Positions 1 to 64,000 of a DNA stretch of 64,000 bases are shown here, one piece after another. Made by a program: the position numbers and the translations under genes. The notes below the pieces were generated by a model, which saw nothing but the letters and a program-made list of their open reading frames with translations, searched no databases and was not told where the DNA came from. The stretch covers positions 746,074 through 810,073 of the forward strand of contig NZ_SJPX01000006.1 of the NCBI RefSeq assembly GCF_007860175.1. The letters are read 5' to 3'. Numbering within the stretch: position 1 is the stretch's first letter; each line of letters begins with the position of its first letter. This stretch comes from Rubripirellula reticaptiva. Lineage in GTDB: Bacteria > Planctomycetota > Planctomycetia > Pirellulales > Pirellulaceae.

Positions 1-152
1 CATCGGAAAAGTACGAGTTGCTTGCCGCCAATGAACTCGATCAGCAAGCTTGGAGCACCCCAGCACTGGCTGACGGCCGCATCTATTTGCGGACGATCGA
101 TCATCTTTACTGCATCGAAAATCAGTCGCCCGTCGATCAATCTGCGAAGTAA
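1..152 (+). CDS. PQQ-like beta-propeller protein, C-terminal end (partial)
   Basis: An open frame enters from the left edge (first full codon at base 3) and stops at TAA 150-152. The 49 visible residues include WSTPALADGRIYLRT followed by LYCI, the usual last blade of a PQQ-type (WD40-like) outer-membrane or periplasmic beta-propeller: a 'TPALADGRIYLRT..HLYCI' strand pair. Planctomycetes carry many such secreted propeller proteins. Only the tail is visible, so the substrate or role cannot be judged. Another propeller protein of this class is at 58546-60213. Confidence 0.65.
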   Translation, partial: SEKYELLAANELDQQAWSTPALADGRIYLRTIDHLYCIENQSPVDQSAK

Positions 153-399
153 ACTTTTGATTGATCCTTTCACGCGAAGAGATGAAATTCGCGATGAAAC
201 ACGGTCGGTGTGCAACGAACTTCTTCAACCAAAGTATATTTGGTTGAGTCTTTCTTTAATCTGACTCCCCTCTATCACAACCACGTTTGTAGAAAGAGCT
301 GAGGGGAAGAGACAATCAGGTTTGTTTGTTTCGGAAGTCGGTTTGGATTTGGATGATTCTTTGAGAACAACTCGACGCGCTAACCCGAGAGAGACACCG

Positions 400-1920
400 A
401 TGAACCCAGTCATGCTTCTGCTGATTGCCTTGACGCCAATGATAGCAACTGCCGCGGATTTCCAGCCGGATGAAACCCTCATCTACAAAAAAGTTGCGAA
501 CCAAACCAAGGAAGGTACCGTTGAGCTGAAGTTGCACATGTACACGCCTGAGGGAATTAAGGCGTCTGACAAACGACCAGCGATTGTTTTCTTCTTTGGC
601 GGTGGTTGGAGCGGTGGAGATCCAAAACAGTTCTACCAGCAAGCGGATTTCTTTGCAGAGAGAGGAATGGTTGCGTTTTCGGCTGATTATCGAGTCAGCG
701 GACGAAACAAAACGACGCCGTTTGAATGTGTGATGGACGGGAAGTCGGCAATCCGCTGGGTGCGAGAGCATGCTGCCGAGCTCGGTGTCGATCCCGACCG
801 AATTGTGGCGTCCGGCGGCTCGGCGGGCGGCCATGTAGCGGCTTGCACAGGAATAGTTAAGGGCTGCGAAGAGGCCGGAGAAAACTTAGCGGTTAGCTCG
901 TCACCCAACGCGATGATTCTGTTCAACCCGGTCTTGGATACCACAGAGAAGGGTTATGGCGCGAACCGTTTCAATTCGCAGCAGCAGACCGACTTGTCCC
1001 CGTGTCATCTCACGCGTCCCGGCTTGGTCCCCACGTTGCTGTTGCACGGCACCGCGGACACAACGGTGCCATTTGAAAATGCCGAGCGGTTCAACAAACT
1101 GATGACCGAGGCCGGCAACGAATGCACGTTGGTGCCCTTCGAAGGTGCGAAGCACGGTTTTTTCAACTCCGTCTTCTTCCGCGCCAACACCAAAGATCTC
1201 GCGTTTTACAGCAAGGGGATTGACGCGAGCGTGGCATTCCTAACCAAACTCGGCTATCTGCCAATCAAAACTTCAACGGTCGCTTGCGTTGGCGATAGCA
1301 TCACTGCGGGCCCTTATCCTTCGTTGCTTCAAGCCGCCTTGGGCGACGAATGGTTGATCGTCAATTGCGGCAAGGGAGCCGCGACAGTGATCGACGGTAC
1401 CCTTCGGCCTTACCATACGCTGCCCGAATATCAAAAAGCCCTGAACGCAAATCCCGATGTTGTCATCATCATGCTTGGCACCAATGACGCGAACCCGAAG
1501 TGGTGGGATGATCAAGATCGCAAAACGTCATTCGACGGATCGCCTGGGGCAGAGTTTCGAATGCGGTACGTATCCTTGATCGAATCGTTTGAACAGCTTC
1601 CTAAATCGCCTCGAATTCTTCTTGCGACACCTATGCCGATCTTCCCTGGAAAGGAATCTCGGGATCAGATGCAAGAGGAACGGGTGGGCCGCCGAGCGCA
1701 CCTGATCAATGATGTGATTCCGCAGATTCGACAGATCGCTGCTGAACGCAATTTGCTGCTGGTCGACCTTCATCAGCGGATGAGTGCTCAAAAAGAAAAC
1801 TGTGTTGATGGTGTACATTACAACCAAGCTGGATATCAAGCGATCGCCGATTCCATGAAGGTGGCGATACTGTATGCAAATCTTCCGGTTAATGAGTTGG
1901 AGTCCCAGCCAAACCCATGA
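400..1920 (+). CDS. Secreted two-domain esterase: alpha/beta hydrolase fused to SGNH/GDSL hydrolase
   Basis: I chose ATG 400 rather than the upstream in-frame start at 322 because it begins a clean signal peptide (MNPVMLLLIALTPMIATA). Residues ~25-285 are an alpha/beta hydrolase of the acetyl-esterase (BD-FAE/Aes) type: oxyanion segment FFFGGGW (residue 64 on), nucleophile elbow GGSAGG (Ser141), Asp220 in HGTAD, His252 in AKHGFF. Residues ~292-490 are an SGNH hydrolase: GDSITAG (Ser300), NCGKGA, GTND (Asn362) and DGVHYN (Asp470/His473). Both catalytic sets look complete, so the protein should be a periplasmic or secreted double esterase. The position before sulfatases and a GH43-like protein suggests removal of acetyl groups from a polysaccharide (inference). 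The first residue of the usual HGGGW motif is Phe here. Confidence 0.85.
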   Translation: MNPVMLLLIALTPMIATAADFQPDETLIYKKVANQTKEGTVELKLHMYTPEGIKASDKRPAIVFFFGGGWSGGDPKQFYQQADFFAERGMVAFSADYRVSGRNKTTPFECVMDGKSAIRWVREHAAELGVDPDRIVASGGSAGGHVAACTGIVKGCEEAGENLAVSSSPNAMILFNPVLDTTEKGYGANRFNSQQQTDLSPCHLTRPGLVPTLLLHGTADTTVPFENAERFNKLMTEAGNECTLVPFEGAKHGFFNSVFFRANTKDLAFYSKGIDASVAFLTKLGYLPIKTSTVACVGDSITAGPYPSLLQAALGDEWLIVNCGKGAATVIDGTLRPYHTLPEYQKALNANPDVVIIMLGTNDANPKWWDDQDRKTSFDGSPGAEFRMRYVSLIESFEQLPKSPRILLATPMPIFPGKESRDQMQEERVGRRAHLINDVIPQIRQIAAERNLLLVDLHQRMSAQKENCVDGVHYNQAGYQAIADSMKVAILYANLPVNELESQPNP

Positions 1921-1996
1921 CGAACGCAAATAGATCGCAGCACACTAATGCGTTACTGATGTAGCTTAGCAACCCGGTCGGCAACGGCGATTGGGA

Positions 1997-3850
1997 CTAT
2001 TTCGTCCGGAAAGTTAGCGTGTTGAACGACCACACCTTGCCTTCGTCATTTGTGATTAGAACGCGGCAATAATACGTGGTCTTGGGTTTTAAGTTGGTCA
2101 GTGCCACCGAGTTGTTGCCGTTGTTAATCGGATGGATAGACACGCTTTGTTGCCAAGACCTTTCATCGCCTTGTGTTGACTTGCTTACCGCGGAATTGCG
2201 TTCAGTCCCATGCAGCTTGCGTTTTGCAAAGGTCAAGCAGTCCGTTTCGCTATAGTAGATTTCGGCGCGAGCGTTGACGCCCGCTCGTTGCACACCGATG
2301 TTAATCAGTGCCGTCGATTGCAAAACTTCGACGGCCTTCGACTCGCCCAAATCAGCAGGCAATTGGACGAGTTGCTGAGTGGCTACAGCGGACAAAAATT
2401 CGGGTAGCGGTGATTCGCGATCGAGTTTGCGAGGAGTTTCAAATTCATAGTAGCGCATGCCTCCGGTGGCCATCGCAAACTCGCCATCACTAGTCGTCTG
2501 CCAAAACTTATTGGCCGGACCTTTCGATTTGCACTCAAATGTATCCATCGCATGCCACTGCTTGTCGTCCCCGAAATGCCAGCCTCGCCGGCGTACTTCA
2601 CGCACCAAGTCACCAGAACGCTGAATGTGTGGCGGACCGGGAACTTCACAAAACGAACCAGGAGCCAGATGCTGTTTGGGTTTTCCACCGTGCCATTTGC
2701 GACCAACCGCATACAGTTTCCACCGATGGTTTGGACGATCCCAGAAATGCCCATGATAAGTGTCGTAGACACCATCAGTCACGACTCGCAGTGCCTGGAC
2801 TACGACTTCGGGGCGATCGACCATCGGCGTCCATCCTCGCAACTTCACACCAGATCCTTCGTGCCCGAACCCGCTGAACTCAGCCTCGGGTGACCCGGCA
2901 GCCAACAGATGCGGCATCTGATGAAGTGGCGGTACGCTACCGCGTGAACGAGCTGCCCACATCGAAAAGTTTAAGTTACCGTTGCTGCGACGATTAGCGT
3001 CGAATGAAGTCCCGAAGTACCCGAACGGTGTCGTGATTGGCGAGTAGCTGCTGAAGTCACACAGGCTGCGTGTGGCCATCACCCAGACGCGACTTTGCTT
3101 GATAGTCGAGCAATAGTAGCCTCCATGAACGGCCGCAGGACGCCAGCGAGCACGCAGCAATTGCGCGTCGTTGATTGCTGGCCCGTGGACATCGATCGTA
3201 TGCAATTCGCCCACACCCGACTTAGGATCCGCAATCTGGGTCGCCTTGAATTCGATCGTATGTTCACCCGGTTCAGCGACCTCGAAGACGAGATCCCAAG
3301 GCTGCGGCTGAGCAAGTTTAGATTCCACCGTTCTTACCGTTCGCGATTGCCCGGCAAAGGAAACTTTGATTTCCGACCCGGCCGACGCGTTGGCAACTTG
3401 CATGTTGACATCCAGCCGAACCTTCCCCGGTTGCGATATCCAAACATGCCAGCGAATTGTTCCATCGGTTCGTTTCCAGTGGCGCAGGAATGCAAAGTTT
3501 GGCTGAATCAAATCTTCATCACCGACTTTTGGAAGCGACGATTCGCCATCTGCGCGACAGACACCATGGTCAAAGAATCCATTGCTTGCAGTCAGAATCA
3601 ACTTGCCTTGCTTAGCCGGTTGACCGTTCAAAAAGTACTCGCGGCCCGAATCATCGACACCAGCGGCGAAGAGCGTGGGAGCCGATTCAAGTTGCCCCAT
3701 GCCTTGGGGAACGACGTCGGACGCAGTCGCCCCCGGCTCTTGAGCCGTGACCGTCGCACAGGTAAACGCCCACACAAGCGAGACCATCGCACTGCAAAAA
3801 AAACTGTATTGCGTTTGCAGCGACCGTTTGTCGTACGTGAAACGACTCAT
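1997..3850 (-). CDS. Secreted DUF3472-like protein with C-terminal fibronectin III-like domain
   Basis: The frame is open further upstream (to 3928); ATG 3850 (or ATG 3871) places the hydrophobic export segment AMVSLVWAFTCATVTA near the N-terminus. After a short linker, residues ~100-240 form a beta-rich, carbohydrate-binding-like region (LRHWKRTDGTIRWHVWIS...). Residues ~240-480 contain YFGTSFD and NFSMWA patterns like those of DUF3472. The last ~90 residues (INIGVQRAGV..., TTYYCRVLITNDEGKVWS) resemble an Fn3 domain. No catalytic residues can be named. It is divergent from the sulfatase at 3982, and its neighbours suggest a role in polysaccharide binding or breakdown. The DUF3472 assignment is from memory of the family pattern and moderately sure. 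Confidence 0.7.
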   Translation of the reverse strand: MSRFTYDKRSLQTQYSFFCSAMVSLVWAFTCATVTAQEPGATASDVVPQGMGQLESAPTLFAAGVDDSGREYFLNGQPAKQGKLILTASNGFFDHGVCRADGESSLPKVGDEDLIQPNFAFLRHWKRTDGTIRWHVWISQPGKVRLDVNMQVANASAGSEIKVSFAGQSRTVRTVESKLAQPQPWDLVFEVAEPGEHTIEFKATQIADPKSGVGELHTIDVHGPAINDAQLLRARWRPAAVHGGYYCSTIKQSRVWVMATRSLCDFSSYSPITTPFGYFGTSFDANRRSNGNLNFSMWAARSRGSVPPLHQMPHLLAAGSPEAEFSGFGHEGSGVKLRGWTPMVDRPEVVVQALRVVTDGVYDTYHGHFWDRPNHRWKLYAVGRKWHGGKPKQHLAPGSFCEVPGPPHIQRSGDLVREVRRRGWHFGDDKQWHAMDTFECKSKGPANKFWQTTSDGEFAMATGGMRYYEFETPRKLDRESPLPEFLSAVATQQLVQLPADLGESKAVEVLQSTALINIGVQRAGVNARAEIYYSETDCLTFAKRKLHGTERNSAVSKSTQGDERSWQQSVSIHPINNGNNSVALTNLKPKTTYYCRVLITNDEGKVWSFNTLTFRTK

Positions 3851-3981
3851 GTTGTTTTTTGTTGGGCGCATGATGGTGTGCGATAGTCGTAGAATGGGAC
3901 AAAGACTCAAACATAGCGTTTCAAGCATAGCCTAACCGCCTCGTCCGTCGTGACAGCCGGCAATCTCTAGGGACACATCCA

Positions 3982-5370
3982 TTGAACCGATTACTAGCCG
4001 TGATTCTGTTGCTTGCGGGACTCACAATGCCGGCCGAAAGCGCCAAGCCAAACTTTATCGTCATCTTCACGGACGACCAGGGCTACGCGGACCTCGGTTG
4101 TTTCGGAGGTAAGCACGTCAGCACACCTCGCATCGATCAGATGGCGGCGGAAGGGATCAAGCTGACCAGTTTCTATGTAGCGGCTCCTGTTTGCACGCCT
4201 TCGCGAGCCGCGTTGATGACGGGCTGTTATCCGAAACGCATTGACATGGCGACGGGTTCCAATTTCGGTGTGTTGCTGGCGGGTGACACGAAGGGCCTCA
4301 ACCCCGACGAGATCACGATCGCCGAAGTCCTGAAATCGGCGGGCTACAAAACGGGGATGTTTGGCAAATGGCATCTTGGTGATCAGCCCGACTTTCTGCC
4401 CACGCGACAAGGATTCGACGAGTACTTTGGCATCCCTTACAGCCACGACATTCACCCATTTCATCCGGCTCAGCAGAGACACAATTTCCCAGCGCTGCCG
4501 TTGCTCGAAGGCGACGACGTGATCGAGATGGATCCGGATGCGAACCTACTGACCCGCCGCGTGACGGAGCGTGCCGTGAGTTTCATCAAAGACAACAAGA
4601 ACCAGCCGTTCTTCTTGTACGTGCCGCATCCGATTCCTCATCGTCCTCTGTATGCTTCCGAGCCGTTCATGCAAGACGTATCCCCAGCGATCAAAGCGAA
4701 GCTCGCTAATGAATCCGAAGGCATCGTCGACTACAAGACTCGCGACAAACTGTTTCGCCAAGCAATTAGCGAAATTGATTGGTCGGTAGGGCAAATTCTG
4801 GACACGCTGAATTCCGAAGGCATCGACGACAATACTCTGGTCATTTTCACCTCGGACAACGGCCCGGCGGTCGGAAAAGCAAACCCACTGAGAGGAAAAA
4901 AGGGACAGACGTATGAGGGTGGCATGCGAGAAGCTACCGTGATCCGCTGGCCCGGAAAACTTGCCGCCGGCATGGTCAACGATCAATTGATGACCACGAT
5001 GGACTTGTTACCGACGTTCGCAAAATTAGCCGGCGCAGAAGTGCCAGGCGATCGCATCATCGACGGCAAGGATATATGGCCTGTGCTTTCCGGTAACGAA
5101 GAGACGCCACACGAAGCGTTCTTCTATCACAAAGGCAATCAGCTAGCGGCAGTGCGCTGCGGCGAATGGAAGCTGCACGCAAACCCAGATGGCAAGCCAA
5201 CTGAACTGTATAACTTGACCATGGACATCGGCGAAAAGACGAACGTCCTGAAAGAAAATCCAAAGATTGCTCGGCGACTGAAGCGCCACCTCGACGCATT
5301 CGCAACGGAGATTGGACAAAACAGTCGTCCGGCGGCGTTTGTGGATAATCCGAAGCCGCTGTCGAAATAG
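3982..5370 (+). CDS. Secreted sulfatase (S1 family, formylglycine type)
   Basis: Begins at TTG 3982, directly followed by a signal peptide (MNRLLAVILLLAGLTMPAES). Hydrolyses sulfate esters, probably on a polysaccharide in the periplasm or outside the cell. Metal-binding Asp31/Asp32 lie in FTDDQGYADLG. The formylglycine motif is CTPSR with Cys71, the canonical C-x-P-S-R that a formylglycine-generating enzyme or anSME would modify. GKWHLG and SDNGP supply the other metal and sulfate ligands. Length 462 aa is normal for short S1 sulfatases. A second sulfatase starts 42 bp downstream on the same strand and they are probably co-transcribed. The exact substrate cannot be read from sequence. Confidence 0.93.
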   Translation: MNRLLAVILLLAGLTMPAESAKPNFIVIFTDDQGYADLGCFGGKHVSTPRIDQMAAEGIKLTSFYVAAPVCTPSRAALMTGCYPKRIDMATGSNFGVLLAGDTKGLNPDEITIAEVLKSAGYKTGMFGKWHLGDQPDFLPTRQGFDEYFGIPYSHDIHPFHPAQQRHNFPALPLLEGDDVIEMDPDANLLTRRVTERAVSFIKDNKNQPFFLYVPHPIPHRPLYASEPFMQDVSPAIKAKLANESEGIVDYKTRDKLFRQAISEIDWSVGQILDTLNSEGIDDNTLVIFTSDNGPAVGKANPLRGKKGQTYEGGMREATVIRWPGKLAAGMVNDQLMTTMDLLPTFAKLAGAEVPGDRIIDGKDIWPVLSGNEETPHEAFFYHKGNQLAAVRCGEWKLHANPDGKPTELYNLTMDIGEKTNVLKENPKIARRLKRHLDAFATEIGQNSRPAAFVDNPKPLSK

Positions 5371-5412
5371 GGTAGCCTCAATCAAGCAATCAACACAAAC
5401 CTAAGCACAACC

Positions 5413-6987
5413 ATGAAACCATTCGTACTTGTCCTGACCACACTCTTCGTCATGTCAGGACTGATCGCTGCTGAACCTTCGCGCCCCAATGTTGTCCTGA
5501 TCTTTGCGGACGATCTGGGTTACGGCGATCTTGGTTGCTATGGTGCGACGAAGGTGAAGACACCAAACATTGACCGGCTTGCCAAAGAAGGCCGGCGGTT
5601 TACGGACGCCCATTCCGCTTCGGCCGTTTGCACCCCATCACGTTACGGTTTGCTGACCGGCGAGTACCCATCGCGCAAGAACATTTGGGGACCGTGCAGT
5701 CACACTCAACCGTTGCTAATCGACACCAGCAAGCTGACCCTTAGCAAGCTTTTCAAAGACAAAGGTTACTCCACCGCGATCGTGGGCAAATGGCACTTGG
5801 GCTTCGGATCGGGCCAGACCGACTGGGACAAGCCACTGCGTCCAGGGCCACTTGAACTGGGGTTCGACTACTACTTTGGCGTCCCCAAAGTGAACAGCGG
5901 CTTTCCCTATGTGTACGTTGAAAACGATCGCATCGTCGGCTGGGATCCCGCGGATCCGTTGGTATATGGCAAACCGCCATTTTCAAAGACACCGACGTTC
6001 CCGCATGAAGCCGGAAACAAAACACCCAACCGTTTCTCGGGTGCTAAGAAGGCGCATGAAATCTACGACGACGAGCGAACAGCAACGCTGCTTGTCGAAA
6101 AGAGTGTGAAATGGATCGAAGAGAACAAAGACGATCCGTTCTTTCTGTATTTGCCGACCACCAACATTCACCATCCCTTCTCTCCGGCACCACGGTTCAA
6201 AGGGACCAGTGAATGCGGACTCTACGGCGACTTCATTCACGAACTGGACTGGATGGTTGGCGAGGTCATGAACTGCCTAGACAACAATGGCTTGACGGAC
6301 AACACGCTTGTGATTTTCACCAGTGACAATGGTGGCATGTTCAATACGGGCGGACAAAATGCGTTTAAGGATGGACATCGTCAAAACGGCGATCTGTTGG
6401 GCTTCAAATTTGGGATTTGGGAAGGCGGGCACCGAATACCGCTGATCGCCAAGTGGCCAGGCAAAATTAAAGAATCCACAACATCGGATCAGTTGATCTG
6501 CAGTATCGACATGCTGGCTTCCTTCGCTGCGCTGACTGAACAGACGATTGAAAAGGAACAGCTGGCGGACAGTGTTAACATGCTTCCTGCACTGCTGGGT
6601 GAACCGACATCACCGCTGCGTGACCACGTCGTCCTGTCACCTTTCAAACCCACTCACCTTGCAGTTCGCAAAGGCAAGTGGATGTACATTGACGCGAAAG
6701 ACTCGGGTGGGTTTGGCAACTCGAAGCCAGGGGCTCACACGTTTTCGGGTGCTGCCGCTGCGGCCCTCGTCGGCAACGTGAACAGCGATTTCACCGCCAA
6801 GGGAAAGATCCGTAAAGATGCTCCGCCTGGGCAGCTCTATGATCTCGATGCTGATGTGCTGCAAACGACGAATGTCTACCGCCAACACCCGGACCTGGTC
6901 GCAAAGATGAAAGCGATGCTGAAGTCGTACACACCAAAACCAGCTGTGAAGGCTCGCCGTCGACGCGCACAAGACCAATCTCAATGA
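5413..6987 (+). CDS. Secreted sulfatase (arylsulfatase A-like, S1 family)
   Basis: ATG 5413 starts a signal peptide (MKPFVLVLTTLFVMSGLIAA). The sulfatase core shows FADDLGYGDLGCYG (metal Asp33/34), formylglycine motif CTPSR (Cys73), GKWHLG, and SDNGG. At 524 aa it is longer than its neighbour because of insertions before and after GKWHLG (GFGSGQTDWDKPLRPG) and near the C-terminus, typical of the arylsulfatase A-like subgroup. The C-terminus is basic (KARRRRAQDQSQ). It follows the 3982 sulfatase by 42 bp and is likely in the same operon. Its stop overlaps the end of a decayed gene on the other strand (6981-7438). Confidence 0.93.
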   Translation: MKPFVLVLTTLFVMSGLIAAEPSRPNVVLIFADDLGYGDLGCYGATKVKTPNIDRLAKEGRRFTDAHSASAVCTPSRYGLLTGEYPSRKNIWGPCSHTQPLLIDTSKLTLSKLFKDKGYSTAIVGKWHLGFGSGQTDWDKPLRPGPLELGFDYYFGVPKVNSGFPYVYVENDRIVGWDPADPLVYGKPPFSKTPTFPHEAGNKTPNRFSGAKKAHEIYDDERTATLLVEKSVKWIEENKDDPFFLYLPTTNIHHPFSPAPRFKGTSECGLYGDFIHELDWMVGEVMNCLDNNGLTDNTLVIFTSDNGGMFNTGGQNAFKDGHRQNGDLLGFKFGIWEGGHRIPLIAKWPGKIKESTTSDQLICSIDMLASFAALTEQTIEKEQLADSVNMLPALLGEPTSPLRDHVVLSPFKPTHLAVRKGKWMYIDAKDSGGFGNSKPGAHTFSGAAAAALVGNVNSDFTAKGKIRKDAPPGQLYDLDADVLQTTNVYRQHPDLVAKMKAMLKSYTPKPAVKARRRRAQDQSQ

Positions 6988-7438
6988 AACCAGCCAGCGA
7001 ACCATCGCTGTTGACGCACAGCGATTTCACAGAACGAGAGATAGATCGCCATCCGCTTGGCGTCGGTCGCCGACGCACGCTCGAGCCACTGAATCCCCTC
7101 TTGTTGGCGTCCCAATGCGAAGAACAAATCAGCCATCACAACGTCGACATCGGAAACATCCGGATGCGATGCAAGAGGCTTCAAATGATCCAGCGCCGCA
7201 GCAACGTCACCTGCGGCGAGTGACTGTTTTGCTGGTTGCAGAACTTCGTCTAAATCCGAATCGGGCTTATCCGGAATCGCCGCAAGCGACTCGCCAGCTT
7301 CGATTTGCGAAACGACTTCGCAGCGACCGGAATGACTGCACAGCAACTTCTCATCAGCACCACAACAAGCGATGTGGCTCGCAGAAAAACCGAGGCTTTG
7401 AGACCGCTGTACCCTGCCAGACTCATGTACTGACCCAT
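6981..7438 (-). pseudogene. Remnant of a secreted TPR-type protein
   Basis: On the minus strand a TPR-like reading (AAALDHLKPLASHPDVS, ADLFFALGRQQEGIQWL, RMAIYLSFCEIAVRQQRWF) runs from ~7350 to 6981 and then stops abruptly inside what should be a continuing repeat. A plausible signal-peptide start (SVFLRATSLVVVLM) occurs upstream in another frame (7438-7250), so a frameshift near 7340-7370 separates N-terminus from body. The alternative frame across the break reads IACCGADEKLLCSHSG. Together this looks like a truncated, frameshifted gene whose 3' part was lost when the sulfatase region was assembled. It could instead be a short functional gene with a rare start codon; I consider that less likely. 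Confidence 0.45.
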
Positions 7439-7852
7439 CGCTCGTTAGCTGGACAACGCCACGTTTTCGCGGAAACGTCGAAGAAAAGAGGCATGTAAAT
7501 GAGTGCGTTACTGGTCAGCTTGCGTCTGTCAAAAAACTGAAAACGCTCGTTGATTCCGAAACAACCGGATATTCCCCAATCGCTTGGGACGATCACCATG
7601 AACCGGCACGCCGCCATCTTGCCCTGAAAAGCTTTCCGATCCCCATGATCGTGCGCCGTCTTGCCAGAACGCTGTGCCAAGCGGCCAAGCACTCAGGTAA
7701 ACTACTGCCTTTCAAACGACTGCCGTTTTTGATCGATGCGCCGGTGTGGCAAAGCACTTAAATCACCCAACAAAGCATCCATCGACAGCAAACCCGTTTT
7801 GAACTCCGAAGACGGGTCGCCAAAGTTCTCAATTTCCAGATGGAAACCATCG
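7439..7852. other. Gene-poor spacer upstream of the third sulfatase
   Basis: About 410 bp without a convincing gene. The open frames here (for example 7423-7692 minus, 89 codons) have no recognisable domain, signal peptide or ribosome site. The third sulfatase frame is open from 7736, but residues before Met at 7853 do not look like part of a secreted enzyme, so the region probably holds only the promoter of that gene and debris of the decayed TPR gene. Confidence 0.4.
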
Positions 7853-9262
7853 ATGCGAACACGATTCACGCTGATGCTACTGTTCTTCATTCCGCAAGCC
7901 GTTTTGTGGTCAGCGGAACCAACGAAACCCAACTTCGTCGTGATCTTTGCCGACGATCTCGGGTACGGTGACATCGGCTGTTACGAGTCGACGGGCGTGT
8001 CGACTCCGCATCTAGACGCGTTGGCCAAGGACGGTTTCCGTAGCACTGACTTTTTTGTTCCAGCGAATGTCTGCAGTCCCTCGCGCGCGGCCTTACTGAC
8101 CGGTCGCTACCCGATGCGATGCGGGTTGCCAGTCGCACGCAACGAAGCGTTTGAAAAATATCAGAACTACGGTTTGGCGTCTGACGAACAGACGATACCT
8201 GAATTGCTTGAACCGGCCGGCTATCACTCGTTGATGGTTGGCAAGTGGCACCTCGGCATGGAAGTCAAAGGTTCCCACCCACTCGACGCGGGTTTCGATG
8301 AACATCTTGGTATTCCAAGCAACTATTCGAAGGGTCGCGGCCCGAATCACAACACTTTGTACCGAGGCAAACAAATCGAACAGAAGAACGTCGCTTGCGA
8401 AGAGTTGACGAAACGGTACACCGACGAAGTCGTCGCGTTCATCGAGCGGCAAGAGGACGCTCCGTTCTTCATCTACGTTTCCCATCACATCGTGCACACT
8501 CCCTTGCGTCCCAGCAAAGATTTCGTCGGCACAACCAAGAAAGGCAAGTACGGCGACTTCATCGCAGAACTCGATCACAGCACAGGTCGGATCATGAAAG
8601 CGATCCGCGACTCTGGCGTTGATGACAACACGATCGTGGTCTTCACCTCCGACAACGGACCGATCGCACCTGGATCCGCGGGCACGCTCAACGGCGGGAA
8701 GTATTGCACCATGGAAGGCGGACACCGCGTTCCCGGAATCTTCCGTTGGCCTGGTCAGATTCCACCTGGGCAAGTTTCAAACACCACACTGACCAGCATG
8801 GATTTGTTACCGACCTTCTGTGAACTTGCGGGTGTCGAAACACCCACCGATCGCAAATTCGACGGCCAGAACATCCTTTCGATTCTGCAAGGCAAGACGA
8901 CTGCCACACCGCATGAATTTCTGTACTACTACAACGGCACGAACTTGCAGGCTGTGCGGCAAGGCGATTGGAAACTGCATCTGCCCCGAACCGGCGCGGA
9001 CCAACCATTTTGGTCAAAGCCAAACAAAGCAAACAAAGCAAACAAAGCAAACAAGAAAAAGGGATTCGTGACACTCGACAACCCGCTGCTATTCAATTTG
9101 CAGAACGACCTTGGCGAGCAAACCAACGTCGCAGCCCAAAATCCCGATGTGGTTGCTCGCTTGCAAACGCAGGCTGATGCGATCCGTGCCGAACTAGGCG
9201 ATGTGCGAGTCACCGGCAACGATCAGCACGCGATCAATCTAGTCGAACCGCAGGAACGCTAA
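7853..9262 (+). CDS. Secreted sulfatase (S1 family, formylglycine type)
   Basis: ATG 7853 was chosen over the upstream in-frame start at 7736 because it starts a signal peptide (MRTRFTLMLLFFIPQAVLWS). Residues of the sulfatase core are visible: FADDLGYGDIGCYE (metal Asp34/35), formylglycine motif CSPSR (Cys74), GKWHLG, HHIVHTPL and SDNGP. 469 aa. An oddity is a run of Lys-Ala-Asn repeats near residue 390-402, encoded by a 9-bp tandem repeat at 9022-9054; it lies in a surface loop just before the usual 'LFNLQNDLGEQTNV' C-terminal motif, so the fold should tolerate it. Probably acts with the sulfatases at 3982 and 5413 on one sulfated glycan. Confidence 0.93.
   Translation: MRTRFTLMLLFFIPQAVLWSAEPTKPNFVVIFADDLGYGDIGCYESTGVSTPHLDALAKDGFRSTDFFVPANVCSPSRAALLTGRYPMRCGLPVARNEAFEKYQNYGLASDEQTIPELLEPAGYHSLMVGKWHLGMEVKGSHPLDAGFDEHLGIPSNYSKGRGPNHNTLYRGKQIEQKNVACEELTKRYTDEVVAFIERQEDAPFFIYVSHHIVHTPLRPSKDFVGTTKKGKYGDFIAELDHSTGRIMKAIRDSGVDDNTIVVFTSDNGPIAPGSAGTLNGGKYCTMEGGHRVPGIFRWPGQIPPGQVSNTTLTSMDLLPTFCELAGVETPTDRKFDGQNILSILQGKTTATPHEFLYYYNGTNLQAVRQGDWKLHLPRTGADQPFWSKPNKANKANKANKKKGFVTLDNPLLFNLQNDLGEQTNVAAQNPDVVARLQTQADAIRAELGDVRVTGNDQHAINLVEPQER
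9022..9054 (+). repeat. In-frame 9-bp tandem repeat (Lys-Ala-Asn)
   Basis: The unit AAACAAAGC occurs three times in a row (9022-9048) followed by a partial copy. It encodes repeating Asn-Lys-Ala inside the sulfatase at 7853-9262. Such a unit can gain or lose copies by slippage without breaking the frame. Confidence 0.85.
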
Positions 9263-9412
9263 TCGTTGCACCGAACCATTTGCCACAGTGAGCGACCGAC
9301 GATGCACGTGTTCAATTATCCGAAATCGTCACGAACCACTGCTGCGTACAGTTACTGAGCTAAGATTGCAACCTTACGCCATGACCTTCCCAATGTCGAG
9401 AAATGAATCAGC

Positions 9413-10969
9413 ATGACAATGCCAAGACCAGATCGAACGTTCGCATTTTCCGTCGCGGTATCCTTGATGGTTGTTGCATCGACAGCCTCGCAGGCAACAG
9501 CGGATGAATCGTGGACGATCGACAGCCAGAGCGATTGGATCGATGCGGTTGCCGTTCAAACCAATTTGGACCTCAAGGATGGGATGGCTACGCCAACGGC
9601 AAATTCGGCGATATTCCGCAGCAAGCCGAAGTCGTTCAATGAAAAACGCACTGCTAAATCGATTGTTGTTGCCCAGTCGTCGGTCTGGGAGAACTGGGAA
9701 CCGACGCCAAACATTGGTCCTCAAAATCTCGCGGATGCCCCGGTCCTGCTCAGACGCGGACCGGACGACTATTGGATGTTCGGCCGATACAGCAGGCCTC
9801 GTCCCAGGAAATCAACAAAGGAAGGCAAGTCGTCGCCTGCCGATCCAGCTTTTATTCCCAAAGCAGCGACGCTTGCAGGTTTCGAGATTCCATTACAAAC
9901 GACGATTTACAAAAATCAGTTTGACGCGCTTGGTGGATTAAAAAAGGGATTGGGCGGTTACCACGCCTGGCAAAGTCGGGACATGGTCAACTGGGTACAC
10001 CACGGCCCGATCACCGACAGCAAGGGTAAGTGGATGACGACGGCAGAGTTCGCTGACGGCAAAGCGTATTTCTACTACGACTTCCCCAACGATCAGGATC
10101 CGCATCTCTACATTGACGACGACCTTACCGACGGCCTACCCGGCAAAAACATGGGGATCGCATTCAAAGATCCTACGCACGGTTCGGATTGCGGTTTCAT
10201 CCGTGACCTCGATGGAAAGTTCCATGTCATCGCGGAAGACTGGAGCCCGATCAATGCCAAGACCCACGCTTGGGATTCGCCGCTTGCCACCCATGCGATC
10301 AGCGCCGATGGAATTAAAGACTTCAATATCCTGGCGCCACCCGTTGATCATCGCACCAAGGCGACCGGAAAAATTGGAACTTACAAGCATCCTCACTGGA
10401 CCAAAGAAGATCCAGCAAACTACAAAACAAGCATTGCCGAGTACGAAATCCACGAACCCGAGCAAGACGCCTACGGTGACTGGGCAATGATTGCGATCGG
10501 CGGGCAATACTATCTGTTTTGCGACTACGATCCAGCATCAGGTGACGGAATGAGTGTCGGACGATTCACGGCGCCGACAATCGATGGTCCATTCACTTGG
10601 TGTGGGCACGTCGGCAAAGGCCATCCGGATCCCGACGTGATCTTTGCCGAAGGCAAGTTCTATCTAGCGACCCAACAAAAGTCCGATTTTGTCAGCCCCG
10701 GACCATGGGTAGAAAATGTCGAAGTGCGAGTTGGTGTCGACACTAACAATGACAGTTCCATCAACAAATGGACGGATTGGCAAACCGTCAAGGAAACTTA
10801 CAGCGATGTCCCCGGATTCGCAAAACAGGTCGCAAAAACACCGGCACAGTTGGATCTGTCTGACCTGCCGGCCGGATACGGTTTTCAGTTTGAATTTAAG
10901 ATCACCGACACGACCGAAAACACGTCCAAGCCAATACTGGATTCCATTCGGATCAGTTTTAGTAACTAG
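9413..10969 (+). CDS. Secreted glycoside hydrolase family 43-like beta-propeller protein
   Basis: ATG 9413 (or ATG 9419) starts a signal peptide ending near ASQATA. The body shows a five-bladed-propeller pattern like GH43/GH117-type proteins: NLADAPVLLRRGPDDYWMF (first blade), YHAWQSRDMVNWVHHGP, GKAYFYYDFPNDQDPHLYID, GFIRDLDGKFHVIAEDW, GQYYLFCDYD, and GHPDPDVIFAEGKFYLATQ. The 'SRDMVNWVHHGP' strand is typical of the family. The last ~110 residues (VENVEVRVGVDTNNDSS...) form a separate beta-sandwich-like tail. The acid/base and nucleophile residues could not be assigned securely, so activity is an inference. It probably cleaves the backbone or side chains of the glycan desulfated by the neighbouring sulfatases. 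Confidence 0.75.
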   Translation: MTMPRPDRTFAFSVAVSLMVVASTASQATADESWTIDSQSDWIDAVAVQTNLDLKDGMATPTANSAIFRSKPKSFNEKRTAKSIVVAQSSVWENWEPTPNIGPQNLADAPVLLRRGPDDYWMFGRYSRPRPRKSTKEGKSSPADPAFIPKAATLAGFEIPLQTTIYKNQFDALGGLKKGLGGYHAWQSRDMVNWVHHGPITDSKGKWMTTAEFADGKAYFYYDFPNDQDPHLYIDDDLTDGLPGKNMGIAFKDPTHGSDCGFIRDLDGKFHVIAEDWSPINAKTHAWDSPLATHAISADGIKDFNILAPPVDHRTKATGKIGTYKHPHWTKEDPANYKTSIAEYEIHEPEQDAYGDWAMIAIGGQYYLFCDYDPASGDGMSVGRFTAPTIDGPFTWCGHVGKGHPDPDVIFAEGKFYLATQQKSDFVSPGPWVENVEVRVGVDTNNDSSINKWTDWQTVKETYSDVPGFAKQVAKTPAQLDLSDLPAGYGFQFEFKITDTTENTSKPILDSIRISFSN

Positions 10970-11042
10970 CCAACCGTCCTTTCGCCGGCAAGGCCCCAAG
11001 CCGCCATCCGATTTCTCAGTCCTCGAAATTAGCCAATGACCG

Positions 11043-11903
11043 ATGCTCAATCTTCGTTTCTCTCTATTGCTGCTACTTACTCTATCAGTCAGTCACGTTT
11101 TCGCGGACGACAAGATCACCGCTTACGAAGATCTGGAATTTGCAAAAGTCCAAACCAACGTGGGCGAGAAGACTCTAAAACTCGACCTCTATCGACCGAA
11201 AAATGACGAAGCCTTGCCTGGGATCGTGTTGGTTCACGGCGGCGGTTGGTCAGGTGGAACTAAAGAGTCGTTTCGACCGCTGGCACGCGAGTTGGCGACG
11301 GACGACTATGTGGTCATTACCATTGAATATCGTTTGTCAGGCGAGGCGATGTTTCCAAGTGCAGTGGAAGACTGCAAAGCTGCAATTCGCTGGCTTCGTG
11401 CTCACGCGGCAGAGTACAAAGTCGATCCCAAGCGAATCGGCGCCGTCGGCGGCTCTGCCGGCGGACATCTAACCGGAATGGTCGCAACGACCGTTGGTAA
11501 GTACGACGTGGGCAATCACCTGGATCAGTCAAGCGAACTGCAAGCCGCCGTCTTGCTTGGTGCGGGCGTGGATCAAGTCAAACGGTCCGAGGAATCAGCA
11601 AAACCCATTCAAAACTGCGTCGTCTTCTTCGGTGGAACGTTGAATGAAAAACGCGAAATCTATGCCGAGGCGTCGCCCATCACTCACGTCTCGGCAAAGA
11701 CCTGCCCGATTCTGTTCATGGATGGCGAAAAGGATCGCCCGGGAATGCGCTACGTCGACATTCGCCCTAAGCTTGATCAGTTCGGAATCGACAACGAGTT
11801 CATCATGATCCCCGGAGCGAAACATGGCCAATGGAACAAGCAGCCGTTTCGCGAGTTGTATCGAAACGAGTTTCACAAGTTCTTTGACGCAAATCTGAAG
11901 TAG
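11043..11903 (+). CDS. Secreted alpha/beta hydrolase, acetyl-esterase/lipase family
   Basis: The protein starts with a signal peptide (MLNLRFSLLLLLTLSVSHVFA). It is a 286-aa esterase of the BD-FAE/Aes type: oxyanion hole HGGGWSGG, nucleophile elbow GGSAGG, acid residue likely in MDGEKD, and catalytic His in GAKHGQW. It matches the first domain of the fusion protein at 400-1920 in order and spacing of motifs but lacks the SGNH domain, so the two are probably paralogues. Start lies 73 bp after the GH43-like gene on the same strand, consistent with one transcript. Likely removes acetyl or feruloyl-type esters from a polysaccharide; the true substrate is unknown. Confidence 0.88.
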   Translation: MLNLRFSLLLLLTLSVSHVFADDKITAYEDLEFAKVQTNVGEKTLKLDLYRPKNDEALPGIVLVHGGGWSGGTKESFRPLARELATDDYVVITIEYRLSGEAMFPSAVEDCKAAIRWLRAHAAEYKVDPKRIGAVGGSAGGHLTGMVATTVGKYDVGNHLDQSSELQAAVLLGAGVDQVKRSEESAKPIQNCVVFFGGTLNEKREIYAEASPITHVSAKTCPILFMDGEKDRPGMRYVDIRPKLDQFGIDNEFIMIPGAKHGQWNKQPFRELYRNEFHKFFDANLK

Positions 11904-12034
11904 CGTTGCTTCGTGCCCGCAACTTTACCGCGGCGCCGATCCTAACGCGAAGAAGCCCAGACGCTGACTGAGCTTTCGCTGGACTGTTTTGATCTCTTTC
12001 CCACTTCAAACTTTCTGAGATTCCCAAAACCATC

Positions 12035-12985
12035 GTGCCGAATCTTCCCTGGACCAATCCGAACCCGTTGATGTTGGCGCCGATGCAGGGGCTTACCAAT
12101 CGTGCTCTACGGGCAGTCTATGGCGAACTTGCCACACCCGACGTGTTGTTCACCGAGTTTGTCCGAGTACGACCGAATGCCAAGAAGGTGATCGCCGATT
12201 CTGACTTTGTCGAAGCGACAACTTCGGTTCCGGGGATCCCGCTTGTGGTGCAAGTCATTGGCTGCGCTGACGACGGAGTGGTCGATGCAGTCAGCGACCT
12301 GGTCGCACGTGGTGTCCAGCATATCAACGTCAACATGGGATGCCCGTTCGGACGCATGACATCGGTTCTCGCAGGCGGCGGCATGTTCAAGTATCCCGAG
12401 ACGGTCTATCCGATGCTCGCCGCAATGCGGCAAATTGTGCCAGGTTCACTCTCGGTCAAAACCCGACTTGGCATCGACGACCAACGCGAAGTTTTTTCGG
12501 TCTTGGATGCGTTCGAAAAAGCAAGCGTTGACTTCCTGGTCGTTCACTCACGCACGGTAAAACAAAAATACAAAGGCGAAGCTGATCACGATCTGTCGCG
12601 CGAGATTGTCCTGGCTGCCGCGATGCCCGTCATTGCAAACGGAGACATCCGATCGGTCGAGGACGCCCAACGTGTGATGAAGCAAACGGGTGCCGCAGGA
12701 TTGATGCTAGGACGAGGTGCGATCGCCGATCACAAAATATTCGATCGCATCCGAAGCCGAGAACCGGGCAATCCATCAGCGGAAGCCAGACAACAAGAGG
12801 TGACAGAGCGTTTGCGGCGGCTACTTGATGGATACGAAGACATCTTTCACGGTGACGCTCAGGTGATGGTGAAATTTAAAGAGGTCCTCGCGCATATAGA
12901 GGCTCCTGAACTTGACCGTTTGAAGAAACGATTAAAAAAAGCAAGCTCCTGCATGACTCTTCGGCAACAGTTGCAAGCAATCTGA
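12035..12985 (+). CDS. tRNA-dihydrouridine synthase (Dus family)
   Basis: GTG start at 12035. The enzyme reduces uridine to dihydrouridine in tRNA using FMN and NADPH in the cytoplasm. The TIM barrel opens with LMLAPMQGLTNRALR (FMN site), continues with VQVIGC, HINVNMGCPFGRMTSVLAGGG (catalytic Cys in NMGCP), SVKTRLGI, FLVVHSRTVKQKYKGEADHD and ends with PVIANGDI and GLMLGRGAIADH (phosphate binding). 316 aa with a helical C-terminal domain, as in DusC-type proteins; I do not assign a subfamily. The first ~130 bp upstream contain no other gene. No connection with the carbohydrate genes before it is apparent. Confidence 0.93.
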   Translation: MPNLPWTNPNPLMLAPMQGLTNRALRAVYGELATPDVLFTEFVRVRPNAKKVIADSDFVEATTSVPGIPLVVQVIGCADDGVVDAVSDLVARGVQHINVNMGCPFGRMTSVLAGGGMFKYPETVYPMLAAMRQIVPGSLSVKTRLGIDDQREVFSVLDAFEKASVDFLVVHSRTVKQKYKGEADHDLSREIVLAAAMPVIANGDIRSVEDAQRVMKQTGAAGLMLGRGAIADHKIFDRIRSREPGNPSAEARQQEVTERLRRLLDGYEDIFHGDAQVMVKFKEVLAHIEAPELDRLKKRLKKASSCMTLRQQLQAI

Positions 12986-13318
12986 ATGCGAATGAGGTAG
13001 CAGAGTTGGCTCGAACTGTGGGCCAAACGCAAATCGCTGACAGGACGCTCAAATTGCGGATCGAACACCGGCCGATAGACGTTCCATCATTTGCCACGAG
13101 ATTTGACGATTGCTCGGATTGCGAGAATGCCACTCTCCGGCTTCCTCCTTGCCGAAAAGTTCGCCGAGCGGACTTCATTGCGGGTGGCACAAATCCGTGC
13201 AGTGCAACCTGCTTTCCGTTCGAGCGATTCAATCAACCAAATCACCACTGGCCGATAACCAAGCAATCGCTCTCGCGTTGGACGATCGTACGCAAATTTC
13301 CCCGCCACTTTGATCCAA
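12986..13318. other. Gene-poor spacer
   Basis: About 330 bp between convergent genes. A 79-codon minus-strand frame (13087-13326) overlaps the end of the phosphatase gene, but it has no recognisable domain and an arginine-rich composition expected of a chance frame. I see no hairpin with a T-run and no RNA gene. Confidence 0.3.
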
Positions 13319-14275
13319 TCAAGCATCCATGTTTTCCTTTCTCACCCAGTGAAACTTGTCCGCCGACAATGTCTGTTCGCCATCCCAGCGATATGCGACC
13401 AGCTTACCGCCTTTGGCCACGCTGTAGTCCGTGCAGGCAACATTGCTAGCCAGTGGCGACGGCGTACCGGTCAGCCAATAGTGACCAAAGAACACGGGCG
13501 ATGCATCCCGCGGATAAGTTTGAAACGATGCTAAATCAGAATCAACAATTCTGACATCCGGAACTTCATCACTGCCAAGATGGTGCTGGCGATAGCTTCG
13601 GCCAACACCGTTTTCGTACCACTTGATACGAACAGAACCGCGCTGTTGTCCTGCCCTGTCGACGATCGAGTGCCCAGCCGGCAATTGCAACTCGGGTCCC
13701 TTTAACACATTCTCGATTGCAAGATTCAGGTCGCTATCAGAGTCTTCTGCCAACGTTAGAAAATCAGGCGTGAATTGTCCACTGGTTGCAATCGCACGGT
13801 TGATACAATCGATCCCCTGTGTCTGCCACGACGCATGAGCAACACGGATTGCACCAATGTCAATCGCGACGGGAAGCGTCTTGAACCAATCAACGGTATC
13901 CACGATCTCTTTGGTTGAAAGCTGGTTCAAAGTCGCCTGATGCTGTTTCAAATTCTTGACAGAATGAGGCCGAAACCATCCGTCATGTTTTCCCGCCCGC
14001 CGAGTGTGAAACGCGATCGCGTTGTATTCGTGATTCCCCATCACGGCCAACGCGTCCCCGGCGTCCACCATCGCACGAACAATCGCAATCACTTCGCCGA
14101 TTGCTGGTCCGCGATCGACAAAGTCGCCGACGAAAACAGCCTTTCGATTGGCACACCGAAACCCGTTGCCATTGCGCGAGTAACCAAGGTCAAACAGCAG
14201 AGCTTTCAATTGATCCGCGTGCCCATGGATATCACCAATGATGTCGAAGGATATTCGCCGATTGGTTACTATCAA
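13319..14275 (-). CDS. Calcineurin-like metallophosphoesterase (PrpE/ApaH-like)
   Basis: Contains the full series of metallophosphatase motifs: DIIGDIHGHADQL (D-x-H), VFVGDFVDRGP (GDxxDRG), VMGNHEYNA (GNHE), VAHASW and FFGHYW (GH). This order and the GDIHG..GDFVDRGP spacing match Ser/Thr-phosphatase-like and diadenosine tetraphosphatase (PrpE/ApaH) enzymes. Cytoplasmic, no signal peptide. I chose TTG 14275, ten bases after a GGGA element, so that the protein begins a few residues before the first strand; a longer frame from TTG 14335 adds 20 residues that do not belong to the fold. About 318 aa, longer than PrpE. Substrate could be Ap4A, cyclic nucleotides or a phosphoprotein. Confidence 0.85.
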   Translation of the reverse strand: MIVTNRRISFDIIGDIHGHADQLKALLFDLGYSRNGNGFRCANRKAVFVGDFVDRGPAIGEVIAIVRAMVDAGDALAVMGNHEYNAIAFHTRRAGKHDGWFRPHSVKNLKQHQATLNQLSTKEIVDTVDWFKTLPVAIDIGAIRVAHASWQTQGIDCINRAIATSGQFTPDFLTLAEDSDSDLNLAIENVLKGPELQLPAGHSIVDRAGQQRGSVRIKWYENGVGRSYRQHHLGSDEVPDVRIVDSDLASFQTYPRDASPVFFGHYWLTGTPSPLASNVACTDYSVAKGGKLVAYRWDGEQTLSADKFHWVRKENMDA

Positions 14276-14510
14276 AACTCGAATCCCATTTACGTCGCAG
14301 CAAGCATCGATCGCAAGAAATCTCGCCAACGTCAACTGACATCGAATACGCTATCGTTCCGGTGGTTGTATTCTTGTCGTTCGAAAGAGTCAACTTATCC
14401 GAGAACCGTTGGCATCTTGTTCGCGCAGCCTCAAAGCGACAGATTCATGTGGGTCACAATGCGCAGGGTGAGCGAGCGATTGACATCAGTATTCACGCAA
14501 GGGATTCTTT

Positions 14511-14738
14511 ATGATCTGGCTGGACCGGTTACCGTTGTTCCTCTTTATCGTGGCGGCGCTAACGCTAGGACTGGCACCGTTTGTCCCCGAGCCGCACATT
14601 TGGGAAAAACTCAAGATGTTGGCTGGCGGTACCCTCAGCCGGCCGATCGACGTCTTCGATCTGCTGCTGCATGCGACGCCGTGGTTGTTGCTAACCGCTA
14701 AAATCGCCCGCATGCTGATGCAGCAAAATGATGCCTGA
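14511..14738 (+). CDS. Small conserved inner-membrane protein
   Basis: 75 aa, ATG with an AAGGGA ribosome site seven bases upstream. Two hydrophobic segments: LPLFLFIVAALTLGLAPF (residues ~8-25) and DLLLHATPWLLLTAKIARM (~49-68), joined by a conserved-looking loop PEPHIWEKLKMLAGGTLSRP. Proteins of this pattern occur widely in bacteria and are sometimes annotated 'RND transporter' although far too small to be one; the name is not evidence of function. It stands alone between a phosphatase and the remnant at 14862. Confidence 0.65.
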   Translation: MIWLDRLPLFLFIVAALTLGLAPFVPEPHIWEKLKMLAGGTLSRPIDVFDLLLHATPWLLLTAKIARMLMQQNDA

Positions 14739-14861
14739 ATGATGGATTTACGTTGCTGCTTCCGCGTCACCGACAACGTCGCACAATCAGAAAAAACACC
14801 TCTCAGTGTGTCAAAGATCGAAAACCGGTCGCGTTTTGTACTTTGTATTGTAGAGGAACCT

Positions 14862-14990
14862 ATGCCGAAGATACCAATGCCGGAAACGAGCGAAAGTCTG
14901 CTGATTCGCGTCCACAATCCCGCAACCGCGACAATCGCTTCAGAAACGACAAGCCGATGGCTACACTTCGATCACGCAGCAAAAAATTGA
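14862..14990 (+). pseudogene. N-terminal remnant of an ECF sigma factor gene (tentative)
   Basis: The reading MPETSESLLIRVHNP (ATG 14877, with an in-frame ATG at 14862) is very like the N-terminus of planctomycete ECF-type sigma factors (M.ETxESLLxRVxDP). The match ends after about 15 residues and the frame stops at 14990. The following ~200 bp (to 15198) give no sigma-2 or sigma-4 helices in any frame I tried. I therefore read this as the decayed start of a lost sigma factor gene. The short match could be chance. Apart from this the spacer 14739-15198 holds no recognisable feature. Confidence 0.35.
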
Positions 14991-15198
14991 TCGAGTCAAG
15001 AACTTCTTCCAGACAGGGCATTCGATGCTGCTTGTTTCAAGTGCTCAGGTCGCTTCGATGCCGGAACTGAGCGAGTAGTCCTTTGTCGCAAGCCGATGTG
15101 TAAGTTACTGATTCGCAAAACACCAGCGTGCGACACGTCTCGGCCCAATCGTCAAGACACGCCCCTACGAAACCGTCCGCCAGACATGCAAGCGACTG

Positions 15199-15918
15199 CT
15201 ACTTTGCGTGTGGCTTCTTAAACCTCAGCAGATAATTCTCCTCGAATGATTTGACTGGAACTTCATCGATAAAATCGAAACCTGCCGCAACCACCTCAGC
15301 TTGAAATACTTCCTTCCCTGCCCGCATGTGGCCAATCAGGAACTCTCGCGTTACACCCGGGATTCGGTTGAAGTCGACCAGTACCAATCGGCCACCTGGC
15401 TTTAGAGCTCGAAAGATCGAGGCCAATGATTGTTGCGGGCTTTCAAAGTGATGATACGTGTCACAGATGAAGACCAGATCAACCGAATCGGGTGGCAAGC
15501 GAATCGAAACATCCGTCCCCAAAACCGTGGTCAGATTTTCAATTCCGTCAGCGGTCGCTCGCATGGCGATGTGTTGCAAAAACTTTGGTGCGATATCAAC
15601 GCTGTAAACCCATCCATCCCAACCAGTCTTCTTGGCAAACAGGCGACTGTAGAACCCCGTGCCCGCACCAACATCGGCGATCCGTTGTCCCGGTTGAATG
15701 TCACACGCCGCCATGACGTCTTCACGAGCGGCGTAGACCTCTCGGCTCTCGACCTCGAACTTCTCTAACCATTCATCAACCTTCAAATCAGGACTTTTGA
15801 AGTTGTCGTTGATACCGGCCGGCGGTGTCTTCAACGCTGCCGGCGCCTCCTGACTCCACGTCGACGTATTGGATACAAAGGCCAGGACACAAAGAGTAAC
15901 TGAGAAAAAGCACTTCAT
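15199..15918 (-). CDS. Class I SAM-dependent methyltransferase with an export signal
   Basis: 239 aa. The N-terminus is a signal peptide (MKCFFSVTLCVLAFVSNTSTWS), unusual for a SAM-dependent enzyme. The Rossmann methyltransferase core follows: IADVGAGTGFYSRLF (motif I, SAM binding), VYSVDIAP (acidic end of strand 2), VFICDTYHHFESPQQ (motif IV), ALKPGGRLVLVDF (motif VI), and a C-terminal strand VKSFEENYLLRFKK. Its ATG overlaps the stop of the ABC ATPase gene by 4 bp (ATGA), so it belongs to the exporter operon 19029-15199. Planctomycete proteins of this kind are often labelled 'methyltransferase' with a signal peptide; how SAM would reach it is unclear. Confidence 0.85.
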   Translation of the reverse strand: MKCFFSVTLCVLAFVSNTSTWSQEAPAALKTPPAGINDNFKSPDLKVDEWLEKFEVESREVYAAREDVMAACDIQPGQRIADVGAGTGFYSRLFAKKTGWDGWVYSVDIAPKFLQHIAMRATADGIENLTTVLGTDVSIRLPPDSVDLVFICDTYHHFESPQQSLASIFRALKPGGRLVLVDFNRIPGVTREFLIGHMRAGKEVFQAEVVAAGFDFIDEVPVKSFEENYLLRFKKPHAK

Positions 15919-16640
15919 TTCGATACTTCCATTGTTGTGGTTTTGGTTCTATTTAGAATTCCGTCTTCCATTTCGTACGTCGTGTCAAAGACATCCAATG
16001 ATCGATGATCGTGTGTGACGACAATTACACCAGCCCCCTGTTCGTGAGCAACTTTGGCGAATAACTCCATCACCTGTCGCCCGCGCTGACCATCGAGCGC
16101 CGCGGTGGGTTCGTCAGCAAGAATCACACTCGGGCTGTTGGCCAGCGACCGGGCAACAGCAATCCTCTGCTGCTGGCCGCCGGACAGCATGGACGGATAG
16201 TTGGCGGCGCGATCGGCCACGCCTAAGTAATCTAGTAACTCCATCGCTCGGCGATATGACGCTCGCTTCGATTGCCCGTTGAGCTGCATCGCGATTTGCA
16301 CGTTTTCGACAGCGGTCAAGAAGGGAATCAAATTCGATTTCTGAAAAATAAACCCAATGTGCCGGCGACGGAAGGATCGTAAGTTTGCATGAGCCGTCGC
16401 ACCATCAAGAACTAACTTGTCACCAATCGTAATCTGTCCCGAAGTTGGCGGATTGATCAAACCAACGGCAGTAAGAAAAGTCGATTTCCCGCTGCCGCTA
16501 GGCCCAAGTAATGCGACGACTTCGCCTTGGGCAACCTGCATCGAGGCATCCCGCATCGCTACCACTTCGGTGTTCCCGCTGCCGTAGATTTTAGTCAACT
16601 TTGCTGCTTCGATCGCAATGGGTTTTGATTCCGTCGTCAT
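15915..16640 (-). CDS. ABC transporter ATP-binding protein (LolD/MacB/DevA type)
   Basis: ATG 16640 was chosen since it overlaps the permease stop by 4 bp (ATGA); the longer frame from 16679 would overlap by 43 bp. The ~241-aa protein has Walker A LLGPSGSGKST, Q-loop FIFQKSNLIPFLT, signature MLSGGQQQRIAVARSL, Walker B VILADEPTAALD and H-loop VVTHDHRS. These are features of the MacB/LolD/DevA class that works with FtsX-like permeases in periplasmic export or lipoprotein handling rather than import. Second gene from the end in the operon adaptor-permease-ATPase-methyltransferase. Confidence 0.93.
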   Translation of the reverse strand: MTTESKPIAIEAAKLTKIYGSGNTEVVAMRDASMQVAQGEVVALLGPSGSGKSTFLTAVGLINPPTSGQITIGDKLVLDGATAHANLRSFRRRHIGFIFQKSNLIPFLTAVENVQIAMQLNGQSKRASYRRAMELLDYLGVADRAANYPSMLSGGQQQRIAVARSLANSPSVILADEPTAALDGQRGRQVMELFAKVAHEQGAGVIVVTHDHRSLDVFDTTYEMEDGILNRTKTTTMEVSK

Positions 16641-17848
16641 GCCAGAGCCTCGTTCGGCGACACTTTCATCGCTTTCCAAATCCCGAGCAAACTGGAAACC
16701 ACTGAAATCCCAATCACGATTCCCGCCAGTTGAATTAAATCAGCATCCGCCAAGATGACGCGTCTTGGAAAAAGCGGGAAAAGCTGTTGCCCCACCAGAT
16801 ACGCAATACCAAATCCGACCACCCCCAAAATCAAAGCCTGTTGCAAGATCAGACCGAGGATCACCGTGTTGGGAGCGCCAATCAGTTTCAATAAGGCGAT
16901 CGAATGGATTTTGTCGAGAGTCAAGGTATACAAGATTAACGCCATGATGATCGCCGCGATCACGGTTAGCAGAACTCGAAACAAACCAATTTGCCGTCGC
17001 ACCCGTTCAACGCTGCCTTTTAGCAACAACTCTCGTTCACCTTCCTTAGTGAACACAGAAACATCACCCCAACCAGAAATCGTTTCCACGGCTTGGTCAA
17101 TGTTCGCACCGGGGGACATCGTCACCATCACGGCACTGATTTGCGGCCGTGCCACACCAGGCAATTCAGACGAGGGGCGAGCTGCGTTCTCCAGAATCAT
17201 CGGCTGCTGAATTCCCAACTCGAATTCGGCGCCGCGTCCTTCCCTTGCCGCTCGTTCCAATCGTACGGCTTCACCGGGCGTGTCGAATTGAATGGCTTGC
17301 GCGTCGCTGACCGTGAACATCGCGATGCCATCACCACTTGAACTGATCATGTTGTTGGTGATCCCCACGACGGAGTAGGTTTCCTTGCCGAGTTTAATTT
17401 GCTCACCCAAACCAAGTCCGAGCGTCTTGTCGGCGATCATTTCGTAATGCGCTTGGCGGAGCGGTCGACCGGCATTCAGTTCAACCCAGTCCCCCTTATC
17501 CAACGGCCAACTCAAACCAAGCACGGCGATACGAAGCGGCTTACCATCACGCTCGCGTTGGATCGTGTGGTAGACAAATTCACGTGACGACTTTACTCCG
17601 GGCACCGCTGCGGCCCGATACACCAAGTTCGATGGTACTCGCGACAATTCGGCAAATGGTCCGCGAGTACTTCTTTGAACGATCCACAAATCGGCATCCA
17701 CGCGTTCAATCAGTAACGTTGCGTCTTCGACGACGCCGCGGTAGATGCCCCCCATTCCCATCACGACCATCAACAACATTCCAATGCCGACGGTGGTCAG
17801 CACGAAACGCCCGAGGCTTTGACGGATGTCCCTGATCGCAAGGTTCAT
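16637..17848 (-). CDS. ABC transporter permease, DevC/MacB (FtsX) type
   Basis: 403 aa with the four-helix FtsX/MacB architecture: TM1 at the N-terminus (FVLTTVGIGMLLMVVMGMGG), a ~230-residue periplasmic MacB_PCD-like domain (LWIVQRSTRGPFAEL ... FTKEGERELL), then three C-terminal helices (LTVIAAIIMALILYTLTL, VILGLILQQALILGVVGFGI, LAGIVIGISVVSSLLGIW). The start overlaps the adaptor stop by 4 bp and the stop overlaps the ATPase start by 4 bp. Together with adaptor and ATPase it forms a DevBCA-like tripartite exporter of the inner membrane. No outer-membrane TolC-type partner is present in the window. The cargo is unknown. Confidence 0.9.
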   Translation of the reverse strand: MNLAIRDIRQSLGRFVLTTVGIGMLLMVVMGMGGIYRGVVEDATLLIERVDADLWIVQRSTRGPFAELSRVPSNLVYRAAAVPGVKSSREFVYHTIQRERDGKPLRIAVLGLSWPLDKGDWVELNAGRPLRQAHYEMIADKTLGLGLGEQIKLGKETYSVVGITNNMISSSGDGIAMFTVSDAQAIQFDTPGEAVRLERAAREGRGAEFELGIQQPMILENAARPSSELPGVARPQISAVMVTMSPGANIDQAVETISGWGDVSVFTKEGERELLLKGSVERVRRQIGLFRVLLTVIAAIIMALILYTLTLDKIHSIALLKLIGAPNTVILGLILQQALILGVVGFGIAYLVGQQLFPLFPRRVILADADLIQLAGIVIGISVVSSLLGIWKAMKVSPNEALA

Positions 17849-19029
17849 ATCTCCGTTTCCAATCGAACCGTCACCGTCTGATCGTCTCGCAGGATGGCAC
17901 CGGGTTTCGCAGGCCTGATGACAACGTCGCCTGCGCTTAGACCATCGGTGACCTCGACTGCGTCACGACTGCGCAGCCCCAATTTGACTGGCTGCCATTT
18001 CGCGTGACCACCGGACAAAACAAACACACCTTCGGCTCCGTTGCGGCGCTGCACCAGCCTAGCAGGTAATGTAACAGCGTTACTAACCTGCTCGACTCGG
18101 ATAAAAGCCTCCGCTCGCTGTCCAACCGCCCAGTTCGTCGGCAGTTCATGCACTCTCACGTCGACGAGAAACTCGCGCGTCTCACGGTCCGCTTCACGAC
18201 CAAGCCTGGCAACACTGCCTGGGAACGACTCATAAGGCTGAGACCGGAAAACGATTCTCGCGGGCTGATCGGTTTTCAAACGAGCCATTTCTGTTTCGTC
18301 AACCCACGCACTGATCCAAACTTCATCCATGGAGATCAGCGTCAAGATAGAACTTCCGGGAACCGCAATGTCACCCGGTTCTCGATTACGACGGATGACC
18401 AGTCCGTCGAAGGGAGCCACGATCTTCGTGTCCTGCAAACGAGCACGGTGATACTGCAAGGTCTTCTCAGCCGCTACAAGCTCCTTCTGGCCTTCGGCAA
18501 TTGCTGCCTCCGCGCTTCCGATCCCCGCTTCAGCAACCGCTAAGCCTTCGGTCGCCTTGTCGGCCTCTTCGGGACTGGCGGCATTCTGGCGGGTCAACTG
18601 CTGCAACCGCGCGTTATTCCTTCGAGCTTGTTCGTAAACGGCTTCAGAACGTTCTTTGTCGCTGCTGAGCCTCGTGACCGCAGCAGATGCCGCGTTGACG
18701 TTGGCCTCGGCAATCTCGACTTGCTGTTGCAACTCCGCGTCGTCAAGCTGAACTAGCAAGTCGCCCACCTTGACCAAATCACCTTGATCCGCGTTCAAAG
18801 CCTCGATTCGCCCGGAAATCTTTGGCGAAATCGTCGCGGAAACACGAGCTTCCAAAGTACCCGTGCCCATGGCCTCGGATACGAGATCGCCTTTTGTCAC
18901 CTCGTGCGACAATACAGCGACGGGTGCAAACCGAAACCAGTAAACCGCTACCGCGATCAACGCGACAAAGACAACGATCTTTGTCAATGTTCTAAACAAA
19001 CGCACAAACGCTCCCGCAATTTTTGACAC
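17845..19029 (-). CDS. HlyD/DevB-type membrane fusion (adaptor) protein
   Basis: The frame is open from a TTG at 19071; GTG 19029 (MSKIAGAFVRLFRTLTK) gives a more typical short cytoplasmic tail before the single TM helix (IVVFVALIAVAVYWF). Then a lipoyl-like half (VSATISPKISGRIEALNADQGD), a long coiled coil (~residues 100-190, AEANVNAASAAVTRLSSDKERSE...), a beta-barrel domain (APFDGLVIRRNREPGDIAVPG) and a C-terminal domain ending RLETEI. This is the periplasmic adaptor linking the ABC exporter to an outer-membrane channel. First gene of a four-gene operon with ATGA overlaps at every junction. Confidence 0.9.
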   Translation of the reverse strand: MSKIAGAFVRLFRTLTKIVVFVALIAVAVYWFRFAPVAVLSHEVTKGDLVSEAMGTGTLEARVSATISPKISGRIEALNADQGDLVKVGDLLVQLDDAELQQQVEIAEANVNAASAAVTRLSSDKERSEAVYEQARRNNARLQQLTRQNAASPEEADKATEGLAVAEAGIGSAEAAIAEGQKELVAAEKTLQYHRARLQDTKIVAPFDGLVIRRNREPGDIAVPGSSILTLISMDEVWISAWVDETEMARLKTDQPARIVFRSQPYESFPGSVARLGREADRETREFLVDVRVHELPTNWAVGQRAEAFIRVEQVSNAVTLPARLVQRRNGAEGVFVLSGGHAKWQPVKLGLRSRDAVEVTDGLSAGDVVIRPAKPGAILRDDQTVTVRLETEI

Positions 19030-19233
19030 AACTTTTCGCCGCACAGCATTTCGCGAGCGTGACCACCGCAAACAGCAGACGATTTCACGCAGCGAATCTC
19101 GTCACGATTTTCAGACTGTCCTACAGGTACACCGAAGGTTTGGACGACGTTCGCGACACCTCTTTCGCTCTAAGTGGTCGCCAAGCAAGCACAATCACCA
19201 CGAAACGCTTGAACGGCAATTTCGTTTTTGCGC

Positions 19234-19767
19234 TCACTCCGTCACTTGTTCGTACGTTGCCGGAATACGATACCGGTCGCTGTAGGTGTGAACGCGGTTA
19301 GTTGGTTTGCCATCAAGCGTGACCAGCGGATGACCGGCGTCGACCCACTTTAAGATGCTGCCCTTATAGTTTTTCACTTTCACGCCTTTGCCAGCCAGCA
19401 GCTTTGCGTAGGCTCCGCTGCGACCGCCAATAGTGCAGTAAGGAATCACCAACCGATCAGCGTACAAGTTTGTGTCTTTTTCATACTGAGCTTTCGTAAT
19501 CGCACCAGGAATCACAGAGACTCTTTGTTCCGCGTCGCTGCGGACATCAACAACGACAAAACTGGCCTGCGGGATTTCCGCCGAAGACTCTTTGGCTTTG
19601 AGTTCAGCTTGGGATTGGCTTTCCAGCATCTTGTGCAATTCGTCGGTTTCGATGGTTTCAATGTTCGGGCCGCCAAACAGACCGCCAAATTGGGCTGATG
19701 CAATTGGAGTTTCAGCAATCAGACAAAGGGCGAACGCAATCAGTATCAGAATTTGTTTTAAAGTCAT
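19234..19767 (-). CDS. Exported single-domain rhodanese-like protein
   Basis: ATG 19767 was chosen over the longer frame to 19887, since it starts a signal peptide (MTLKQILILIAFALCLIAETPIASAQ) and does not run into the preceding gene. 177 aa. After a short Gly-rich segment (FGGLFGG) and a helical linker, the rhodanese fold is seen in FVVVDVRSDAEQRVSVIPGAIT, and the active-site loop in VIPYCTIGGRSGAYAKLL with a persulfide-forming Cys. Expected to transfer sulfane sulfur in the periplasm. It is the last gene of the sulfur island; the DUF3365 gene ends 49 bp upstream. Confidence 0.82.
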   Translation of the reverse strand: MTLKQILILIAFALCLIAETPIASAQFGGLFGGPNIETIETDELHKMLESQSQAELKAKESSAEIPQASFVVVDVRSDAEQRVSVIPGAITKAQYEKDTNLYADRLVIPYCTIGGRSGAYAKLLAGKGVKVKNYKGSILKWVDAGHPLVTLDGKPTNRVHTYSDRYRIPATYEQVTE

Positions 19768-19816
19768 CGTCGTTTTCGGTTTCTTACGTTGTGAGTAAAC
19801 AGTGACAGCACGAATT

Positions 19817-20431
19817 CTAACCGTTTGGCAGTTCAACCCAAAACCAACCTCGCAATTCGCCTTCCTTGAAACCAGTCGCCTGGTCATTCGGATAAAGCTT
19901 GGCGAGCTGCTCTTGAATCACGGGCGAGATTTGTGAGGTTGGCCCGTGGCACATCAAGCATTGACCTTGCAACTTGATCGGCAGCAAAGCGGCCGCGTGA
20001 CCATTAGTTAGACTGACAAAATGTGCGGTGTCCGTCTTCGCGTCGGTTAACGCAGTAGCCCAAGCAGGCGCCGCATTGTCGGGATTGCGTAGACGCACGC
20101 CAGTCCGACCAATTTTCAGCCCCTGTTCTGAGCCCACGTCGCTTGCGATTTTAGGAGCTTCTTTCTGGCACACCGAGATAGCAGCGACGGGGCCTTGAGC
20201 GCCCATCGTTTCCATCAACCGGCCCGATAGCTGAGTGAACAACGCCTCCTTGGCTTTCAGCATGCGGTCAATCTGATCCTGAGTCGGCTCTTCACCGTCA
20301 GCGATCGCGACTTCGGGATTCGAGACGTCGATGGCAACCGTTGAATTGTCCGATGACGAACAACCACCAACGATCAAGCCGACCAACATTGCAGTGATCG
20401 AAAATTGTGTTCTGAAGTGAGTTTGAATCAT
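19817..20431 (-). CDS. DUF3365 (Tll0287-like) haem-binding lipoprotein
   Basis: 204 aa. The signal peptide ends in a lipobox (LVGLIVGGCSS), so the protein should be lipid-anchored. Residues ~50-204 match the DUF3365 pattern: VAAISVCQKEAPKIAS, VRLRNPDNAAPAWATAL, LPIKLQGQCLMCHGP with a c-type haem site CLMCH, and GFKEGELRGWFWVEL at the end. DUF3365 proteins bind one haem in a PAS-like or sensory-type fold. The ATG overlaps the stop of the methyltransferase upstream by 4 bp (ATGA). Within the sulfur island it may carry electrons or sense redox state; that is inference. Confidence 0.85.
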   Translation of the reverse strand: MIQTHFRTQFSITAMLVGLIVGGCSSSDNSTVAIDVSNPEVAIADGEEPTQDQIDRMLKAKEALFTQLSGRLMETMGAQGPVAAISVCQKEAPKIASDVGSEQGLKIGRTGVRLRNPDNAAPAWATALTDAKTDTAHFVSLTNGHAAALLPIKLQGQCLMCHGPTSQISPVIQEQLAKLYPNDQATGFKEGELRGWFWVELPNG

Positions 20432-21087
20432 TGTTCGGATTCCTTTCGAGTCAAAATGTAGGCCAGTTCGTGCATTCCGCTCGGGTGCTCGACACGTTCT
20501 GCTGCTGCGACTGGGTCATCGGGCCACTGCCAGGTTGGTTCTTCGAATAGACGTCGCATGGCTGAAATGTCGCATGTGAATGGAGGGCCGCCAGCCTTAT
20601 CTGACTGCATAAAACAAGCAAACAGTTTTCCGCCGGGACGGAGCCAGCATGCCATTAACTGTTGGTAAGTTTCCCACTGGCTCGGATCAATCGCGCACAA
20701 ACTGGTTTGTTCGTAGATCGCGTCAAATGACTTCGATTGACAGAACGCAAATACGTCGGTTTGCACCACGTTCGCTTGCAATCCACGTCGATCTAACTCT
20801 TTTTCGAGCGACTGCACAGCAGCATCGGCAAAGTCAACTGCCGTGACGGTAAAGCCCGCTTCTGCAAACGCGATCACTTCGTGTCCACGTCCACAACCGG
20901 GGACAAGAATCTCGCACGGCTGCAGATCGCCGGATTCCACCCAACGTGACAGAATGGGACTCGGCCGTCCACGGTCCCAACCGGTCATGGCGTTGTCATA
21001 GCGATGTTGCCAATCCGCATTGGATAGTTGCCCATGATCTCGACAACACGCCCCACACCGCCTCGTCGAACTGATACTACTTTCCAT
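20428..21087 (-). CDS. TPMT-family thiol (S-)methyltransferase
   Basis: ATG 21087 chosen (219 aa), overlapping the upstream DsrE-like gene by 11 bp; a longer frame starts at 21150. The body follows the thiopurine S-methyltransferase family: WQHRYDNAMTGWDRGRPSPIL, ILVPGCGRGHEVIAFAEAGF (SAM motif I), VTAVDFADAAV, FDAIYEQTSLCAIDP and WLRPGGKLFACFM. Bacterial relatives methylate sulfide, selenite/tellurite or thiols. Odd is an N-terminal Cys cluster (RRCGACCRDHG) just before the conserved domain. In this context, next to a persulfide dioxygenase and rhodaneses, the likely substrates are sulfide or small thiols (inference). Confidence 0.85.
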   Translation of the reverse strand: MESSISSTRRCGACCRDHGQLSNADWQHRYDNAMTGWDRGRPSPILSRWVESGDLQPCEILVPGCGRGHEVIAFAEAGFTVTAVDFADAAVQSLEKELDRRGLQANVVQTDVFAFCQSKSFDAIYEQTSLCAIDPSQWETYQQLMACWLRPGGKLFACFMQSDKAGGPPFTCDISAMRRLFEEPTWQWPDDPVAAAERVEHPSGMHELAYILTRKESEQ

Positions 21088-22339
21088 CCGTTCGAGTTCC
21101 GTTTGGGAAATCAGGCAGGGTGTAAGGAGTGTGGATCTCTTCCATGCCATTCTTCAAGAATCGGCTGACCAGCTTTGCGTGTTCTTGCACAAGCATCACG
21201 ACGTAGGGATCGTCTGACTGATAAACCACCTTCATCCCCTTGTCCGTTTCCTCATACGCAAGCGTGTAGTCGTCAGCATGCTCGATCAGCTCAACAAAAA
21301 TCGGATGGAACGTCATCGGAGGCAGAGGCTTGTTCCCGAGCACGCGGTCTTCCATCGCGGGAACGTGCTCTTTGATCATGTTCGCGATCGCCTCGTCATC
21401 CGATTCCGTGACTGCCTCGGCGCCATCCGACAAGTTGGTGACGGTGCGTTTGATTTTGTCCTTGTCGGCGAACATTGCGTGCAAAGTCGTCATGTCGCCT
21501 TGCATACCCTGCATCGCTCCGGGCCCTCGTCCCATTCCCATTCCACGCCCCATTCCCATCCCCATTCCTTGTCCGGCTGGGCCATGACTTTGTTCTTCAT
21601 CTCCGGCGTCAACTTCGTTTGCCGGCGCGACGTTTGCAACAGCGGCAGACGCCGATTGTGAAATCGGTAGATACACGTAGCCGTCCGCTTGAAGATTCAC
21701 GACAGCTGTCAAAGCCGACACGGCGGTTTTGACGCTGTCATCAACCTCGCTGGGCGTTGAACCTTCGGAAAGAAGTGACTGACCGCAAACGTACAGTTCG
21801 ACTCCGGATTGACTGAGCTGTTGCAGCAGTTTCAAGTTCGGATTGCCATCCGTTTTGAACTTCGCCGAATAGGCGTCCGAGTTTAGAACCGACAACGTTG
21901 CACCGCCGTGAAAGACCACAGCGATTTTCACGTCGGCCGGTTCCGCGCCGCCGCCCGCGTAGATATTCAGGTACTTCGCGACTCGCTCGATCCCCGCATT
22001 CAAACGGTTCGCGTCACTGCTGCTAGTCAAATCGATCAGCAACTTTGACCACGCGCGTGGTTGCTGCACAGCGTCCGGCAATTGAACCACACCACCATGG
22101 TTGGCGATCACAGGGTACCGAAGCTCGCTCGACTGGGCTGGCTTATCGTTCGCAGCAACATGCGACTCCATCCCCCGGCCTTGTCCAAAACGAGGCCCGC
22201 GACCTCCGCCGAATCCGAGCCCGCGACCACCACCAAAACCTTGGCCGCGTCCTTGCCCGGTCTGAGCTAACGTAATTGTCGGCTCGACAACAAGTAAGCC
22301 GACGACAAGAAAGACGAACAATAAGATTGTGCGACTCAT
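21077..22339 (-). CDS. Exported DsrE-like protein fused to an unnamed C-terminal domain
   Basis: 420 aa with signal peptide (MSRTILLFVFLVVGLLVVEPTITLAQ). Residues ~26-57 are Gly/Arg-rich repeats (GQGFGGGRGLGFGGGRG). Residues ~70-225 look like a DsrE/DsrF fold: VIANHGGVVQLP, SKLLIDLTSSS, IAVVFHGGATLSVL, GVELYVCGQSLL with a Cys at the DsrE position, and ADGYVYLP. A second repeat of Gly-Met and Gly-Arg (MGMGRGMGMGRG) links to residues ~295-405, a domain with TLHAMFADKDKIKRTVTNL, TFHPIFVELIEHADDY, and VYQSDDPYVVMLVQEHAKLV, which I remember as a stand-alone unnamed domain. First gene of a co-transcribed four-gene set (DsrE, TPMT, DUF3365, rhodanese). Probably handles sulfane sulfur in the periplasm. 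Confidence 0.75.
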   Translation of the reverse strand: MSRTILLFVFLVVGLLVVEPTITLAQTGQGRGQGFGGGRGLGFGGGRGPRFGQGRGMESHVAANDKPAQSSELRYPVIANHGGVVQLPDAVQQPRAWSKLLIDLTSSSDANRLNAGIERVAKYLNIYAGGGAEPADVKIAVVFHGGATLSVLNSDAYSAKFKTDGNPNLKLLQQLSQSGVELYVCGQSLLSEGSTPSEVDDSVKTAVSALTAVVNLQADGYVYLPISQSASAAVANVAPANEVDAGDEEQSHGPAGQGMGMGMGRGMGMGRGPGAMQGMQGDMTTLHAMFADKDKIKRTVTNLSDGAEAVTESDDEAIANMIKEHVPAMEDRVLGNKPLPPMTFHPIFVELIEHADDYTLAYEETDKGMKVVYQSDDPYVVMLVQEHAKLVSRFLKNGMEEIHTPYTLPDFPNGTRTDGK

Positions 22340-22401
22340 GAAACAGATCCTTCAGCAAGTTTAATCGTGGTAATCGGTCAGTTCAAAGATGTTCAAACGT
22401 A

Positions 22402-22875
22402 TCAGGCGTCGGTCGACATGTGCTGGGCAATGTATGCCGGTTCGCCCATTCGTTCGAGCAGGTCAAGCTGTAACTCCAACCAACCAACATGCCCCTCTTC
22501 GTCGATTGCGATTCGTTCAAAGAGTTGCCGTGTCCCGATATCTCGTGCTTCACCCGCTTGCATGGATGCTGTCGTATAAAAGTCGACCGCTTCTTTTTCA
22601 TCTGCGAGATCCGTTTCAAACATCTGCTTTAGCGTCGTTGCGCGCACAGGCGTTTTTTCGAGATTCAAACTTGGCTCGGCATTGAGGAAGAGCAGACGCA
22701 CCAGAAACTCTTCGGAATGCCCGAGTTCCTCTTGCAACTCTTCGCGCATCTTAGTTGCCAATTTCCCCATGCCCCACTCGTCCAGCACGCAAGCGTGCAG
22801 TTGATATTGGTGCATCGCGGTAAGCTCCATCGACAAGGCTCGTTGGAGATTCTGAATCGTATCGTTCTGTGTCAT
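22402..22875 (-). CDS. bfr: Bacterioferritin-like diiron protein
   Basis: 157 aa four-helix bundle of the ferritin/bacterioferritin type. Diiron ligands are recognisable: Glu in ALSMELTAMHQYQ, Glu-x-x-His in QEELGHSEEFL, Glu in DLADEKEAVDFY, and Glu-x-x-His in IAIDEEGHVGWLE. The haem-ligand Met of true bacterioferritins (…EHMKHA…) is not seen at the usual place, where the sequence has LQEELGHSE, so this could be a haem-free variant. It lies in the sulfur island between the persulfide dioxygenase and the DsrE gene, and might store iron or scavenge peroxide; that role is inferred. Confidence 0.85.
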   Translation of the reverse strand: MTQNDTIQNLQRALSMELTAMHQYQLHACVLDEWGMGKLATKMREELQEELGHSEEFLVRLLFLNAEPSLNLEKTPVRATTLKQMFETDLADEKEAVDFYTTASMQAGEARDIGTRQLFERIAIDEEGHVGWLELQLDLLERMGEPAYIAQHMSTDA

Positions 22876-22938
22876 AGCAAGTCATCAATCAGTAAGAGGT
22901 TAACTTCGGAACGGGCAAATTAAAGAACATCGCTCAAT

Positions 22939-22952
22939 CACACGATCGTGTG
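22939..22952. promoter_or_regulatory. 14-bp perfect palindrome upstream of the bacterioferritin-like gene
   Basis: CACACGATCGTGTG reads the same on both strands and lies 64 bp before the bacterioferritin-like ATG, in the only sizeable gap (125 bp) inside the sulfur island. On the plus strand it is followed by TTTTT, so it could alternatively act as a weak terminator for antisense transcription. A dimeric regulator site is the simpler reading. Confidence 0.4.
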
Positions 22953-22984
22953 TTTTTAAGCTGAACAAGATCGTCGTCAATTTC

Positions 22985-23001
22985 GGTAGGTGAAACCTAC
23001 C
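22985..23001 (-). repeat. Inverted repeat abutting the persulfide dioxygenase stop codon
   Basis: GGTAGGT-GAA-ACCTACC: seven-base perfect arms with a three-base loop, starting at the last base of the stop codon. On the transcribed (minus) strand no T-run follows, so it is not a classic intrinsic terminator; it may be an mRNA 3'-end stabiliser or processing hairpin. Confidence 0.5.
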
Positions 23002-24425
23002 TAGACATTTACGGCCGGCTGAGATTTCACAGTGGCGAGCCCAGCTTCTTTCCAGGCCATGTAGCCACCCGTCAGATTGACCACCTTTTTGAAACCGGCG
23101 GCTTGCAGGACACTTGCCGCGATCGCCGAACGAGCACCACTGCGGCACTGAACAACCAACTTTTTGTCTCGAGACAGTTCGTCCAGGCACTTCGACAAAC
23201 GTCCGAGAAAGCAATGTTCAGCTTCTTCGATGTGCCCTTCTTTCCATTCTTCATCCGAGCGAACATCAAGCAGCTTCACGTCGCCGGCTTCGATACTGTG
23301 CGATAGGTCCACAGGTGTGCCAGACAAGTACACTTCGGTTGCCAATCCGCGCGATTGAACTTCGCGTGCGTCAAACCCGCCAGCGATATGCTCGACGCCA
23401 ATTTTATGCAAAACTCGCGCCGCTTCCTCGATCTGGTCTGGTTCGCAAATCAGATACGTCGGGCGGTCATAGTCAACTAACCAACCCGCCCACGCCGCAA
23501 GCATCGGCAAAGGAATGTTGATCGTTCCCGGCACATGTCCAGCACCGAACTTTGATGATGGCGATAGATCCACGACGGTTCCGGACCCAACGGCCGCTGC
23601 CAGTTCAGTAACAGCGAGCAGCTTGTGATGATGTCCAGCCCCCAAAATCCGCGGGCCTTCCTTGTTGACTTTCTTCATCACAGCAAAATACTTTGGCGCC
23701 TCTGGTTGGTCCGCCAAAATGTAGCGAACAAACTGGTCTTCGTCGTTGAACTGCAGCGCCGGGTTGAACCGTTTTTCGTAGCCGACGGTGGACGATGGAA
23801 TTGCGCCTAACCCTTTTCCGCAGGCACTTCCGGCTCCGTGCGCTGGCCAAACTTGCAAGTAATCGGGCAAGGACTTGAATCGCTCGGCTGATTTGAAAAG
23901 GTCGCGAGCGCCCGGATCTGCTGTACCCGTCAATCCCGCAGCTTCTTCGAGCAAATCCGGCCGACCGATTGATCCAACAAACACAAAGTCACCCGTGAAG
24001 ATCCCCATCGGTTCGTCGGCGCCACCCCCTTGATCCGTCAACACAAACGAAATGCTCTCTGGCGTATGCCCGGGTGTGTGCATGACGTCGAAACGAATCT
24101 TGCCAATCATGAAGTGATCGCCATCATGAAGAAGATCATTGTCATAGCCATCCAAGTACAAGTACTTCCACTCGGCCGACCCTTCGTCAGAAACGTACAG
24201 CTTTGCGTTGACTCGATCGGCTAGCTCGCGTGCGCCCGAAACATAGTCAGCATGAATATGCGTCTCGGCAACGGCGATGATCCTGACACCCTCTTTTTCA
24301 GCCATGCGAAGGTATTGTTCGATATCGCGACCGGGATCGACAATTACCGCTTCGTTGGCTCGTTGACAACCAACCATGTAGGACGCGTGGGCGAGTTTAT
24401 CGTCGTAGAAGTACTTCAATAACAT
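23001..24425 (-). CDS. Persulfide dioxygenase fused to two rhodanese domains
   Basis: ATG 24425 (MLLKYFYDDKLAHASYMVGC) is preferred over the upstream frame start at 24479. 474 aa. Residues ~1-245 are an ETHE1-type metallo-beta-lactamase fold: AETHIHADYVSGARELA, DVMHTPGHTPESISF, FTGDFVFVGSIGRPDL and VWPAHGAGSACGK, the last two giving the Fe-binding Asp and His. Residues ~260-355 are a rhodanese domain that keeps Cys (TYLICEP) but lacks the normal loop, so it may be inactive. Residues ~370-470 form an active-looking rhodanese: VVQCRSGARSAIAASVL. The reaction is oxidation of glutathione persulfide to sulfite, with the rhodanese supplying or accepting sulfane sulfur. Confidence 0.93.
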   Translation of the reverse strand: MLLKYFYDDKLAHASYMVGCQRANEAVIVDPGRDIEQYLRMAEKEGVRIIAVAETHIHADYVSGARELADRVNAKLYVSDEGSAEWKYLYLDGYDNDLLHDGDHFMIGKIRFDVMHTPGHTPESISFVLTDQGGGADEPMGIFTGDFVFVGSIGRPDLLEEAAGLTGTADPGARDLFKSAERFKSLPDYLQVWPAHGAGSACGKGLGAIPSSTVGYEKRFNPALQFNDEDQFVRYILADQPEAPKYFAVMKKVNKEGPRILGAGHHHKLLAVTELAAAVGSGTVVDLSPSSKFGAGHVPGTINIPLPMLAAWAGWLVDYDRPTYLICEPDQIEEAARVLHKIGVEHIAGGFDAREVQSRGLATEVYLSGTPVDLSHSIEAGDVKLLDVRSDEEWKEGHIEEAEHCFLGRLSKCLDELSRDKKLVVQCRSGARSAIAASVLQAAGFKKVVNLTGGYMAWKEAGLATVKSQPAVNV

Positions 24426-24488
24426 TTTGATTGTCCGTTGATTTGGGGGTAGTGGCTGACAATGCGAAGGGCATGCCAAGTTGGAGAG

Positions 24489-25313
24489 TTACAGAACCAC
24501 TGTTTTGAAAATCACAAAGATCGCGACAAACACGACCGCGATCGAAAAGGTTTTTTGCAGTGTTGGTCCCTTAAGTCGCTTGGCGACGATGCCGCCCAGC
24601 CACATTCCAATGAAACCACCCGCCATGAATTGCAACGTCGTTTCAAGCGACAACTCGCCACCACCGACGATATGTGATGCTACGCCGCTGATGCTGACCA
24701 GAACGATGACAAACAGAGATGTCCCAACTGCTTGGTGAATCGCCATCCCGCTGAAGATCACCAGTGCGGGAACGATCACAAAGCCACCACCGACGCCGAA
24801 CATTCCCGACAGCACGCCCATCATTAACCCGACGACCACAAGCAGACGTGCACACTTGGACGTCAATCGCAGCTTGCCATCAGCGTCGCGTTGGCAGGCA
24901 CTTCGATCTGGCCCTGGTTCGCTTTCCGTCGTGCAAACTCCGCTCGGAATGTTTGGATTGCAAGCCTTGGACCACATCCGCTGTGCGACCACAAACATCA
25001 ATACCGCGAACATCACCAACAACACTGTCTCGGGAACAAGCTTCGAAAGGTAGGAACCGACAGGCGCGCCCAGCATGCCGGCGACTGCAAACAGCAATCC
25101 CGTTCGCAGTTCAACCTCGCCACGGATCAGTCTTGGCACCGCGCCAAACAAGGCGGTACCACCAACGGAGGCCAATGAGATTCCCACAGCCTCGCGGGGC
25201 GCAACCGCCAGCCCGTAAACAAGCAACGGCACCGCAAAAATACCGCCACCGCCACCGGTCAATCCCAATGCGAATCCAACGACAGTCCCGAACAAGATGG
25301 CTAGGCCGAGCAT
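24489..25313 (-). CDS. TauE/SafE-family sulfite/sulfonate exporter-like permease
   Basis: ATG 25313, with GGAGG about 11 bases upstream, overlaps the rhodanese-DUF2892 gene by 13 bp; the longer frame from 25382 would overlap 82 bp. 274 aa, about eight TM segments in two homologous halves, each with the TauE/SafE glycine-rich signature: GFALGLTGGGGGIFAVPLLV and GVLSGMFGVGGGFVIVPAL. The halves are joined by a cytoplasmic loop with several Cys (SKACNPNIPSGVC). TauE proteins next to persulfide dioxygenases are thought to export the sulfite made by the dioxygenase; the next gene, 63 bp downstream, is exactly that. Confidence 0.9.
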   Translation of the reverse strand: MLGLAILFGTVVGFALGLTGGGGGIFAVPLLVYGLAVAPREAVGISLASVGGTALFGAVPRLIRGEVELRTGLLFAVAGMLGAPVGSYLSKLVPETVLLVMFAVLMFVVAQRMWSKACNPNIPSGVCTTESEPGPDRSACQRDADGKLRLTSKCARLLVVVGLMMGVLSGMFGVGGGFVIVPALVIFSGMAIHQAVGTSLFVIVLVSISGVASHIVGGGELSLETTLQFMAGGFIGMWLGGIVAKRLKGPTLQKTFSIAVVFVAIFVIFKTVVL

Positions 25314-25855
25314 GAGCTGCCACAGCCTCCGTCGCCGCACTGGTTCCAGGGCATCTTTGCGATCATCGACGCCATCGGACACAAACCCGTCAAGCCGGCA
25401 AACATCAACCCACAGCCAACGAAGGCCGAGAGTCCAACGAAGTAGGGATGAACAAGATAGGCAAGCACGACGCCGAGCACCGTCAGGAATCCGGCAGCGA
25501 TCTGCACTTGCTGCATCAATGGAAACGACTTCTTGCCACGAACGACTGGCAGATTCGCGCTGTCCCAGGCCGTCGTGCCGCCCTCGACGTTAACAACATT
25601 ATCGAAGCCAGCGTCGATAAACTTCTTGCACGCCTGCGCCGACCGGTTTCCACTGCGGCAGATCACGTACAGAGGGAGACTGGCCGATCCGTTCCGGGCC
25701 GCCATGACAGCCTTGGGATCCAGCGAATCCAGAGGGACGCTACGCGCACAATCGGCATGCACCTCGCGAAACTCGGTAGGCATCCGGACATCAATCAAAT
25801 CAATTTGCTCGTTCTCTTGCTTCGCTGCTAATTCCTTGACACCAATCGTCTTCAT
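25301..25855 (-). CDS. Rhodanese domain fused to DUF2892 membrane domain (YgaP-like)
   Basis: ATG 25855 has a strong ribosome site GGGGAG nearby; the longer frame from 25960 lacks one. 184 aa. Residues ~1-115: rhodanese fold (LIDVRMPTEFREVHADCARSVPL, active loop VICRSGNRSAQACK). Residues ~120-165: two TM helices of the DUF2892/YgaP type (VQIAAGFLTVLGVVLAYLV, AFVGCGLMFAGLTGLCPMA). The tail CGDGGCGSSCSA has three cysteines, possibly a metal or sulfur site. A membrane-tethered sulfurtransferase at the cytoplasmic face is expected. Directly downstream of a predicted ArsR site at 25909, and first enzyme gene of the sulfur island. Confidence 0.92.
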   Translation of the reverse strand: MKTIGVKELAAKQENEQIDLIDVRMPTEFREVHADCARSVPLDSLDPKAVMAARNGSASLPLYVICRSGNRSAQACKKFIDAGFDNVVNVEGGTTAWDSANLPVVRGKKSFPLMQQVQIAAGFLTVLGVVLAYLVHPYFVGLSAFVGCGLMFAGLTGLCPMASMIAKMPWNQCGDGGCGSSCSA

Positions 25856-25908
25856 TCGAAACTCCCCGTTTTGGAAAACCCTGCCACCCAAAACCCCGCT
25901 ACCTCGCA

Positions 25909-25920
25909 AGGTTCCGATAT
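25909..25920 (-). promoter_or_regulatory. Predicted ArsR operator upstream of rhodanese-DUF2892
   Basis: On the minus strand this reads ATATCGGAACCT, identical over 12 bp to the left part of the palindrome upstream of the ArsR gene (26340-26351). It stands 54 bp before the ATG of the rhodanese-DUF2892 gene. The second half (CGAGGT) is less like the ArsR copy (CGATAT), so the site would be weaker. Confidence 0.55.
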
Positions 25921-25986
25921 ATTTGTGTAAATGTTTGGATCGTTTCCGATCCGGCTTCAACTCAGTTCAACAAACTCACGTTTCCA

Positions 25987-26319
25987 TCAAGGCAAGAATC
26001 GACTTTCAATGCATGCCATCAACGGAACCAGATGTGGCTCGGCGACCTGATAGTAAACGTTTCGGCCCTCACGCTGACTGACCAGAAAACCGCACCGCTG
26101 TAACAGTCTCAGTTGCTCGGATCCAACGTTGTCTTGAATCTGACAATCCTCGGCAATTTCGCCAACCGTGTATCGCCCGTGCAGCAATAACTGCACAATC
26201 CGCAACCGGACTGGGTGGGCAAGTGCTTTCAAACACTCAGCCGCAGCAGCAAAATCCTGGATCTGCCCTGGTGGCTTCGCTAGTTCATTTGATTTCATTT
26301 CTGCGTTCATGTCGTTCAC
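25987..26319 (-). CDS. ArsR/SmtB-family transcriptional regulator
   Basis: GTG 26319 or ATG 26310 start; 110 aa. Winged helix of the ArsR type: CLKALAHPVRLRIVQLLL, YTVGEIAEDCQIQDN, recognition helix GSEQLRLLQRCGFLV, and wing SQREGRNVYYQVAEP. There are four cysteines at ~29, 59, 76 and 103. It is the first gene of the minus-strand sulfur island, which codes for persulfide metabolism, so it may be a sulfide/persulfide sensor such as BigR/SqrR, where two cysteines form a tetrasulfide. The canonical pair cannot be aligned with confidence by eye. Autoregulation is suggested by the palindrome 21 bp upstream. Confidence 0.9.
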   Translation of the reverse strand: MNDMNAEMKSNELAKPPGQIQDFAAAAECLKALAHPVRLRIVQLLLHGRYTVGEIAEDCQIQDNVGSEQLRLLQRCGFLVSQREGRNVYYQVAEPHLVPLMACIESRFLP

Positions 26320-26339
26320 CCAAGCCTCGTCACAACATA

Positions 26340-26359
26340 ATATCGGAACCTAACGATAT
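26340..26359. promoter_or_regulatory. Predicted ArsR operator upstream of the arsR-like gene
   Basis: ATATCG-GAACCTAA-CGATAT: 6-bp perfect arms separated by 8 bp, 21 bp from the GTG of the ArsR gene. The word ATATCGGAACCT recurs once, upstream of the rhodanese-DUF2892 gene. This is typical of ArsR dimers binding 12-2-12-like imperfect palindromes over their own promoter. Confidence 0.6.
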
Positions 26360-26454
26360 GTCAATGAGTGTTTCTGCAAGTTTCTACCCTTTCAGATCCG
26401 TGAGCCGTCGCAGCCAGACAGCCAGTTTGCATTCACAGCAACGAGTGCAGCGCA

Positions 26455-26469
26455 GGACACAATCTGTCC
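26455..26469 (+). promoter_or_regulatory. Predicted enhancer (UAS) of the NtrC-like regulator, HK/RR operon
   Basis: GGACACAATCTGTCC is a near-perfect inverted repeat matching 13 of 15 bases of the enhancer-like palindrome at 34440-34454 upstream of the RND operon. It ends 74 bp before a sigma-54 promoter. A further TGTCC half-site lies at 26487-26491. Position and spacing fit a binding site for a bacterial enhancer-binding protein. Confidence 0.65.
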
Positions 26470-26542
26470 AACAGATGGAAAGTGGCTGTCCAAGAAAGCC
26501 ACCATCATCCACCTGTCTGCGTCAATGAAGCAAAAACGGCGG

Positions 26543-26558
26543 TGGCACAACTCTTGCT
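26543..26558 (+). promoter_or_regulatory. Sigma-54 promoter of the histidine kinase/response regulator operon
   Basis: TGGCAC-AACTC-TTGCT fits the sigma-54 consensus (TGGCACG-N4-TTGCW) with GG at -24 and GC at -12, twelve bases apart. It lies 60 bp before the kinase start at 26619 and 74 bp after the predicted enhancer. The regulator encoded by this operon is a sigma-54 activator, so autoregulation is expected. Confidence 0.75.
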
Positions 26559-26618
26559 TCCCCAACCTGGGTTGGAACCATCGACTGCGGTGATGTTCCT
26601 TTCCGATGGATTCGGCCT

Positions 26619-28145
26619 ATGGATATGGCGAGGCGCAAGATGTCTAACCCGTTGCTAAACTACGATCACACAAAACAACGGATCGCCACGAGCTTTTCGC
26701 AAGATGCTACTAGCCGTCCATTCTCGGGCTCTCCTTCACAGTTTAGACCACTGGCGTCGGAACCGCCCTTTCCGCGACTGTATCAGCTTTTGCTCATGAC
26801 GAATCGCATCTCAGCCCTCTCCACCATCCTGCGTTCACCGATGCGGATTCTTGGCTTGGTGCTGGTGCTTGTCTTCACGGCCGAGGTCGCCGTCATGCTT
26901 GTGCTGCCTCACGTGACACCTGCCATGCTTAGCGAACCAGTCGAAGCAATTGTCGACGCGATCCTGCTGACGCTCGTCTGCGCCCCAGTGCTTTGGTTAG
27001 TCATCATCGGCCCGCTTCGCCGTATCGCAATCCAGGAACACCAGCGCAGCGAGACGATCGTCGCGAACGCCGGCGAAAGCATTCTGACGTTCGGTCGTGA
27101 CGGGACCGTTTTATCTTGCAACCGAGCCGCCACTGAAATGTTCGACATCAATGCCGAAACGCTGATCGGTCGTTCCATCACGTCATTGGTTCCGGCACTT
27201 CCCGACATCCCAGATCAATTGCCGTCCGAGTTTCGCCTCGACGGAGTGCGAAGCGACGGCGAACAGTTTCCGCTGCAAATATCTGTCAGCGAGTATCCGT
27301 CGGAGTCGCAACAAACGCGGATTGCGATCGTTCGCGACCTGACCGATTCGCAAAAGTCCGAAAACGAACGAATTCTGATGGCTCGCAAAACGGAAGCTTT
27401 ACGTGCCCAGCAGATGACGACTCTCGCGCAACTCGCAACCGGCGTGGCTCACGAAATCCGCAACCCGCTGACGTCGATCAAAATGCTGATTCAAGTCAAT
27501 CGTGCAAAATTCGCGGATGAAGGACTGCCGACCGATGATTTGGAACTGGTCGAGCAAGAAATCCGTCGCATGGAGCGGTCGGTCAACAGTCTGCTAGATT
27601 ACGCCCGTCCCGAAACATCCGAATTCAAAAGATTCGCGATCCAAGAAGCAGTTCGCCGAACGGTGCAATTGATCGATGGACGTTGTCGAAATCAAAACGT
27701 CGAACTGGTCGTCACAGCGCCCGACGCAGCGGTTCCAGTCGAAGGCGATGCCGCTCAAATTCAACAACTGCTGTTGAACCTAGGTTTGAACGCGCTCGAT
27801 GCAATGCCCACTGGCGGAACTCTCAATCTGATCGTATCTGAAGTCGACGACCAAGTCGTCGTTTCGGTTTGCGACAGTGGCACAGGCATCAGTTCGAATG
27901 TGCTGGAAAAGCTGTTCACTCCATTCGTGACCAACAAAACCAATGGTATTGGCCTAGGCCTGGGCATTTGCCGCCGCATCGCCGACGCTCATCAAGGAAA
28001 ACTAACGGGTACGAACCAGGCCAGCGGCGGCGCCAAATTTCAGTTGACATTGCCGAGCGTGACGGAACATTCTGCGCCCAACCAATCGAAACCCGACTAC
28101 GACCCGCTTGGTCACTCTCAGGAACCACCATGCAAAGCCTGTTAG
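26619..28145 (+). CDS. PAS-containing membrane histidine kinase (NtrB-like)
   Basis: Starts at ATG 26619 or ATG 26640, both downstream of the sigma-54 promoter. 508 aa. Two TM helices (~77-97 and ~111-132) enclose only about 13 residues, so there is no real periplasmic sensor domain. A PAS domain follows (~146-245; AGESILTFGRDGTVLSCNRA). The HisKA domain contains GVAHEIRNPLTSIKML with the phosphorylated His278, and the ATPase domain has N box (NLGLNALDAM), G1 (CDSGTGIS), F box (LFTPFVTNK) and G2 (GIGLGLGICRRI). Genes for kinase and response regulator overlap by 16 bp. Stimulus unknown; it must act through the membrane or the PAS domain. Confidence 0.93.
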   Translation: MDMARRKMSNPLLNYDHTKQRIATSFSQDATSRPFSGSPSQFRPLASEPPFPRLYQLLLMTNRISALSTILRSPMRILGLVLVLVFTAEVAVMLVLPHVTPAMLSEPVEAIVDAILLTLVCAPVLWLVIIGPLRRIAIQEHQRSETIVANAGESILTFGRDGTVLSCNRAATEMFDINAETLIGRSITSLVPALPDIPDQLPSEFRLDGVRSDGEQFPLQISVSEYPSESQQTRIAIVRDLTDSQKSENERILMARKTEALRAQQMTTLAQLATGVAHEIRNPLTSIKMLIQVNRAKFADEGLPTDDLELVEQEIRRMERSVNSLLDYARPETSEFKRFAIQEAVRRTVQLIDGRCRNQNVELVVTAPDAAVPVEGDAAQIQQLLLNLGLNALDAMPTGGTLNLIVSEVDDQVVVSVCDSGTGISSNVLEKLFTPFVTNKTNGIGLGLGICRRIADAHQGKLTGTNQASGGAKFQLTLPSVTEHSAPNQSKPDYDPLGHSQEPPCKAC

Positions 28146-29542
28146 TCATTGATGACGAACCATCGATTTTGAAAGCGTTCGAGCGTGCTTTTTCCAGCGA
28201 AACGACTACGGTACTAACGGCCAAAAACGCGGCGGATGGGGAAGCGGTTTTTGCTAAGTCCAAGCCCGACGTCGTCGTGATTGATCTGAGTCTACCCGAC
28301 ACATCGGGACTGGAATGCTTCAAACGTCTACGCGAGATGGACGCTCGTGTTCCTGTGATTTTCATCACGGGCCATGGCACCGTTGAATCGGCGATCGAGG
28401 CGACCAAGCTTGGTGCGTACGACTACCTGTTCAAACCGCTTGAACTCGACGAGATGCGGACGCTGTTGGACAAGGCACTGAATCTTAGCCGTATGGTGCG
28501 CGTTCAACCGATGTTGGCCGACGAAGAAGACACCGTCGCCGATGCAATCGTCGGTCGTTGTAAAGCGATGAAAGAAGTTTACAAAGCGATCGGTCGCGTA
28601 GCCTCACAGAATCTGACGGTATTGTTACTCGGCGAGAGCGGTACCGGCAAAGAAGTCGTCGCCCAAGCGATCTACCACCACAGCGCACGATCGACCGGTC
28701 CGTTTCAAGCGATCAACTGCGCGGCGATCCCCGACGCGTTATTAGAAAGCGAGATTTTCGGTCACGAAAAGGGTGCGTTCACCGACGCCCATCGTCAACG
28801 AATCGGAAAACTAGAACAGGCCGACAAAGGCACGTTGTTCTTGGATGAAGTCGGCGATATGTCGCCAATGACCCAGGCAAAATTGTTAAGAGTGTTGCAA
28901 GACCAAACCTTCGAACGTGTCGGCGGCAACACACCGATCAAAGTCGATGCCCGCATCATCGCGGCGACGAATCACAACCTAAAACAGCTCGTATCCGAAG
29001 GTCTGTTTCGATCCGATTTGTACTTTCGACTTAGCGTCGTGACGATCCAGTTACCACCGCTGCGTGAACGCGAAGATGACTTGCGAGTGCTGTCGGAATA
29101 TTTCCTTCGGAAGTACAGTAACGAGTTCGGGAAAGACATCCGCTCGCTCGCACCTGAAACACTGGAACTGCTGCACCAATACCATTGGCCTGGCAATGTG
29201 CGCGAGCTCGAAAGCGTGATGAAGCAATCCCTCCTGACGGCGCGCGGCAACATTTTGCTGCCAGAGTTTGTTCCGCCTCTATCGGATCAATCAAACAATC
29301 TCGCCGGTGGAAAAAATGACGGTGAGTATCTTACCGAAGCGTTCATTGCCGAGCGTTTGGAATCAGGGAGCGATAACTTACACGCCGAAGCAATCGCGAA
29401 GGCCGAGCATCAGCTTCTACGTCAAGTACTTCACAACACCGCGGGCAACCAACTGAAGGCTGCCAAGATCCTCGGCATCTCGCGAGTCACGCTGCGAAGC
29501 AAACTGAAGTCTCTTGGCATCGAAGCAAGTGATTTCTCCTAG
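28130..29542 (+). CDS. Sigma-54-dependent response regulator (NtrC family)
   Basis: ATG 28130 lies inside the end of the kinase gene; a longer frame from 27869 is only the shadow of the kinase. 470 aa with the three NtrC-family domains: receiver (~1-115; phospho-acceptor Asp52 in VIDLSLPD), AAA+ (~140-375) with Walker A LGESGTGKE, GAFTDA in the sigma-54 contact loop (215-220), LFLDEVGD Walker B and PLRERE, and a C-terminal Fis-type HTH (NQLKAAKILGISRVTLRSKL). GAFTDA differs from the commonest GAFTGA, but variants with Asp occur in functional activators. Likely binds the palindromes at 26455 and 34436. Confidence 0.94.
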   Translation: MQSLLVIDDEPSILKAFERAFSSETTTVLTAKNAADGEAVFAKSKPDVVVIDLSLPDTSGLECFKRLREMDARVPVIFITGHGTVESAIEATKLGAYDYLFKPLELDEMRTLLDKALNLSRMVRVQPMLADEEDTVADAIVGRCKAMKEVYKAIGRVASQNLTVLLLGESGTGKEVVAQAIYHHSARSTGPFQAINCAAIPDALLESEIFGHEKGAFTDAHRQRIGKLEQADKGTLFLDEVGDMSPMTQAKLLRVLQDQTFERVGGNTPIKVDARIIAATNHNLKQLVSEGLFRSDLYFRLSVVTIQLPPLREREDDLRVLSEYFLRKYSNEFGKDIRSLAPETLELLHQYHWPGNVRELESVMKQSLLTARGNILLPEFVPPLSDQSNNLAGGKNDGEYLTEAFIAERLESGSDNLHAEAIAKAEHQLLRQVLHNTAGNQLKAAKILGISRVTLRSKLKSLGIEASDFS

Positions 29543-29565
29543 CATCGTCACCAGATTCCGATTTA

Positions 29566-32500
29566 TTAGTGCAATGTTGGCTCAGGCTCGCCATGATGCG
29601 TTAACTTGATTTGTTGCAAGCCGCGTGCGAACCAAGGGTAAACGCAAGGCACGAACAACGAAGTCAACAGGGTCGACGTGATCAGTCCGCCGATCACGAC
29701 AGTCGCAAGGGGGCGCTGCATCTCGGCACCGTCACTTGTTGAAAGTGCCATCGGCAGGAACCCGAGACTCGCAACCAATGCGGTCATCAACACCGGTCGC
29801 AAACGAACCAACGCAGTCTCGTGAGCCACCAAACCGAGCGGCATGCCGGTTTCTCGCAGATGTTCTGCAGCACTGACCCAAACCAAACCGTTCAGCACCG
29901 CAACGCCGAACAGTGCAATGAAGCCGACCCCAGCAGAAATACTGAACGGCATCTCACGAAGGTACAACGCGATGACTCCACCGGATGCCGCCATTGGAAC
30001 GGCCAGGAAGATCAGGAATGCTAGCCGCATCGATCCGAGGCTGGTGTGAAGCAACAACATGATGACGACCAGCACGATCGGCGTGATGATGGCAAGTCGT
30101 CGGCTAGCGGATTGCAAGTTTTCGAAGTCACCACCCCAGCGGATTTCGTATCCGGGCGGGAGTTCGACTTTGGCGGGAATCACTCGCTGAGCCTCGGTGA
30201 CAAAAGTCGCCACATCGCGTCCCCGCACGTTCGCGGAAATGAACGTCCGACGGCGATTGCCTTCGTGTTCGATCGTTGGCGGCGTTTCTTCTAGACGAAT
30301 TTCGGCGAGTTCTTTTAATGGCACCGCTTTTCCGTTCGAGTCCGCAACGGGAACCTGTTCTAGCAGCGATAAGTTTTCACGCCATCGCTGGGGAACTCGC
30401 ACCATGATCGGATAGCGAGTTCGCCCCTCATAAATCTGGCCAACCTGATGTCCACCCAGCGATGAAACGACATCCAAAACAACTTGCGCATCGATTCCAT
30501 ACTGAGCAAGTGCCTTGGGCTTGGTTTGAATCGTCAAAGTCGACAAATTGGCTTGATAGTCTGCCTTCACATCGACAGCCCCCGGGATCGACCGCAAAGC
30601 AGCTTCGATCTCTTTGCCCTTGGCACCAAGAACTTCCATGTCATCGCCATACAACAGGACCGCAACATCGGCTTTCACACCAGCAACCAATTCGTCCACT
30701 CGCATCTCGATCGGTTGTGTGAATCCGAACGCGACACCCGGAACATTGGCGTTCAGCTCATCCGACATCTGCTCGATCAATTCATCGCGAGTCTTCTGGA
30801 CCGGCCACTCGCCGATGGGATTCAGCAGCACCCAAACATCGGTCTGGTGCACGCCCATCACATCGTTGGCGATTTCTGGCCGGCCAGTTTTCGAGAAAAC
30901 AGTTTGAACTTCGGGATACTTTTTCAAAATGGATTCGATCTGGGTCGACATCTCAATCGAACCTTCGAGCGTTGCACTGGGCAGTCGCGACGCTTCGACC
31001 AACAAATCGCCCTCTTCTAAGCGAGGCATGAATTCCGCCCCCAAATTCGCGGCCATCGGCAAACTGATCGCAAACAAAGTCAGCGCCGTCCCGATCGTGA
31101 CGACAGGATGCTTGATCGCTCGTGTGACAATGGGTTCATAGAACCATTTGACAATCCGAACCACGAACACATCCTTCTCGCTCATCTTTTTCGGCAAAAA
31201 GATCGATGCCATCGCCGGCATGAATGACAGCGACAGAATCATCGAACCGCCCAGTGCAAACAGGACAGTTAGCGCCATCGGTCGAAACAGTTTGCCTTCG
31301 GTGCCCTCGAGCAACAAGATTGGCAGAAACACAACCGCGATAATCAGTTCGCCAAACATCGTTGGCTTGCGAACTTCCACCGCGGCATCGCGAATGATGT
31401 CTTCGTGTTTGGTGTCACCGTTATCGTGCGAAAGCTTACGAATGCAGTTCTCGACCATGATGACGCTGCTGTCGACGATCAACCCAAAGTCGATTGCTCC
31501 TAAACTCATCAAACTAGCCGTCACGCCGGACGCCAACATCACGTTGGTCGCAAACAACATCGAAAGCGGAATCGCCAGCGCGACGATGATGCCTGCACGC
31601 AGGTTACCGAGCATCAGCAACAGCACGATGATCACCAACATGCCACCTTCGGTCAGGTTGGTTAGCACAGTTTTTAGCGTGCGGCCAATCAGCGCCGCCC
31701 GGTCATAGGTAACCTCGAGTCGCACTCCATCGGGCAAAGTCGTTTCGATCTCTTTGAGCCGTTCTTTGGCCGCAGTTACAACCTCGCGTGAGTTCTCGCC
31801 GATCAACATCATGACTAGCCCCGTCACGATTTCGCCACGACCATCGCGCGTAACCGCCCCCTGGCGCGTCATCGGTTCAATGCTGACTTTTGCGATATCG
31901 CGAACAAGAATCGGGTTACCGTCGGGTTCGCGGCGAATGACAACGGATTCGATATCTTCAGCAGAGGTCAACAGCGAGACACCGCGAATGAAACGCTGTT
32001 CGCCGTGGTGAATGACGTACCCGCCGCCGGACGTGTTGTTATTGTTTTCTAGCCGAGAGAACAACAAATCCATTGGGATGCCATAGCTAGTCATCCGATC
32101 GGGATCCGGTTGAACTTCGAACGTTTTATAGTAGCCGCCGTGAGTATTGATTTCAGTCACGCCGGAAACCTGACGTAGACGTGGCGAGATATCCCACTCC
32201 AACATGGTGCGCAACTCCATCGGAGTGTGCTTGTCGCTACGAACTTCGAATTGCAGAATCTCGCCGAGCGCAGTGGTCAGCGGGCCAACCGCGGGTGTTC
32301 CATATCCGGCCGGAATCACCGCCGCAGCATCGGGCAAACGTTCGGCGACTAACTGGCGTGCCCGATAGATATCGGTGCCTTCTTCGAACACGATCGTGAC
32401 GACCGAGATACCGAACTTGGAAACGCTGCGAAGCTCCTCGACGTCGGGCAAACCGCCCATCGTGTTTTCGACTGGGTATGTGACATAACGTTCAACTTCG

Positions 32501-32676
32501 ACCGGCGACAAAGACCCCGCGTCGGTGACCACTTGCACCTGAACGTTGGTCATATCGGGCACGGCGTCGATCGGCAACTTGAGCGCCGAATACATCCCGG
32601 CACCGGCCATCAGCAACGTCAAGATGATGACGAGGCCTCGATTGACGACCGAAAATTCAATGATTTTGGTAAGCAT
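29566..32676 (-). CDS. Heavy-metal efflux RND transporter (CzcA/CusA family)
   Basis: 1036 aa, the usual length. First TM helix at the N-terminus (NRGLVIILTLLMAGAG), then pore domain, TM2-6 (GGMLVIIVLLLMLGNLRAGIIV...), second pore domain, and TM8-12 (VLVVIMLLLHTSLGSMRLAFLIF...). In TM4 the sequence GAIDFGLIVDSSVIMVEN keeps the Asp residues of the CzcA-type proton relay rather than the CusA-type sequence, so divalent cations (Zn, Co, Cd, Ni) are more likely than Cu/Ag. It pumps metal from periplasm or inner-membrane leaflet outward. Co-transcribed with the adaptor (gap 89 bp). No outer-membrane factor gene adjoins it. Convergent with the NtrC-like gene, ending 23 bp apart. Confidence 0.95.
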   Translation of the reverse strand: MLTKIIEFSVVNRGLVIILTLLMAGAGMYSALKLPIDAVPDMTNVQVQVVTDAGSLSPVEVERYVTYPVENTMGGLPDVEELRSVSKFGISVVTIVFEEGTDIYRARQLVAERLPDAAAVIPAGYGTPAVGPLTTALGEILQFEVRSDKHTPMELRTMLEWDISPRLRQVSGVTEINTHGGYYKTFEVQPDPDRMTSYGIPMDLLFSRLENNNNTSGGGYVIHHGEQRFIRGVSLLTSAEDIESVVIRREPDGNPILVRDIAKVSIEPMTRQGAVTRDGRGEIVTGLVMMLIGENSREVVTAAKERLKEIETTLPDGVRLEVTYDRAALIGRTLKTVLTNLTEGGMLVIIVLLLMLGNLRAGIIVALAIPLSMLFATNVMLASGVTASLMSLGAIDFGLIVDSSVIMVENCIRKLSHDNGDTKHEDIIRDAAVEVRKPTMFGELIIAVVFLPILLLEGTEGKLFRPMALTVLFALGGSMILSLSFMPAMASIFLPKKMSEKDVFVVRIVKWFYEPIVTRAIKHPVVTIGTALTLFAISLPMAANLGAEFMPRLEEGDLLVEASRLPSATLEGSIEMSTQIESILKKYPEVQTVFSKTGRPEIANDVMGVHQTDVWVLLNPIGEWPVQKTRDELIEQMSDELNANVPGVAFGFTQPIEMRVDELVAGVKADVAVLLYGDDMEVLGAKGKEIEAALRSIPGAVDVKADYQANLSTLTIQTKPKALAQYGIDAQVVLDVVSSLGGHQVGQIYEGRTRYPIMVRVPQRWRENLSLLEQVPVADSNGKAVPLKELAEIRLEETPPTIEHEGNRRRTFISANVRGRDVATFVTEAQRVIPAKVELPPGYEIRWGGDFENLQSASRRLAIITPIVLVVIMLLLHTSLGSMRLAFLIFLAVPMAASGGVIALYLREMPFSISAGVGFIALFGVAVLNGLVWVSAAEHLRETGMPLGLVAHETALVRLRPVLMTALVASLGFLPMALSTSDGAEMQRPLATVVIGGLITSTLLTSLFVPCVYPWFARGLQQIKLTHHGEPEPTLH

Positions 32677-32765
32677 GATGAATTTCTAGTAGGTAGCCGC
32701 GACGTTGACGGCTGGATGAAGGGCAGGGGAGATAGGAAAACCGAACGCAGTGGGTTCGGTTGCGT

Positions 32766-34286
32766 CTACTCGCCTTCGCCCTGCAAAAGAAGTTCGGATT
32801 TCAACAAGAAAGCACCTTTCGTGACCACTGCCAGGCCTGGCTGAAGACCGTTGGTGACTTCGATCCAGTCGTCTGACACATGTCCCGTCGATACATCAAC
32901 TCGCTTGAATGTTCCGCCGCCTTCATCAACGAACACAAACGACTGGTTTTCGTGTTGCACCACTGATTCTGGTTTCACCGACAATGCTTCGCGGGCATCG
33001 CCGATCGGAATGGTCACGCGAACGAACATTCCCGGACGCAAAAGGCCTTCGCTGTTTTCGATCTTCGCAACCAAGGGAACTGAATTCGTGTCCGCTTGCA
33101 CCTCGCGTCCGAAATATCGAATCTGAGCTTCGAAGACACGATCGTCGAGGGCGGGCACTAATACCGAGACGGCTGTGCCTTGATCAAGCGAAACCGCCGA
33201 CCAATCGCTTTCACGAATGCTGGCTGCGACATAGAGCGAATCGGTGTTGGCAAGCACAATCAGCGAATCACCTCGACTGACTCGCTCGTCATTGGCGAAA
33301 GCACGTGATTCGACAGACCCAGCAAATGGGGCCCGCACTTCAAGTCGCGAAAGAGCCTCTTCGTTACTCAAAACGGCCGTCGCACGGTCTTCTTTGTAAC
33401 CGAGCAAGGTTTCGACCGATTGCCAGGCAAGATTCAATTGACGATCGGCTTCCGACAGCTTTGCCTCCGCGTTGAGTTTTGCTTGGTTGGCCGCAAAGGT
33501 TGCTTGGTCGCGAGCGGTCCGAAACTCGGTTTCTGCCATTTGACGCTCAGCTTGTCGTTCACGAACCGACCGACCAGAAACAGACCCTGAATTGGCGAGC
33601 GGCTCGATCATGTCGAGCAGTTCCGACGACAATTGCATCTTGGCATAGGAAGACAATATCCCTTGACGATAGCTACCAAGGGTTCGATTGCTAAACGCGT
33701 TCTCGATCTCATCAACCGACACCCCTTGGTCGAGCATTGCTGACATTTGTTCGAGATTCTTCGCCAACGAGAGTTCTCGTTGAAACAGTTGCTCAGCGAT
33801 CTCGCGTTGGTTTTGACGTTTCAGAATTTCCGCGCGAGCTTGTCCAATTTCGGGACTGCGGAGCACTGCAAGCAACTGACCGCTTTCGACATGTTCCCCA
33901 GGCGTGACGAACACCTCGGCAAGGATGCCGTCCATTGGCGCCTTAACGTCCACGTGCCTGGTTTCGTCGTAACGAATCCGCCCCGGTATTGTGTGAACAT
34001 GCTTGACAACCTGCATTTGAGCCGGAACCGTTTCAAACTTTGCGGCCTTGATCTTGCCGGCCGGCAACGTCAGTGAATCGGGGATCGCGACTTCTTCCGC
34101 CACCGATTCCTCGACTTCAGATTGGCCGCCTGTGTTGATCTCGTGAACGGCCAACCAACCGCCCCCCATGACGGCTAGCACGAACAGCGTCGGAGCGACT
34201 TTGGCGATCGCACCCAAAAATCCGCGCTGGGATTCGGCGGATTGTTGCGATACGGTTTCTTGCGGTACGGAAGGAGCGTTGGGCAT
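32766..34286 (-). CDS. Heavy-metal RND periplasmic adaptor (CzcB/CusB type)
   Basis: ATG 34286 (an in-frame TTG stands one codon upstream). 506 aa. Single N-terminal TM helix (TLFVLAVMGGGWLAV), then barrel-sandwich half (KHVHTIPGRIRYDETRHVDVKAP, MDGILAEVFVTPGEHVESGQ), a long alpha-helical hairpin (~residues 150-300), return beta strands (VRAPFAGSVESRAFANDERVSRGD) and membrane-proximal beta domain (VSTGHVSDDWIEVTNGLQPGL). First gene of the RND operon, downstream of the sigma-54 promoter at 34338-34353. Links the RND pump to an outer-membrane channel, which is not in this window. Confidence 0.92.
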   Translation of the reverse strand: MPNAPSVPQETVSQQSAESQRGFLGAIAKVAPTLFVLAVMGGGWLAVHEINTGGQSEVEESVAEEVAIPDSLTLPAGKIKAAKFETVPAQMQVVKHVHTIPGRIRYDETRHVDVKAPMDGILAEVFVTPGEHVESGQLLAVLRSPEIGQARAEILKRQNQREIAEQLFQRELSLAKNLEQMSAMLDQGVSVDEIENAFSNRTLGSYRQGILSSYAKMQLSSELLDMIEPLANSGSVSGRSVRERQAERQMAETEFRTARDQATFAANQAKLNAEAKLSEADRQLNLAWQSVETLLGYKEDRATAVLSNEEALSRLEVRAPFAGSVESRAFANDERVSRGDSLIVLANTDSLYVAASIRESDWSAVSLDQGTAVSVLVPALDDRVFEAQIRYFGREVQADTNSVPLVAKIENSEGLLRPGMFVRVTIPIGDAREALSVKPESVVQHENQSFVFVDEGGGTFKRVDVSTGHVSDDWIEVTNGLQPGLAVVTKGAFLLKSELLLQGEGE

Positions 34287-34337
34287 CAAGAATCGCTGCG
34301 TAAAAGGTGATCGAAATCAGTTCCGAGTCACTTACCT

Positions 34338-34353
34338 AGCACGATTCGTGCCA
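34338..34353 (-). promoter_or_regulatory. Sigma-54 promoter of the RND efflux operon
   Basis: On the minus strand the sequence reads TGGCACG-AATC-GTGCT: a perfect -24 box with GG, and a -12 element matching TTGCW except for the first T (G), keeping the key GC. Spacing is exact. It lies 52 bp before the adaptor ATG. The predicted enhancer palindrome is 82 bp upstream of the promoter. Confidence 0.7.
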
Positions 34354-34435
34354 TCGCCAAAAAACCCCTGTTTTTGCGACGTTTGGACCAACGGAGCGTC
34401 GCCGTCGACCCAAAAGAGAAAGAGTTTCACCACCG

Positions 34436-34458
34436 CAGTGGACAGATTCTGTCCACTG
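34436..34458. promoter_or_regulatory. Predicted enhancer (UAS), 23-bp perfect palindrome upstream of the RND operon
   Basis: CAGTGGACAGA - T - TCTGTCCACTG: eleven-base arms around a single T. Its core GGACAGATTCTGTCC matches the site at 26455-26469 at 13 of 15 positions. It is ~80-100 bp upstream of the sigma-54 promoter on the minus strand, the classic placement for an enhancer-binding protein. Confidence 0.75.
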
Positions 34459-34522
34459 GAAAATTACTGACACGAGGCGGTTCGGTGCTGCGATTCGACT
34501 AATTCCGTCCCCTGATCGCCAG

Positions 34523-37500
34523 CTAACCGATACTGGTCTGCAGGCCAAGTTCGGTTAGGAATTCGTCGACGCTGTTCGCCCATGTCTCGGTCGCGCCGGA
34601 TTGCTCGGAAGCAGCCCTCTGCGGTTCGGCAGTTTCACTGGTCTGCTCGGCGAAGGAAGCGACCTTGTCGATGGTGGTCTCGGAGTCGAAAGTAAACTCG
34701 ATGTCCCTGGTCCTTTCGAACAAAGTGATTGGCGACGAAGGAGGCTGAACAAGCACTTGTTCGCCGTCGACTTGTTCGCCGCCACTGTTACTGATCCTAG
34801 CCAGTTGATTGATCACACGCAGTGCATCAAGTGCAGTCGCCCGTCCGTCGCCATTTTGATCGTAGTACGTACCTGGAAATGGATTTGACGTTGTTGGATC
34901 TTCCAGCAGGCTGCTGGCGCCGTCCGAGTAGGCCCGTCGTCCCAGTTCGTTGATGACCACCAACGCGTCGCTGGCTGTGACGGAGCCATTGTTGTTGACG
35001 TCGGAAGGCTCGATCACGTTGTGCCACCCCGACGTGGCTTCTGTTCGCACGATCTGACCTGTCACTTGGTTCAAAGCCACGATCACGAATCCGCCACCCG
35101 ACGTATCCGGCGTGTCCATTCGCCAGTCCGCGACATCAACAAAGACCAATCGATCTTCGGCCGAGTTGGCGCGGACCAGAATCGTTTGCGCAGCAGGGGA
35201 AAGCGAGGTGACAACGCCCGCATCAATCGTGATCGTTTGCGATCCTGGCGTCATCAGATCAATGATCGCAAAATTCTCGATCACAAGGACCGTGGGATCC
35301 GTCAAATCAACGGTCGCCGTTTCGACAACCAACGTGTTTGTACCGAGCGAGCCGTTGATGGCAAGCGTTGCCGAATCCGACAACGACGACACGACCAACG
35401 TGAATGAATCGTCGGATTCCGTGCCATCAATTTGCAGGTCTGTCAACGCGTTCACCGGCGCCTCGAAAAGCGTGTCGGCACCCGAGTCGACGGTAACGTT
35501 GCCACCGGCTGATGTTACGCTTCCCAAGCCGCCCACCACGGTAACAATCGCATCGGCTTGCAAATCCCCGTCGAGGATTTCGACAAGAACGTCTTCGACT
35601 TCACCGTCCACCGCGGCGCCGGTCGGACCAAGTGAACCTGCACTGCTGAGCCGGAATCGGGCGAACGTTTCGCCAGCGAGAGTTCCCGCGGGAACGGTGA
35701 ACGAGATCACGTTGTCCCCTGCGGTGACTGACAGGTTGGTTGCAATTTGATCGGCACTGTCCCAAGATCCATTGGCATCAAAATCAAGCCAGGCGTCTAG
35801 TTTCGCATCAGCCGAAACCGACACCAAGAAGCTGGCGATTGTATCAGTGCCGGAAACGGCAACCGGGTTCGCCAGCAGAGTCACACCGTCATCATCGTCT
35901 GCATCGGCTGCCAGAGATGGCTGCCCGTCGTCGTCGGCAGTAACTACCGATCCCAAACGAAGCGATCCCACCGTATGTCTGGCTCCGTCATCAGCTAATG
36001 ATACGGCATAGTCACTCGGCGCGTCACCAAAGTCCTCGTCCGAGACCGCTTCTTCAACCACGTCGATCAGCACGGTCTTGTTGACTTCGTGATAATTCGC
36101 ATCATCGGGCGTGAACCGAACACTTAACAATTGTCCGTCACCCAGTTCCAACTCGGTATCGACCGGCGGAGTGTAAACAAACGTCCCCGCGATATCCGCC
36201 GTCGCATTCAACTGATCCGTCGACAACACGGTCCCGACGATGATCGCAATGGGTGTTTCCCAATTGACGTTCGGTTCGGCTGTATCGACATCGATCGTCG
36301 TTGTGATGGTCACTGATCGAAACGCAAACGGATCATTCGGCGTAAACACCGCCGTCAACGTCTGGCCAGCACCGGCGTCCAAAACCGTTCCTGATACTGG
36401 CGTATAGGTGAACGAACCTGCGGCAGTCGAGACTGCGTTCAACTGCGTGCCACTAAGCGCCTCACCGAACGTGATGCCAGCGGGCGTGTCCCAGGTCACC
36501 GTGGGAATCGGCGCAAGTTCGACGGATCCCATATCGACGGCGCCAACGACGCGGGTTGCCGTCCGAACGTCGACGGGCAAGATTTCAGTCCGGCTACCAT
36601 TGCCATTGATATCGTAAGAATCCAGCGGCAGTCGAACGGTACTGCCATTATCAATTGCGGGACTTGATTGAAGAGGCAAATGCACACGAAGCCTTCCGCC
36701 TTGAGTCATCAGCGGACTTAGTTTCGGGTCAATCGCATCCGCCCCCGCACCGCCAATGAAATTGCCGCCGGCGCCCGCGACCGGTTGCCCGTCGGTGACC
36801 GGAGTCGCAGTAAGCAGCGTGCCCGAGTTGTCACCGATCAACGAGAAATCAACGTCAAGGTTGGCGACAGGATTCTGAGGAGAGTTGAATTCAGGGGCGA
36901 TCGGGGCCGTGTTCGCTGCGACGATCGAATTGTCGATCGCCAGCGTTGTCGAACCGGCAGCCATCCGTATAGCACCGCCCTGCACGACCGCGGAATTACC
37001 CGTGAACGTAGACGACTCGATCGACACCGCGCCCGCGGACGAAAACACGCCGCCTCCATCAGCACCGGCCGCGTTAGTCGAAATGGTTGAATCAACCAAC
37101 ACCAACAACGTTGCCGCGCCATCAAGCACGACGCCACCACCTGACTGAAGCGAAACATTCTCGGCGACCAGCGAACCAGCGATCGAGAGCGATCCAGCAG
37201 AGACATGAATGGCACCTCCGGAATTCGCCGAGTTCCCAGACAGCTCGACGCCGACCAGCACGAGGTCACCCGGCGAACTTGACGTGATCGCACCACCTTT
37301 GCCGGCCGCGCCAGTCGACGCGGACACGTCGCCACCGGAAAAACGCAAACCAGACATGTTGACGTTACCCGCCGTTGATGCAATCTCAACCAAGCGTTTC
37401 GTGGTGCCGGCAGGGCCGACGATTGCTAAAAGATCAGCGCCAGGGCCGACGATCGAAACCGTCTCGGTAATGGTCAGTGGCGGAAGAGAAGCATCAAGCG

Positions 37501-39472
37501 TGATCGTAGCACCGATCGATCCCGGTACAACGATCGTGTCGAACCCTTCGCTGGCGTTGGCAAGTTCGATCAATTCGCGAAGCGAACGATCGCCGGGCGC
37601 TAAATTACCATCCGATTCATCAGAGATTGTGTCGACCGTCAGAATCGGACGCGACTGGCGTTCGACGGCTCCCATGTCGACCGTTGCGCCTGATCCAGAC
37701 GCATTTGCAATTCGGCTGAACAGGCCGCCCCGCTGATCGTTCTCCAGCGTCACATCATCGCCGCCACCCGAAACACCGTCTTCGCCAAAATCGACAGCCA
37801 AGGCGTTGCTACCTGCATCAACGACAATGCTCGACGACGCTGGATTGTGAGTTCGTGTGGTGCCACCATTATTAGCCAACGGTCCCAGTGCCGGGTCCAC
37901 TGGTGAAGTCGGAGTTCCAATGTAATTGCCTCCAGTACCGTTCGATGCCGCTAGCGATGTGTCTTTGTTATTTCCGATCAAGCTGAAACTGACGCGCAAG
38001 TTGGCCACCGGGTTGGCTGGCGAGACAAAGTCGGGTCCAAGAGGCGAGACGTTCTCGGCAACGATCGAATTCTGGATCGAAATCGACCCAAAATTGTCAC
38101 CGACAAAGATCCCGTCGTTTAGCGTGCCGATACCACCGCCCGAGATGTTCGAATCGTTATCCGTGACGGTTGAGTTGACCAAACGTATCGGCGCGTTGTC
38201 GGTCTGGATTCCGCCGCCGCGAACATTGCCCGTGTTACCGGAAATGGTCGAGTTGGTCAGCGTGACTCCCCCCGTCACCGTCGCGATGCCGCCGCCATCG
38301 CCGCCTGCCGTATTCGAGTCAATCGTCGATTCGCGAATGATCACCTTGCCGCTGACGTTCGAAATACCACCGCCATCGGTAACGCTGTTGTTTGAGCTGA
38401 TGGTTGAACGAGTGATCGTCAAATTGCCGGCGAAGTTAGAGACTCCACCGCCATCACCGTACTGGGCTTGGTTATTGGTGATTTTTGAATCACTGATCGT
38501 GATCGCCCCAGAATCGTTCAGGATCGCACCACCGTTATACAGTGCAGTGTTACCGTCAAACGTCGACGCCGAAATCGTAACCGCACCACTGATGCTGTAG
38601 AGAGCACCGCCGTCGCCGCCCGCGGTTGAGTTGCCACTGATGATGCTGTTATTGATCGTGACGTCGCCATCACCGCTGTCGATGGCACCGCCGTTGAAGC
38701 CCGATTCACTGACTTGGTTGTTGGTCAGGTTGCTGCCAGAGATTGTGATCGGACCGGCCGACGGACTCGAGATTGCACCGCCGCTGCCATAGGACTGATT
38801 GTTGTTGAACGTCGAGTCTTCGATAACGATCGAGCCCTCGACGACTTGGATGGCGCCGCCGCCACCGCGTACCGCTTCGTTGTTTTCCAACGTACTGCCG
38901 ACGATACGGACCGTTCCGTCATATTCGCTGTAGATTGCACCGCCGCTATCGGCGACATTGCCCGAGATGACGCTGTCTTGAATGGTCAGCGTGCCTGAAC
39001 TTTGGAAACGAATTGCGCCGCCGAAATCGGTTTCCACGCGGCCACCTGTCAGCGTTAACCCTGAGATCGATACATCACCGGCAGCAGCCGAAATATCGAA
39101 CAATCGAAATTCGTTGACCGCGCTGGTGGTGGCACGAACGGTTAGCGACCCTGCGCCCGGGCCAGTGATCGTGACGGGATCGTTGATCAACAACTCGCCG
39201 TTGGCGGCCGTCAAATTGATCGTGCCCGTCACCGACGGTGCGAACGTGATTTCGTCAGGGCCGGGGGATGCGTTAGCCGCAATCACTGCGTCGCGAAGTG
39301 TGCAAACCGAAGTGCCGCAAGCTCCACTGCCTGCGTCACCGCCGGTGACGACAATGTAAGCAGCAAGGACGCGGCGGTTTTCGAGCGATTCCATCCTAGA
39401 GAGTCGTCGGCGAACACGAGCGGTGGCGCAACGACTGGACTTAACGCGAGAGAACAGTTTGCGGACTTGCAT
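34523..39472 (-). CDS. Giant surface protein: beta-helix repeats, MBG-like, GEVED and dockerin modules
   Basis: ATG 39472 (in-frame ATG 39505 gives 11 more residues). 1649 aa. The N-terminus holds a planctomycete LEPR-type export motif (RRLSRMESLENRRVLAAY). Two right-handed parallel beta-helix regions of the choice-of-anchor Q type (~50-500 and ~615-950) repeat 'GG.I....G.....S.ISGN...GGGI'. Each begins with a CTLRDAV or SLRELIELAN motif. Then two MBG-like Ig modules (~985-1155), a DFGDAPSDY/GEVED module (~1160-1330, DGEVEDV), a variable beta region, and a dockerin type I (~1515-1590; DVNNNGSVTASDALVVIN and DQNGDGRATALDALRVIN). Secreted, surface-exposed; function unknown. Confidence 0.88.
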   Translation of the reverse strand: MQVRKLFSRVKSSRCATARVRRRLSRMESLENRRVLAAYIVVTGGDAGSGACGTSVCTLRDAVIAANASPGPDEITFAPSVTGTINLTAANGELLINDPVTITGPGAGSLTVRATTSAVNEFRLFDISAAAGDVSISGLTLTGGRVETDFGGAIRFQSSGTLTIQDSVISGNVADSGGAIYSEYDGTVRIVGSTLENNEAVRGGGGAIQVVEGSIVIEDSTFNNNQSYGSGGAISSPSAGPITISGSNLTNNQVSESGFNGGAIDSGDGDVTINNSIISGNSTAGGDGGALYSISGAVTISASTFDGNTALYNGGAILNDSGAITISDSKITNNQAQYGDGGGVSNFAGNLTITRSTISSNNSVTDGGGISNVSGKVIIRESTIDSNTAGGDGGGIATVTGGVTLTNSTISGNTGNVRGGGIQTDNAPIRLVNSTVTDNDSNISGGGIGTLNDGIFVGDNFGSISIQNSIVAENVSPLGPDFVSPANPVANLRVSFSLIGNNKDTSLAASNGTGGNYIGTPTSPVDPALGPLANNGGTTRTHNPASSSIVVDAGSNALAVDFGEDGVSGGGDDVTLENDQRGGLFSRIANASGSGATVDMGAVERQSRPILTVDTISDESDGNLAPGDRSLRELIELANASEGFDTIVVPGSIGATITLDASLPPLTITETVSIVGPGADLLAIVGPAGTTKRLVEIASTAGNVNMSGLRFSGGDVSASTGAAGKGGAITSSSPGDLVLVGVELSGNSANSGGAIHVSAGSLSIAGSLVAENVSLQSGGGVVLDGAATLLVLVDSTISTNAAGADGGGVFSSAGAVSIESSTFTGNSAVVQGGAIRMAAGSTTLAIDNSIVAANTAPIAPEFNSPQNPVANLDVDFSLIGDNSGTLLTATPVTDGQPVAGAGGNFIGGAGADAIDPKLSPLMTQGGRLRVHLPLQSSPAIDNGSTVRLPLDSYDINGNGSRTEILPVDVRTATRVVGAVDMGSVELAPIPTVTWDTPAGITFGEALSGTQLNAVSTAAGSFTYTPVSGTVLDAGAGQTLTAVFTPNDPFAFRSVTITTTIDVDTAEPNVNWETPIAIIVGTVLSTDQLNATADIAGTFVYTPPVDTELELGDGQLLSVRFTPDDANYHEVNKTVLIDVVEEAVSDEDFGDAPSDYAVSLADDGARHTVGSLRLGSVVTADDDGQPSLAADADDDDGVTLLANPVAVSGTDTIASFLVSVSADAKLDAWLDFDANGSWDSADQIATNLSVTAGDNVISFTVPAGTLAGETFARFRLSSAGSLGPTGAAVDGEVEDVLVEILDGDLQADAIVTVVGGLGSVTSAGGNVTVDSGADTLFEAPVNALTDLQIDGTESDDSFTLVVSSLSDSATLAINGSLGTNTLVVETATVDLTDPTVLVIENFAIIDLMTPGSQTITIDAGVVTSLSPAAQTILVRANSAEDRLVFVDVADWRMDTPDTSGGGFVIVALNQVTGQIVRTEATSGWHNVIEPSDVNNNGSVTASDALVVINELGRRAYSDGASSLLEDPTTSNPFPGTYYDQNGDGRATALDALRVINQLARISNSGGEQVDGEQVLVQPPSSPITLFERTRDIEFTFDSETTIDKVASFAEQTSETAEPQRAASEQSGATETWANSVDEFLTELGLQTSIG

Positions 39473-39720
39473 ATCAGAAGATCTTGATGAGAGAGAGTAT
39501 TGCAAGGAAACAATGATAGCGGATTCAGCGGATTGGCATGAAGCAGGAGCGCAGCCACCGTGGTGCCTCTGCAGAGACCTCGATGGGGATTTCAGCAGGG
39601 ATCACGGCCGGGACCGATTGCCGGTGCTGCTCAGCCCCACAAATCCGCCAATCAACTATCATAAACGTCGAAGAATCCTGTGCAGCCTCTTTCAATGCTT
39701 CTCTTGTTTAAAACCTGTTC

Positions 39721-40524
39721 ATGAAAATCAAGTGCCCGGCGTGTGCCACCGTATTGAATGTGCCTGACACAGCCGCCGGCAAGGTTGTGAAATGTCCTTG
39801 TGGAAAACAATTGCGAGCTCCGGGCGGTACAGCTGGGCCAGCGTCCGGCGCAGCCGCGGCTCGGCCAGCCGCGGCCCCCGCCGCAAGACGGCCGACGGAG
39901 CCAGCCACGACGACCAGACGTCCTGCTCCGGCGGGAAATGACTTTGATCCGGGACTATTCGACGAGTTAACCGAAGCTGACTTGCAGCCCGTAAAAATGG
40001 CGTCGACTGGCCCGAAATCATCCAATCCCTACGCACCGACGGCCCATGGTGGGGGTGCTTCATTTGGTGGTCCTGTGGCAAGTGTTGGCAAACGATTTTT
40101 TGGCGCTTTTATCGACGGCGCGGTCTACTTTGTCGCGACCTTCATCTCGACCGGGCTGTTCTTTTTGTTTCTGAATATCCAGTTCGGCACGATCCGTCCC
40201 GAAAACCCGCCTGCCTATGTTCCAATCGTCAACCTAGCGTTCACGCTGACTGCGATGATCATCGTGACGGGCATCAACATCTCAATGATTTGCAAGTCGG
40301 GCCAGTCGATCGGCAAAAAGGCGGCAGGAAGTCGCATTGTGATGGAATCAGATCGCCAGCTGCCTGGTTTTGTGCATGGCTGGCTGATCCGATCGTTTGG
40401 ATTCGGTTTGCTTTCGTCGCTTCTGTTTAATTTGCCAGCTTTGGTTGACGCCCTATTCGTATTCTCAGATAACGCCCGGACTCTGCATGATCGAATGGCG
40501 AGCACCATCGTGGTTGATGCTTAA
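39721..40524 (+). CDS. RDD-family membrane protein with an N-terminal zinc ribbon
   Basis: 267 aa. Residues 1-35 form a zinc-ribbon-like module (IKCPACATVLNVP ... VKCPCGKQL, CxxC...CxC). A Pro/Ala-rich linker (to ~95) leads to the RDD domain (~120-265) of three TM helices: FFGAFIDGAVYFVATFISTG with the conserved Arg/Asp pair region, NLAFTLTAMIIVTGINISM, and GLLSSLLFNLPALVDALFVF, ending DNARTLHDRMASTIVV, a typical RDD end motif. RDD proteins are thought to be small ion or metabolite transporters. Start ATG 39721 has no strong ribosome site. The zinc-ribbon module is shared with the protein at 61092-62108. Confidence 0.85.
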   Translation: MKIKCPACATVLNVPDTAAGKVVKCPCGKQLRAPGGTAGPASGAAAARPAAAPAARRPTEPATTTRRPAPAGNDFDPGLFDELTEADLQPVKMASTGPKSSNPYAPTAHGGGASFGGPVASVGKRFFGAFIDGAVYFVATFISTGLFFLFLNIQFGTIRPENPPAYVPIVNLAFTLTAMIIVTGINISMICKSGQSIGKKAAGSRIVMESDRQLPGFVHGWLIRSFGFGLLSSLLFNLPALVDALFVFSDNARTLHDRMASTIVVDA

Positions 40525-40678
40525 TTTGGAAAGCTAATTCGAAAATGCGAATCAGCTGCCGTTGTTTCGCTGGCAAATCGAACGCACGTCCAAGACGACG
40601 CTCTGTCTTCCCAAGCGAGACGATCTGGGGGACAATCCAGGTCGGTTCAATTTGACACGGACGGAGAGAGTTTGATCG

Positions 40679-41701
40679 ATGGCTCGTAACGACCAACTGA
40701 TTCGGCAGCACAAGTTGCTGCAACTGCTCGAGTGCTCACGATTCGGGCGAACGCTCGAAGAATTGCGTGCCGATCTCGTGCTCGACCTCGGGTTGACCAC
40801 ACTGCACGAGCGGACAGTGCGACGTGATGTCGAAGCGTTGCAAGCGGCCGGTTTCGATATTCAAAACGACTCGGTTGAACGCGGCAAAGTCTACAAACTG
40901 GGACAGAACAACAAGGGCGTCCACGAGGTTGGACTATCGGCATCGGAAATGATTGCGCTGTCGATCGGCCGCGAGCTTCTTTTTCCGTTGGTCGGCACCC
41001 AGTATTGGCGTGGGATCGAGACGTTCTGGAACAAGGTCCAGGAAGCCGTACCCGACGGCGTCTTCGATCACTATTCGCGATACCGAAAAACGCTGCACGT
41101 GTTTGGTGGACCGAGTAAGTCGTACGAAAACCACGAAGGAATGTTGAAGACAATTAATCGAGCGATCATTGAACACCGAGTCATCGAAGTCGAATACGAA
41201 TCGGTCGGCAAGCCTGTTTCGACTCGCAAAATCGAACCCTACGGCTTGGCAGTTTATCAAAGCAGCATTTACATCGTCGCAGCGGCCCCCGAAGTCGTCG
41301 AACCGAGCGAGCGACTGCGTAACTGGAAACTCGATCGCTTTCGCCACGCAACAGCTTTGGACGAATACTTCAAGCCAGACCCCAACATCGAATTGTCCAA
41401 GCACCTGGGCAAGTCGATCGGCATTTTTTCGGGCGAAGACCCCACGATGGTCAGCATCCGATTGGGCTCGCGAGCAGCCGCGTACGTGCGTGAGGATCCC
41501 TGGCACCCCGAACAAAAACTAACAACTCAAGATGACGGAACGACCGTGATGACGGTCCCTGCATCGCATCCCCGCGAAGTACTGCCCAAAGTCTTATCGC
41601 TTGGCGCCGACGCCGAAGTGTTGGCGCCCCCAGAGTTTCGTGAGGCAGTTGCTGAAGCGGTTCAAAAAATGGCGACCAGCTATGCCGGTGCGTCGGCCTA
41701 A
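40679..41701 (+). CDS. WYL-domain transcriptional regulator (DeoR-like HTH)
   Basis: 340 aa. N-terminal winged helix (~1-65): LIRQHKLLQLLECSRFGRTLEELR and LHERTVRRDVEALQAAGF, the HTH-11/YafY type. Middle and C-terminal part (~140-320) is a WYL domain: EGMLKTINRAIIEHRVIEVEY, RKIEPYGLAVYQSSIYIVA, and the WCX-like C-terminal extension (TMVSIRLGSRAAAYVRE). WYL proteins sense ligands such as nucleotides or ssDNA and regulate DNA damage or defence genes; which applies here is unknown. Target genes are not evident. The stop codon lies in the first unit of a 15-bp tandem duplication (41694-41723). Confidence 0.9.
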   Translation: MARNDQLIRQHKLLQLLECSRFGRTLEELRADLVLDLGLTTLHERTVRRDVEALQAAGFDIQNDSVERGKVYKLGQNNKGVHEVGLSASEMIALSIGRELLFPLVGTQYWRGIETFWNKVQEAVPDGVFDHYSRYRKTLHVFGGPSKSYENHEGMLKTINRAIIEHRVIEVEYESVGKPVSTRKIEPYGLAVYQSSIYIVAAAPEVVEPSERLRNWKLDRFRHATALDEYFKPDPNIELSKHLGKSIGIFSGEDPTMVSIRLGSRAAAYVREDPWHPEQKLTTQDDGTTVMTVPASHPREVLPKVLSLGADAEVLAPPEFREAVAEAVQKMATSYAGASA

Positions 41702-41723
41702 ACCCAGCCGGCCTAAACCAAGC
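41694..41723 (+). repeat. 15-bp tandem duplication at the end of the WYL regulator gene
   Basis: CGGCCTAAACCCAGC is followed at once by CGGCCTAAACCAAGC (14 of 15 identical). The first unit contains the regulator's TAA stop. A further CGGCCGG follows. Confidence 0.8.
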
Positions 41724-41875
41724 CGGCCGGCGAAACCCCGTCGATTACCCGAACCGTGGCCACCGGCCGCCGGCGATGGGGGCTCGATTGGACTTCGACG
41801 CGCCTTGCCATATCGGTTAGATTGGGGGTGAATCTTAGCCGGGGTTACCGAAAACCACCTTATCCAGAGTCTACC

Positions 41876-43750
41876 GTGCGAAACGCTTTCCGAACTTCGA
41901 TCGCTTCGCTTTCAATCGCAGCCGCATCGGCGACCGCAATTCCCGCATCGGCCGAGGACTTTTCGAATGGCCCCACCGAGCGCCGCGAAACCGAAGTGGG
42001 TCGCCTGATTCAAAAACTGGGCTCCGAAAGCTACGTGACCCGAGTCAAGGCGATGGACGCTTTGCAGCGAATGGGTTTGGAAGCTTTCGACGAATTGCAT
42101 TTGGCTCAGTTCGATCCTGATATCGAAATCGAAATGGCGGCTCGCTATTTGGTCAGCAGCCTCGTCGTCAGTTGGTCCAAGGAAACTGACCCTGCCGAAG
42201 TTCGTGAAGCGCTTCACGAATACGGTGCCCAAAATGAAACGGAACGAAACAGCCGCATCGAGTTGCTGGCTGAATTTCCGGATCGCAAAGGCGTGCCCGC
42301 GCTAGTGCGTTTGGCTCGATTCGAGACCTCAATGCGACTTAGCCGGCTAGCCGCACTAGCGGTCATGCAGCAAAACATGAGTGATGATGAGGGAATTCGC
42401 CGACGCAACGGAAAACTAATCGACGAAGGATTGGGCGACAGCGACCGACAGGCGTCGGAGTGGTTGCGTGTCTATTCGCAAGATCTTTCGCAAGGTGAGT
42501 ACTCGGCCCAAAAGTGGCGTGACCTCATCGCTGTCCAGCGAAATGAAACGGACGCATCAACCACACAAGCGGCCACCCGATCGTCCGTTCTTGAACTGGT
42601 GCAGATCTGCGCGACACGCGCCATCAATGCGAGCAATATTGACGAAGCGTTGTCGTTGGCACGAGACAACATCGACTTGATCGAACCGACGACCCGTCAT
42701 TTGACCGACGCTTGCTCATGGGCGATCGACCATCAACTGCATTCATTCGTTCTGGACCTTCGATCACAATTCCAATCGATCTTCGACCAACAACCGGTAC
42801 TTCTGTATGGCGCCGCCGAAGCGGAAAAGGTCGCCAACAACGACGCGGACGCTGAACGTCTCGCTGACATGGCTTTGGCGATTCGACCATTCCCGGCCAA
42901 CGATGCCGAGCGCGAAAAAATGTCGCCTCGCGACATCGAAGAAACCGCGCAGGCTCACCTTGAAATCGGCATCAGCCTGCAAGACCGCGGCCTGTTCCAT
43001 TGGGCGGAACGCGAGTATCGAAAGATCATCGAGAACCTGGAAGTCGACTCGCATCCGTCAGCAGTCGTTCGCGGCCAATTGGCGACGATGTTGGCAGAAC
43101 TCGAACGGCACGAAGCAGTCGTTGAGATCTTGGAACCGCTGGTCCAGCGAGTGGAAAAGGACGACAAGATGAAACAGCGGTTGAACTTGATGTTCATTCG
43201 CTACAACCACTATCGCAGCGAGATGCTGTATCACAGCGCGATGGCAAAAATCAAAACCGGCGACCTCGACGGTGCACGCCCGCTTTTGATTCAAGCTCAC
43301 TCATTGTCCGAGAACCCGGTCGACATTTTGATCACCATGTATCGGACCGATGGGGACGAAGGTTGGAAACAATTGGTGCAGTCGAAACTTGCCACGGCAA
43401 TTCGGCGTGCCGACGCGGAAGTTCAATCGGCTCAAGTGAAATCGCTTGCCAACGGCCGCGTCGGACCAGCCTTGGTGGCCGAAATGCTGAACCAATACGC
43501 ATGGTTGGTCAGCAACACTGAAGGTGATCTTCAGAAAGCACTGCAGTACAGTTTGACTTCGCTTGAACTAGATGCTGACGGCGCTAAATACGATACGTGC
43601 GGCCGGTGCTATTTCGCAGTTGGTGACTTCGAAAACGCGGTGATGATGCAAAAGCGAGCGTTGAAACTGATGCCGCATTCGCCGCCGCTTGAACGGCAAC
43701 TGAAACAGTTCGAAGAAGCACTCGCCGGCGCGGCAGCCAAGTCAGACTGA
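41876..43750 (+). CDS. Exported HEAT/TPR-repeat protein
   Basis: GTG 41876 begins a signal peptide (MRNAFRTSIASLSIAAASATAIPASA); the frame upstream to 41756 does not look coding. 624 aa. The N-terminal ~150 residues are HEAT-like (VGRLIQKLGSESYVTRVKAMDALQRMGLEAFDEL). From ~370 on TPR units occur: EEIAQAHLEIGISLQDRGLFHWAEREYRKI-type pattern, ALQYSLTSLELDADGAKYDTCGRCYFAVGDFENAVMMQKRALKL. Periplasmic scaffold likely. Function unknown. It precedes the type II-like secretion operon on the opposite strand, and convergent with it; no link can be proven. Confidence 0.8.
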   Translation: MRNAFRTSIASLSIAAASATAIPASAEDFSNGPTERRETEVGRLIQKLGSESYVTRVKAMDALQRMGLEAFDELHLAQFDPDIEIEMAARYLVSSLVVSWSKETDPAEVREALHEYGAQNETERNSRIELLAEFPDRKGVPALVRLARFETSMRLSRLAALAVMQQNMSDDEGIRRRNGKLIDEGLGDSDRQASEWLRVYSQDLSQGEYSAQKWRDLIAVQRNETDASTTQAATRSSVLELVQICATRAINASNIDEALSLARDNIDLIEPTTRHLTDACSWAIDHQLHSFVLDLRSQFQSIFDQQPVLLYGAAEAEKVANNDADAERLADMALAIRPFPANDAEREKMSPRDIEETAQAHLEIGISLQDRGLFHWAEREYRKIIENLEVDSHPSAVVRGQLATMLAELERHEAVVEILEPLVQRVEKDDKMKQRLNLMFIRYNHYRSEMLYHSAMAKIKTGDLDGARPLLIQAHSLSENPVDILITMYRTDGDEGWKQLVQSKLATAIRRADAEVQSAQVKSLANGRVGPALVAEMLNQYAWLVSNTEGDLQKALQYSLTSLELDADGAKYDTCGRCYFAVGDFENAVMMQKRALKLMPHSPPLERQLKQFEEALAGAAAKSD

Positions 43751-43842
43751 TCTTCGGCCCCATTCTCGGCCCGCAGTACGGCGTCATCGCATTGCCATCA
43801 CGTCACGGTTATTTGTCCGCGACTCTGTTCCAGCGAAATCTC

Positions 43843-45057
43843 TTACAGCGACGTGCTGCTCTTCAATACTGGTACTAGCAGTGCGAGCACCACGCCCAGC
43901 ACAAGCACCGCCATCACCAACAACATCATCGGTTCGAGCAAACGGACGAACAAATCGAGTCGACGAAACGTGGTCTTTTCTAGTGAGTCCGCGATGTCGG
44001 GCAGAACGGTGTCCAACGAGTTACTTTCTTCACCGACGCTAATCATTTCAGCAACCGATTGCGGAAAATAGCCACTGTTTCGCAGCGGCAACGCCAAGCT
44101 CTCGCCGGCCTTGATGTTTTCAGTCGCATCGTTGATCGATTGTGTTAGCAAGCGATTCCCGGCCGCCGATCCAGCGATCTCTAGCGATTTCAGAAGCGGC
44201 ACGCCGTTGCTTAGCAGAGTTCCAAGGACGCGACAAAATCGAGCCACCGCCAAGTTCATCAGAATATCACCAAGAACAGGAATCTTTAGCTTGATCCGAT
44301 CGGCCAAATCTTTGCCGGCGTCGGTCTTCAACTTCATGTTGATCAAGACAAGGCCGATCGCGGCGGCTACCAACAGGATCCATCCGTAGCTTTGCAAAAA
44401 GTTGCTAAAGTTCAGCAACCATTCTGTCATCACAGGCATCTCGCCTTTTTTTCGCAGCCGTTCAAACAGCATGTCGAACTTCGGCACAAAGAACACCAAC
44501 AGAGCCGACAGGACGACACTACCGACGCTGAACAAAAAGATCGGGTACGCCATCGCGCTGACTGTCCGGCCCTTCAGGTCTTCTTGCAGTTCGGTAAACG
44601 CACCGACTCGTTCTAATGCATCCTCTAGAAATCCGCCTTCGGAACCAGCACGCACCATGTTGCAGCCCATGTCGCTGAACACTTTCGGGAACCTCGCCAT
44701 GGCTTCACCGAGCGGTTGGCCGTCTTCGACCTTGCCTTTGATTTCCGAGACGACCTCTTTCAGCGTCACGTTGGACGACTGATTCGAAAGCACTGTCAAG
44801 GACCGAATCATCGGCACACCGGCGCGCAAAAGCGACGCCAGTTGGCCGTAGAAGATCGCCATCGTTTGGCCGCTGACTTTCTTTTTGCGGCCGCCGAATC
44901 CTGGCAAAGATGACGACGCAGTAGCGTCTTTGACTTCGACGGGAAACAACGAACGCTCAGCTAGCATTGCCGACGCTTCACGCTGGCCGGGCGCTTCAAG
45001 CGTCCCGTTGACTTGTTTGCCCGTCATGTCACGAGCGATGTAGGCGAAGGTGGGCAT
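43843..45057 (-). CDS. gspF: Type II secretion/type IV pilus inner-membrane protein GspF
   Basis: ATG 45057 (MPTFAYIARDMTGKQVNG) is a typical GspF/PilC start; a longer frame to 45141 adds 28 residues without character. 404 aa with two T2SF domains (~65-190 and ~270-395), the TM pair between them (IFLFSVGSVVLSALLVFFV, ILLVAAAIGLVLIN) and a C-terminal TM (LLVMAVLVLGVVLALLVPV). Signature residues include ARVFKVFSDMGCNMVRAGSEGGFLEDAL-like sequence in domain one (SDMGCNMVRAGSEGG) and SVGEESNSLDTVL in domain two. It forms the inner-membrane platform with GspE. Third gene of the minus-strand set GspD-like, GspE, GspF. Confidence 0.92.
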   Translation of the reverse strand: MPTFAYIARDMTGKQVNGTLEAPGQREASAMLAERSLFPVEVKDATASSSLPGFGGRKKKVSGQTMAIFYGQLASLLRAGVPMIRSLTVLSNQSSNVTLKEVVSEIKGKVEDGQPLGEAMARFPKVFSDMGCNMVRAGSEGGFLEDALERVGAFTELQEDLKGRTVSAMAYPIFLFSVGSVVLSALLVFFVPKFDMLFERLRKKGEMPVMTEWLLNFSNFLQSYGWILLVAAAIGLVLINMKLKTDAGKDLADRIKLKIPVLGDILMNLAVARFCRVLGTLLSNGVPLLKSLEIAGSAAGNRLLTQSINDATENIKAGESLALPLRNSGYFPQSVAEMISVGEESNSLDTVLPDIADSLEKTTFRRLDLFVRLLEPMMLLVMAVLVLGVVLALLVPVLKSSTSL

Positions 45058-45072
45058 GGGAGCAGTAGGGAT

Positions 45073-45174
45073 CAGGTTACAGGTGACAGGTTTTAGGAAA
45101 ATGCGACAAGCTCGGCTGCGATTTGCAACAGGGACGCTCATCCAGACCCTGAATCATGTGGCCTGAAACCTGTC
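45073..45174. repeat. Imperfect inverted repeat between gspE and gspF
   Basis: The left arm GACAGGTTTTAGG (45085-45097) pairs with the right arm CCTGAAACCTGTC (45162-45174) at 12 of 13 positions; both are flanked by more CAGGT/ACCTG-like words (CAGGTTACAGGTGACAGG left, CCTCTGTCAC right). The core may be a small dispersed repeat or an mRNA-processing hairpin in the 134-bp gap inside the secretion operon. Confidence 0.5.
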
Positions 45175-45191
45175 CTCTGTCACTTACTCCG

Positions 45192-46880
45192 CTACAGTTG
45201 TTCGCCCTTGGTCACTCGAAGGACTTCGTCGACGCTAGTGTCACCGGCAACGACCTTGTCCCACGCATCCATCCGCAACGTTCGCATGCCGTTCTTCACC
45301 GCAGCACGGCGAATGTCCCAACTGCTGGCACGATCTTGAGCAAGTTGCCGGATGTCGTCGTTGGTGACCAACAATTCATAAATACCCATCCGGCCGCTAT
45401 ATCCAAAACCACGGCACTCGCGGCATCCGACAGGGCGATAAATTTTCCCATCGCCAAGGCGATCCCAACTGAAATCTGGTGGCGCGTCGTCGCTCGTCGG
45501 CGTGAACGATTCTTTACAGTGGGTGCATAGCCTACGCAGCAGTCGCTGAGCCATGACGGCTTCGACCGTACCCGCCACGAGGAACGGTTCAACGCCCATA
45601 TCACCCATCCGAGTGAACGCGCCTGCGGCATCGTTGGTGTGTAGCGTGCTGAATACCAAGTGCCCCGTCAGCGAAGCTTGGATCGCATTTTCGGCAGTTT
45701 CCAAGTCTCGAATTTCGCCGACCAGAACCACATCCGGGTCGTGCCGCAAAATACTGCGCAGGGAAGCCGAGAACGTTAGCCCAATCTTGGGGTGAACTTG
45801 GATCTGGTTGATCCCATCCAACTGATACTCGACGGGATCTTCCGTCGTGATAATCTTCGTCGCTGGCGATCGAATCTGCAGCAAACTGCTGTACAGCGTT
45901 GTCGTCTTCCCCGAACCTGTCGGGCCCGTGACCAAGATGATTCCATGTGGCAACTCGATGATCTTGCTGAACCGTTCAAAAATCTCGGGCGACATGCCCA
46001 GTCCTTGAAGATCGAACACCATCGACGACTTATCAAGAACCCGCATGACCAAGCTTTCGCCGTGGATCATCGGGATCACACTTAATCGAATATCGACGTC
46101 TCGCCCGTGAACTCGCAACTTGATGCGACCGTCCTGCGGCAATCGCTTTTCTGCGATGTTCAAGCGAGCCATGATTTTCAAGCGGCTGATGATGGCAGCT
46201 TGAAAGCGATTGATTTCTGGAGGCGTCGGCTGAGTATGCAAGATACCGTCAATGCGGAAGCGAACGACTAATCCATTGCCTTGCGACTCGATGTGAACGT
46301 CACTGGTACGAGACTGGATCGCTTCGAGCAAGATTTCGTTTACCAGTCGAACCACCGACGCTTCCTGCGCCATCTCGCTAAGTTCGCTGCCATCGGATTC
46401 GATTTGCTCGAGCAGTTCGACTTCGCTTTCTTCGCCCTTGGCCGCCATCAGGCCTTCGATGGTTTCGCTGCCGACTCCGAGATGCCGATTCATCAGGCGC
46501 GCGATCTCTTCGCGTGCCGCGACAACGGGAATAATATTTTTTCCAGTTACCGCGCTTGCTTCGTCCAGCGGATACAGATCCAGCGGATCCGACGTTGCGA
46601 CGATGATCGAATCGCCCTCGAAGCCAATTGGGAACAACGAATTTCGATAAATCAGCTTCTGCGGAAAGCCTTCGAGCGCGGTCAAGTCGACGTCGATTTC
46701 TCGCAAGTCGACATAGTCCAAGCCAACCTCATCCGCCAAAGCATGCAACGCATCTTTTTCGCCAACGTACCCCAGTGCGATCGCCGATTGGACCACATTC
46801 GACGCATCCTCTTGCCTACTTTGCGTGAGTTGATCGTCGGTCAATAGTCCGCGTCGTTTTAGGATTTCGCCAGCGCTCAT
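45192..46880 (-). CDS. gspE: Type II secretion/pilus assembly ATPase GspE
   Basis: 562 aa. N-terminal MshEN-type domain (~1-160), then N2E domain and ATPase: GNGLVVRFRIDGILHTQ, Walker A GPTGSGKTTTLYSS, Asp box IITTEDPVEYQLDGINQIQV, Walker B DPDVVLVGEIRDLETAENA, His box STLHTNDAAGAFTR. The C-terminal zinc module is present as CTHC...CREC (LCTHCKESFTP, VGCRECRGFGYSGRMGIYE). It is cytoplasmic and powers pilin assembly or secretion. Upstream gene: GspD-like protein (122 bp gap). The motif set is complete, so it is expected to be active. Confidence 0.95.
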   Translation of the reverse strand: MSAGEILKRRGLLTDDQLTQSRQEDASNVVQSAIALGYVGEKDALHALADEVGLDYVDLREIDVDLTALEGFPQKLIYRNSLFPIGFEGDSIIVATSDPLDLYPLDEASAVTGKNIIPVVAAREEIARLMNRHLGVGSETIEGLMAAKGEESEVELLEQIESDGSELSEMAQEASVVRLVNEILLEAIQSRTSDVHIESQGNGLVVRFRIDGILHTQPTPPEINRFQAAIISRLKIMARLNIAEKRLPQDGRIKLRVHGRDVDIRLSVIPMIHGESLVMRVLDKSSMVFDLQGLGMSPEIFERFSKIIELPHGIILVTGPTGSGKTTTLYSSLLQIRSPATKIITTEDPVEYQLDGINQIQVHPKIGLTFSASLRSILRHDPDVVLVGEIRDLETAENAIQASLTGHLVFSTLHTNDAAGAFTRMGDMGVEPFLVAGTVEAVMAQRLLRRLCTHCKESFTPTSDDAPPDFSWDRLGDGKIYRPVGCRECRGFGYSGRMGIYELLVTNDDIRQLAQDRASSWDIRRAAVKNGMRTLRMDAWDKVVAGDTSVDEVLRVTKGEQL

Positions 46881-47001
46881 AGAAACAAGTATCGGGAGTT
46901 ACATGGATAGTTCAGGCTGCTGCCACCAGGGTAGCAGCAACAAACACCGCCGTAGCAGAAAAAATACTAGCGTCGCAGTAATGTAAGCCACGTCGGGCGC
47001 G

Positions 47002-49965
47002 TTAGCGTCCGGGTCGACCGCTACCGCCACCGCCTGTTCGTCCGCCACCACCGCTAGGTCGACCGCCACCGAACGGACTGCCGCCGCCAAATGGACTGCC
47101 ACCACTTCCTCGACCGCCCGTATCACCGCCGCCACGTAACGAACGGAACATTTCGATGCGTCGTTGGATCTCGGACGCCGATTGGGCTGCTGCATCGCCA
47201 CCGGAATCACCGCCGCTCGACGTCGTTGGCTTAGCGCCGCTGCTGGAATTTGTCGTCGAAGATTTGGCTTGGGTTCCAAGAATCGATTCGAGCGCCAACT
47301 TTAACACATCTGGATTGACGGCGCCCGTCATCGTGTAAGTGCTGATCGTTTCTTCGGTTGTCATGCCGCCTTCGTCAAGTTGTTCGACAAGGGCACGAAC
47401 TTCATTGAAATCCTGGGGTGTTGCAATCACGACCAACGAATTGCTTTTCGTGTCGACAGCGATGCTGATTTTCGCTGGCGTACTGGCTGCAGACTGACCG
47501 CCACCTCCGCCGCCTCGACCACCGCCACCACCACGCAGCGCCTGGATGAAATCCTGAGGCGAAGGCTGTCCGCCGCCGCTGCCGCCGCGACCGCCGCTTC
47601 CACCACTATCTTGGCCGGCAATCCGGTCACCAAACACACTTTTGACCACAGTGGCAACCTGTTCGGCATCTTGATAGATGACAGGAATCAGAAGTGGCTT
47701 CGCAGCCGTTTCGACATCCTCGGGGCTCTCTTGAATGTCAATTTTTTCCAAAATCAGTTCGATCATTTGCATGTCGACGGGTCCGGCCTGAACGATCAAT
47801 GCGTTCAGCCGTGCGTCGGGCACCATGCTGACCGAGCCGGTTGTCGTTAGAACCGATTTAGCAGATGAGGTTTCGCCGCCACCACCACCTCCGGCAAGTC
47901 CCATCAAGCCACCAAGCATGCCGCCACCGAAACCGCCCACCATGGAATCCACAGCCGACGATACAGAACTTTCGGCACCGCCAAGAATCTTTGCAATCAA
48001 CTCGGCTGTTTCGTCAGCTTTGGCATACTTCAGCCAGAAAATAGTCGGCAAATTCGACTGAGCCGCCGATGGCCCCGCAAGCGATTCCATCAGACCTTGA
48101 AATGCGTCAAGGGCCGCAACGTCATCGGACGCGATCAAGATTCCTGCAGGCGTGAACTGAACGACGATGTCTTTGCCGCCAACCGACAACGTTTGCGTCG
48201 AACCGTTGAAGGGCGATTGCTCTGCGGTTGCCGTTTCTTCGTTTTCGGTTTGGAACATCGTCAACGTCTGATCTGATACGCGACCATAACGAGCTTCGGA
48301 TCCAACGGGGGTTTCGATCGGCGATGCCTTCTCGTTTTCGTTGGACTTCTCGTTTCGGTCGCCACGAATCACACGGCGTTCGGGAATTCCACCGTTGCTA
48401 TTTGATGAACCAGAGGAAGGTGCGATCGTGCGGATCAGATTGTCTCGGCCCATCATCGGCCAAAGACTTTGAACTTGGTTCAGTGCATCTTCGGCGGCAC
48501 GACCGGTGTAGGGCAAGATCCTGACCTTGTCGCCCATGTCACCGAATTGGCTTTCACCCTCGAGTTCACGGAGCAGGTTTTCAACCATCGCGATTTGAGT
48601 TGACGTGCCGCGAACCCACAGTTTTCCCGTCGCAGGATCGCCATCAACAATTGGCCCATCGCCACCTTCGGCCGTAACGCCAAAGAACTTGTTGATCGTC
48701 AAAAGCGCTTGGGCGGGATCGAGACGCTGTAGGTCAATGACTTTGAATTCCTGTCCGCTGCCTTCCATCTCAGCGATGCTCCTGTCGATCATCTCGTGCA
48801 TTTCAGGGCGAGCGAATGCGACAATCGCATTGGTTTTTGGATCGATCGCGATGCGTGCGTCGGGGGTTCCAGCCAACAAAGTCTGCAGCACATCGAACAC
48901 AGTCGCGCTGTCTGCGTTGGTGACCGAATGAGTGCGAAAGATGGGAGCCGAGATCGTTTCGCCAGAATCCAACGCCGCCACGACGATTGGTTGATCGGCT
49001 TTGTCAACGATCGATTGCAACAAGCCCGTTTTGCCTGGCAAGCCGGTTGCGTAGATGCGATCACCTAGAGGGCCGACCGAAATACGAATGTCATCCGCAG
49101 CGTTCACGGTGGGCTCGAGTCCCAGCAATGGCCGAGCGATTTCTAACAGTTCTTCAGCGCCGCGGTACTTCAGCACGATTTCGGTGACGTCCGTATCCGC
49201 AGTCGACGCGTTCTTTAGCATTTCGCGGATCGCGATCAGCTTGCTAGCAGTTTCGGTCACTTTGACTTGGCGGGCAGTATCGAGCACGACGACACGCCCC
49301 CACGGGCCCACCAACAACGCAAGTTCTTCTCGAGCTGCCGTTGGCGTCAAACTGCCAAGTGGGAAAACGGTGCTGACAATGTCGCTGCGTCCGCGCTCGT
49401 CAAGCTGCTCGGCTTTCACCAGTTCCGCAATTTCGCTAATCAGTTTGTTGGCGTTTTCACCTTCCAAGTCGATGACTTGCAGCATTCGACCGCGACGGAC
49501 CAACGAATATCCGCGTTTCATCAGCGACAAGTTCAGCACATCAAGCGCTTCGTCAAGCGTATAACTGCGTGTCGGGTCGGCAAACGTGAACGTTCCCAGT
49601 GGAATTACGTCCAGCTGCAACGACAAATCTGCTTGGTCGGAAAACCAATCGAGCACAGATTTCCATTCGGTGCCGGAGAAATTAAAACGCAACCCATCAC
49701 CGTCGGCGTCCGATGCTCCACCAACAATCGGGGCCGCCGGAGCAACAACGGGCGCAGGCGTTGCAAGTGGCACAGCCGGCGCGGCTGCCGACGCAGGCGC
49801 GTTGTCGGATTCGACTTCTTCCGCGGTATTATCCGCAGAATCGGCAGCTGAATCCGGGACTGCGACCGGCTCTTGCGCCCACACCAGGGAAGGCTCGAGT
49901 GTGCCTGACGAGAACGCCAGAACAGTCACGAGCGAAGCGATTGAAAGTACAGTTGTTGGTTTCAT
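47002..49965 (-). CDS. GspD-like secretin N-domain protein without a pore domain
   Basis: 987 aa with signal peptide (MKPTTVLSIASLVTVLAFSSG). After an Ala/Pro-rich stretch, residues ~95-175 resemble an N0/STN-type domain (FNFSGTEWKSVLDWFSDQADLSLQ, LDEALDVLNLSLMKRGYSLVRR). Repeated secretin-N-type ('TGTxxQI..xxLLRELE', LVRPxxxL) modules follow at ~190-260, 265-345, 390-480 (DLQRLDPAQALLTINKFF), 660-760 (VPDARLNALIVQAGPVDM) and 770-890 (SNSLVVIATPQDFNEVRALV). Gly-rich linkers separate them, and it ends in a long GGG/GGR tail. The C-terminal secretin beta-barrel is not present. Encoded with gspE and gspF. Confidence 0.85.
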   Translation of the reverse strand: MKPTTVLSIASLVTVLAFSSGTLEPSLVWAQEPVAVPDSAADSADNTAEEVESDNAPASAAAPAVPLATPAPVVAPAAPIVGGASDADGDGLRFNFSGTEWKSVLDWFSDQADLSLQLDVIPLGTFTFADPTRSYTLDEALDVLNLSLMKRGYSLVRRGRMLQVIDLEGENANKLISEIAELVKAEQLDERGRSDIVSTVFPLGSLTPTAAREELALLVGPWGRVVVLDTARQVKVTETASKLIAIREMLKNASTADTDVTEIVLKYRGAEELLEIARPLLGLEPTVNAADDIRISVGPLGDRIYATGLPGKTGLLQSIVDKADQPIVVAALDSGETISAPIFRTHSVTNADSATVFDVLQTLLAGTPDARIAIDPKTNAIVAFARPEMHEMIDRSIAEMEGSGQEFKVIDLQRLDPAQALLTINKFFGVTAEGGDGPIVDGDPATGKLWVRGTSTQIAMVENLLRELEGESQFGDMGDKVRILPYTGRAAEDALNQVQSLWPMMGRDNLIRTIAPSSGSSNSNGGIPERRVIRGDRNEKSNENEKASPIETPVGSEARYGRVSDQTLTMFQTENEETATAEQSPFNGSTQTLSVGGKDIVVQFTPAGILIASDDVAALDAFQGLMESLAGPSAAQSNLPTIFWLKYAKADETAELIAKILGGAESSVSSAVDSMVGGFGGGMLGGLMGLAGGGGGGETSSAKSVLTTTGSVSMVPDARLNALIVQAGPVDMQMIELILEKIDIQESPEDVETAAKPLLIPVIYQDAEQVATVVKSVFGDRIAGQDSGGSGGRGGSGGGQPSPQDFIQALRGGGGGRGGGGGGQSAASTPAKISIAVDTKSNSLVVIATPQDFNEVRALVEQLDEGGMTTEETISTYTMTGAVNPDVLKLALESILGTQAKSSTTNSSSGAKPTTSSGGDSGGDAAAQSASEIQRRIEMFRSLRGGGDTGGRGSGGSPFGGGSPFGGGRPSGGGGRTGGGGSGRPGR

Positions 49966-50146
49966 AAGGATTGACGGGACCAGTCTGGACGAGATTTTTT
50001 AGGCTCCGTGACATCTTAGTCGCACGTTTGCCGTTGGTTTGCAAGGAAACACCCGGCCGCCATCACTCCTGCGGCGACAGTGCCTCCCATTTCCTTTAAC
50101 CCTCGTAATTGGTTCGGGTATCGGGGCAAACGATCAAAACAAACAC

Positions 50147-50175
50147 TTGGGCGACGCTTGCTAGGCTGGTAAGAT
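50147..50175 (+). promoter_or_regulatory. Candidate sigma-70 promoter of the methionine aminopeptidase gene
   Basis: TTGGGC (50147-50152), 17-bp spacer, TAAGAT (50170-50175), 120 bp before ATG 50296. The -10 box agrees with TATAAT at four positions, and the -35 is a partial match. The 330-bp divergent gap 49966-50295 otherwise holds the promoter region of the GspD-like gene; I see no other structure in it. Confidence 0.35.
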
Positions 50176-50295
50176 GATGCCCATCAGAACCGAACTGGTC
50201 ATTTGGTCGCGATCGTATCGCCAGATTCGTGGGCTTTTTCGCAGAGCCGACGGTGTTCCAGTGCGAATTTTCGATCCGATGGGAATTTTCAAAGA

Positions 50296-51153
50296 ATGAA
50301 ATCGATGCTGAAGAAGCAAAAGAAGCTGATTCTCACCCCAGAGCAACAAGACGCGATGCGCCGAGCCGGTCGGGTAAACGCGCGGTTGATGGATTACATC
50401 CGCCCACATGTTAAAGCCGGTGTCACGACGCTTTCGATCGATAATCTGATCCACTCCTGGACAATCGATAACGGGCATATTCCAGCAACGCTGGGCTACC
50501 AAAATTACCCCAAGAGTTGCTGCACAAGCATCAACGACGTCATTTGCCACGGAATTCCCGACGAATACACGCTCAAAGACGGCGACATCATCAACGTCGA
50601 CATCACGACGATCGTCGACGGCTGGCATGGCGACCAAAGTGAAACGTTCTTCATTGGCGATGTCTCGGAACAGCGTCGGGCGGTGACTCAGTGTGCGTTT
50701 GATTGCTTGTACTTGGCGATCGATGCCCTAACACCAGGAAGCCGCGTCAGCACGATCGGCGAAACCGTGGTTCCCGAAGCCCATCGCCGCGGCTTTACCG
50801 TCGTTCGCGAATACGTCGGACACGGCCTGGGACGGGCGTTTCACCTTGATCCCTCGATTCCCCATTTTCCAAACCGCCAAAGCCGAATTGACCGTTTGTA
50901 CCCCGGCATGTGCTTTACAGTCGAACCGATGATCAATGCGGGCAGTCGATACACACGAAGCGATAAAGTCGATGGTTGGACAGTGCGGACGAAAGACGGC
51001 ATGGCTTCGGCTCAGTTCGAACACACACTGCTGATGACCGAAGACGGGCCGGAAATTTTGACGCAAACTGAATACGGTCCCCGAAAAGGTCACCAATTCG
51101 AATGCCTCGAGGCCGATCGAGCTGGCGAAAAAGCGAACGCAGAATCCACGTAG
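50296..51153 (+). CDS. map: Methionine aminopeptidase, type I
   Basis: ATG 50296 (MKSMLKKQKKLILTPEQQ) is the natural start; the open frame runs further upstream to 50203. 285 aa with ~35 residues beyond the usual MAP length at the C-terminus. Metal ligands and motifs: CTSINDVICHGIPD (His), NVDITTIVDGWHGDQSETF (Asp-Asp), GEYVGHGLGRAFH-like motif VREYVGHGLGRAFHLDP (His), CFTVEPMIN (Glu), and SAQFEHTLL (Glu). Removes the N-terminal methionine of new proteins in the cytoplasm. Second M24-family gene in the window (also 62532) but of a different subgroup. Confidence 0.95.
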   Translation: MKSMLKKQKKLILTPEQQDAMRRAGRVNARLMDYIRPHVKAGVTTLSIDNLIHSWTIDNGHIPATLGYQNYPKSCCTSINDVICHGIPDEYTLKDGDIINVDITTIVDGWHGDQSETFFIGDVSEQRRAVTQCAFDCLYLAIDALTPGSRVSTIGETVVPEAHRRGFTVVREYVGHGLGRAFHLDPSIPHFPNRQSRIDRLYPGMCFTVEPMINAGSRYTRSDKVDGWTVRTKDGMASAQFEHTLLMTEDGPEILTQTEYGPRKGHQFECLEADRAGEKANAEST

Positions 51154-51236
51154 TCCTACCCTGGATGGCGAGAATCTGCCTACTGACGAAAACGGCGAAC
51201 TGACGAAATCTGACTTCTTCTTTCGAGGCAACGACC

Positions 51237-51620
51237 ATGCAGTTGATCGCGCGAGACGTTCTGATTCACCGTTTTGTTCCGGACGAGGGGGAACCGTCGA
51301 CCGCCGTCCGAGTCACTCACCGGACCAACCGTACTGAGGTCATCAACGAAGAAACCGTTTCGCCGCGAGACAACTTGCGTCGTGCCCTGGCCGAACTGGT
51401 GGCAATACTAAATCCCCACCCTGACCACATTCGCGAACCCCGATTGCAATTGTTCGACGAGGTGACACTTAAATTGCCGGAATCGACCCAAGACGGTCGG
51501 ATTCTCGAAATGAAATGGAATTTCACGAGCCGCGAGTGGTTCTATTTTGTGGAGTGCCGCAACACTCATGCATCGGGCGAGTACGTGATCGCTGACCTGC
51601 AGCTGTTCGAAGAAGTTTGA
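51237..51620 (+). CDS. Conserved hypothetical protein
   Basis: 127 aa, ATG 51237. No signal peptide or TM segment. Contents: MQLIARDVLIHRFVPDEGEP, HRTNRTEVINEETVSPRDNLRRAL, a hydrophobic helix AELVAILNPHPDHI, and a beta-rich C-terminal half ending EMKWNFTSREWFYFVECRN. Composition and codon use fit the neighbours, so I consider it a real gene, but I do not recognise a family. It lies 84 bp after map and 107 bp before a sulfatase on the same strand. Confidence 0.6.
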   Translation: MQLIARDVLIHRFVPDEGEPSTAVRVTHRTNRTEVINEETVSPRDNLRRALAELVAILNPHPDHIREPRLQLFDEVTLKLPESTQDGRILEMKWNFTSREWFYFVECRNTHASGEYVIADLQLFEEV

Positions 51621-51727
51621 CGCTCAGCTTGGCCCTTGCTTGCTTGCCTGACATTACCGCTGGCTTTTCCTAAGTCGCCTTTACCTCCCCCCCTGATTTC
51701 CCGCCTCCAACCCATGGTCGTGTCCGA

Positions 51728-53086
51728 GTGAAGTTTCTGATTTGCACCTTGATCCTGTTTTCGTTTGCGATCGCGCCGACCCATGCGAAGGCTGAAACGC
51801 CTCCGAATATTGTGTTGCTGTTGTCGGACGACCAAGCGTGGACGGACTACAGCTTCATGGGGCACGAGGCGATTCAAACGCCGAACTTAGACGCACTGGC
51901 ACGTCGCAGCGCCGTGTTCCGCCGTGGGTACGTGCCAACGGCTCTGTGTCGACCGTCTCTCGCGACGCTACTAACCGGCCACTACGCGTCGACTCACGGT
52001 ATCACCGGCAACGATCCATCGCCCAAGTACGCCAAACCTGACTCGAAACTGTACGATGCGCGCCGCGCTCAATTGATTTCTTACTTGGATCGTTTTGACA
52101 CGGTTCCCGAACTGCTTGGCAAACGCGGCTACCTTAGCCACCAGAGCGGCAAGCTGTGGGAAGGCAGTTATACAAACGCTGGCTTTACCGACGGCATGAC
52201 CCGCGGCTTCCCCAATCCAGGCGGGCGTCATGGTGATGATGGGCTAACGATCGGCCGCCAAGGCATTGAGCCAATCGCCGAGTTCGTTGACAAAGCGGTC
52301 GCGGCAAAGAAACCGTTCTTTTTGTGGTACGCGCCCTTCCTGCCTCACTCGCCGCACAATCCGCCTGAACGAATCCTATCGAAGTACAAAACTGACGGAC
52401 GAACCGATTCGGTTGCGAAGTACTTTGCAATGTGCGAATGGTTCGACGAAACTTGCGGCGATGTGATGAAGTTGATCGACGACAAAGGGCAACGTGACAA
52501 CACGCTATTCGTTTACCTGACCGACAACGGCTGGATCCAAGATCCCAACAGCAGCAAGTACGCGATGCGATCAAAGCAGACTCCGTACGAAGGCGGGATC
52601 CGTACGCCAATCATGTACAGTTGGCCCGGAAAGATCATCCCCGGCGAACGAACCGAGTTGGCAACAAGTTTAGACATCGCACCGACGATGTTAGCAGCAG
52701 CCGGGCAAACGATCCCCGACGGGTTACCAGGATTGAACCTGTTGCCCAATTTGGAAACAGGTGCCGCAATTGAACGAGACAGAATCTTTGGCGAAAGCTT
52801 TGCGCACGATGTCGCCGACATTGAAAATCCCGAAGCCTCGTTGTTGTTCCGCTGGGTAATCGAAGGCAAGTGGAAACTTCTGCTGACCTACGACGGAGAA
52901 ACCAACCGTTACACAAGCACTCACCCGAGAACTGAAAAGGGTCCGCAGCTGTTCGACTTGATCGCCGATCCGGCCGAAAAAACGAACCTTGCTAGCGACA
53001 ACCCTAAAGTTGTCGCAAAACTCGCTCGCGAAATCGAAAAGTGGTATCCCGTCAAAGAGCGAAAAACGATCACATCGGCGCCGTGA
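51728..53086 (+). CDS. Secreted sulfatase with variant active-site motif CRPSL
   Basis: GTG 51728 starts a signal peptide (MKFLICTLILFSFAIAPTHA). The S1 fold is clear: LLSDDQAWTDYSFMG (metal Asp), and 'TALCRPSLATLLTGHYAST' at the active site. The formylglycine motif would be C-R-P-S-L with Cys74; the Arg of C-x-P-x-R is Leu78. TG after it and PFLPHSPHNPP, LTDNGW and SWPGK are intact. This subgroup with CRPSL is known among planctomycete and related sulfatases, and Cys may still be converted. 452 aa. It stands alone with convergent glycosyltransferase gene 23 bp downstream, away from the 4-9 kb sulfatases. Confidence 0.87.
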   Translation: MKFLICTLILFSFAIAPTHAKAETPPNIVLLLSDDQAWTDYSFMGHEAIQTPNLDALARRSAVFRRGYVPTALCRPSLATLLTGHYASTHGITGNDPSPKYAKPDSKLYDARRAQLISYLDRFDTVPELLGKRGYLSHQSGKLWEGSYTNAGFTDGMTRGFPNPGGRHGDDGLTIGRQGIEPIAEFVDKAVAAKKPFFLWYAPFLPHSPHNPPERILSKYKTDGRTDSVAKYFAMCEWFDETCGDVMKLIDDKGQRDNTLFVYLTDNGWIQDPNSSKYAMRSKQTPYEGGIRTPIMYSWPGKIIPGERTELATSLDIAPTMLAAAGQTIPDGLPGLNLLPNLETGAAIERDRIFGESFAHDVADIENPEASLLFRWVIEGKWKLLLTYDGETNRYTSTHPRTEKGPQLFDLIADPAEKTNLASDNPKVVAKLAREIEKWYPVKERKTITSAP

Positions 53087-53109
53087 AAGTGCGTTGAATG
53101 ACGGCGTAG

Positions 53110-54123
53110 CTATTGGCGAAACAGTCCGTACTTTGCGATACAACGCAGCGCACTGAGGCCGTCTCGCCAACCGATCTTTTTGCCTTCGTCGTACCACCGG
53201 TGATGGTAGCGGATCGGTCGCTCGGTAAATCGCAATCCTTTTCGAGCCCAACGCGCCGTTACTTCGATTTCGATTCCAAAGCGATTTTCCTGCAACTCGT
53301 CAAGAATTGTCTCGAAGTGCTCTCGTCTTGCCATCTTGTAACACGTTTCGACGTCGCTAAGCCGAATTCCCACAGCAAGGCTCGCCAGCATCGTCAGAAA
53401 GCTGTTGACGGCTTGGTGCCACCAAGGCGATAGAGATCGATCGCAGTGGCCATAGCGAGTGCCGTAGGCGATGTCAGATTCACCCGCCAAAATCGGTTGT
53501 AGCAACGCACGAAAATCGGACGGGTCGTATTCGCGATCCGCATCTTGGATCACGATCACATCGCCCGTCGCAGCGCGAATCCCCGTGCGGATCGCAGCGC
53601 CTTTGCCAGCATTGGCAGCGTGATGACGCACGACCACGTCGGGATCGCCATCAAATTGATCAATGACGGTTCCAGTGCCATCGCTGCTGCCATCGTTTAC
53701 GAGAACAATCTGCATCGGCATCCCTGTTTCGCGCAGGCGGTGCACGACGCTTGCAATGGTTTTTTGCTCGTCAAAAACGGGAACGATCACTGTCAAACAG
53801 AAACCGTTTGGCAATCGATAAATCGAAAGTTTTCGGCATGCCGAAGGACCGAGTTCACGGTGCATCGCGTCAACGTATTCATCGGCCCACCAATGTGTTG
53901 GGCTAACGACCTTGCTTTCAATTGCCAGCAAATTTTCATCATTGTGCTGATTGCGAGAACCCGCATCACTGGCACTTGAATCTTCGTCATCGTCAGGCAT
54001 CGCAGGTCGTTTTGTAGAAAGCATCGGTGAATAGGAACACTGCGCCATTTTGGTCTCACATCGGCTCGCTGTGTGGCGCGACGCGAGCAAAAAAATTTTA
54101 GCTGATGTTGCACCGCATTTCAT
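53110..54123 (-). CDS. Family 2 glycosyltransferase (dolichol-phosphate mannosyltransferase-like)
   Basis: 337 aa from ATG 54123 (AAAGG just upstream); starts at 54048 or 54000 are also possible, since the first ~110 residues are variable and hydrophilic ([12 protein letters not shown]). The GT-A fold starts at [21 protein letters not shown]; then [47 protein letters not shown] (DxD metal site) and [15 protein letters not shown]. These are features of DPM1-type enzymes that transfer a sugar to polyprenyl phosphate. There are no C-terminal TM helices, so it is probably a soluble or peripheral enzyme. Confidence 0.88.
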
Positions 54124-54893
54124 TGCCTTTCAGTCCAACCCGTCCATCGAAATGAAAATGTTGCGTTAGATTGTTGTTGACATTCGAGTGCGACGACGCC
54201 AAATTCTGTCCCGTTCCAAGTGCGGAACGCGAGCGGACAGCCGCGGCGAATCGCAACTTATCTTTTCAAACTTTTTAGGGCGTGTGCGATGCATCGTTCG
54301 GGTACCGAACAAACTTTGGCATCCATCGGTTTTCCGCTTGGAAGCTGCTCTCCGATCGCAAATCAACCTCCTCCTCACTCATCAATAGCCGCAGTCGTTT
54401 AACGACGATTCAAGCGGACAGAAGTCGACAATAAAAACAGTTGTCGAAATCGACCATGGAACGTTCAAATGAATTGAACTGACCGCGGAGGATCGCAGTG
54501 GACGCGATCAGCCAAACTTCGAGGGGTGGTAACGACGGAACGCACCGGCAAGTTTTCTTGCGAACATGGATGTCACCCTCTCTTTCTGCTTTCACTCTTT
54601 GAGTTGCGTCATCGCCTGACGGAAAAGGATTTTCCAACGGCAATGCTCGCTGCAGTGATTCGCGACCGGCCTGCATGATGCACGTCCGGTCGTGTTTCTT
54701 TCTTTTTTTGGTTTTTAGTTTTCGAACTCACCAAGATTCGAAACCGAAGTTGATACTCTCAAACGCATCGGGCGGCTGGCGTCAATCGCTACAACACATC
54801 TTGCGACAGCAGTGGGTTGCGAGATGCGAGCCCGATGCAAATCGAAGTCGAACTGGGTTGCCGTGAAGCGAGCTGGAACGATAATGCAGCCCC
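54124..54893. other. 770-bp stretch without a protein gene
   Basis: No frame here has a recognisable domain. The stretch contains a perfect -35-like TTGACA at 54177-54182 with a weak -10 (CAAATT, 54200), several short inverted repeats (GTTCGG..CCGAAC near 54297, GTCGTT..AACGAC near 54396, TTCAA..TTGAA near 54464, GGAAAA..TTTTCC near 54621) and ends its first 580 bp in a strong plus-strand terminator (54663-54709). A short transcript of up to ~500 nt from the plus strand is possible. Confidence 0.4.
54663..54709 (+). terminator. Strong Rho-independent terminator
   Basis: CGACCGG (54663-54669) pairs with CCGGTCG (54686-54692) over seven bases; inside, TGCAT-G-ATGCA forms a second stem. The hairpin is followed by TGTTTCTTTCTTTTTTT (54693-54709). 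No plus-strand protein gene ends nearby (the preceding gene on this strand is the sulfatase ending at 53086, with a minus-strand gene between), so it should terminate an unannotated transcript. Confidence 0.7.
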
Positions 54894-55658
54894 ATGATCC
54901 CACTGCGCGACAACATCCCCAGCCGAACCACGCCGATCGTCAATTATGCGATCATTGCAATTTGCGCCTTGGCCTTCATCACTCAGTTGAGCGAACCGGA
55001 AGGCACGATAGCTGAATCGTTCGGGATGGTACCACTGAGAGTCTCGGATCCAAGTGCCATTGCGACGTTGCAACACCAAGCACAGGTGCGTACGCCGGAA
55101 GGTATTCAGACGGTCATCGTCGAGCATACGTTGGCGCCCGCTGTGATTGCGCCCTGGATGACGATAGTGTCGTGCATGTTTCTGCACGGCGGATGGATGC
55201 ACTTTCTGGGGAACATGTGGTTCCTTTATATCTTTGGTGACAATGTCGAAGACCGACTTGGTCATGTCGGTTACGCGGTCGCCTATTTGGGGACCGGTAT
55301 CGCCGCAGGTCTCGCTCACTACGTAACGGATCCGACCAGCCCGATACCGACGATTGGTGCCAGCGGGGCGATCGCCGGAGTGATGGGAGCTTACGCTTGG
55401 CTTTATCCTCATGCACGTGTCCAAGCGGTACTACCTATCTTTATCATCCTGCAAATCTTCGTGTTACCAGCGCCCGTTTTTCTGGGAATCTGGTTTGCCC
55501 TGCAAACCTTCAGCGGAGTTTCGGCTTCGGCTAGCGGCGAAGCCGGTGGTGTCGCGTGGTGGGCACACATTGGCGGATTCGTCGCCGGTGCAATGATTGC
55601 AATTTTGGTTGGCCGAACTCATATGGGTAACGATCCCGTCACCACGCGTCGCTTTTAG
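54894..55658 (+). CDS. Rhomboid-family intramembrane serine protease
   Basis: 254 aa, ATG 54894 (MIPLRDNIPSRTTPIVNYA). About six TM helices. The family motifs are there: FLHGGWMHFLGNMWFLYIFG, catalytic Ser in PIGASGAIAGVMGAY (GASG) and catalytic His in WWAHIGGFVAGAM. An extra hydrophilic loop sits after TM1 (EPEGTIAESFGMVPLRVSD), as in other planctomycete homologues. Cleaves TM segments of other membrane proteins within the inner membrane. Stands alone between the candidate small RNA and a kinase gene. Both catalytic residues are conserved, so it is expected to be active. Confidence 0.93.
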   Translation: MIPLRDNIPSRTTPIVNYAIIAICALAFITQLSEPEGTIAESFGMVPLRVSDPSAIATLQHQAQVRTPEGIQTVIVEHTLAPAVIAPWMTIVSCMFLHGGWMHFLGNMWFLYIFGDNVEDRLGHVGYAVAYLGTGIAAGLAHYVTDPTSPIPTIGASGAIAGVMGAYAWLYPHARVQAVLPIFIILQIFVLPAPVFLGIWFALQTFSGVSASASGEAGGVAWWAHIGGFVAGAMIAILVGRTHMGNDPVTTRRF

Positions 55659-55926
55659 CGGCCGAAGCTGCCATTCGTTGCGGGCCGAGACTTTTACGAG
55701 CCGAGCTTCGATGGGAATCGCTTGAGTCAATCGGTCGGCGACAATTTATGCGTTGGTCAAAAAACAGATTGAACTGCGATCTTATTCGAACTGTATCATC
55801 AACTCGCCACTGGTCGTCTATACTGGTCCAAGTCTGAGACAAAACGCACATGGTGACCATGTGTTCCCAACCAGGCCGAGCAGACATCAGGTCCTTGGCC
55901 TGGCTATCCCAAAATGCCTGCAACGC

Positions 55927-57099
55927 ATGAACCGACCGCAATCACGGATGGACGTTCCTTCAATGCAATCCACCACTCGCTTCGAACCGAATCCGACGAT
56001 CACGGCCGAAGGTTCCGTCGCTTCGAAGACGGACCCAAAGTTGATGGAGGCGTATGATCGCCTATCGCGTGATGGGAAAGTCAGTTGGACTGGCCATCAT
56101 CACATGCTGCGAATGCTTGGCCGCGGTGGTCAGGGCGAAGTCTATTTGACAGAGTACCGAGGGACCGACGGCTTCACCGTTCCTGTGGCAATGAAGGTCT
56201 TCTCGCCGGAACGATACAACGGCGTCGCGGCCTACACCGAGGCGATGCAACGAGTCGCATCGATTGCCGCTCGCGTTGCGATGATCCAGCACGACAATCT
56301 ACTCGATGTACAAAACTTTTTTGAACGCGAGCGTGTACGAATCATGATGATGGAATGGGTCGACGGCTATGACCTTCGCCAATTGATGTCGCCACGGTGT
56401 CTGCACTTGCTGCACGGACACGTCAGCAGTCGGCGATGGCGATACATCAACGAAGTCATTTTGACCGAGGGTGTCGACCAATCGCGATTCAAAGCCGGTG
56501 TCGCCGTTGCGATCGTACGCGAAATCCTATCCGCACTGGCGGCCCTGCACCGCGAAGGCATCGTTCACGGCGATGTCAAACCATCCAACATCATGTTGAA
56601 ACGAAGCGGTCACGCAAAGCTGATCGACATGGGTTCGGCAATCGATTACCGCAGCCCACCGCGCGACCGCGAGTGCACTCCGTTGTATGCGGCGCCGGAA
56701 GTGCTCGAAAACCGCGAAGCGACACCGCGTAGTGACTTGGCCAGCGTCGGCTATGTGTTGATTGAACTACTAAGCGGACGCCTTCCGTTCGGTCAGCAAT
56801 CCAAGATGCGTGACTTGTTGCAGGCCAAGCGAGAACTGCCCGCCAATCTTTCGGCGATCTTGCCCGAGGACGTGCTGCGAAACGAACTGCTGATGAACTT
56901 CATCGGCGGCCTGATTTCGCCAGATCCGAACCGCCGGTTTCCCAACGCCGAAGCGGCTGAACATGTTGAGAAAGGCGCCGCAGCCTTTCATCGCCAGTTG
57001 ATTCTTGGTGACATGGCCACCGAATACGACAATGACATCCGTGTGTGGCTGCAGGAGTTACGCCGATTAGAAAACGAAAACGACGGACTTGATCTTTGA
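55927..57099 (+). CDS. Serine/threonine protein kinase
   Basis: Start chosen at ATG 55927; other in-frame starts are 55948 and the far upstream 55753. About 390 aa. Kinase domain (~50-345): MLGRGGQGEVYLTEYRG (P-loop), VPVAMKVFSPER (Lys), HGDVKPSNIMLK (catalytic loop, HGD instead of HRD), LIDMGSAID (DMG instead of DFG), and TPLYAAPEVLENRE (APE). The lone variants HGD and DMG are tolerated in several bacterial kinases. No TM segment or sensor domain. The stop overlaps the ATG of the inositol-phosphatase gene (TGATG), so the two are translationally coupled. Confidence 0.85.
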   Translation: MNRPQSRMDVPSMQSTTRFEPNPTITAEGSVASKTDPKLMEAYDRLSRDGKVSWTGHHHMLRMLGRGGQGEVYLTEYRGTDGFTVPVAMKVFSPERYNGVAAYTEAMQRVASIAARVAMIQHDNLLDVQNFFERERVRIMMMEWVDGYDLRQLMSPRCLHLLHGHVSSRRWRYINEVILTEGVDQSRFKAGVAVAIVREILSALAALHREGIVHGDVKPSNIMLKRSGHAKLIDMGSAIDYRSPPRDRECTPLYAAPEVLENREATPRSDLASVGYVLIELLSGRLPFGQQSKMRDLLQAKRELPANLSAILPEDVLRNELLMNFIGGLISPDPNRRFPNAEAAEHVEKGAAAFHRQLILGDMATEYDNDIRVWLQELRRLENENDGLDL

Positions 57100-57893
57100 T
57101 GGATGCGAAACACCTTGAAGTTGCTGTTGCCGCCGCACACGCAGGCGCCGTCGAGTTGATGGCTCGCCGCGATGACCGAGTGGTGCGAGAGAAGGCGCCC
57201 AAAGATTTAGTCACCGATGCCGACTTGGCGTCCCAAAAAGCCGTTCGCAGCATTTTGATGGATGCATTCGGTTCCTATGCATTTGTCGGCGAAGAAGAAG
57301 GCGAAAACGATCCGCCCGCGACCGTGCGTCGCGGCGATGCCGACGCCCCGCCATGCTGGGTCGTGGATCCACTCGACGGCACGGTGAACTACGTTCACCG
57401 TTTACAGTCGTTCGCGGTTTCCATCGGACTCTACGCTGGTGGAAAGATGCAGCTTGGTGTGATCCTGGACCCGGTCGCCAATGAACTCTTCACCGCAATT
57501 GACGGACAAGGCGCCCAATGCAACGGCAAGGCGATCAAAGCCAGCGGCTGCAAAGAGCTGAGTGACAGTTTGGTTGCCTGCAGTTTTCCTGCGGGCGTGA
57601 AAGCGGCAGATCCCGAAGTCGCCAAGTTCTTGCGTGTTTTGGAACAGTGCCGTTCACTTCGCCGATTGGGCAGCTGTGCGTTGAACATGTGTTACGTCGC
57701 ATCCGGTCGCTTGGATTCCTACTGGGCGACGAGCGTCGCGTCATGGGATGCAGCGGCAGGGATCGTGATCGCACGTGAAGCCGGCGCCGTGTTGACCGCA
57801 TACGATGGCGGCGCGGTTGATGATTGGCTGCCAAAGTTTTGTGTCAGCGGATCAAACGAACTGCATTCGTCGATGACCAAGTTGCTAACCTGA
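57099..57893 (+). CDS. Inositol monophosphatase-family phosphatase
   Basis: 264 aa. Metal-binding motifs of the Li-sensitive phosphatase superfamily: DLVTDADLASQKAVR, FVGEEEGEN (GEE), WVVDPLDGTVNYVH (DPxDGTxN), and SVASWDAAAGIVIAREAG (WDxAAG). These are typical of SuhB/IMPase and related FIG/CysQ phosphatases; I do not choose between inositol phosphates and 3'-phosphoadenosine phosphosulfate/PAP as substrate. ATG 57099 shares its A with the stop of the kinase gene; the TGA at the end shares its A with the flavin reductase ATG. The three genes are one operon. Confidence 0.93.
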   Translation: MDAKHLEVAVAAAHAGAVELMARRDDRVVREKAPKDLVTDADLASQKAVRSILMDAFGSYAFVGEEEGENDPPATVRRGDADAPPCWVVDPLDGTVNYVHRLQSFAVSIGLYAGGKMQLGVILDPVANELFTAIDGQGAQCNGKAIKASGCKELSDSLVACSFPAGVKAADPEVAKFLRVLEQCRSLRRLGSCALNMCYVASGRLDSYWATSVASWDAAAGIVIAREAGAVLTAYDGGAVDDWLPKFCVSGSNELHSSMTKLLT

Positions 57894-58501
57894 TGAACTT
57901 CTCTGCAGACGAACCATCGACGCGCCAGATCTATCACTGGATGACGCAATTGATCAGCCCCCGGCCGATCGCATGGGTGTCGACTCGTTCCATCGACGGC
58001 GTTGCTAACTTGGCACCGTTCAGTTTCTTCAGTGGCGTCGGATCCAACCCACCAACACTTGCATTTTGTCCCGCAAATCGAGCGGATGGCACCTTCAAAG
58101 ACACGCTCGCCAACATTTTGTGTACGGGTCAGTTTGTCGTGAACTTGGTGACCGATCCGTGGGTTGAAAAAATGAATCAAACCGCTGCCGAACTGCGACC
58201 GGATGAAGACGAGTTTGTGATGGCAGATATTGCAAAAGCTAGCTGCGAAAAAGTCGGGGCGCCACGAGTTGCCAATGCCGCAGCGTCGATGGAATGCGAA
58301 CTGCATTCGTCAATCGCTATTGGAACCGGCCCCGGCGGCGCAAACATGGTGATCGGCCGAATCGTTTGGTTTCACATCCAAGACGACTGCGTTTGCGACG
58401 ATGGCCGACTAGACCCAACGACTCTTTCAACCGTCGGACGAATGGGCGGCAGCACCTATGTCCGGACTAGCGACCGTTTTGAAATTGATCGGCCGAAGTA
58501 G
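57893..58501 (+). CDS. Flavin reductase-like (FMN-binding) domain protein
   Basis: 202 aa. Split-barrel flavin reductase fold: YHWMTQLISPRPIAWVSTRSIDG, NLAPFSFFSGVGSNPPTLAFC, TGQFVVNLVTDPWVEKMNQTA, KVGAPRVANAAASMECELH and VIGRIVWFHIQDD. The 'ISPRPIAWVST' start and 'NLAPFSFF' segment place it with the DIM6/NTAB (flavoredoxin) family proteins that bind FMN. No signal peptide; cytoplasmic. Third gene of a coupled kinase, phosphatase, reductase operon, a grouping whose logic is not obvious. Confidence 0.9.
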   Translation: MNFSADEPSTRQIYHWMTQLISPRPIAWVSTRSIDGVANLAPFSFFSGVGSNPPTLAFCPANRADGTFKDTLANILCTGQFVVNLVTDPWVEKMNQTAAELRPDEDEFVMADIAKASCEKVGAPRVANAAASMECELHSSIAIGTGPGGANMVIGRIVWFHIQDDCVCDDGRLDPTTLSTVGRMGGSTYVRTSDRFEIDRPK

Positions 58502-58545
58502 TGCAACGAGATCGCTTACGTTTCGCAGGCTTTCGACCGCCGTGA

Positions 58546-60213
58546 CTACTTAGCCGGTAAAAAGAAACAAATTGCTTCTCGGTCGTTGCGGACCAGCAAA
58601 TGTTGTCCAGCAACCGTTGGAATGTTCCATGTTTTTGTTTCCAAGGCTGGCAGGTTGATGCGGACCACATATTGATCGGGATTGGCATCAACAAAAACCA
58701 CTTCGCCCGTTTCGTTTTGACCAACAAGCACGTCGTCCACCAACAACAGCTGCCCTTGGCCCAATCGTTCGCTGCGAGGTTGCCTCCACAGACTTTCCTC
58801 AGACTGAATCTCGACCGCTTCAAGCGCCCCGTTGCTGATCGCGTATGCCACTTCACCGTCTACGCAAGCGTGGGTGAACTTGGTTTTCAAAACGCTGGAC
58901 GAAGTCCATACGGCGTTGGCAATCATTTCGTCACCCTCGCGAGAGACTTTCACCAGTGCGCTACCACCGCCATAACCTTTGCCGACCAGGAACTGATCTG
59001 GTCCCGCCGACACCGTCGATGCGCAGTTTGCCCCCGCGTTGGATTGTCCCGGCCATGAAAACTGCCACAGCACTTTGCCATCCTCGATTGAGTGTCCAGT
59101 CACAGTTGCTTCGTTGACCGAAACAATCTGCCGCTTGCCGGCAATCGTCATCAGCATCGGTGAACCGTAACTGATCTGTGCTTCACCGGTGGTCCATTTC
59201 ACCGTTCCGTCGGCCGCGTCAAATGCGATCAAGCTACGCCCCGACTTCGCCATCGATTCGGGACCGCCAAGTGGCAACACACACAATCCATCAACGATCA
59301 ACGGTGAACCGGCTCGGCCCCACGCGATCGCTACTTCGGAGGCTAGCTGATCCCAGCCCGCGATTTTCAACAGATCGTGACTCCACACGACATCGCCTGA
59401 AATCAAATCCACACACCAAACCTGGCCGGTTGCCCCTTGCGCGTAAACGCGACCGGAGTCAATCGTCGGCGTTGAACGCGGGCCAATGCCACCGAGAGCG
59501 TTTTCGTGGCGAGTCTCAATGTTGCGATTCCAAAGCAATTCACCATCAAGCAATCGGTAACACGTCAAGCACTCGCGTTCGTCACGCTGCTCTAGCGTCA
59601 CTGCACGATCGCCAACCACCGCAAACGACGACCATCCTTCGCCGATACCTTGCTTCCAAAGCGTCTTGATATCACTTGCTGATTCCGGAATCGCAAACCG
59701 CCGCTCGGCGATCACTCCATTGCGATCACTGCCCAGAAATCCGTTTGAATCGGCGCTAGCGACCGCTTCCGGTGATCCGTCCGCAATGTTGACCGCAGCA
59801 TCGTTGACCGCAGCATCGGGGCTGACCCTGGCCAGATGCAATTCTTCACCGAATCGGTAAGCAAATTGTGGCACCATTTCACCACTGAATCCGTCAAACC
59901 GAACCAGCGAGAAAATGCCGCCCAAGACAATTCCGACCGCCGCCGGAACCAAGTAGCGTCGCCCAAACGCAGACGCGTGCAGATGAACTTGGATCAACGA
60001 GTAGAGCACCGCAACCAACCCGACCAAGTAGCATCCAAAGTTTGCAAATTGGTGATCAGTGTCGTCCGCAACGGCCTGAATCGCTGCGATTGCAATCAAC
60101 GCAACCAACACGACGATCAACGCGCGTCGCAGTCGCCGACGAGGACGTATTGGTGATTCCTGCGTCGGTGCTGCGACTGAGTCATCTGAATCTGCGGTCA
60201 CATCGTTCTCCAT
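58546..60213 (-). CDS. Membrane-anchored PQQ-like beta-propeller protein
   Basis: ATG 60213 (MENDVTADSDDS) chosen because the frame upstream to 60300 lacks signal features. 555 aa. Residues ~25-105 carry three or so TM helices (RALIVVLVALIAIAAIQAV, FANFGCYLVGLVAVLYSLI, LVPAAVGIVLGGIFSLV), followed from ~145 by a PQQ/WD40-like propeller: LWKQGIGEGWSSFAVVGDRAVTLEQ, LLDGELLWNRNIETRHE, STPTIDSGRVYAQGATGQVWCVDL, AFDAADGTVKWTTGEAQISYGSPML, IEDGKVLWQFSW. The propeller should lie in the periplasm. Possibly a structural or BamB-like protein; no enzyme can be named. Confidence 0.85.
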   Translation of the reverse strand: MENDVTADSDDSVAAPTQESPIRPRRRLRRALIVVLVALIAIAAIQAVADDTDHQFANFGCYLVGLVAVLYSLIQVHLHASAFGRRYLVPAAVGIVLGGIFSLVRFDGFSGEMVPQFAYRFGEELHLARVSPDAAVNDAAVNIADGSPEAVASADSNGFLGSDRNGVIAERRFAIPESASDIKTLWKQGIGEGWSSFAVVGDRAVTLEQRDERECLTCYRLLDGELLWNRNIETRHENALGGIGPRSTPTIDSGRVYAQGATGQVWCVDLISGDVVWSHDLLKIAGWDQLASEVAIAWGRAGSPLIVDGLCVLPLGGPESMAKSGRSLIAFDAADGTVKWTTGEAQISYGSPMLMTIAGKRQIVSVNEATVTGHSIEDGKVLWQFSWPGQSNAGANCASTVSAGPDQFLVGKGYGGGSALVKVSREGDEMIANAVWTSSSVLKTKFTHACVDGEVAYAISNGALEAVEIQSEESLWRQPRSERLGQGQLLLVDDVLVGQNETGEVVFVDANPDQYVVRINLPALETKTWNIPTVAGQHLLVRNDREAICFFLPAK

Positions 60214-60330
60214 CGTCCAAGTTGAATTGCCGGTCGAGTGTACCGGACGGACAGCTTTATGCGTATTGTAGGAAAGTGCCGAAACATTGGCCTTCAACAC
60301 TGAATTTCAATCAAAAACAACCAAACGCTG

Positions 60331-61095
60331 ATGATCGATCGTTGGGAACCATCCGTGCCGCTCAGTCGTGAGCAGTCTGCGTTGACAGTCGCTTTCGTGT
60401 CTGACCTTCACTGGTTGAGTGCTCGTTCGAATTACGAGTCACATGAAACTTCGATTCGCAATGCAGTTTCGCGGTGCAATGTTTGCGTGTGGGGCGGTGA
60501 CTTGTTTGATTTCCGCTGGAGCCAACATGCGAACGATACGTTTGCGATTGAGGCATCACTGGAATGGCTGGATCACTGGTACCGCGATTTCCCTGAAACG
60601 CGATTCGTGTTTCTCAACGGGAACCACGACGCCCACGAGTCGTTTCAAGTCTCACTTGTCGACTGGGCGGCGTCGCGAGACCGGTTTGAAGTTGGTGCTG
60701 AATGTCTGCGAATCGGCGACACGATTTGGTTGCATGGTGATGTGATCGAAGGGGACGGCAGTGCGGATGCTTTCTCGCACTACAGAAACCAATGGAAGAA
60801 CAAACCCACCAGTGGAAGGCTTGCCAGTTTGGCGTACGACGTTGCTGTGAACGCGAGAATTCATAAAGCAGCGGCCCTTGCTGCGCATCGCCGCAAAAAC
60901 ACTTGCATGCGATTGCTTCGTTGGCTGCAGCGACAACCGGCCAACCAAACGTCCGGCGTCCGGCGAATCGTCTTTGGACATACCCACCGGCGAATCAATG
61001 GATTCCGAATCGGATCACACGAGTTCTTCAACGGCGGTGCTGCGATTCGCCACGTCCCGTTTCAACCGATCGTGTTAACAGTCCAGCAAAGCTAG
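60331..61095 (+). CDS. LpxH-like calcineurin-type phosphoesterase
   Basis: 254 aa. Motifs in order: VAFVSDLHWLSA (D-x-H), CVWGGDLFDFRW (GDxxD), FLNGNHDAHES (GNHD), IWLHGDVIEG (HGD), and IVFGHTHRR (GHTH). This is the order of UDP-2,3-diacylglucosamine hydrolase (LpxH) and related metallophosphoesterases. Whether it makes lipid A intermediates or acts on other diphosphates cannot be told; planctomycetes do carry lpx genes. Cytoplasmic. Its stop overlaps the end of the convergent gene at 61092 by 4 bp. Confidence 0.88.
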   Translation: MIDRWEPSVPLSREQSALTVAFVSDLHWLSARSNYESHETSIRNAVSRCNVCVWGGDLFDFRWSQHANDTFAIEASLEWLDHWYRDFPETRFVFLNGNHDAHESFQVSLVDWAASRDRFEVGAECLRIGDTIWLHGDVIEGDGSADAFSHYRNQWKNKPTSGRLASLAYDVAVNARIHKAAALAAHRRKNTCMRLLRWLQRQPANQTSGVRRIVFGHTHRRINGFRIGSHEFFNGGAAIRHVPFQPIVLTVQQS

Positions 61096-62108
61096 TTCGC
61101 CCAAAAACCCGCTGGCTTGGCACCAACCTTGAACGAATCGTAAAAGACCTTTTGCTCTTCGGCTTCCAAGGCTCGGTCGACCTCTGCACTTGGGTCCGCC
61201 CCAAAGCTGGCTGGGGCACTGCCAAGAATGCAGAAACGCTCGTCGATGTGATAAACCTCGACCATCATGCGAGGCAAGAAAATGCTGCCATCGAGAATCC
61301 CTTTGATGCCTTTGTATCCATTTCGTTCGGTGTCGTTACCGCCCAGGATTTCACCGCCGAGTTGTCGCCCAGCCTTTTTTCGCATCTGTTCATTGTCGAG
61401 CGGCAAGCTCCCGCCGTTCATCGCACCGAAAAAGAAGACCGACCGACTCTTGTCCGTCGTCACAGCCATGCAATCAATCACACTGGGCAAATTATCGAAT
61501 TCGTCTCCTTTGGGCATCAATGCGACCGCGCCTTGGAAACCGTACGCCTTGTAACCGTCTGGCGAACTCTGTTGCAGTTTCGCAATTGTCTCTGCCGCCG
61601 ACGGACCGCCGCTGCCGCGGGATTTCCAAACCACAACGGCGATACCGGTACAGACGATCAAAGCGATCAGTCCAACCGCCAATCGCACGACTGCCGCGGT
61701 ACTAAGTCCACCTGTTTTCTTTTTGCCAGGCTTCCCTATCGGGCCGCCCGCTTCGCCGCCACCATCAACTGGAGATCCCGACGCATCAGTTTCAATTTCC
61801 AATGGGTCACCAGGAATCGGCCCCTCAAACAACGTTGCCTGTCCCGACGTTGGAAAATGACTGACTGCCGCAGTAGTTGATGCGGTTGGAAAGCTAATCC
61901 GACCAAAATCGAAGTTGTCGTCATCCGGGTCGACCGATGCAGCTGCCGCAGCGGGCCGCGCGGCTGGCGCGCGTGCCGGAGCCGATGCCCCAGCCGAAGG
62001 CTTTACCGCGACAATGGCTGCACATTTCGGGCACTTCACGCGCCCGCTGGCAGGTGCTTGGGCCAGTTTGAGTGCGGTCGCACATTTCGGGCATTTTACG
62101 GTCAACAT
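61092..62108 (-). CDS. Zinc-ribbon membrane protein of unknown function
   Basis: ATG 62108 (MLTVKCPKCATALKLAQ); a longer frame starts at 62174. 338 aa. Residues ~1-35: zinc ribbon (VKCPKCATAL ... VKCPKCAAIV, CxxC...CxxC). A flexible Ala/Pro- and Asp-rich part follows; one TM helix at ~165-185 (AAVVRLAVGLIALIVCTGIAVVV); then a ~150-aa domain outside the membrane (YGFQGAVALMPKGDEFDNLP, SVFFFGAMNGGSLPLDNEQ, FCILGSAPASFGADPS). I do not recognise the last domain. The N-terminal module is the same kind as that of the RDD protein at 39721-40524. Confidence 0.75.
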   Translation of the reverse strand: MLTVKCPKCATALKLAQAPASGRVKCPKCAAIVAVKPSAGASAPARAPAARPAAAAASVDPDDDNFDFGRISFPTASTTAAVSHFPTSGQATLFEGPIPGDPLEIETDASGSPVDGGGEAGGPIGKPGKKKTGGLSTAAVVRLAVGLIALIVCTGIAVVVWKSRGSGGPSAAETIAKLQQSSPDGYKAYGFQGAVALMPKGDEFDNLPSVIDCMAVTTDKSRSVFFFGAMNGGSLPLDNEQMRKKAGRQLGGEILGGNDTERNGYKGIKGILDGSIFLPRMMVEVYHIDERFCILGSAPASFGADPSAEVDRALEAEEQKVFYDSFKVGAKPAGFWAN

Positions 62109-62531
62109 CGACAATTGTTTTCCATCATTCAAACGTTTCGAAAAGCGTCGGGTACCACCGGCAGCACTTGCCATAGCTTAACTGAATCAACCGAACTCGT
62201 CGCCAACTCTTGTGGCAATTTCCACGTCCACTGAAACGCGCGCTGCAAATGCAACACCATTGAACTGCAACGAGACACTCAGTTCATCCACCAAGCTTGG
62301 TGATCCCCAAAGATAGCTGATCGAATCCACGAATCTGCGTCTGGATTACCCAGCTTCGACCAGGTGCGTGATTAAACGCTGCCACCGGCTGTGTGCCGAA
62401 AATTGGGATCTAGAAATGCGATGGCACTGGACTCAGACCTGAGGCCGAATCGTGTATAAACGACGTGGACTCGGCACACACGATCGAAACGCCGACATTC
62501 GTACTTTCACCATTGTTCGTTCTGCGCTTCT
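62109..62531. other. Spacer with small possible coding remnants on the minus strand
   Basis: About 420 bp without a full gene. On the minus strand two short readings look protein-like: VDELSVSLQFNGVAF, ending at TGA 62187-62189 (from GTG 62291), and, overlapping it in another frame, GTQPVAAFNHAPGRSWVIQT near 62395-62300. They may be the end of a frameshifted gene or chance. The peptidase promoter must lie in 62400-62530. Confidence 0.25.
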
Positions 62532-63671
62532 ATGAAAATCCACTCCGCACGCATCCTGGCCGGCTTTCCCGAGAAGAACAGCTCGCTGTACCGTCGACTC
62601 GGCGTCCCCTTGGGTGATCCGGCGGCTTGGATCGAACTGGATTCGCGCCGCATTGGACTGGTTCGAGATTTGGAAATGGATCGTGTCCGTCAAGCCGGGC
62701 ATTGTGACGACGTGACGAGTCCGCCGGAACACGCACCACCGGCTGGGCTGAGCGCCGATCGCGAAACGGCTACCGCCGAAGCAGCAGTCCAGATCCTGCG
62801 CAGCGCTAAAGTCGAGCGAGTCGTGGCGGACCGATCGCTTCCGTTCATCTTCGCCTGGCACTTGCAACAAGCCGAAATTGACGTTCAGTACGACGCCGAG
62901 CTTGGCGTCCTTGATCGCCGAATCAAGACACGAAGCGAGATCGATTCTCTATCCAAGGCACAGGGCACGACCGAAGACGTCATGAAGTGGATCTGCCAGA
63001 CGATCTCAAAGTGCGATGTTGGCAGCGACGGGGTGCTAATGCACGAAGGCGAGGCCATGACCAGCGAACGAGTGCGTAGCATGGTGGCGTTCGAATTTCT
63101 AAAACGCAACTTCACGATGTCGCACGGCGCGATCATCGCGACCGCTCCGCTAGTCGCCGACTGTCACCACAGCGGTTCAGGGCCGCTGCACACCGGATGC
63201 CCCATCATTGTTGACCTGTTCCCGCGCGACGAGAGCACACGGTATTGGGGCGATTGCACTCGCACGGTCGTGCACGGCAAAGTGTCCGATCAAGTCCGCG
63301 ACATGCATGCCGCCGTCCGCGAAGCCAAAGCAGCTTGCACCGAAATGTTGCGAGTCGGAAACACCGCCGACGCAGTCCACAAGGCCGGCGAAAACGTGCT
63401 GATCAAACATGGTTACAAAGTCTCGCGTGGCAAGCTGACCGACGGCCCCAGCATCCAGCACGGAACCGGCCACGGCATCGGCTTGGATCTGCACGAACCC
63501 ATTTTGCTGGATCACGGCGGCGGCGAAGTTTTGGAAAACGAAGTGTTCACAATCGAACCAGGTCTGTACGGACGCGAATGCGGCGGCGTCCGAATCGAAG
63601 ACATGCTTGTCGTCACTCACGATGGTCCCAAGAATCTAAATTCGTTGCCCGATGCGCTGACTTGGGACTGA
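62532..63671 (+). CDS. M24-family metallopeptidase (Xaa-Pro peptidase-like)
   Basis: 379 aa, ATG 62532. A ~130-residue N-terminal creatinase-like domain is followed by the pita-bread fold. Metal ligands: IIVDLFPRDESTRYWGDCTRTVV (Asp-Asp), IQHGTGHGIGLDLHE (His), VFTIEPGLYGREC (Glu), and GGVRIEDMLVVT (Glu). This set is complete for a dinuclear Mn/Co aminopeptidase of the PepQ/PepP type or a creatinase-like enzyme. No signal peptide, so cytoplasmic. Differs from the map protein at 50296 by its N-terminal domain and by the spacing of ligands. Neighbours give no clue to substrate. Confidence 0.9.
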   Translation: MKIHSARILAGFPEKNSSLYRRLGVPLGDPAAWIELDSRRIGLVRDLEMDRVRQAGHCDDVTSPPEHAPPAGLSADRETATAEAAVQILRSAKVERVVADRSLPFIFAWHLQQAEIDVQYDAELGVLDRRIKTRSEIDSLSKAQGTTEDVMKWICQTISKCDVGSDGVLMHEGEAMTSERVRSMVAFEFLKRNFTMSHGAIIATAPLVADCHHSGSGPLHTGCPIIVDLFPRDESTRYWGDCTRTVVHGKVSDQVRDMHAAVREAKAACTEMLRVGNTADAVHKAGENVLIKHGYKVSRGKLTDGPSIQHGTGHGIGLDLHEPILLDHGGGEVLENEVFTIEPGLYGRECGGVRIEDMLVVTHDGPKNLNSLPDALTWD

Positions 63672-63751
63672 TCTTGCGCGAACACGGTACACGACCGTAA
63701 TAGCACAATGTTCAGACACCAGCCCCCAGCCCCCAGCCAAAAATGTTGCAA

Positions 63752-64000
63752 CTACTTTCGCGTGTCGACGATGATGTCGGCAAGTGCATCGGCGAGTGGG
63801 TCGTCGGTTTCGCCACAAAATCCCCAATGTTCGCGGCGGCGCCATCCTTCGGCGTATTCGAAATCACCGCTCAAGGTTCCGACCTCGGCACTAACTTTTC
63901 GCGTGGTTTCCAGATAGCTGTCCTGACCTTGGCTTTTGTCGAGCCACAGCTTTTGGCTTTCGTGACAGGCAAGTGAATCCAGTTTTTGGTCAATTACATT
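63752..64000 (-). CDS. PIG-L-type deacetylase, C-terminal end (partial)
   Basis: A minus-strand frame enters from the right edge (first codon 64000-63998) and ends at TAG 63754-63752. The 82 residues include ACHESQKLWLDKSQG, YLETTRKVSAEVG, GDFEYAEGWRRREHWGFC and DDPLADALA. The 'FEYAEGWRRHxHxGFC' ending is what I remember from the C-termini of planctomycete LmbE/PIG-L (GlcNAc deacetylase) proteins. The catalytic motifs would lie outside the window. The plus-strand frame over the same bases is a shadow. Confidence 0.6.
   Translation of the reverse strand, partial: NVIDQKLDSLACHESQKLWLDKSQGQDSYLETTRKVSAEVGTLSGDFEYAEGWRRREHWGFCGETDDPLADALADIIVDTRK

Follow-up and report, generated by a model that had tools for sequence, protein, structure and literature searches.

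A Predicted Sigma-54 Switch, Run by a Sensor–Regulator Pair, for an RND Pump of the Heavy-Metal Type in Rubripirellula reticaptiva and Related Genomes

Genes and promoters of the locus

The window analysed here, a 64-kb stretch of the Rubripirellula reticaptiva genome, carries a two-gene regulatory operon that converges on an RND efflux operon. The first encodes an NtrB-like membrane histidine kinase (26619..28145, plus strand), identified by Pfam and orthologue alignment, and an NtrC-type response regulator (28130..29542, plus strand), identified by Pfam and alignments. The kinase consists of PAS, HisKA and HATPase domains (Pfam) and two hydrophobic stretches, which by eye are separated in the alignment by a short loop of about 15–20 residues. 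The regulator lies above the Pfam cut-offs for PF00072, PF00158, PF25601 and PF02954, giving a receiver, an AAA+ sigma-54 activator domain and a Fis-type HTH. Its GAFTGA contact loop reads GAFTDA, as in 22 of 24 orthologues, the remaining two having GSFTDA and GAFTGA (G047 left out), while the HTH stretch LGISRVTLRS is invariant in 24 of 24 (G019 left out). PDB searches with the kinase and the regulator returned generic relatives only.

The pump operon on the minus strand starts with a CzcB/CusB-like periplasmic adaptor (32766..34286; TIGR01730, 148.1 bits, cut-off 94.9), followed by a CusA/CzcA-family heavy-metal RND permease (29566..32676). With 1128.9 bits against a cut-off of 701.45, the permease shares membership of TIGR00914 with the heavy-metal pumps of the CusA and ZneA structures, and ZneA is its best solved-structure relative. 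Unlike CusA with its methionine cluster, which we take to be Met573/Met623/Met672, the permease has Glu561, Gln611 and Glu662 at these positions (alignment, hand count). Because of these replacements the permease is not of the Cu(I)/Ag(I) type, and a Cu/Ag substrate was ruled out on these presumed positions. We infer a divalent-cation signal or substrate for the switch and the pump, whereby it is the pump family alone that points to a metal response.

As a previous sequence-only reading of this DNA had claimed, sigma-54 promoters stand before both operons. The consensus of such promoters is TGGCACR-N4-TTGCW, and TGGCACAACTCTTGCT at 26543..26558 (plus strand) in front of the kinase fits it fully, scoring 20/20; the pump operon has the good -24/-12 element TGGCACGAATCGTGCT (34338..34353, minus strand), which is kept in the pump promoters of relatives. 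The near-identical palindromes described upstream of both were found as well. On the kinase side, the predicted enhancer site 1, GGACACAATCTGTCC (26455..26469, plus strand), ends 73 bp before the -24/-12 element. On the pump side, the core GGACAGAATCTGTCC (34454-34440, minus strand) lies within a palindrome of 23 bp (34436..34458, minus strand), called perfect in that reading, and stands 86 bp from the -24/-12 element when measured from the core and 82 bp from the whole palindrome. The two 15-mers agree at 13 of 15 positions when counted on the plus strand, as was previously given, and at 14 of 15 in promoter orientation.

For scoring, a site matrix was trained on eight RND sites, one of them from the window itself and another a decayed copy. 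The predicted pump site 1 is the best site of the window with a score of 30.7, being itself one of the eight training sites. Kinase site 1, which the RND-only matrix had not seen, is second-best with 20.9, and third is a predicted kinase site 2, GGAAAGTGGCTGTCC (26477..26491, plus strand), scoring 15.8 and located 22 bp after site 1; the next best reaches 8.1. In G151 and G159 a strong site is likewise paired with a weak one (weak-site scores 8.8 and 10.2), at distances of 22 and 23 bp. A weak second pump site, GGTGAAACTCTTTCT (34417..34431, minus strand), is predicted 23 bp after site 1 from aligned positions of seven pump promoters; across 22 pump promoters +23 stands out among the offsets. 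Its own matrix score here is a poor -5.2. Neither of these two second sites, nor the third composite of the genome treated below, appears in the sequence-only reading.

The strong site ends 83–98 bp from the -24/-12 element at most pump promoters, with all spacings falling between 51 and 142 bp. At 20 pump promoters, leaving out G047 (71 bp, weak site) and G198, the enhancer to -24 spacings form classes of 83–86, 94–98 and 115–119 bp. A strict helical phase of 10.5 bp was given up, as the best period is near 11–11.5 bp.

Specificity and distribution of the sites

The 7.85-Mb genome contains the core GGACA-N5-TGTCC 10 times (reversed control 1), so that the core taken alone is weak evidence. 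Of the eight other places, one on contig C3 lies at enhancer distance, 85 bp, from a -24/-12 element scoring 19/20. At C1:724409 such an element scores 19 but is only 7 bp away, and the remaining ones score at most 18 or have none. Searching this genome and its relatives for the core combined with TGGCAC-N6-TGC at 62–92 bp gave four places in 199 family genomes, three of them in the genome itself and one in G151, and none for the reversed control. This composite is highly specific.

A degenerate composite was found at 76 places in 51 of the 199 genomes (reversed control 17), and 30 of these 51 have no regulator. It gave 10 places in 5 of the 22 genus genomes (control 0), one of the five, G092, having no regulator, and 13 places in six genomes with the regulator (control 0), where C2:77590 of G159 resembles chance. 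In G208 and G209, its only genome-wide place is upstream of the pump. This pattern is too loose alone; it is the matrix score alone that separates genomes with and without the regulator. Composites whose site scores at least 20 are present in 17 of the 23 family genomes that have the regulator and in 2 of the 176 that lack it (G111 and G141), Fisher values for such counts not being true probabilities because the genomes are related. Four genomes with regulators of 57–58% identity (G014, G078, G097, G120) were scored as regulator-less in this table and left out of the promoter counts.

Within the genus, orthologues of the regulator (at least 79%) and of the pump (at least 88%) are present in the same 4 of 22 genomes. 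We compared 25 genomes with a regulator orthologue. Their readable pump promoters, 22 from 21 genomes, all have the site; 15 of these had been held out from matrix training, and one of the 15 (G047) has a weak site of 14.9. The site is also present where pump and regulator are on separate contigs (G146/G208 and G154) or about 0.2 Mb apart (G138). Before the kinase, 14 of 23 readable promoters have the site, and the other nine have none scoring 12 or more. No pump orthologue was found in G086 and G183, which have the regulator, and in G193, with a 68% pump, neither a regulator orthologue nor the site was found. Left out of the counts were G204 and G183 (kinase upstream region off the contig), G172 (the same for the adaptor), G197 (where a contig ends within a pump of 67% that is only partial) and RND paralogues of 46–52%. 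G208 and G146 were counted as one genome in view of an identical composite at identical coordinates. The pump promoters of G150 and G198, one point under the -24/-12 threshold, were accepted by eye; in G191, adaptor and permease are on different contigs.

The earlier claim of one regulator controlling itself and the pump is well supported by this comparison. Control of the pump looks like the conserved core of the predicted circuit. Self-control is predicted here and is, judging from the promoters, frequent, not universal. The view that self-regulation is restricted to the genus of the window, gained from two relatives (L051 and L052), was refuted by genera g24, g37 and g46.

The third composite of the genome precedes a second RND operon, whose permease is 95% identical in amino acids and 81% in nucleotides. 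Site 1 (15/17 identical), site 2 (16/18) and the -24/-12 element are retained there, while the flanks agree at 18/60 and 19/45 positions. Across seven intact RND promoters, 12 of 17 columns are invariant in site 1, 4 of 18 in site 2 and 0 of 85 elsewhere. This second operon should be driven in trans by the same regulator.

Proposed switch and rival explanations

From the gene identities and from sites that are conserved and linked to the presence of the regulator, we propose with considerable confidence that the two-component system is a sigma-54 switch dedicated to an RND pump of the heavy-metal type and often self-regulating: the sensor–regulator pair very probably switches on the metal-efflux pump and its own genes via the same kind of site. 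The membrane kinase would phosphorylate the regulator, whose Fis-type domain would bind as dimers to the strong palindrome (consensus TGGAMAGNNNCTKTCCA) and, at most promoters, to the weaker copy, which at a distance of 22–23 bp is roughly two turns of the helix away. Once assembled, the regulator would loop to sigma-54 polymerase and open the pump promoter, in this species and many relatives also its own promoter, leading to positive feedback, and in this genome would act in trans on the second RND operon. Since many related species share this arrangement, the circuit appears real, if mechanistically classical.

The palindromes could instead be bound by another enhancer-binding protein such as a paralogous NtrC-type regulator, the neighbouring pair being merely one target. 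The genome holds 22 matches spanning the central sigma-54 activator domain, the regulator itself included, its nearest paralogues are 46–53% identical and two of them have similar HTHs. At C6:669591 and C6:689449, two further composites, built as TGGAAAGA..TTTCCA, precede other genes, one adjoining a paralogous regulator, which is why paralogous regulators may share sites. We nevertheless consider this explanation improbable, as strong composites follow the presence of this regulator in the 199-genome table, scored for this regulator, and sites precede its own operon in many relatives. Still less probable are operators of a repressor or unrelated DNA-binding protein, with the -24/-12 elements using enhancers elsewhere. 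An ArsR/SmtB-family gene (25990-26319) does lie directly upstream of the kinase-side sites; however, the palindromes are positioned upstream of the -24/-12 elements with 22–23-bp pairing, and the site recurs in relatives' loci where the ArsR protein has no match at E <= 1e-20, which ruled out an ArsR operator. That the two palindromes are alike by chance, for which the recurrence of the bare core could be cited, has a negligible probability in view of the strict composite and the held-out promoters, and was refuted by comparison as far as sequence allows.

Returning to the dedicated switch, a wider reading is tentative, its odds somewhat short of even: a family-wide GAFTDA-type sigma-54 two-component system may be the main switch for divalent-cation RND efflux, with a minimal sensor of two membrane segments, with cis, trans and duplicated pumps, with an enhancer whose two palindrome arms have co-evolved through paired changes, and with a sister motif that serves a paralogous pair of the same genome for another regulon. 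Regulation of the OmpR, MerR or ECF-sigma type is the usual arrangement for heavy-metal RND pumps. A dedicated sigma-54 regulator would keep the pump promoter silent until the ATP-driven activator acts. The conserved motif defines a regulon that can readily be tested, in a phylum whose sigma-54 promoters we otherwise found in the literature only as predictions, and the GAFTDA loop and the minimal sensor are open to direct mutational tests.

Comparison with known systems

The regulator is of the NtrC type in its receiver, sigma-54 AAA+ and Fis HTH architecture and, by sequence, in its -24/-12 promoters with upstream palindromic sites, while scoring 481.9 bits against the NtrC (NR(I)) model TIGR01818 with a cut-off of 558.6. 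The ZraS kinase has a large periplasmic zinc-sensing domain, which the kinase here, by eye, does not have. The curated ZraS and ZraR models were missed by the kinase (178.2, cut-off 479) and the regulator (341.5, cut-off 760), ruling out ZraSR membership, so that of the earlier label "ZraSR-like" only the common NtrC-type two-component nature holds. In Escherichia coli, ZraR likewise belongs to the NtrC-type response regulators, depends on sigma-54 and acts on its own operon; the few direct targets named in the available text (zraSR, zraP and mgtA) include no RND pump (PMC7657598). GAFTDA is listed in PMC4641369 among the GAFTGA variants that would maintain activation. DVU2106 of Desulfovibrio vulgaris has the same loop change; it differs in that it is listed there among single-component regulators, with cell-division genes as its targets.

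As for novelty, among the papers listed in our literature searches none described sigma-54/NtrC-type control of an RND pump in planctomycetes, but sigma-54 promoters have been predicted before ZraR-annotated regulators in Planctomycetota (PMC12316311), and an NtrC-type regulator at a CusA-type promoter has been published for Nla28S/Nla28 of Myxococcus xanthus (PMC9765219). This pair also combines a membrane kinase, a response-regulator-type enhancer-binding protein, autoregulation and putative sigma-54 promoters, and the Nla28 DNA-binding domain binds a promoter fragment of the CusA/CusB operon (MXAN989) with a putative -24/-12 element. It differs in its starvation and development regulon, in a pump annotated as copper/silver and in its half-site, CT(C/G)CG(C/G)AG as compared with TGGACAGA..TCTGTCCA here (PMC9765219).

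Operons, promoters and palindromes of the locus

On contig C6 of the 7.85 Mb, 13-contig genome, the genes of an NtrB-like kinase (26619-28145) and an NtrC-type regulator with receiver, sigma-54 activator and Fis-type HTH (28130-29542; Pfam and NCBIfam) are followed by a convergent RND adaptor-permease operon (34286-29566, minus strand), whose permease passes the NCBIfam cut-off of TIGR00914 (CusA/CzcA heavy-metal RND). The sigma-54 promoters that the sequence-only reading had proposed for both operons were found again, with a consensus-perfect -24/-12 element before the kinase (26543-26558, plus strand) and a good one before the pump (34353-34338, minus strand). The near-identical upstream palindromes of that reading were likewise borne out: read in the direction of their promoters, the kinase-side core GGACACAATCTGTCC (26455-26469) and the pump-side core GGACAGAATCTGTCC (34454-34440, minus strand) share 14 of 15 bases. 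A scoring matrix was built from eight RND sites, among them the window's own and that of a decayed adaptor copy of the related genome G159. It ranked positions 34439 (30.7), 26454 (20.9) and 26476 (15.8) highest in the window, the next reaching 8.1, and thus sites learnt from pumps pick out the kinase promoter.

Divergent from the kinase promoter, an operon-like run (23004-26319, minus strand) encodes an ArsR-type regulator, a rhodanese, a TauE/SafE exporter and a metallo-beta-lactamase-rhodanese protein, perhaps for sulfane-sulfur detoxification. Upstream of the pump promoter lies an ORF of 1660 residues (34523-39505, minus strand), repeat-rich and surface-protein-like, with dockerin-like stretches by eye.

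Contig C3 carries another copy of the RND operon (locus L015:8375-14102), again preceded by an enhancer and a -24/-12 element; the permease of this second copy is 95% identical to that of the window in protein and 81% in DNA. Between the two copies, the strong enhancer site (site 1) is identical at 15/17 and a weaker downstream copy (site 2) at 16/18 positions, compared with 18/60 and 19/45 in the flanks. No kinase or regulator relative was found within 19 kb around the second copy, and control there would therefore be in trans. The second copy is followed by a VIT1/CCC1-like gene, and such a gene also follows the pump in G159, G204 and G198 (partial match). Proteins encoded near the two pump copies, at 21080-22339 (minus strand) and L015:15894-16856 (minus strand, cysteine-rich), have a common C-terminal region (44% over about 115 residues). 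On contig C12 of G159, enhancer and promoter persist before an adaptor gene that appears decayed by eye (L141:6543-7313), which looks like a relic of a second pump copy.

Specificity and conservation of the sites

The core motif alone is not rare, occurring at 10 places in the genome versus one for a reversed control. Among the eight other places, the one on contig C3, in front of the second RND operon, has a -24/-12 element of 19/20 at enhancer distance, and C1:724409 has one of score 19, but only 7 bp off. The proposed search of genome and relatives for the palindrome near sigma-54 promoters proved selective, as the strict composite (core plus TGGCAC-N6-TGC at 62-92 bp) occurs at four places in 199 family genomes, three in the window's own genome and one in G151, versus none for the reversed control. 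A degenerate composite yielded 76 places in 51/199 genomes, 21 with and 30 without the regulator (reversed control 17 places). Matrix-scored composites of at least 20 were present in 17/23 genomes with the regulator versus 2/176 without (13/19 versus 2/176 when training genomes are excluded), and those of at least 22 in 16/23 versus 0/176, an association that is not a true probability because the genomes are related. Elsewhere on contig C6, TGGAAAGA..TTTCCA-type sites with -24/-12 elements (L017:9550, L142:9213) may mark a sister circuit that uses a related motif; one lies in front of a GNAT-nitrilase-like gene, which converges on that of a paralogous regulator (49%), the other in front of a RimK-like/AstE-like pair (these genes were named by eye).

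Among 22 genus genomes, orthologues of regulator (at least 79%) and pump (at least 88%) occur in the same four, namely the window's own, G151, G159 and G204; G193 carries a pump of 68% identity and has neither a regulator orthologue nor the site. A regulator of at least 69% identity was found in 23/199 family genomes, to which G204 and G209 were added, giving 25. Of these, 22 hold a pump orthologue of at least 77% (in fragments in G063) and G197 a partial one of 67%, while none was found in G086 and G183. The site is present in all 22 readable pump promoters from 21 genomes (that of G172 is cut by its contig), including 15/15 outside the training set, with a weak site (14.9) in G047. The -24/-12 element reaches the score threshold in 20/22; those of G150 and G198 fall one point short and are present by eye at 97 bp. 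Kinase promoters were readable in 23/25 genomes, 14 of them with site and -24/-12, and nine (G146, G209, G006, G063, G154, G138, G086, G047, G019) lack a site of score at least 12. In 26 loci, 29 distinct sites of at least 12 precede the adaptor (17), the kinase (11) or an outer-membrane-factor gene (1).

The pump retains its site where it lies on a different contig from the regulator (G146/G208, G154) or about 0.2 Mb away (G138); in G156, where each stands at a contig end, the two may be neighbours. The site before the outer-membrane-factor gene (L236:6180, 19.3, G156) has no -24/-12 of score at least 18, and in that genome the gene, which encodes the third component of the pump, may be part of the regulon. 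In G209, a weaker enhancer-like site (L157:6133, 14.9) is followed after 79 bp by a -24/-12-like element; both precede a PAP2-like lipoprotein gene (named by eye) that lies immediately upstream of the pump operon. In G159, the stretch upstream of the kinase (L048:3161-8334) contains, in the orientation of the kinase gene, ArsC-, ArsA- and ArsD-like genes (by eye) and an outer-membrane-factor gene.

Alignment of the pump promoters revealed three conserved blocks: site 1, -24/-12 and, 23 bp beyond site 1, a further element (site 2). When seven promoters were anchored on site 1, invariant columns numbered 12/17 in site 1, 4/18 in site 2 and 0/85 elsewhere. Across the 22 pump promoters, the matrix offset that stands out is +23 (mean -10.8, against -28.3 for the next and a median of -38.1 over all offsets), with the second site at +22 in G208 and G138. 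In 14 kinase promoters, offsets -22 (-21.5) and -23 (-21.6) lead less clearly (next -23.0), the window's own having its second site at +22. Most second sites score poorly in absolute terms and are therefore degenerate half-sites at best; pairs that score well occur at the kinase promoter of the window's own genome and at the pump promoters of G006 and G019, and fair ones at the kinase promoters of G151 and G159. In G209, the two arms of site 1 are altered together (GGAAAGAATCTTTCC), as would be expected of a dimer site.

Proposed control and known systems

The HTH segment LGISRVTLRS is identical in 24/24 regulator orthologues read, all but that of G019. The sigma-54 contact loop is GAFTDA in 22 of 24 read (all but that of G047), GSFTDA in one and GAFTGA in one, the most divergent orthologue (G019). 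The same GAFTDA change makes NorR constitutive. For Desulfovibrio vulgaris, one study lists GAFTDA among variants that would maintain activation (PMC4641369). All five kinases compared keep, by eye, a pair of hydrophobic stretches joined by a short loop, and those of G159 and G209 lack the PAS domain, so the conserved kinase input is the membrane part. The three-methionine cluster of CusA is absent from the pump in an alignment to CusA, and together with the VIT1/CCC1-like neighbour this leads us to guess at a divalent cation as substrate.

The sites, their conservation and their association with the regulator are observed; binding, phosphorylation, activation and the involvement of metal are inferred. 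Most likely, a signal at the membrane would lead to phosphorylation of the regulator, dimers of which would occupy one strong and one weak site, and a hexamer would contact sigma-54 polymerase at -24/-12 through a DNA loop, resulting in pump expression and, where the regulator's own promoter has sites, in positive feedback.

Sigma-54 promoters have been predicted before ZraR-annotated regulators in planctomycetes (PMC12316311). The claim that such control of an RND pump is undescribed was made for planctomycetes, where no account of it was found among the papers listed. Experimentally, the closest case is Nla28 of Myxococcus xanthus: this NtrC-type regulator is autoregulated, and through its DNA-binding domain it binds a CusA/CusB operon promoter (PMC9765219). 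Direct targets of E. coli ZraR are zraP, zraSR and mgtA (PMC7657598). Given these precedents, the type of control is already known, and it is the dedicated form found here that is new.
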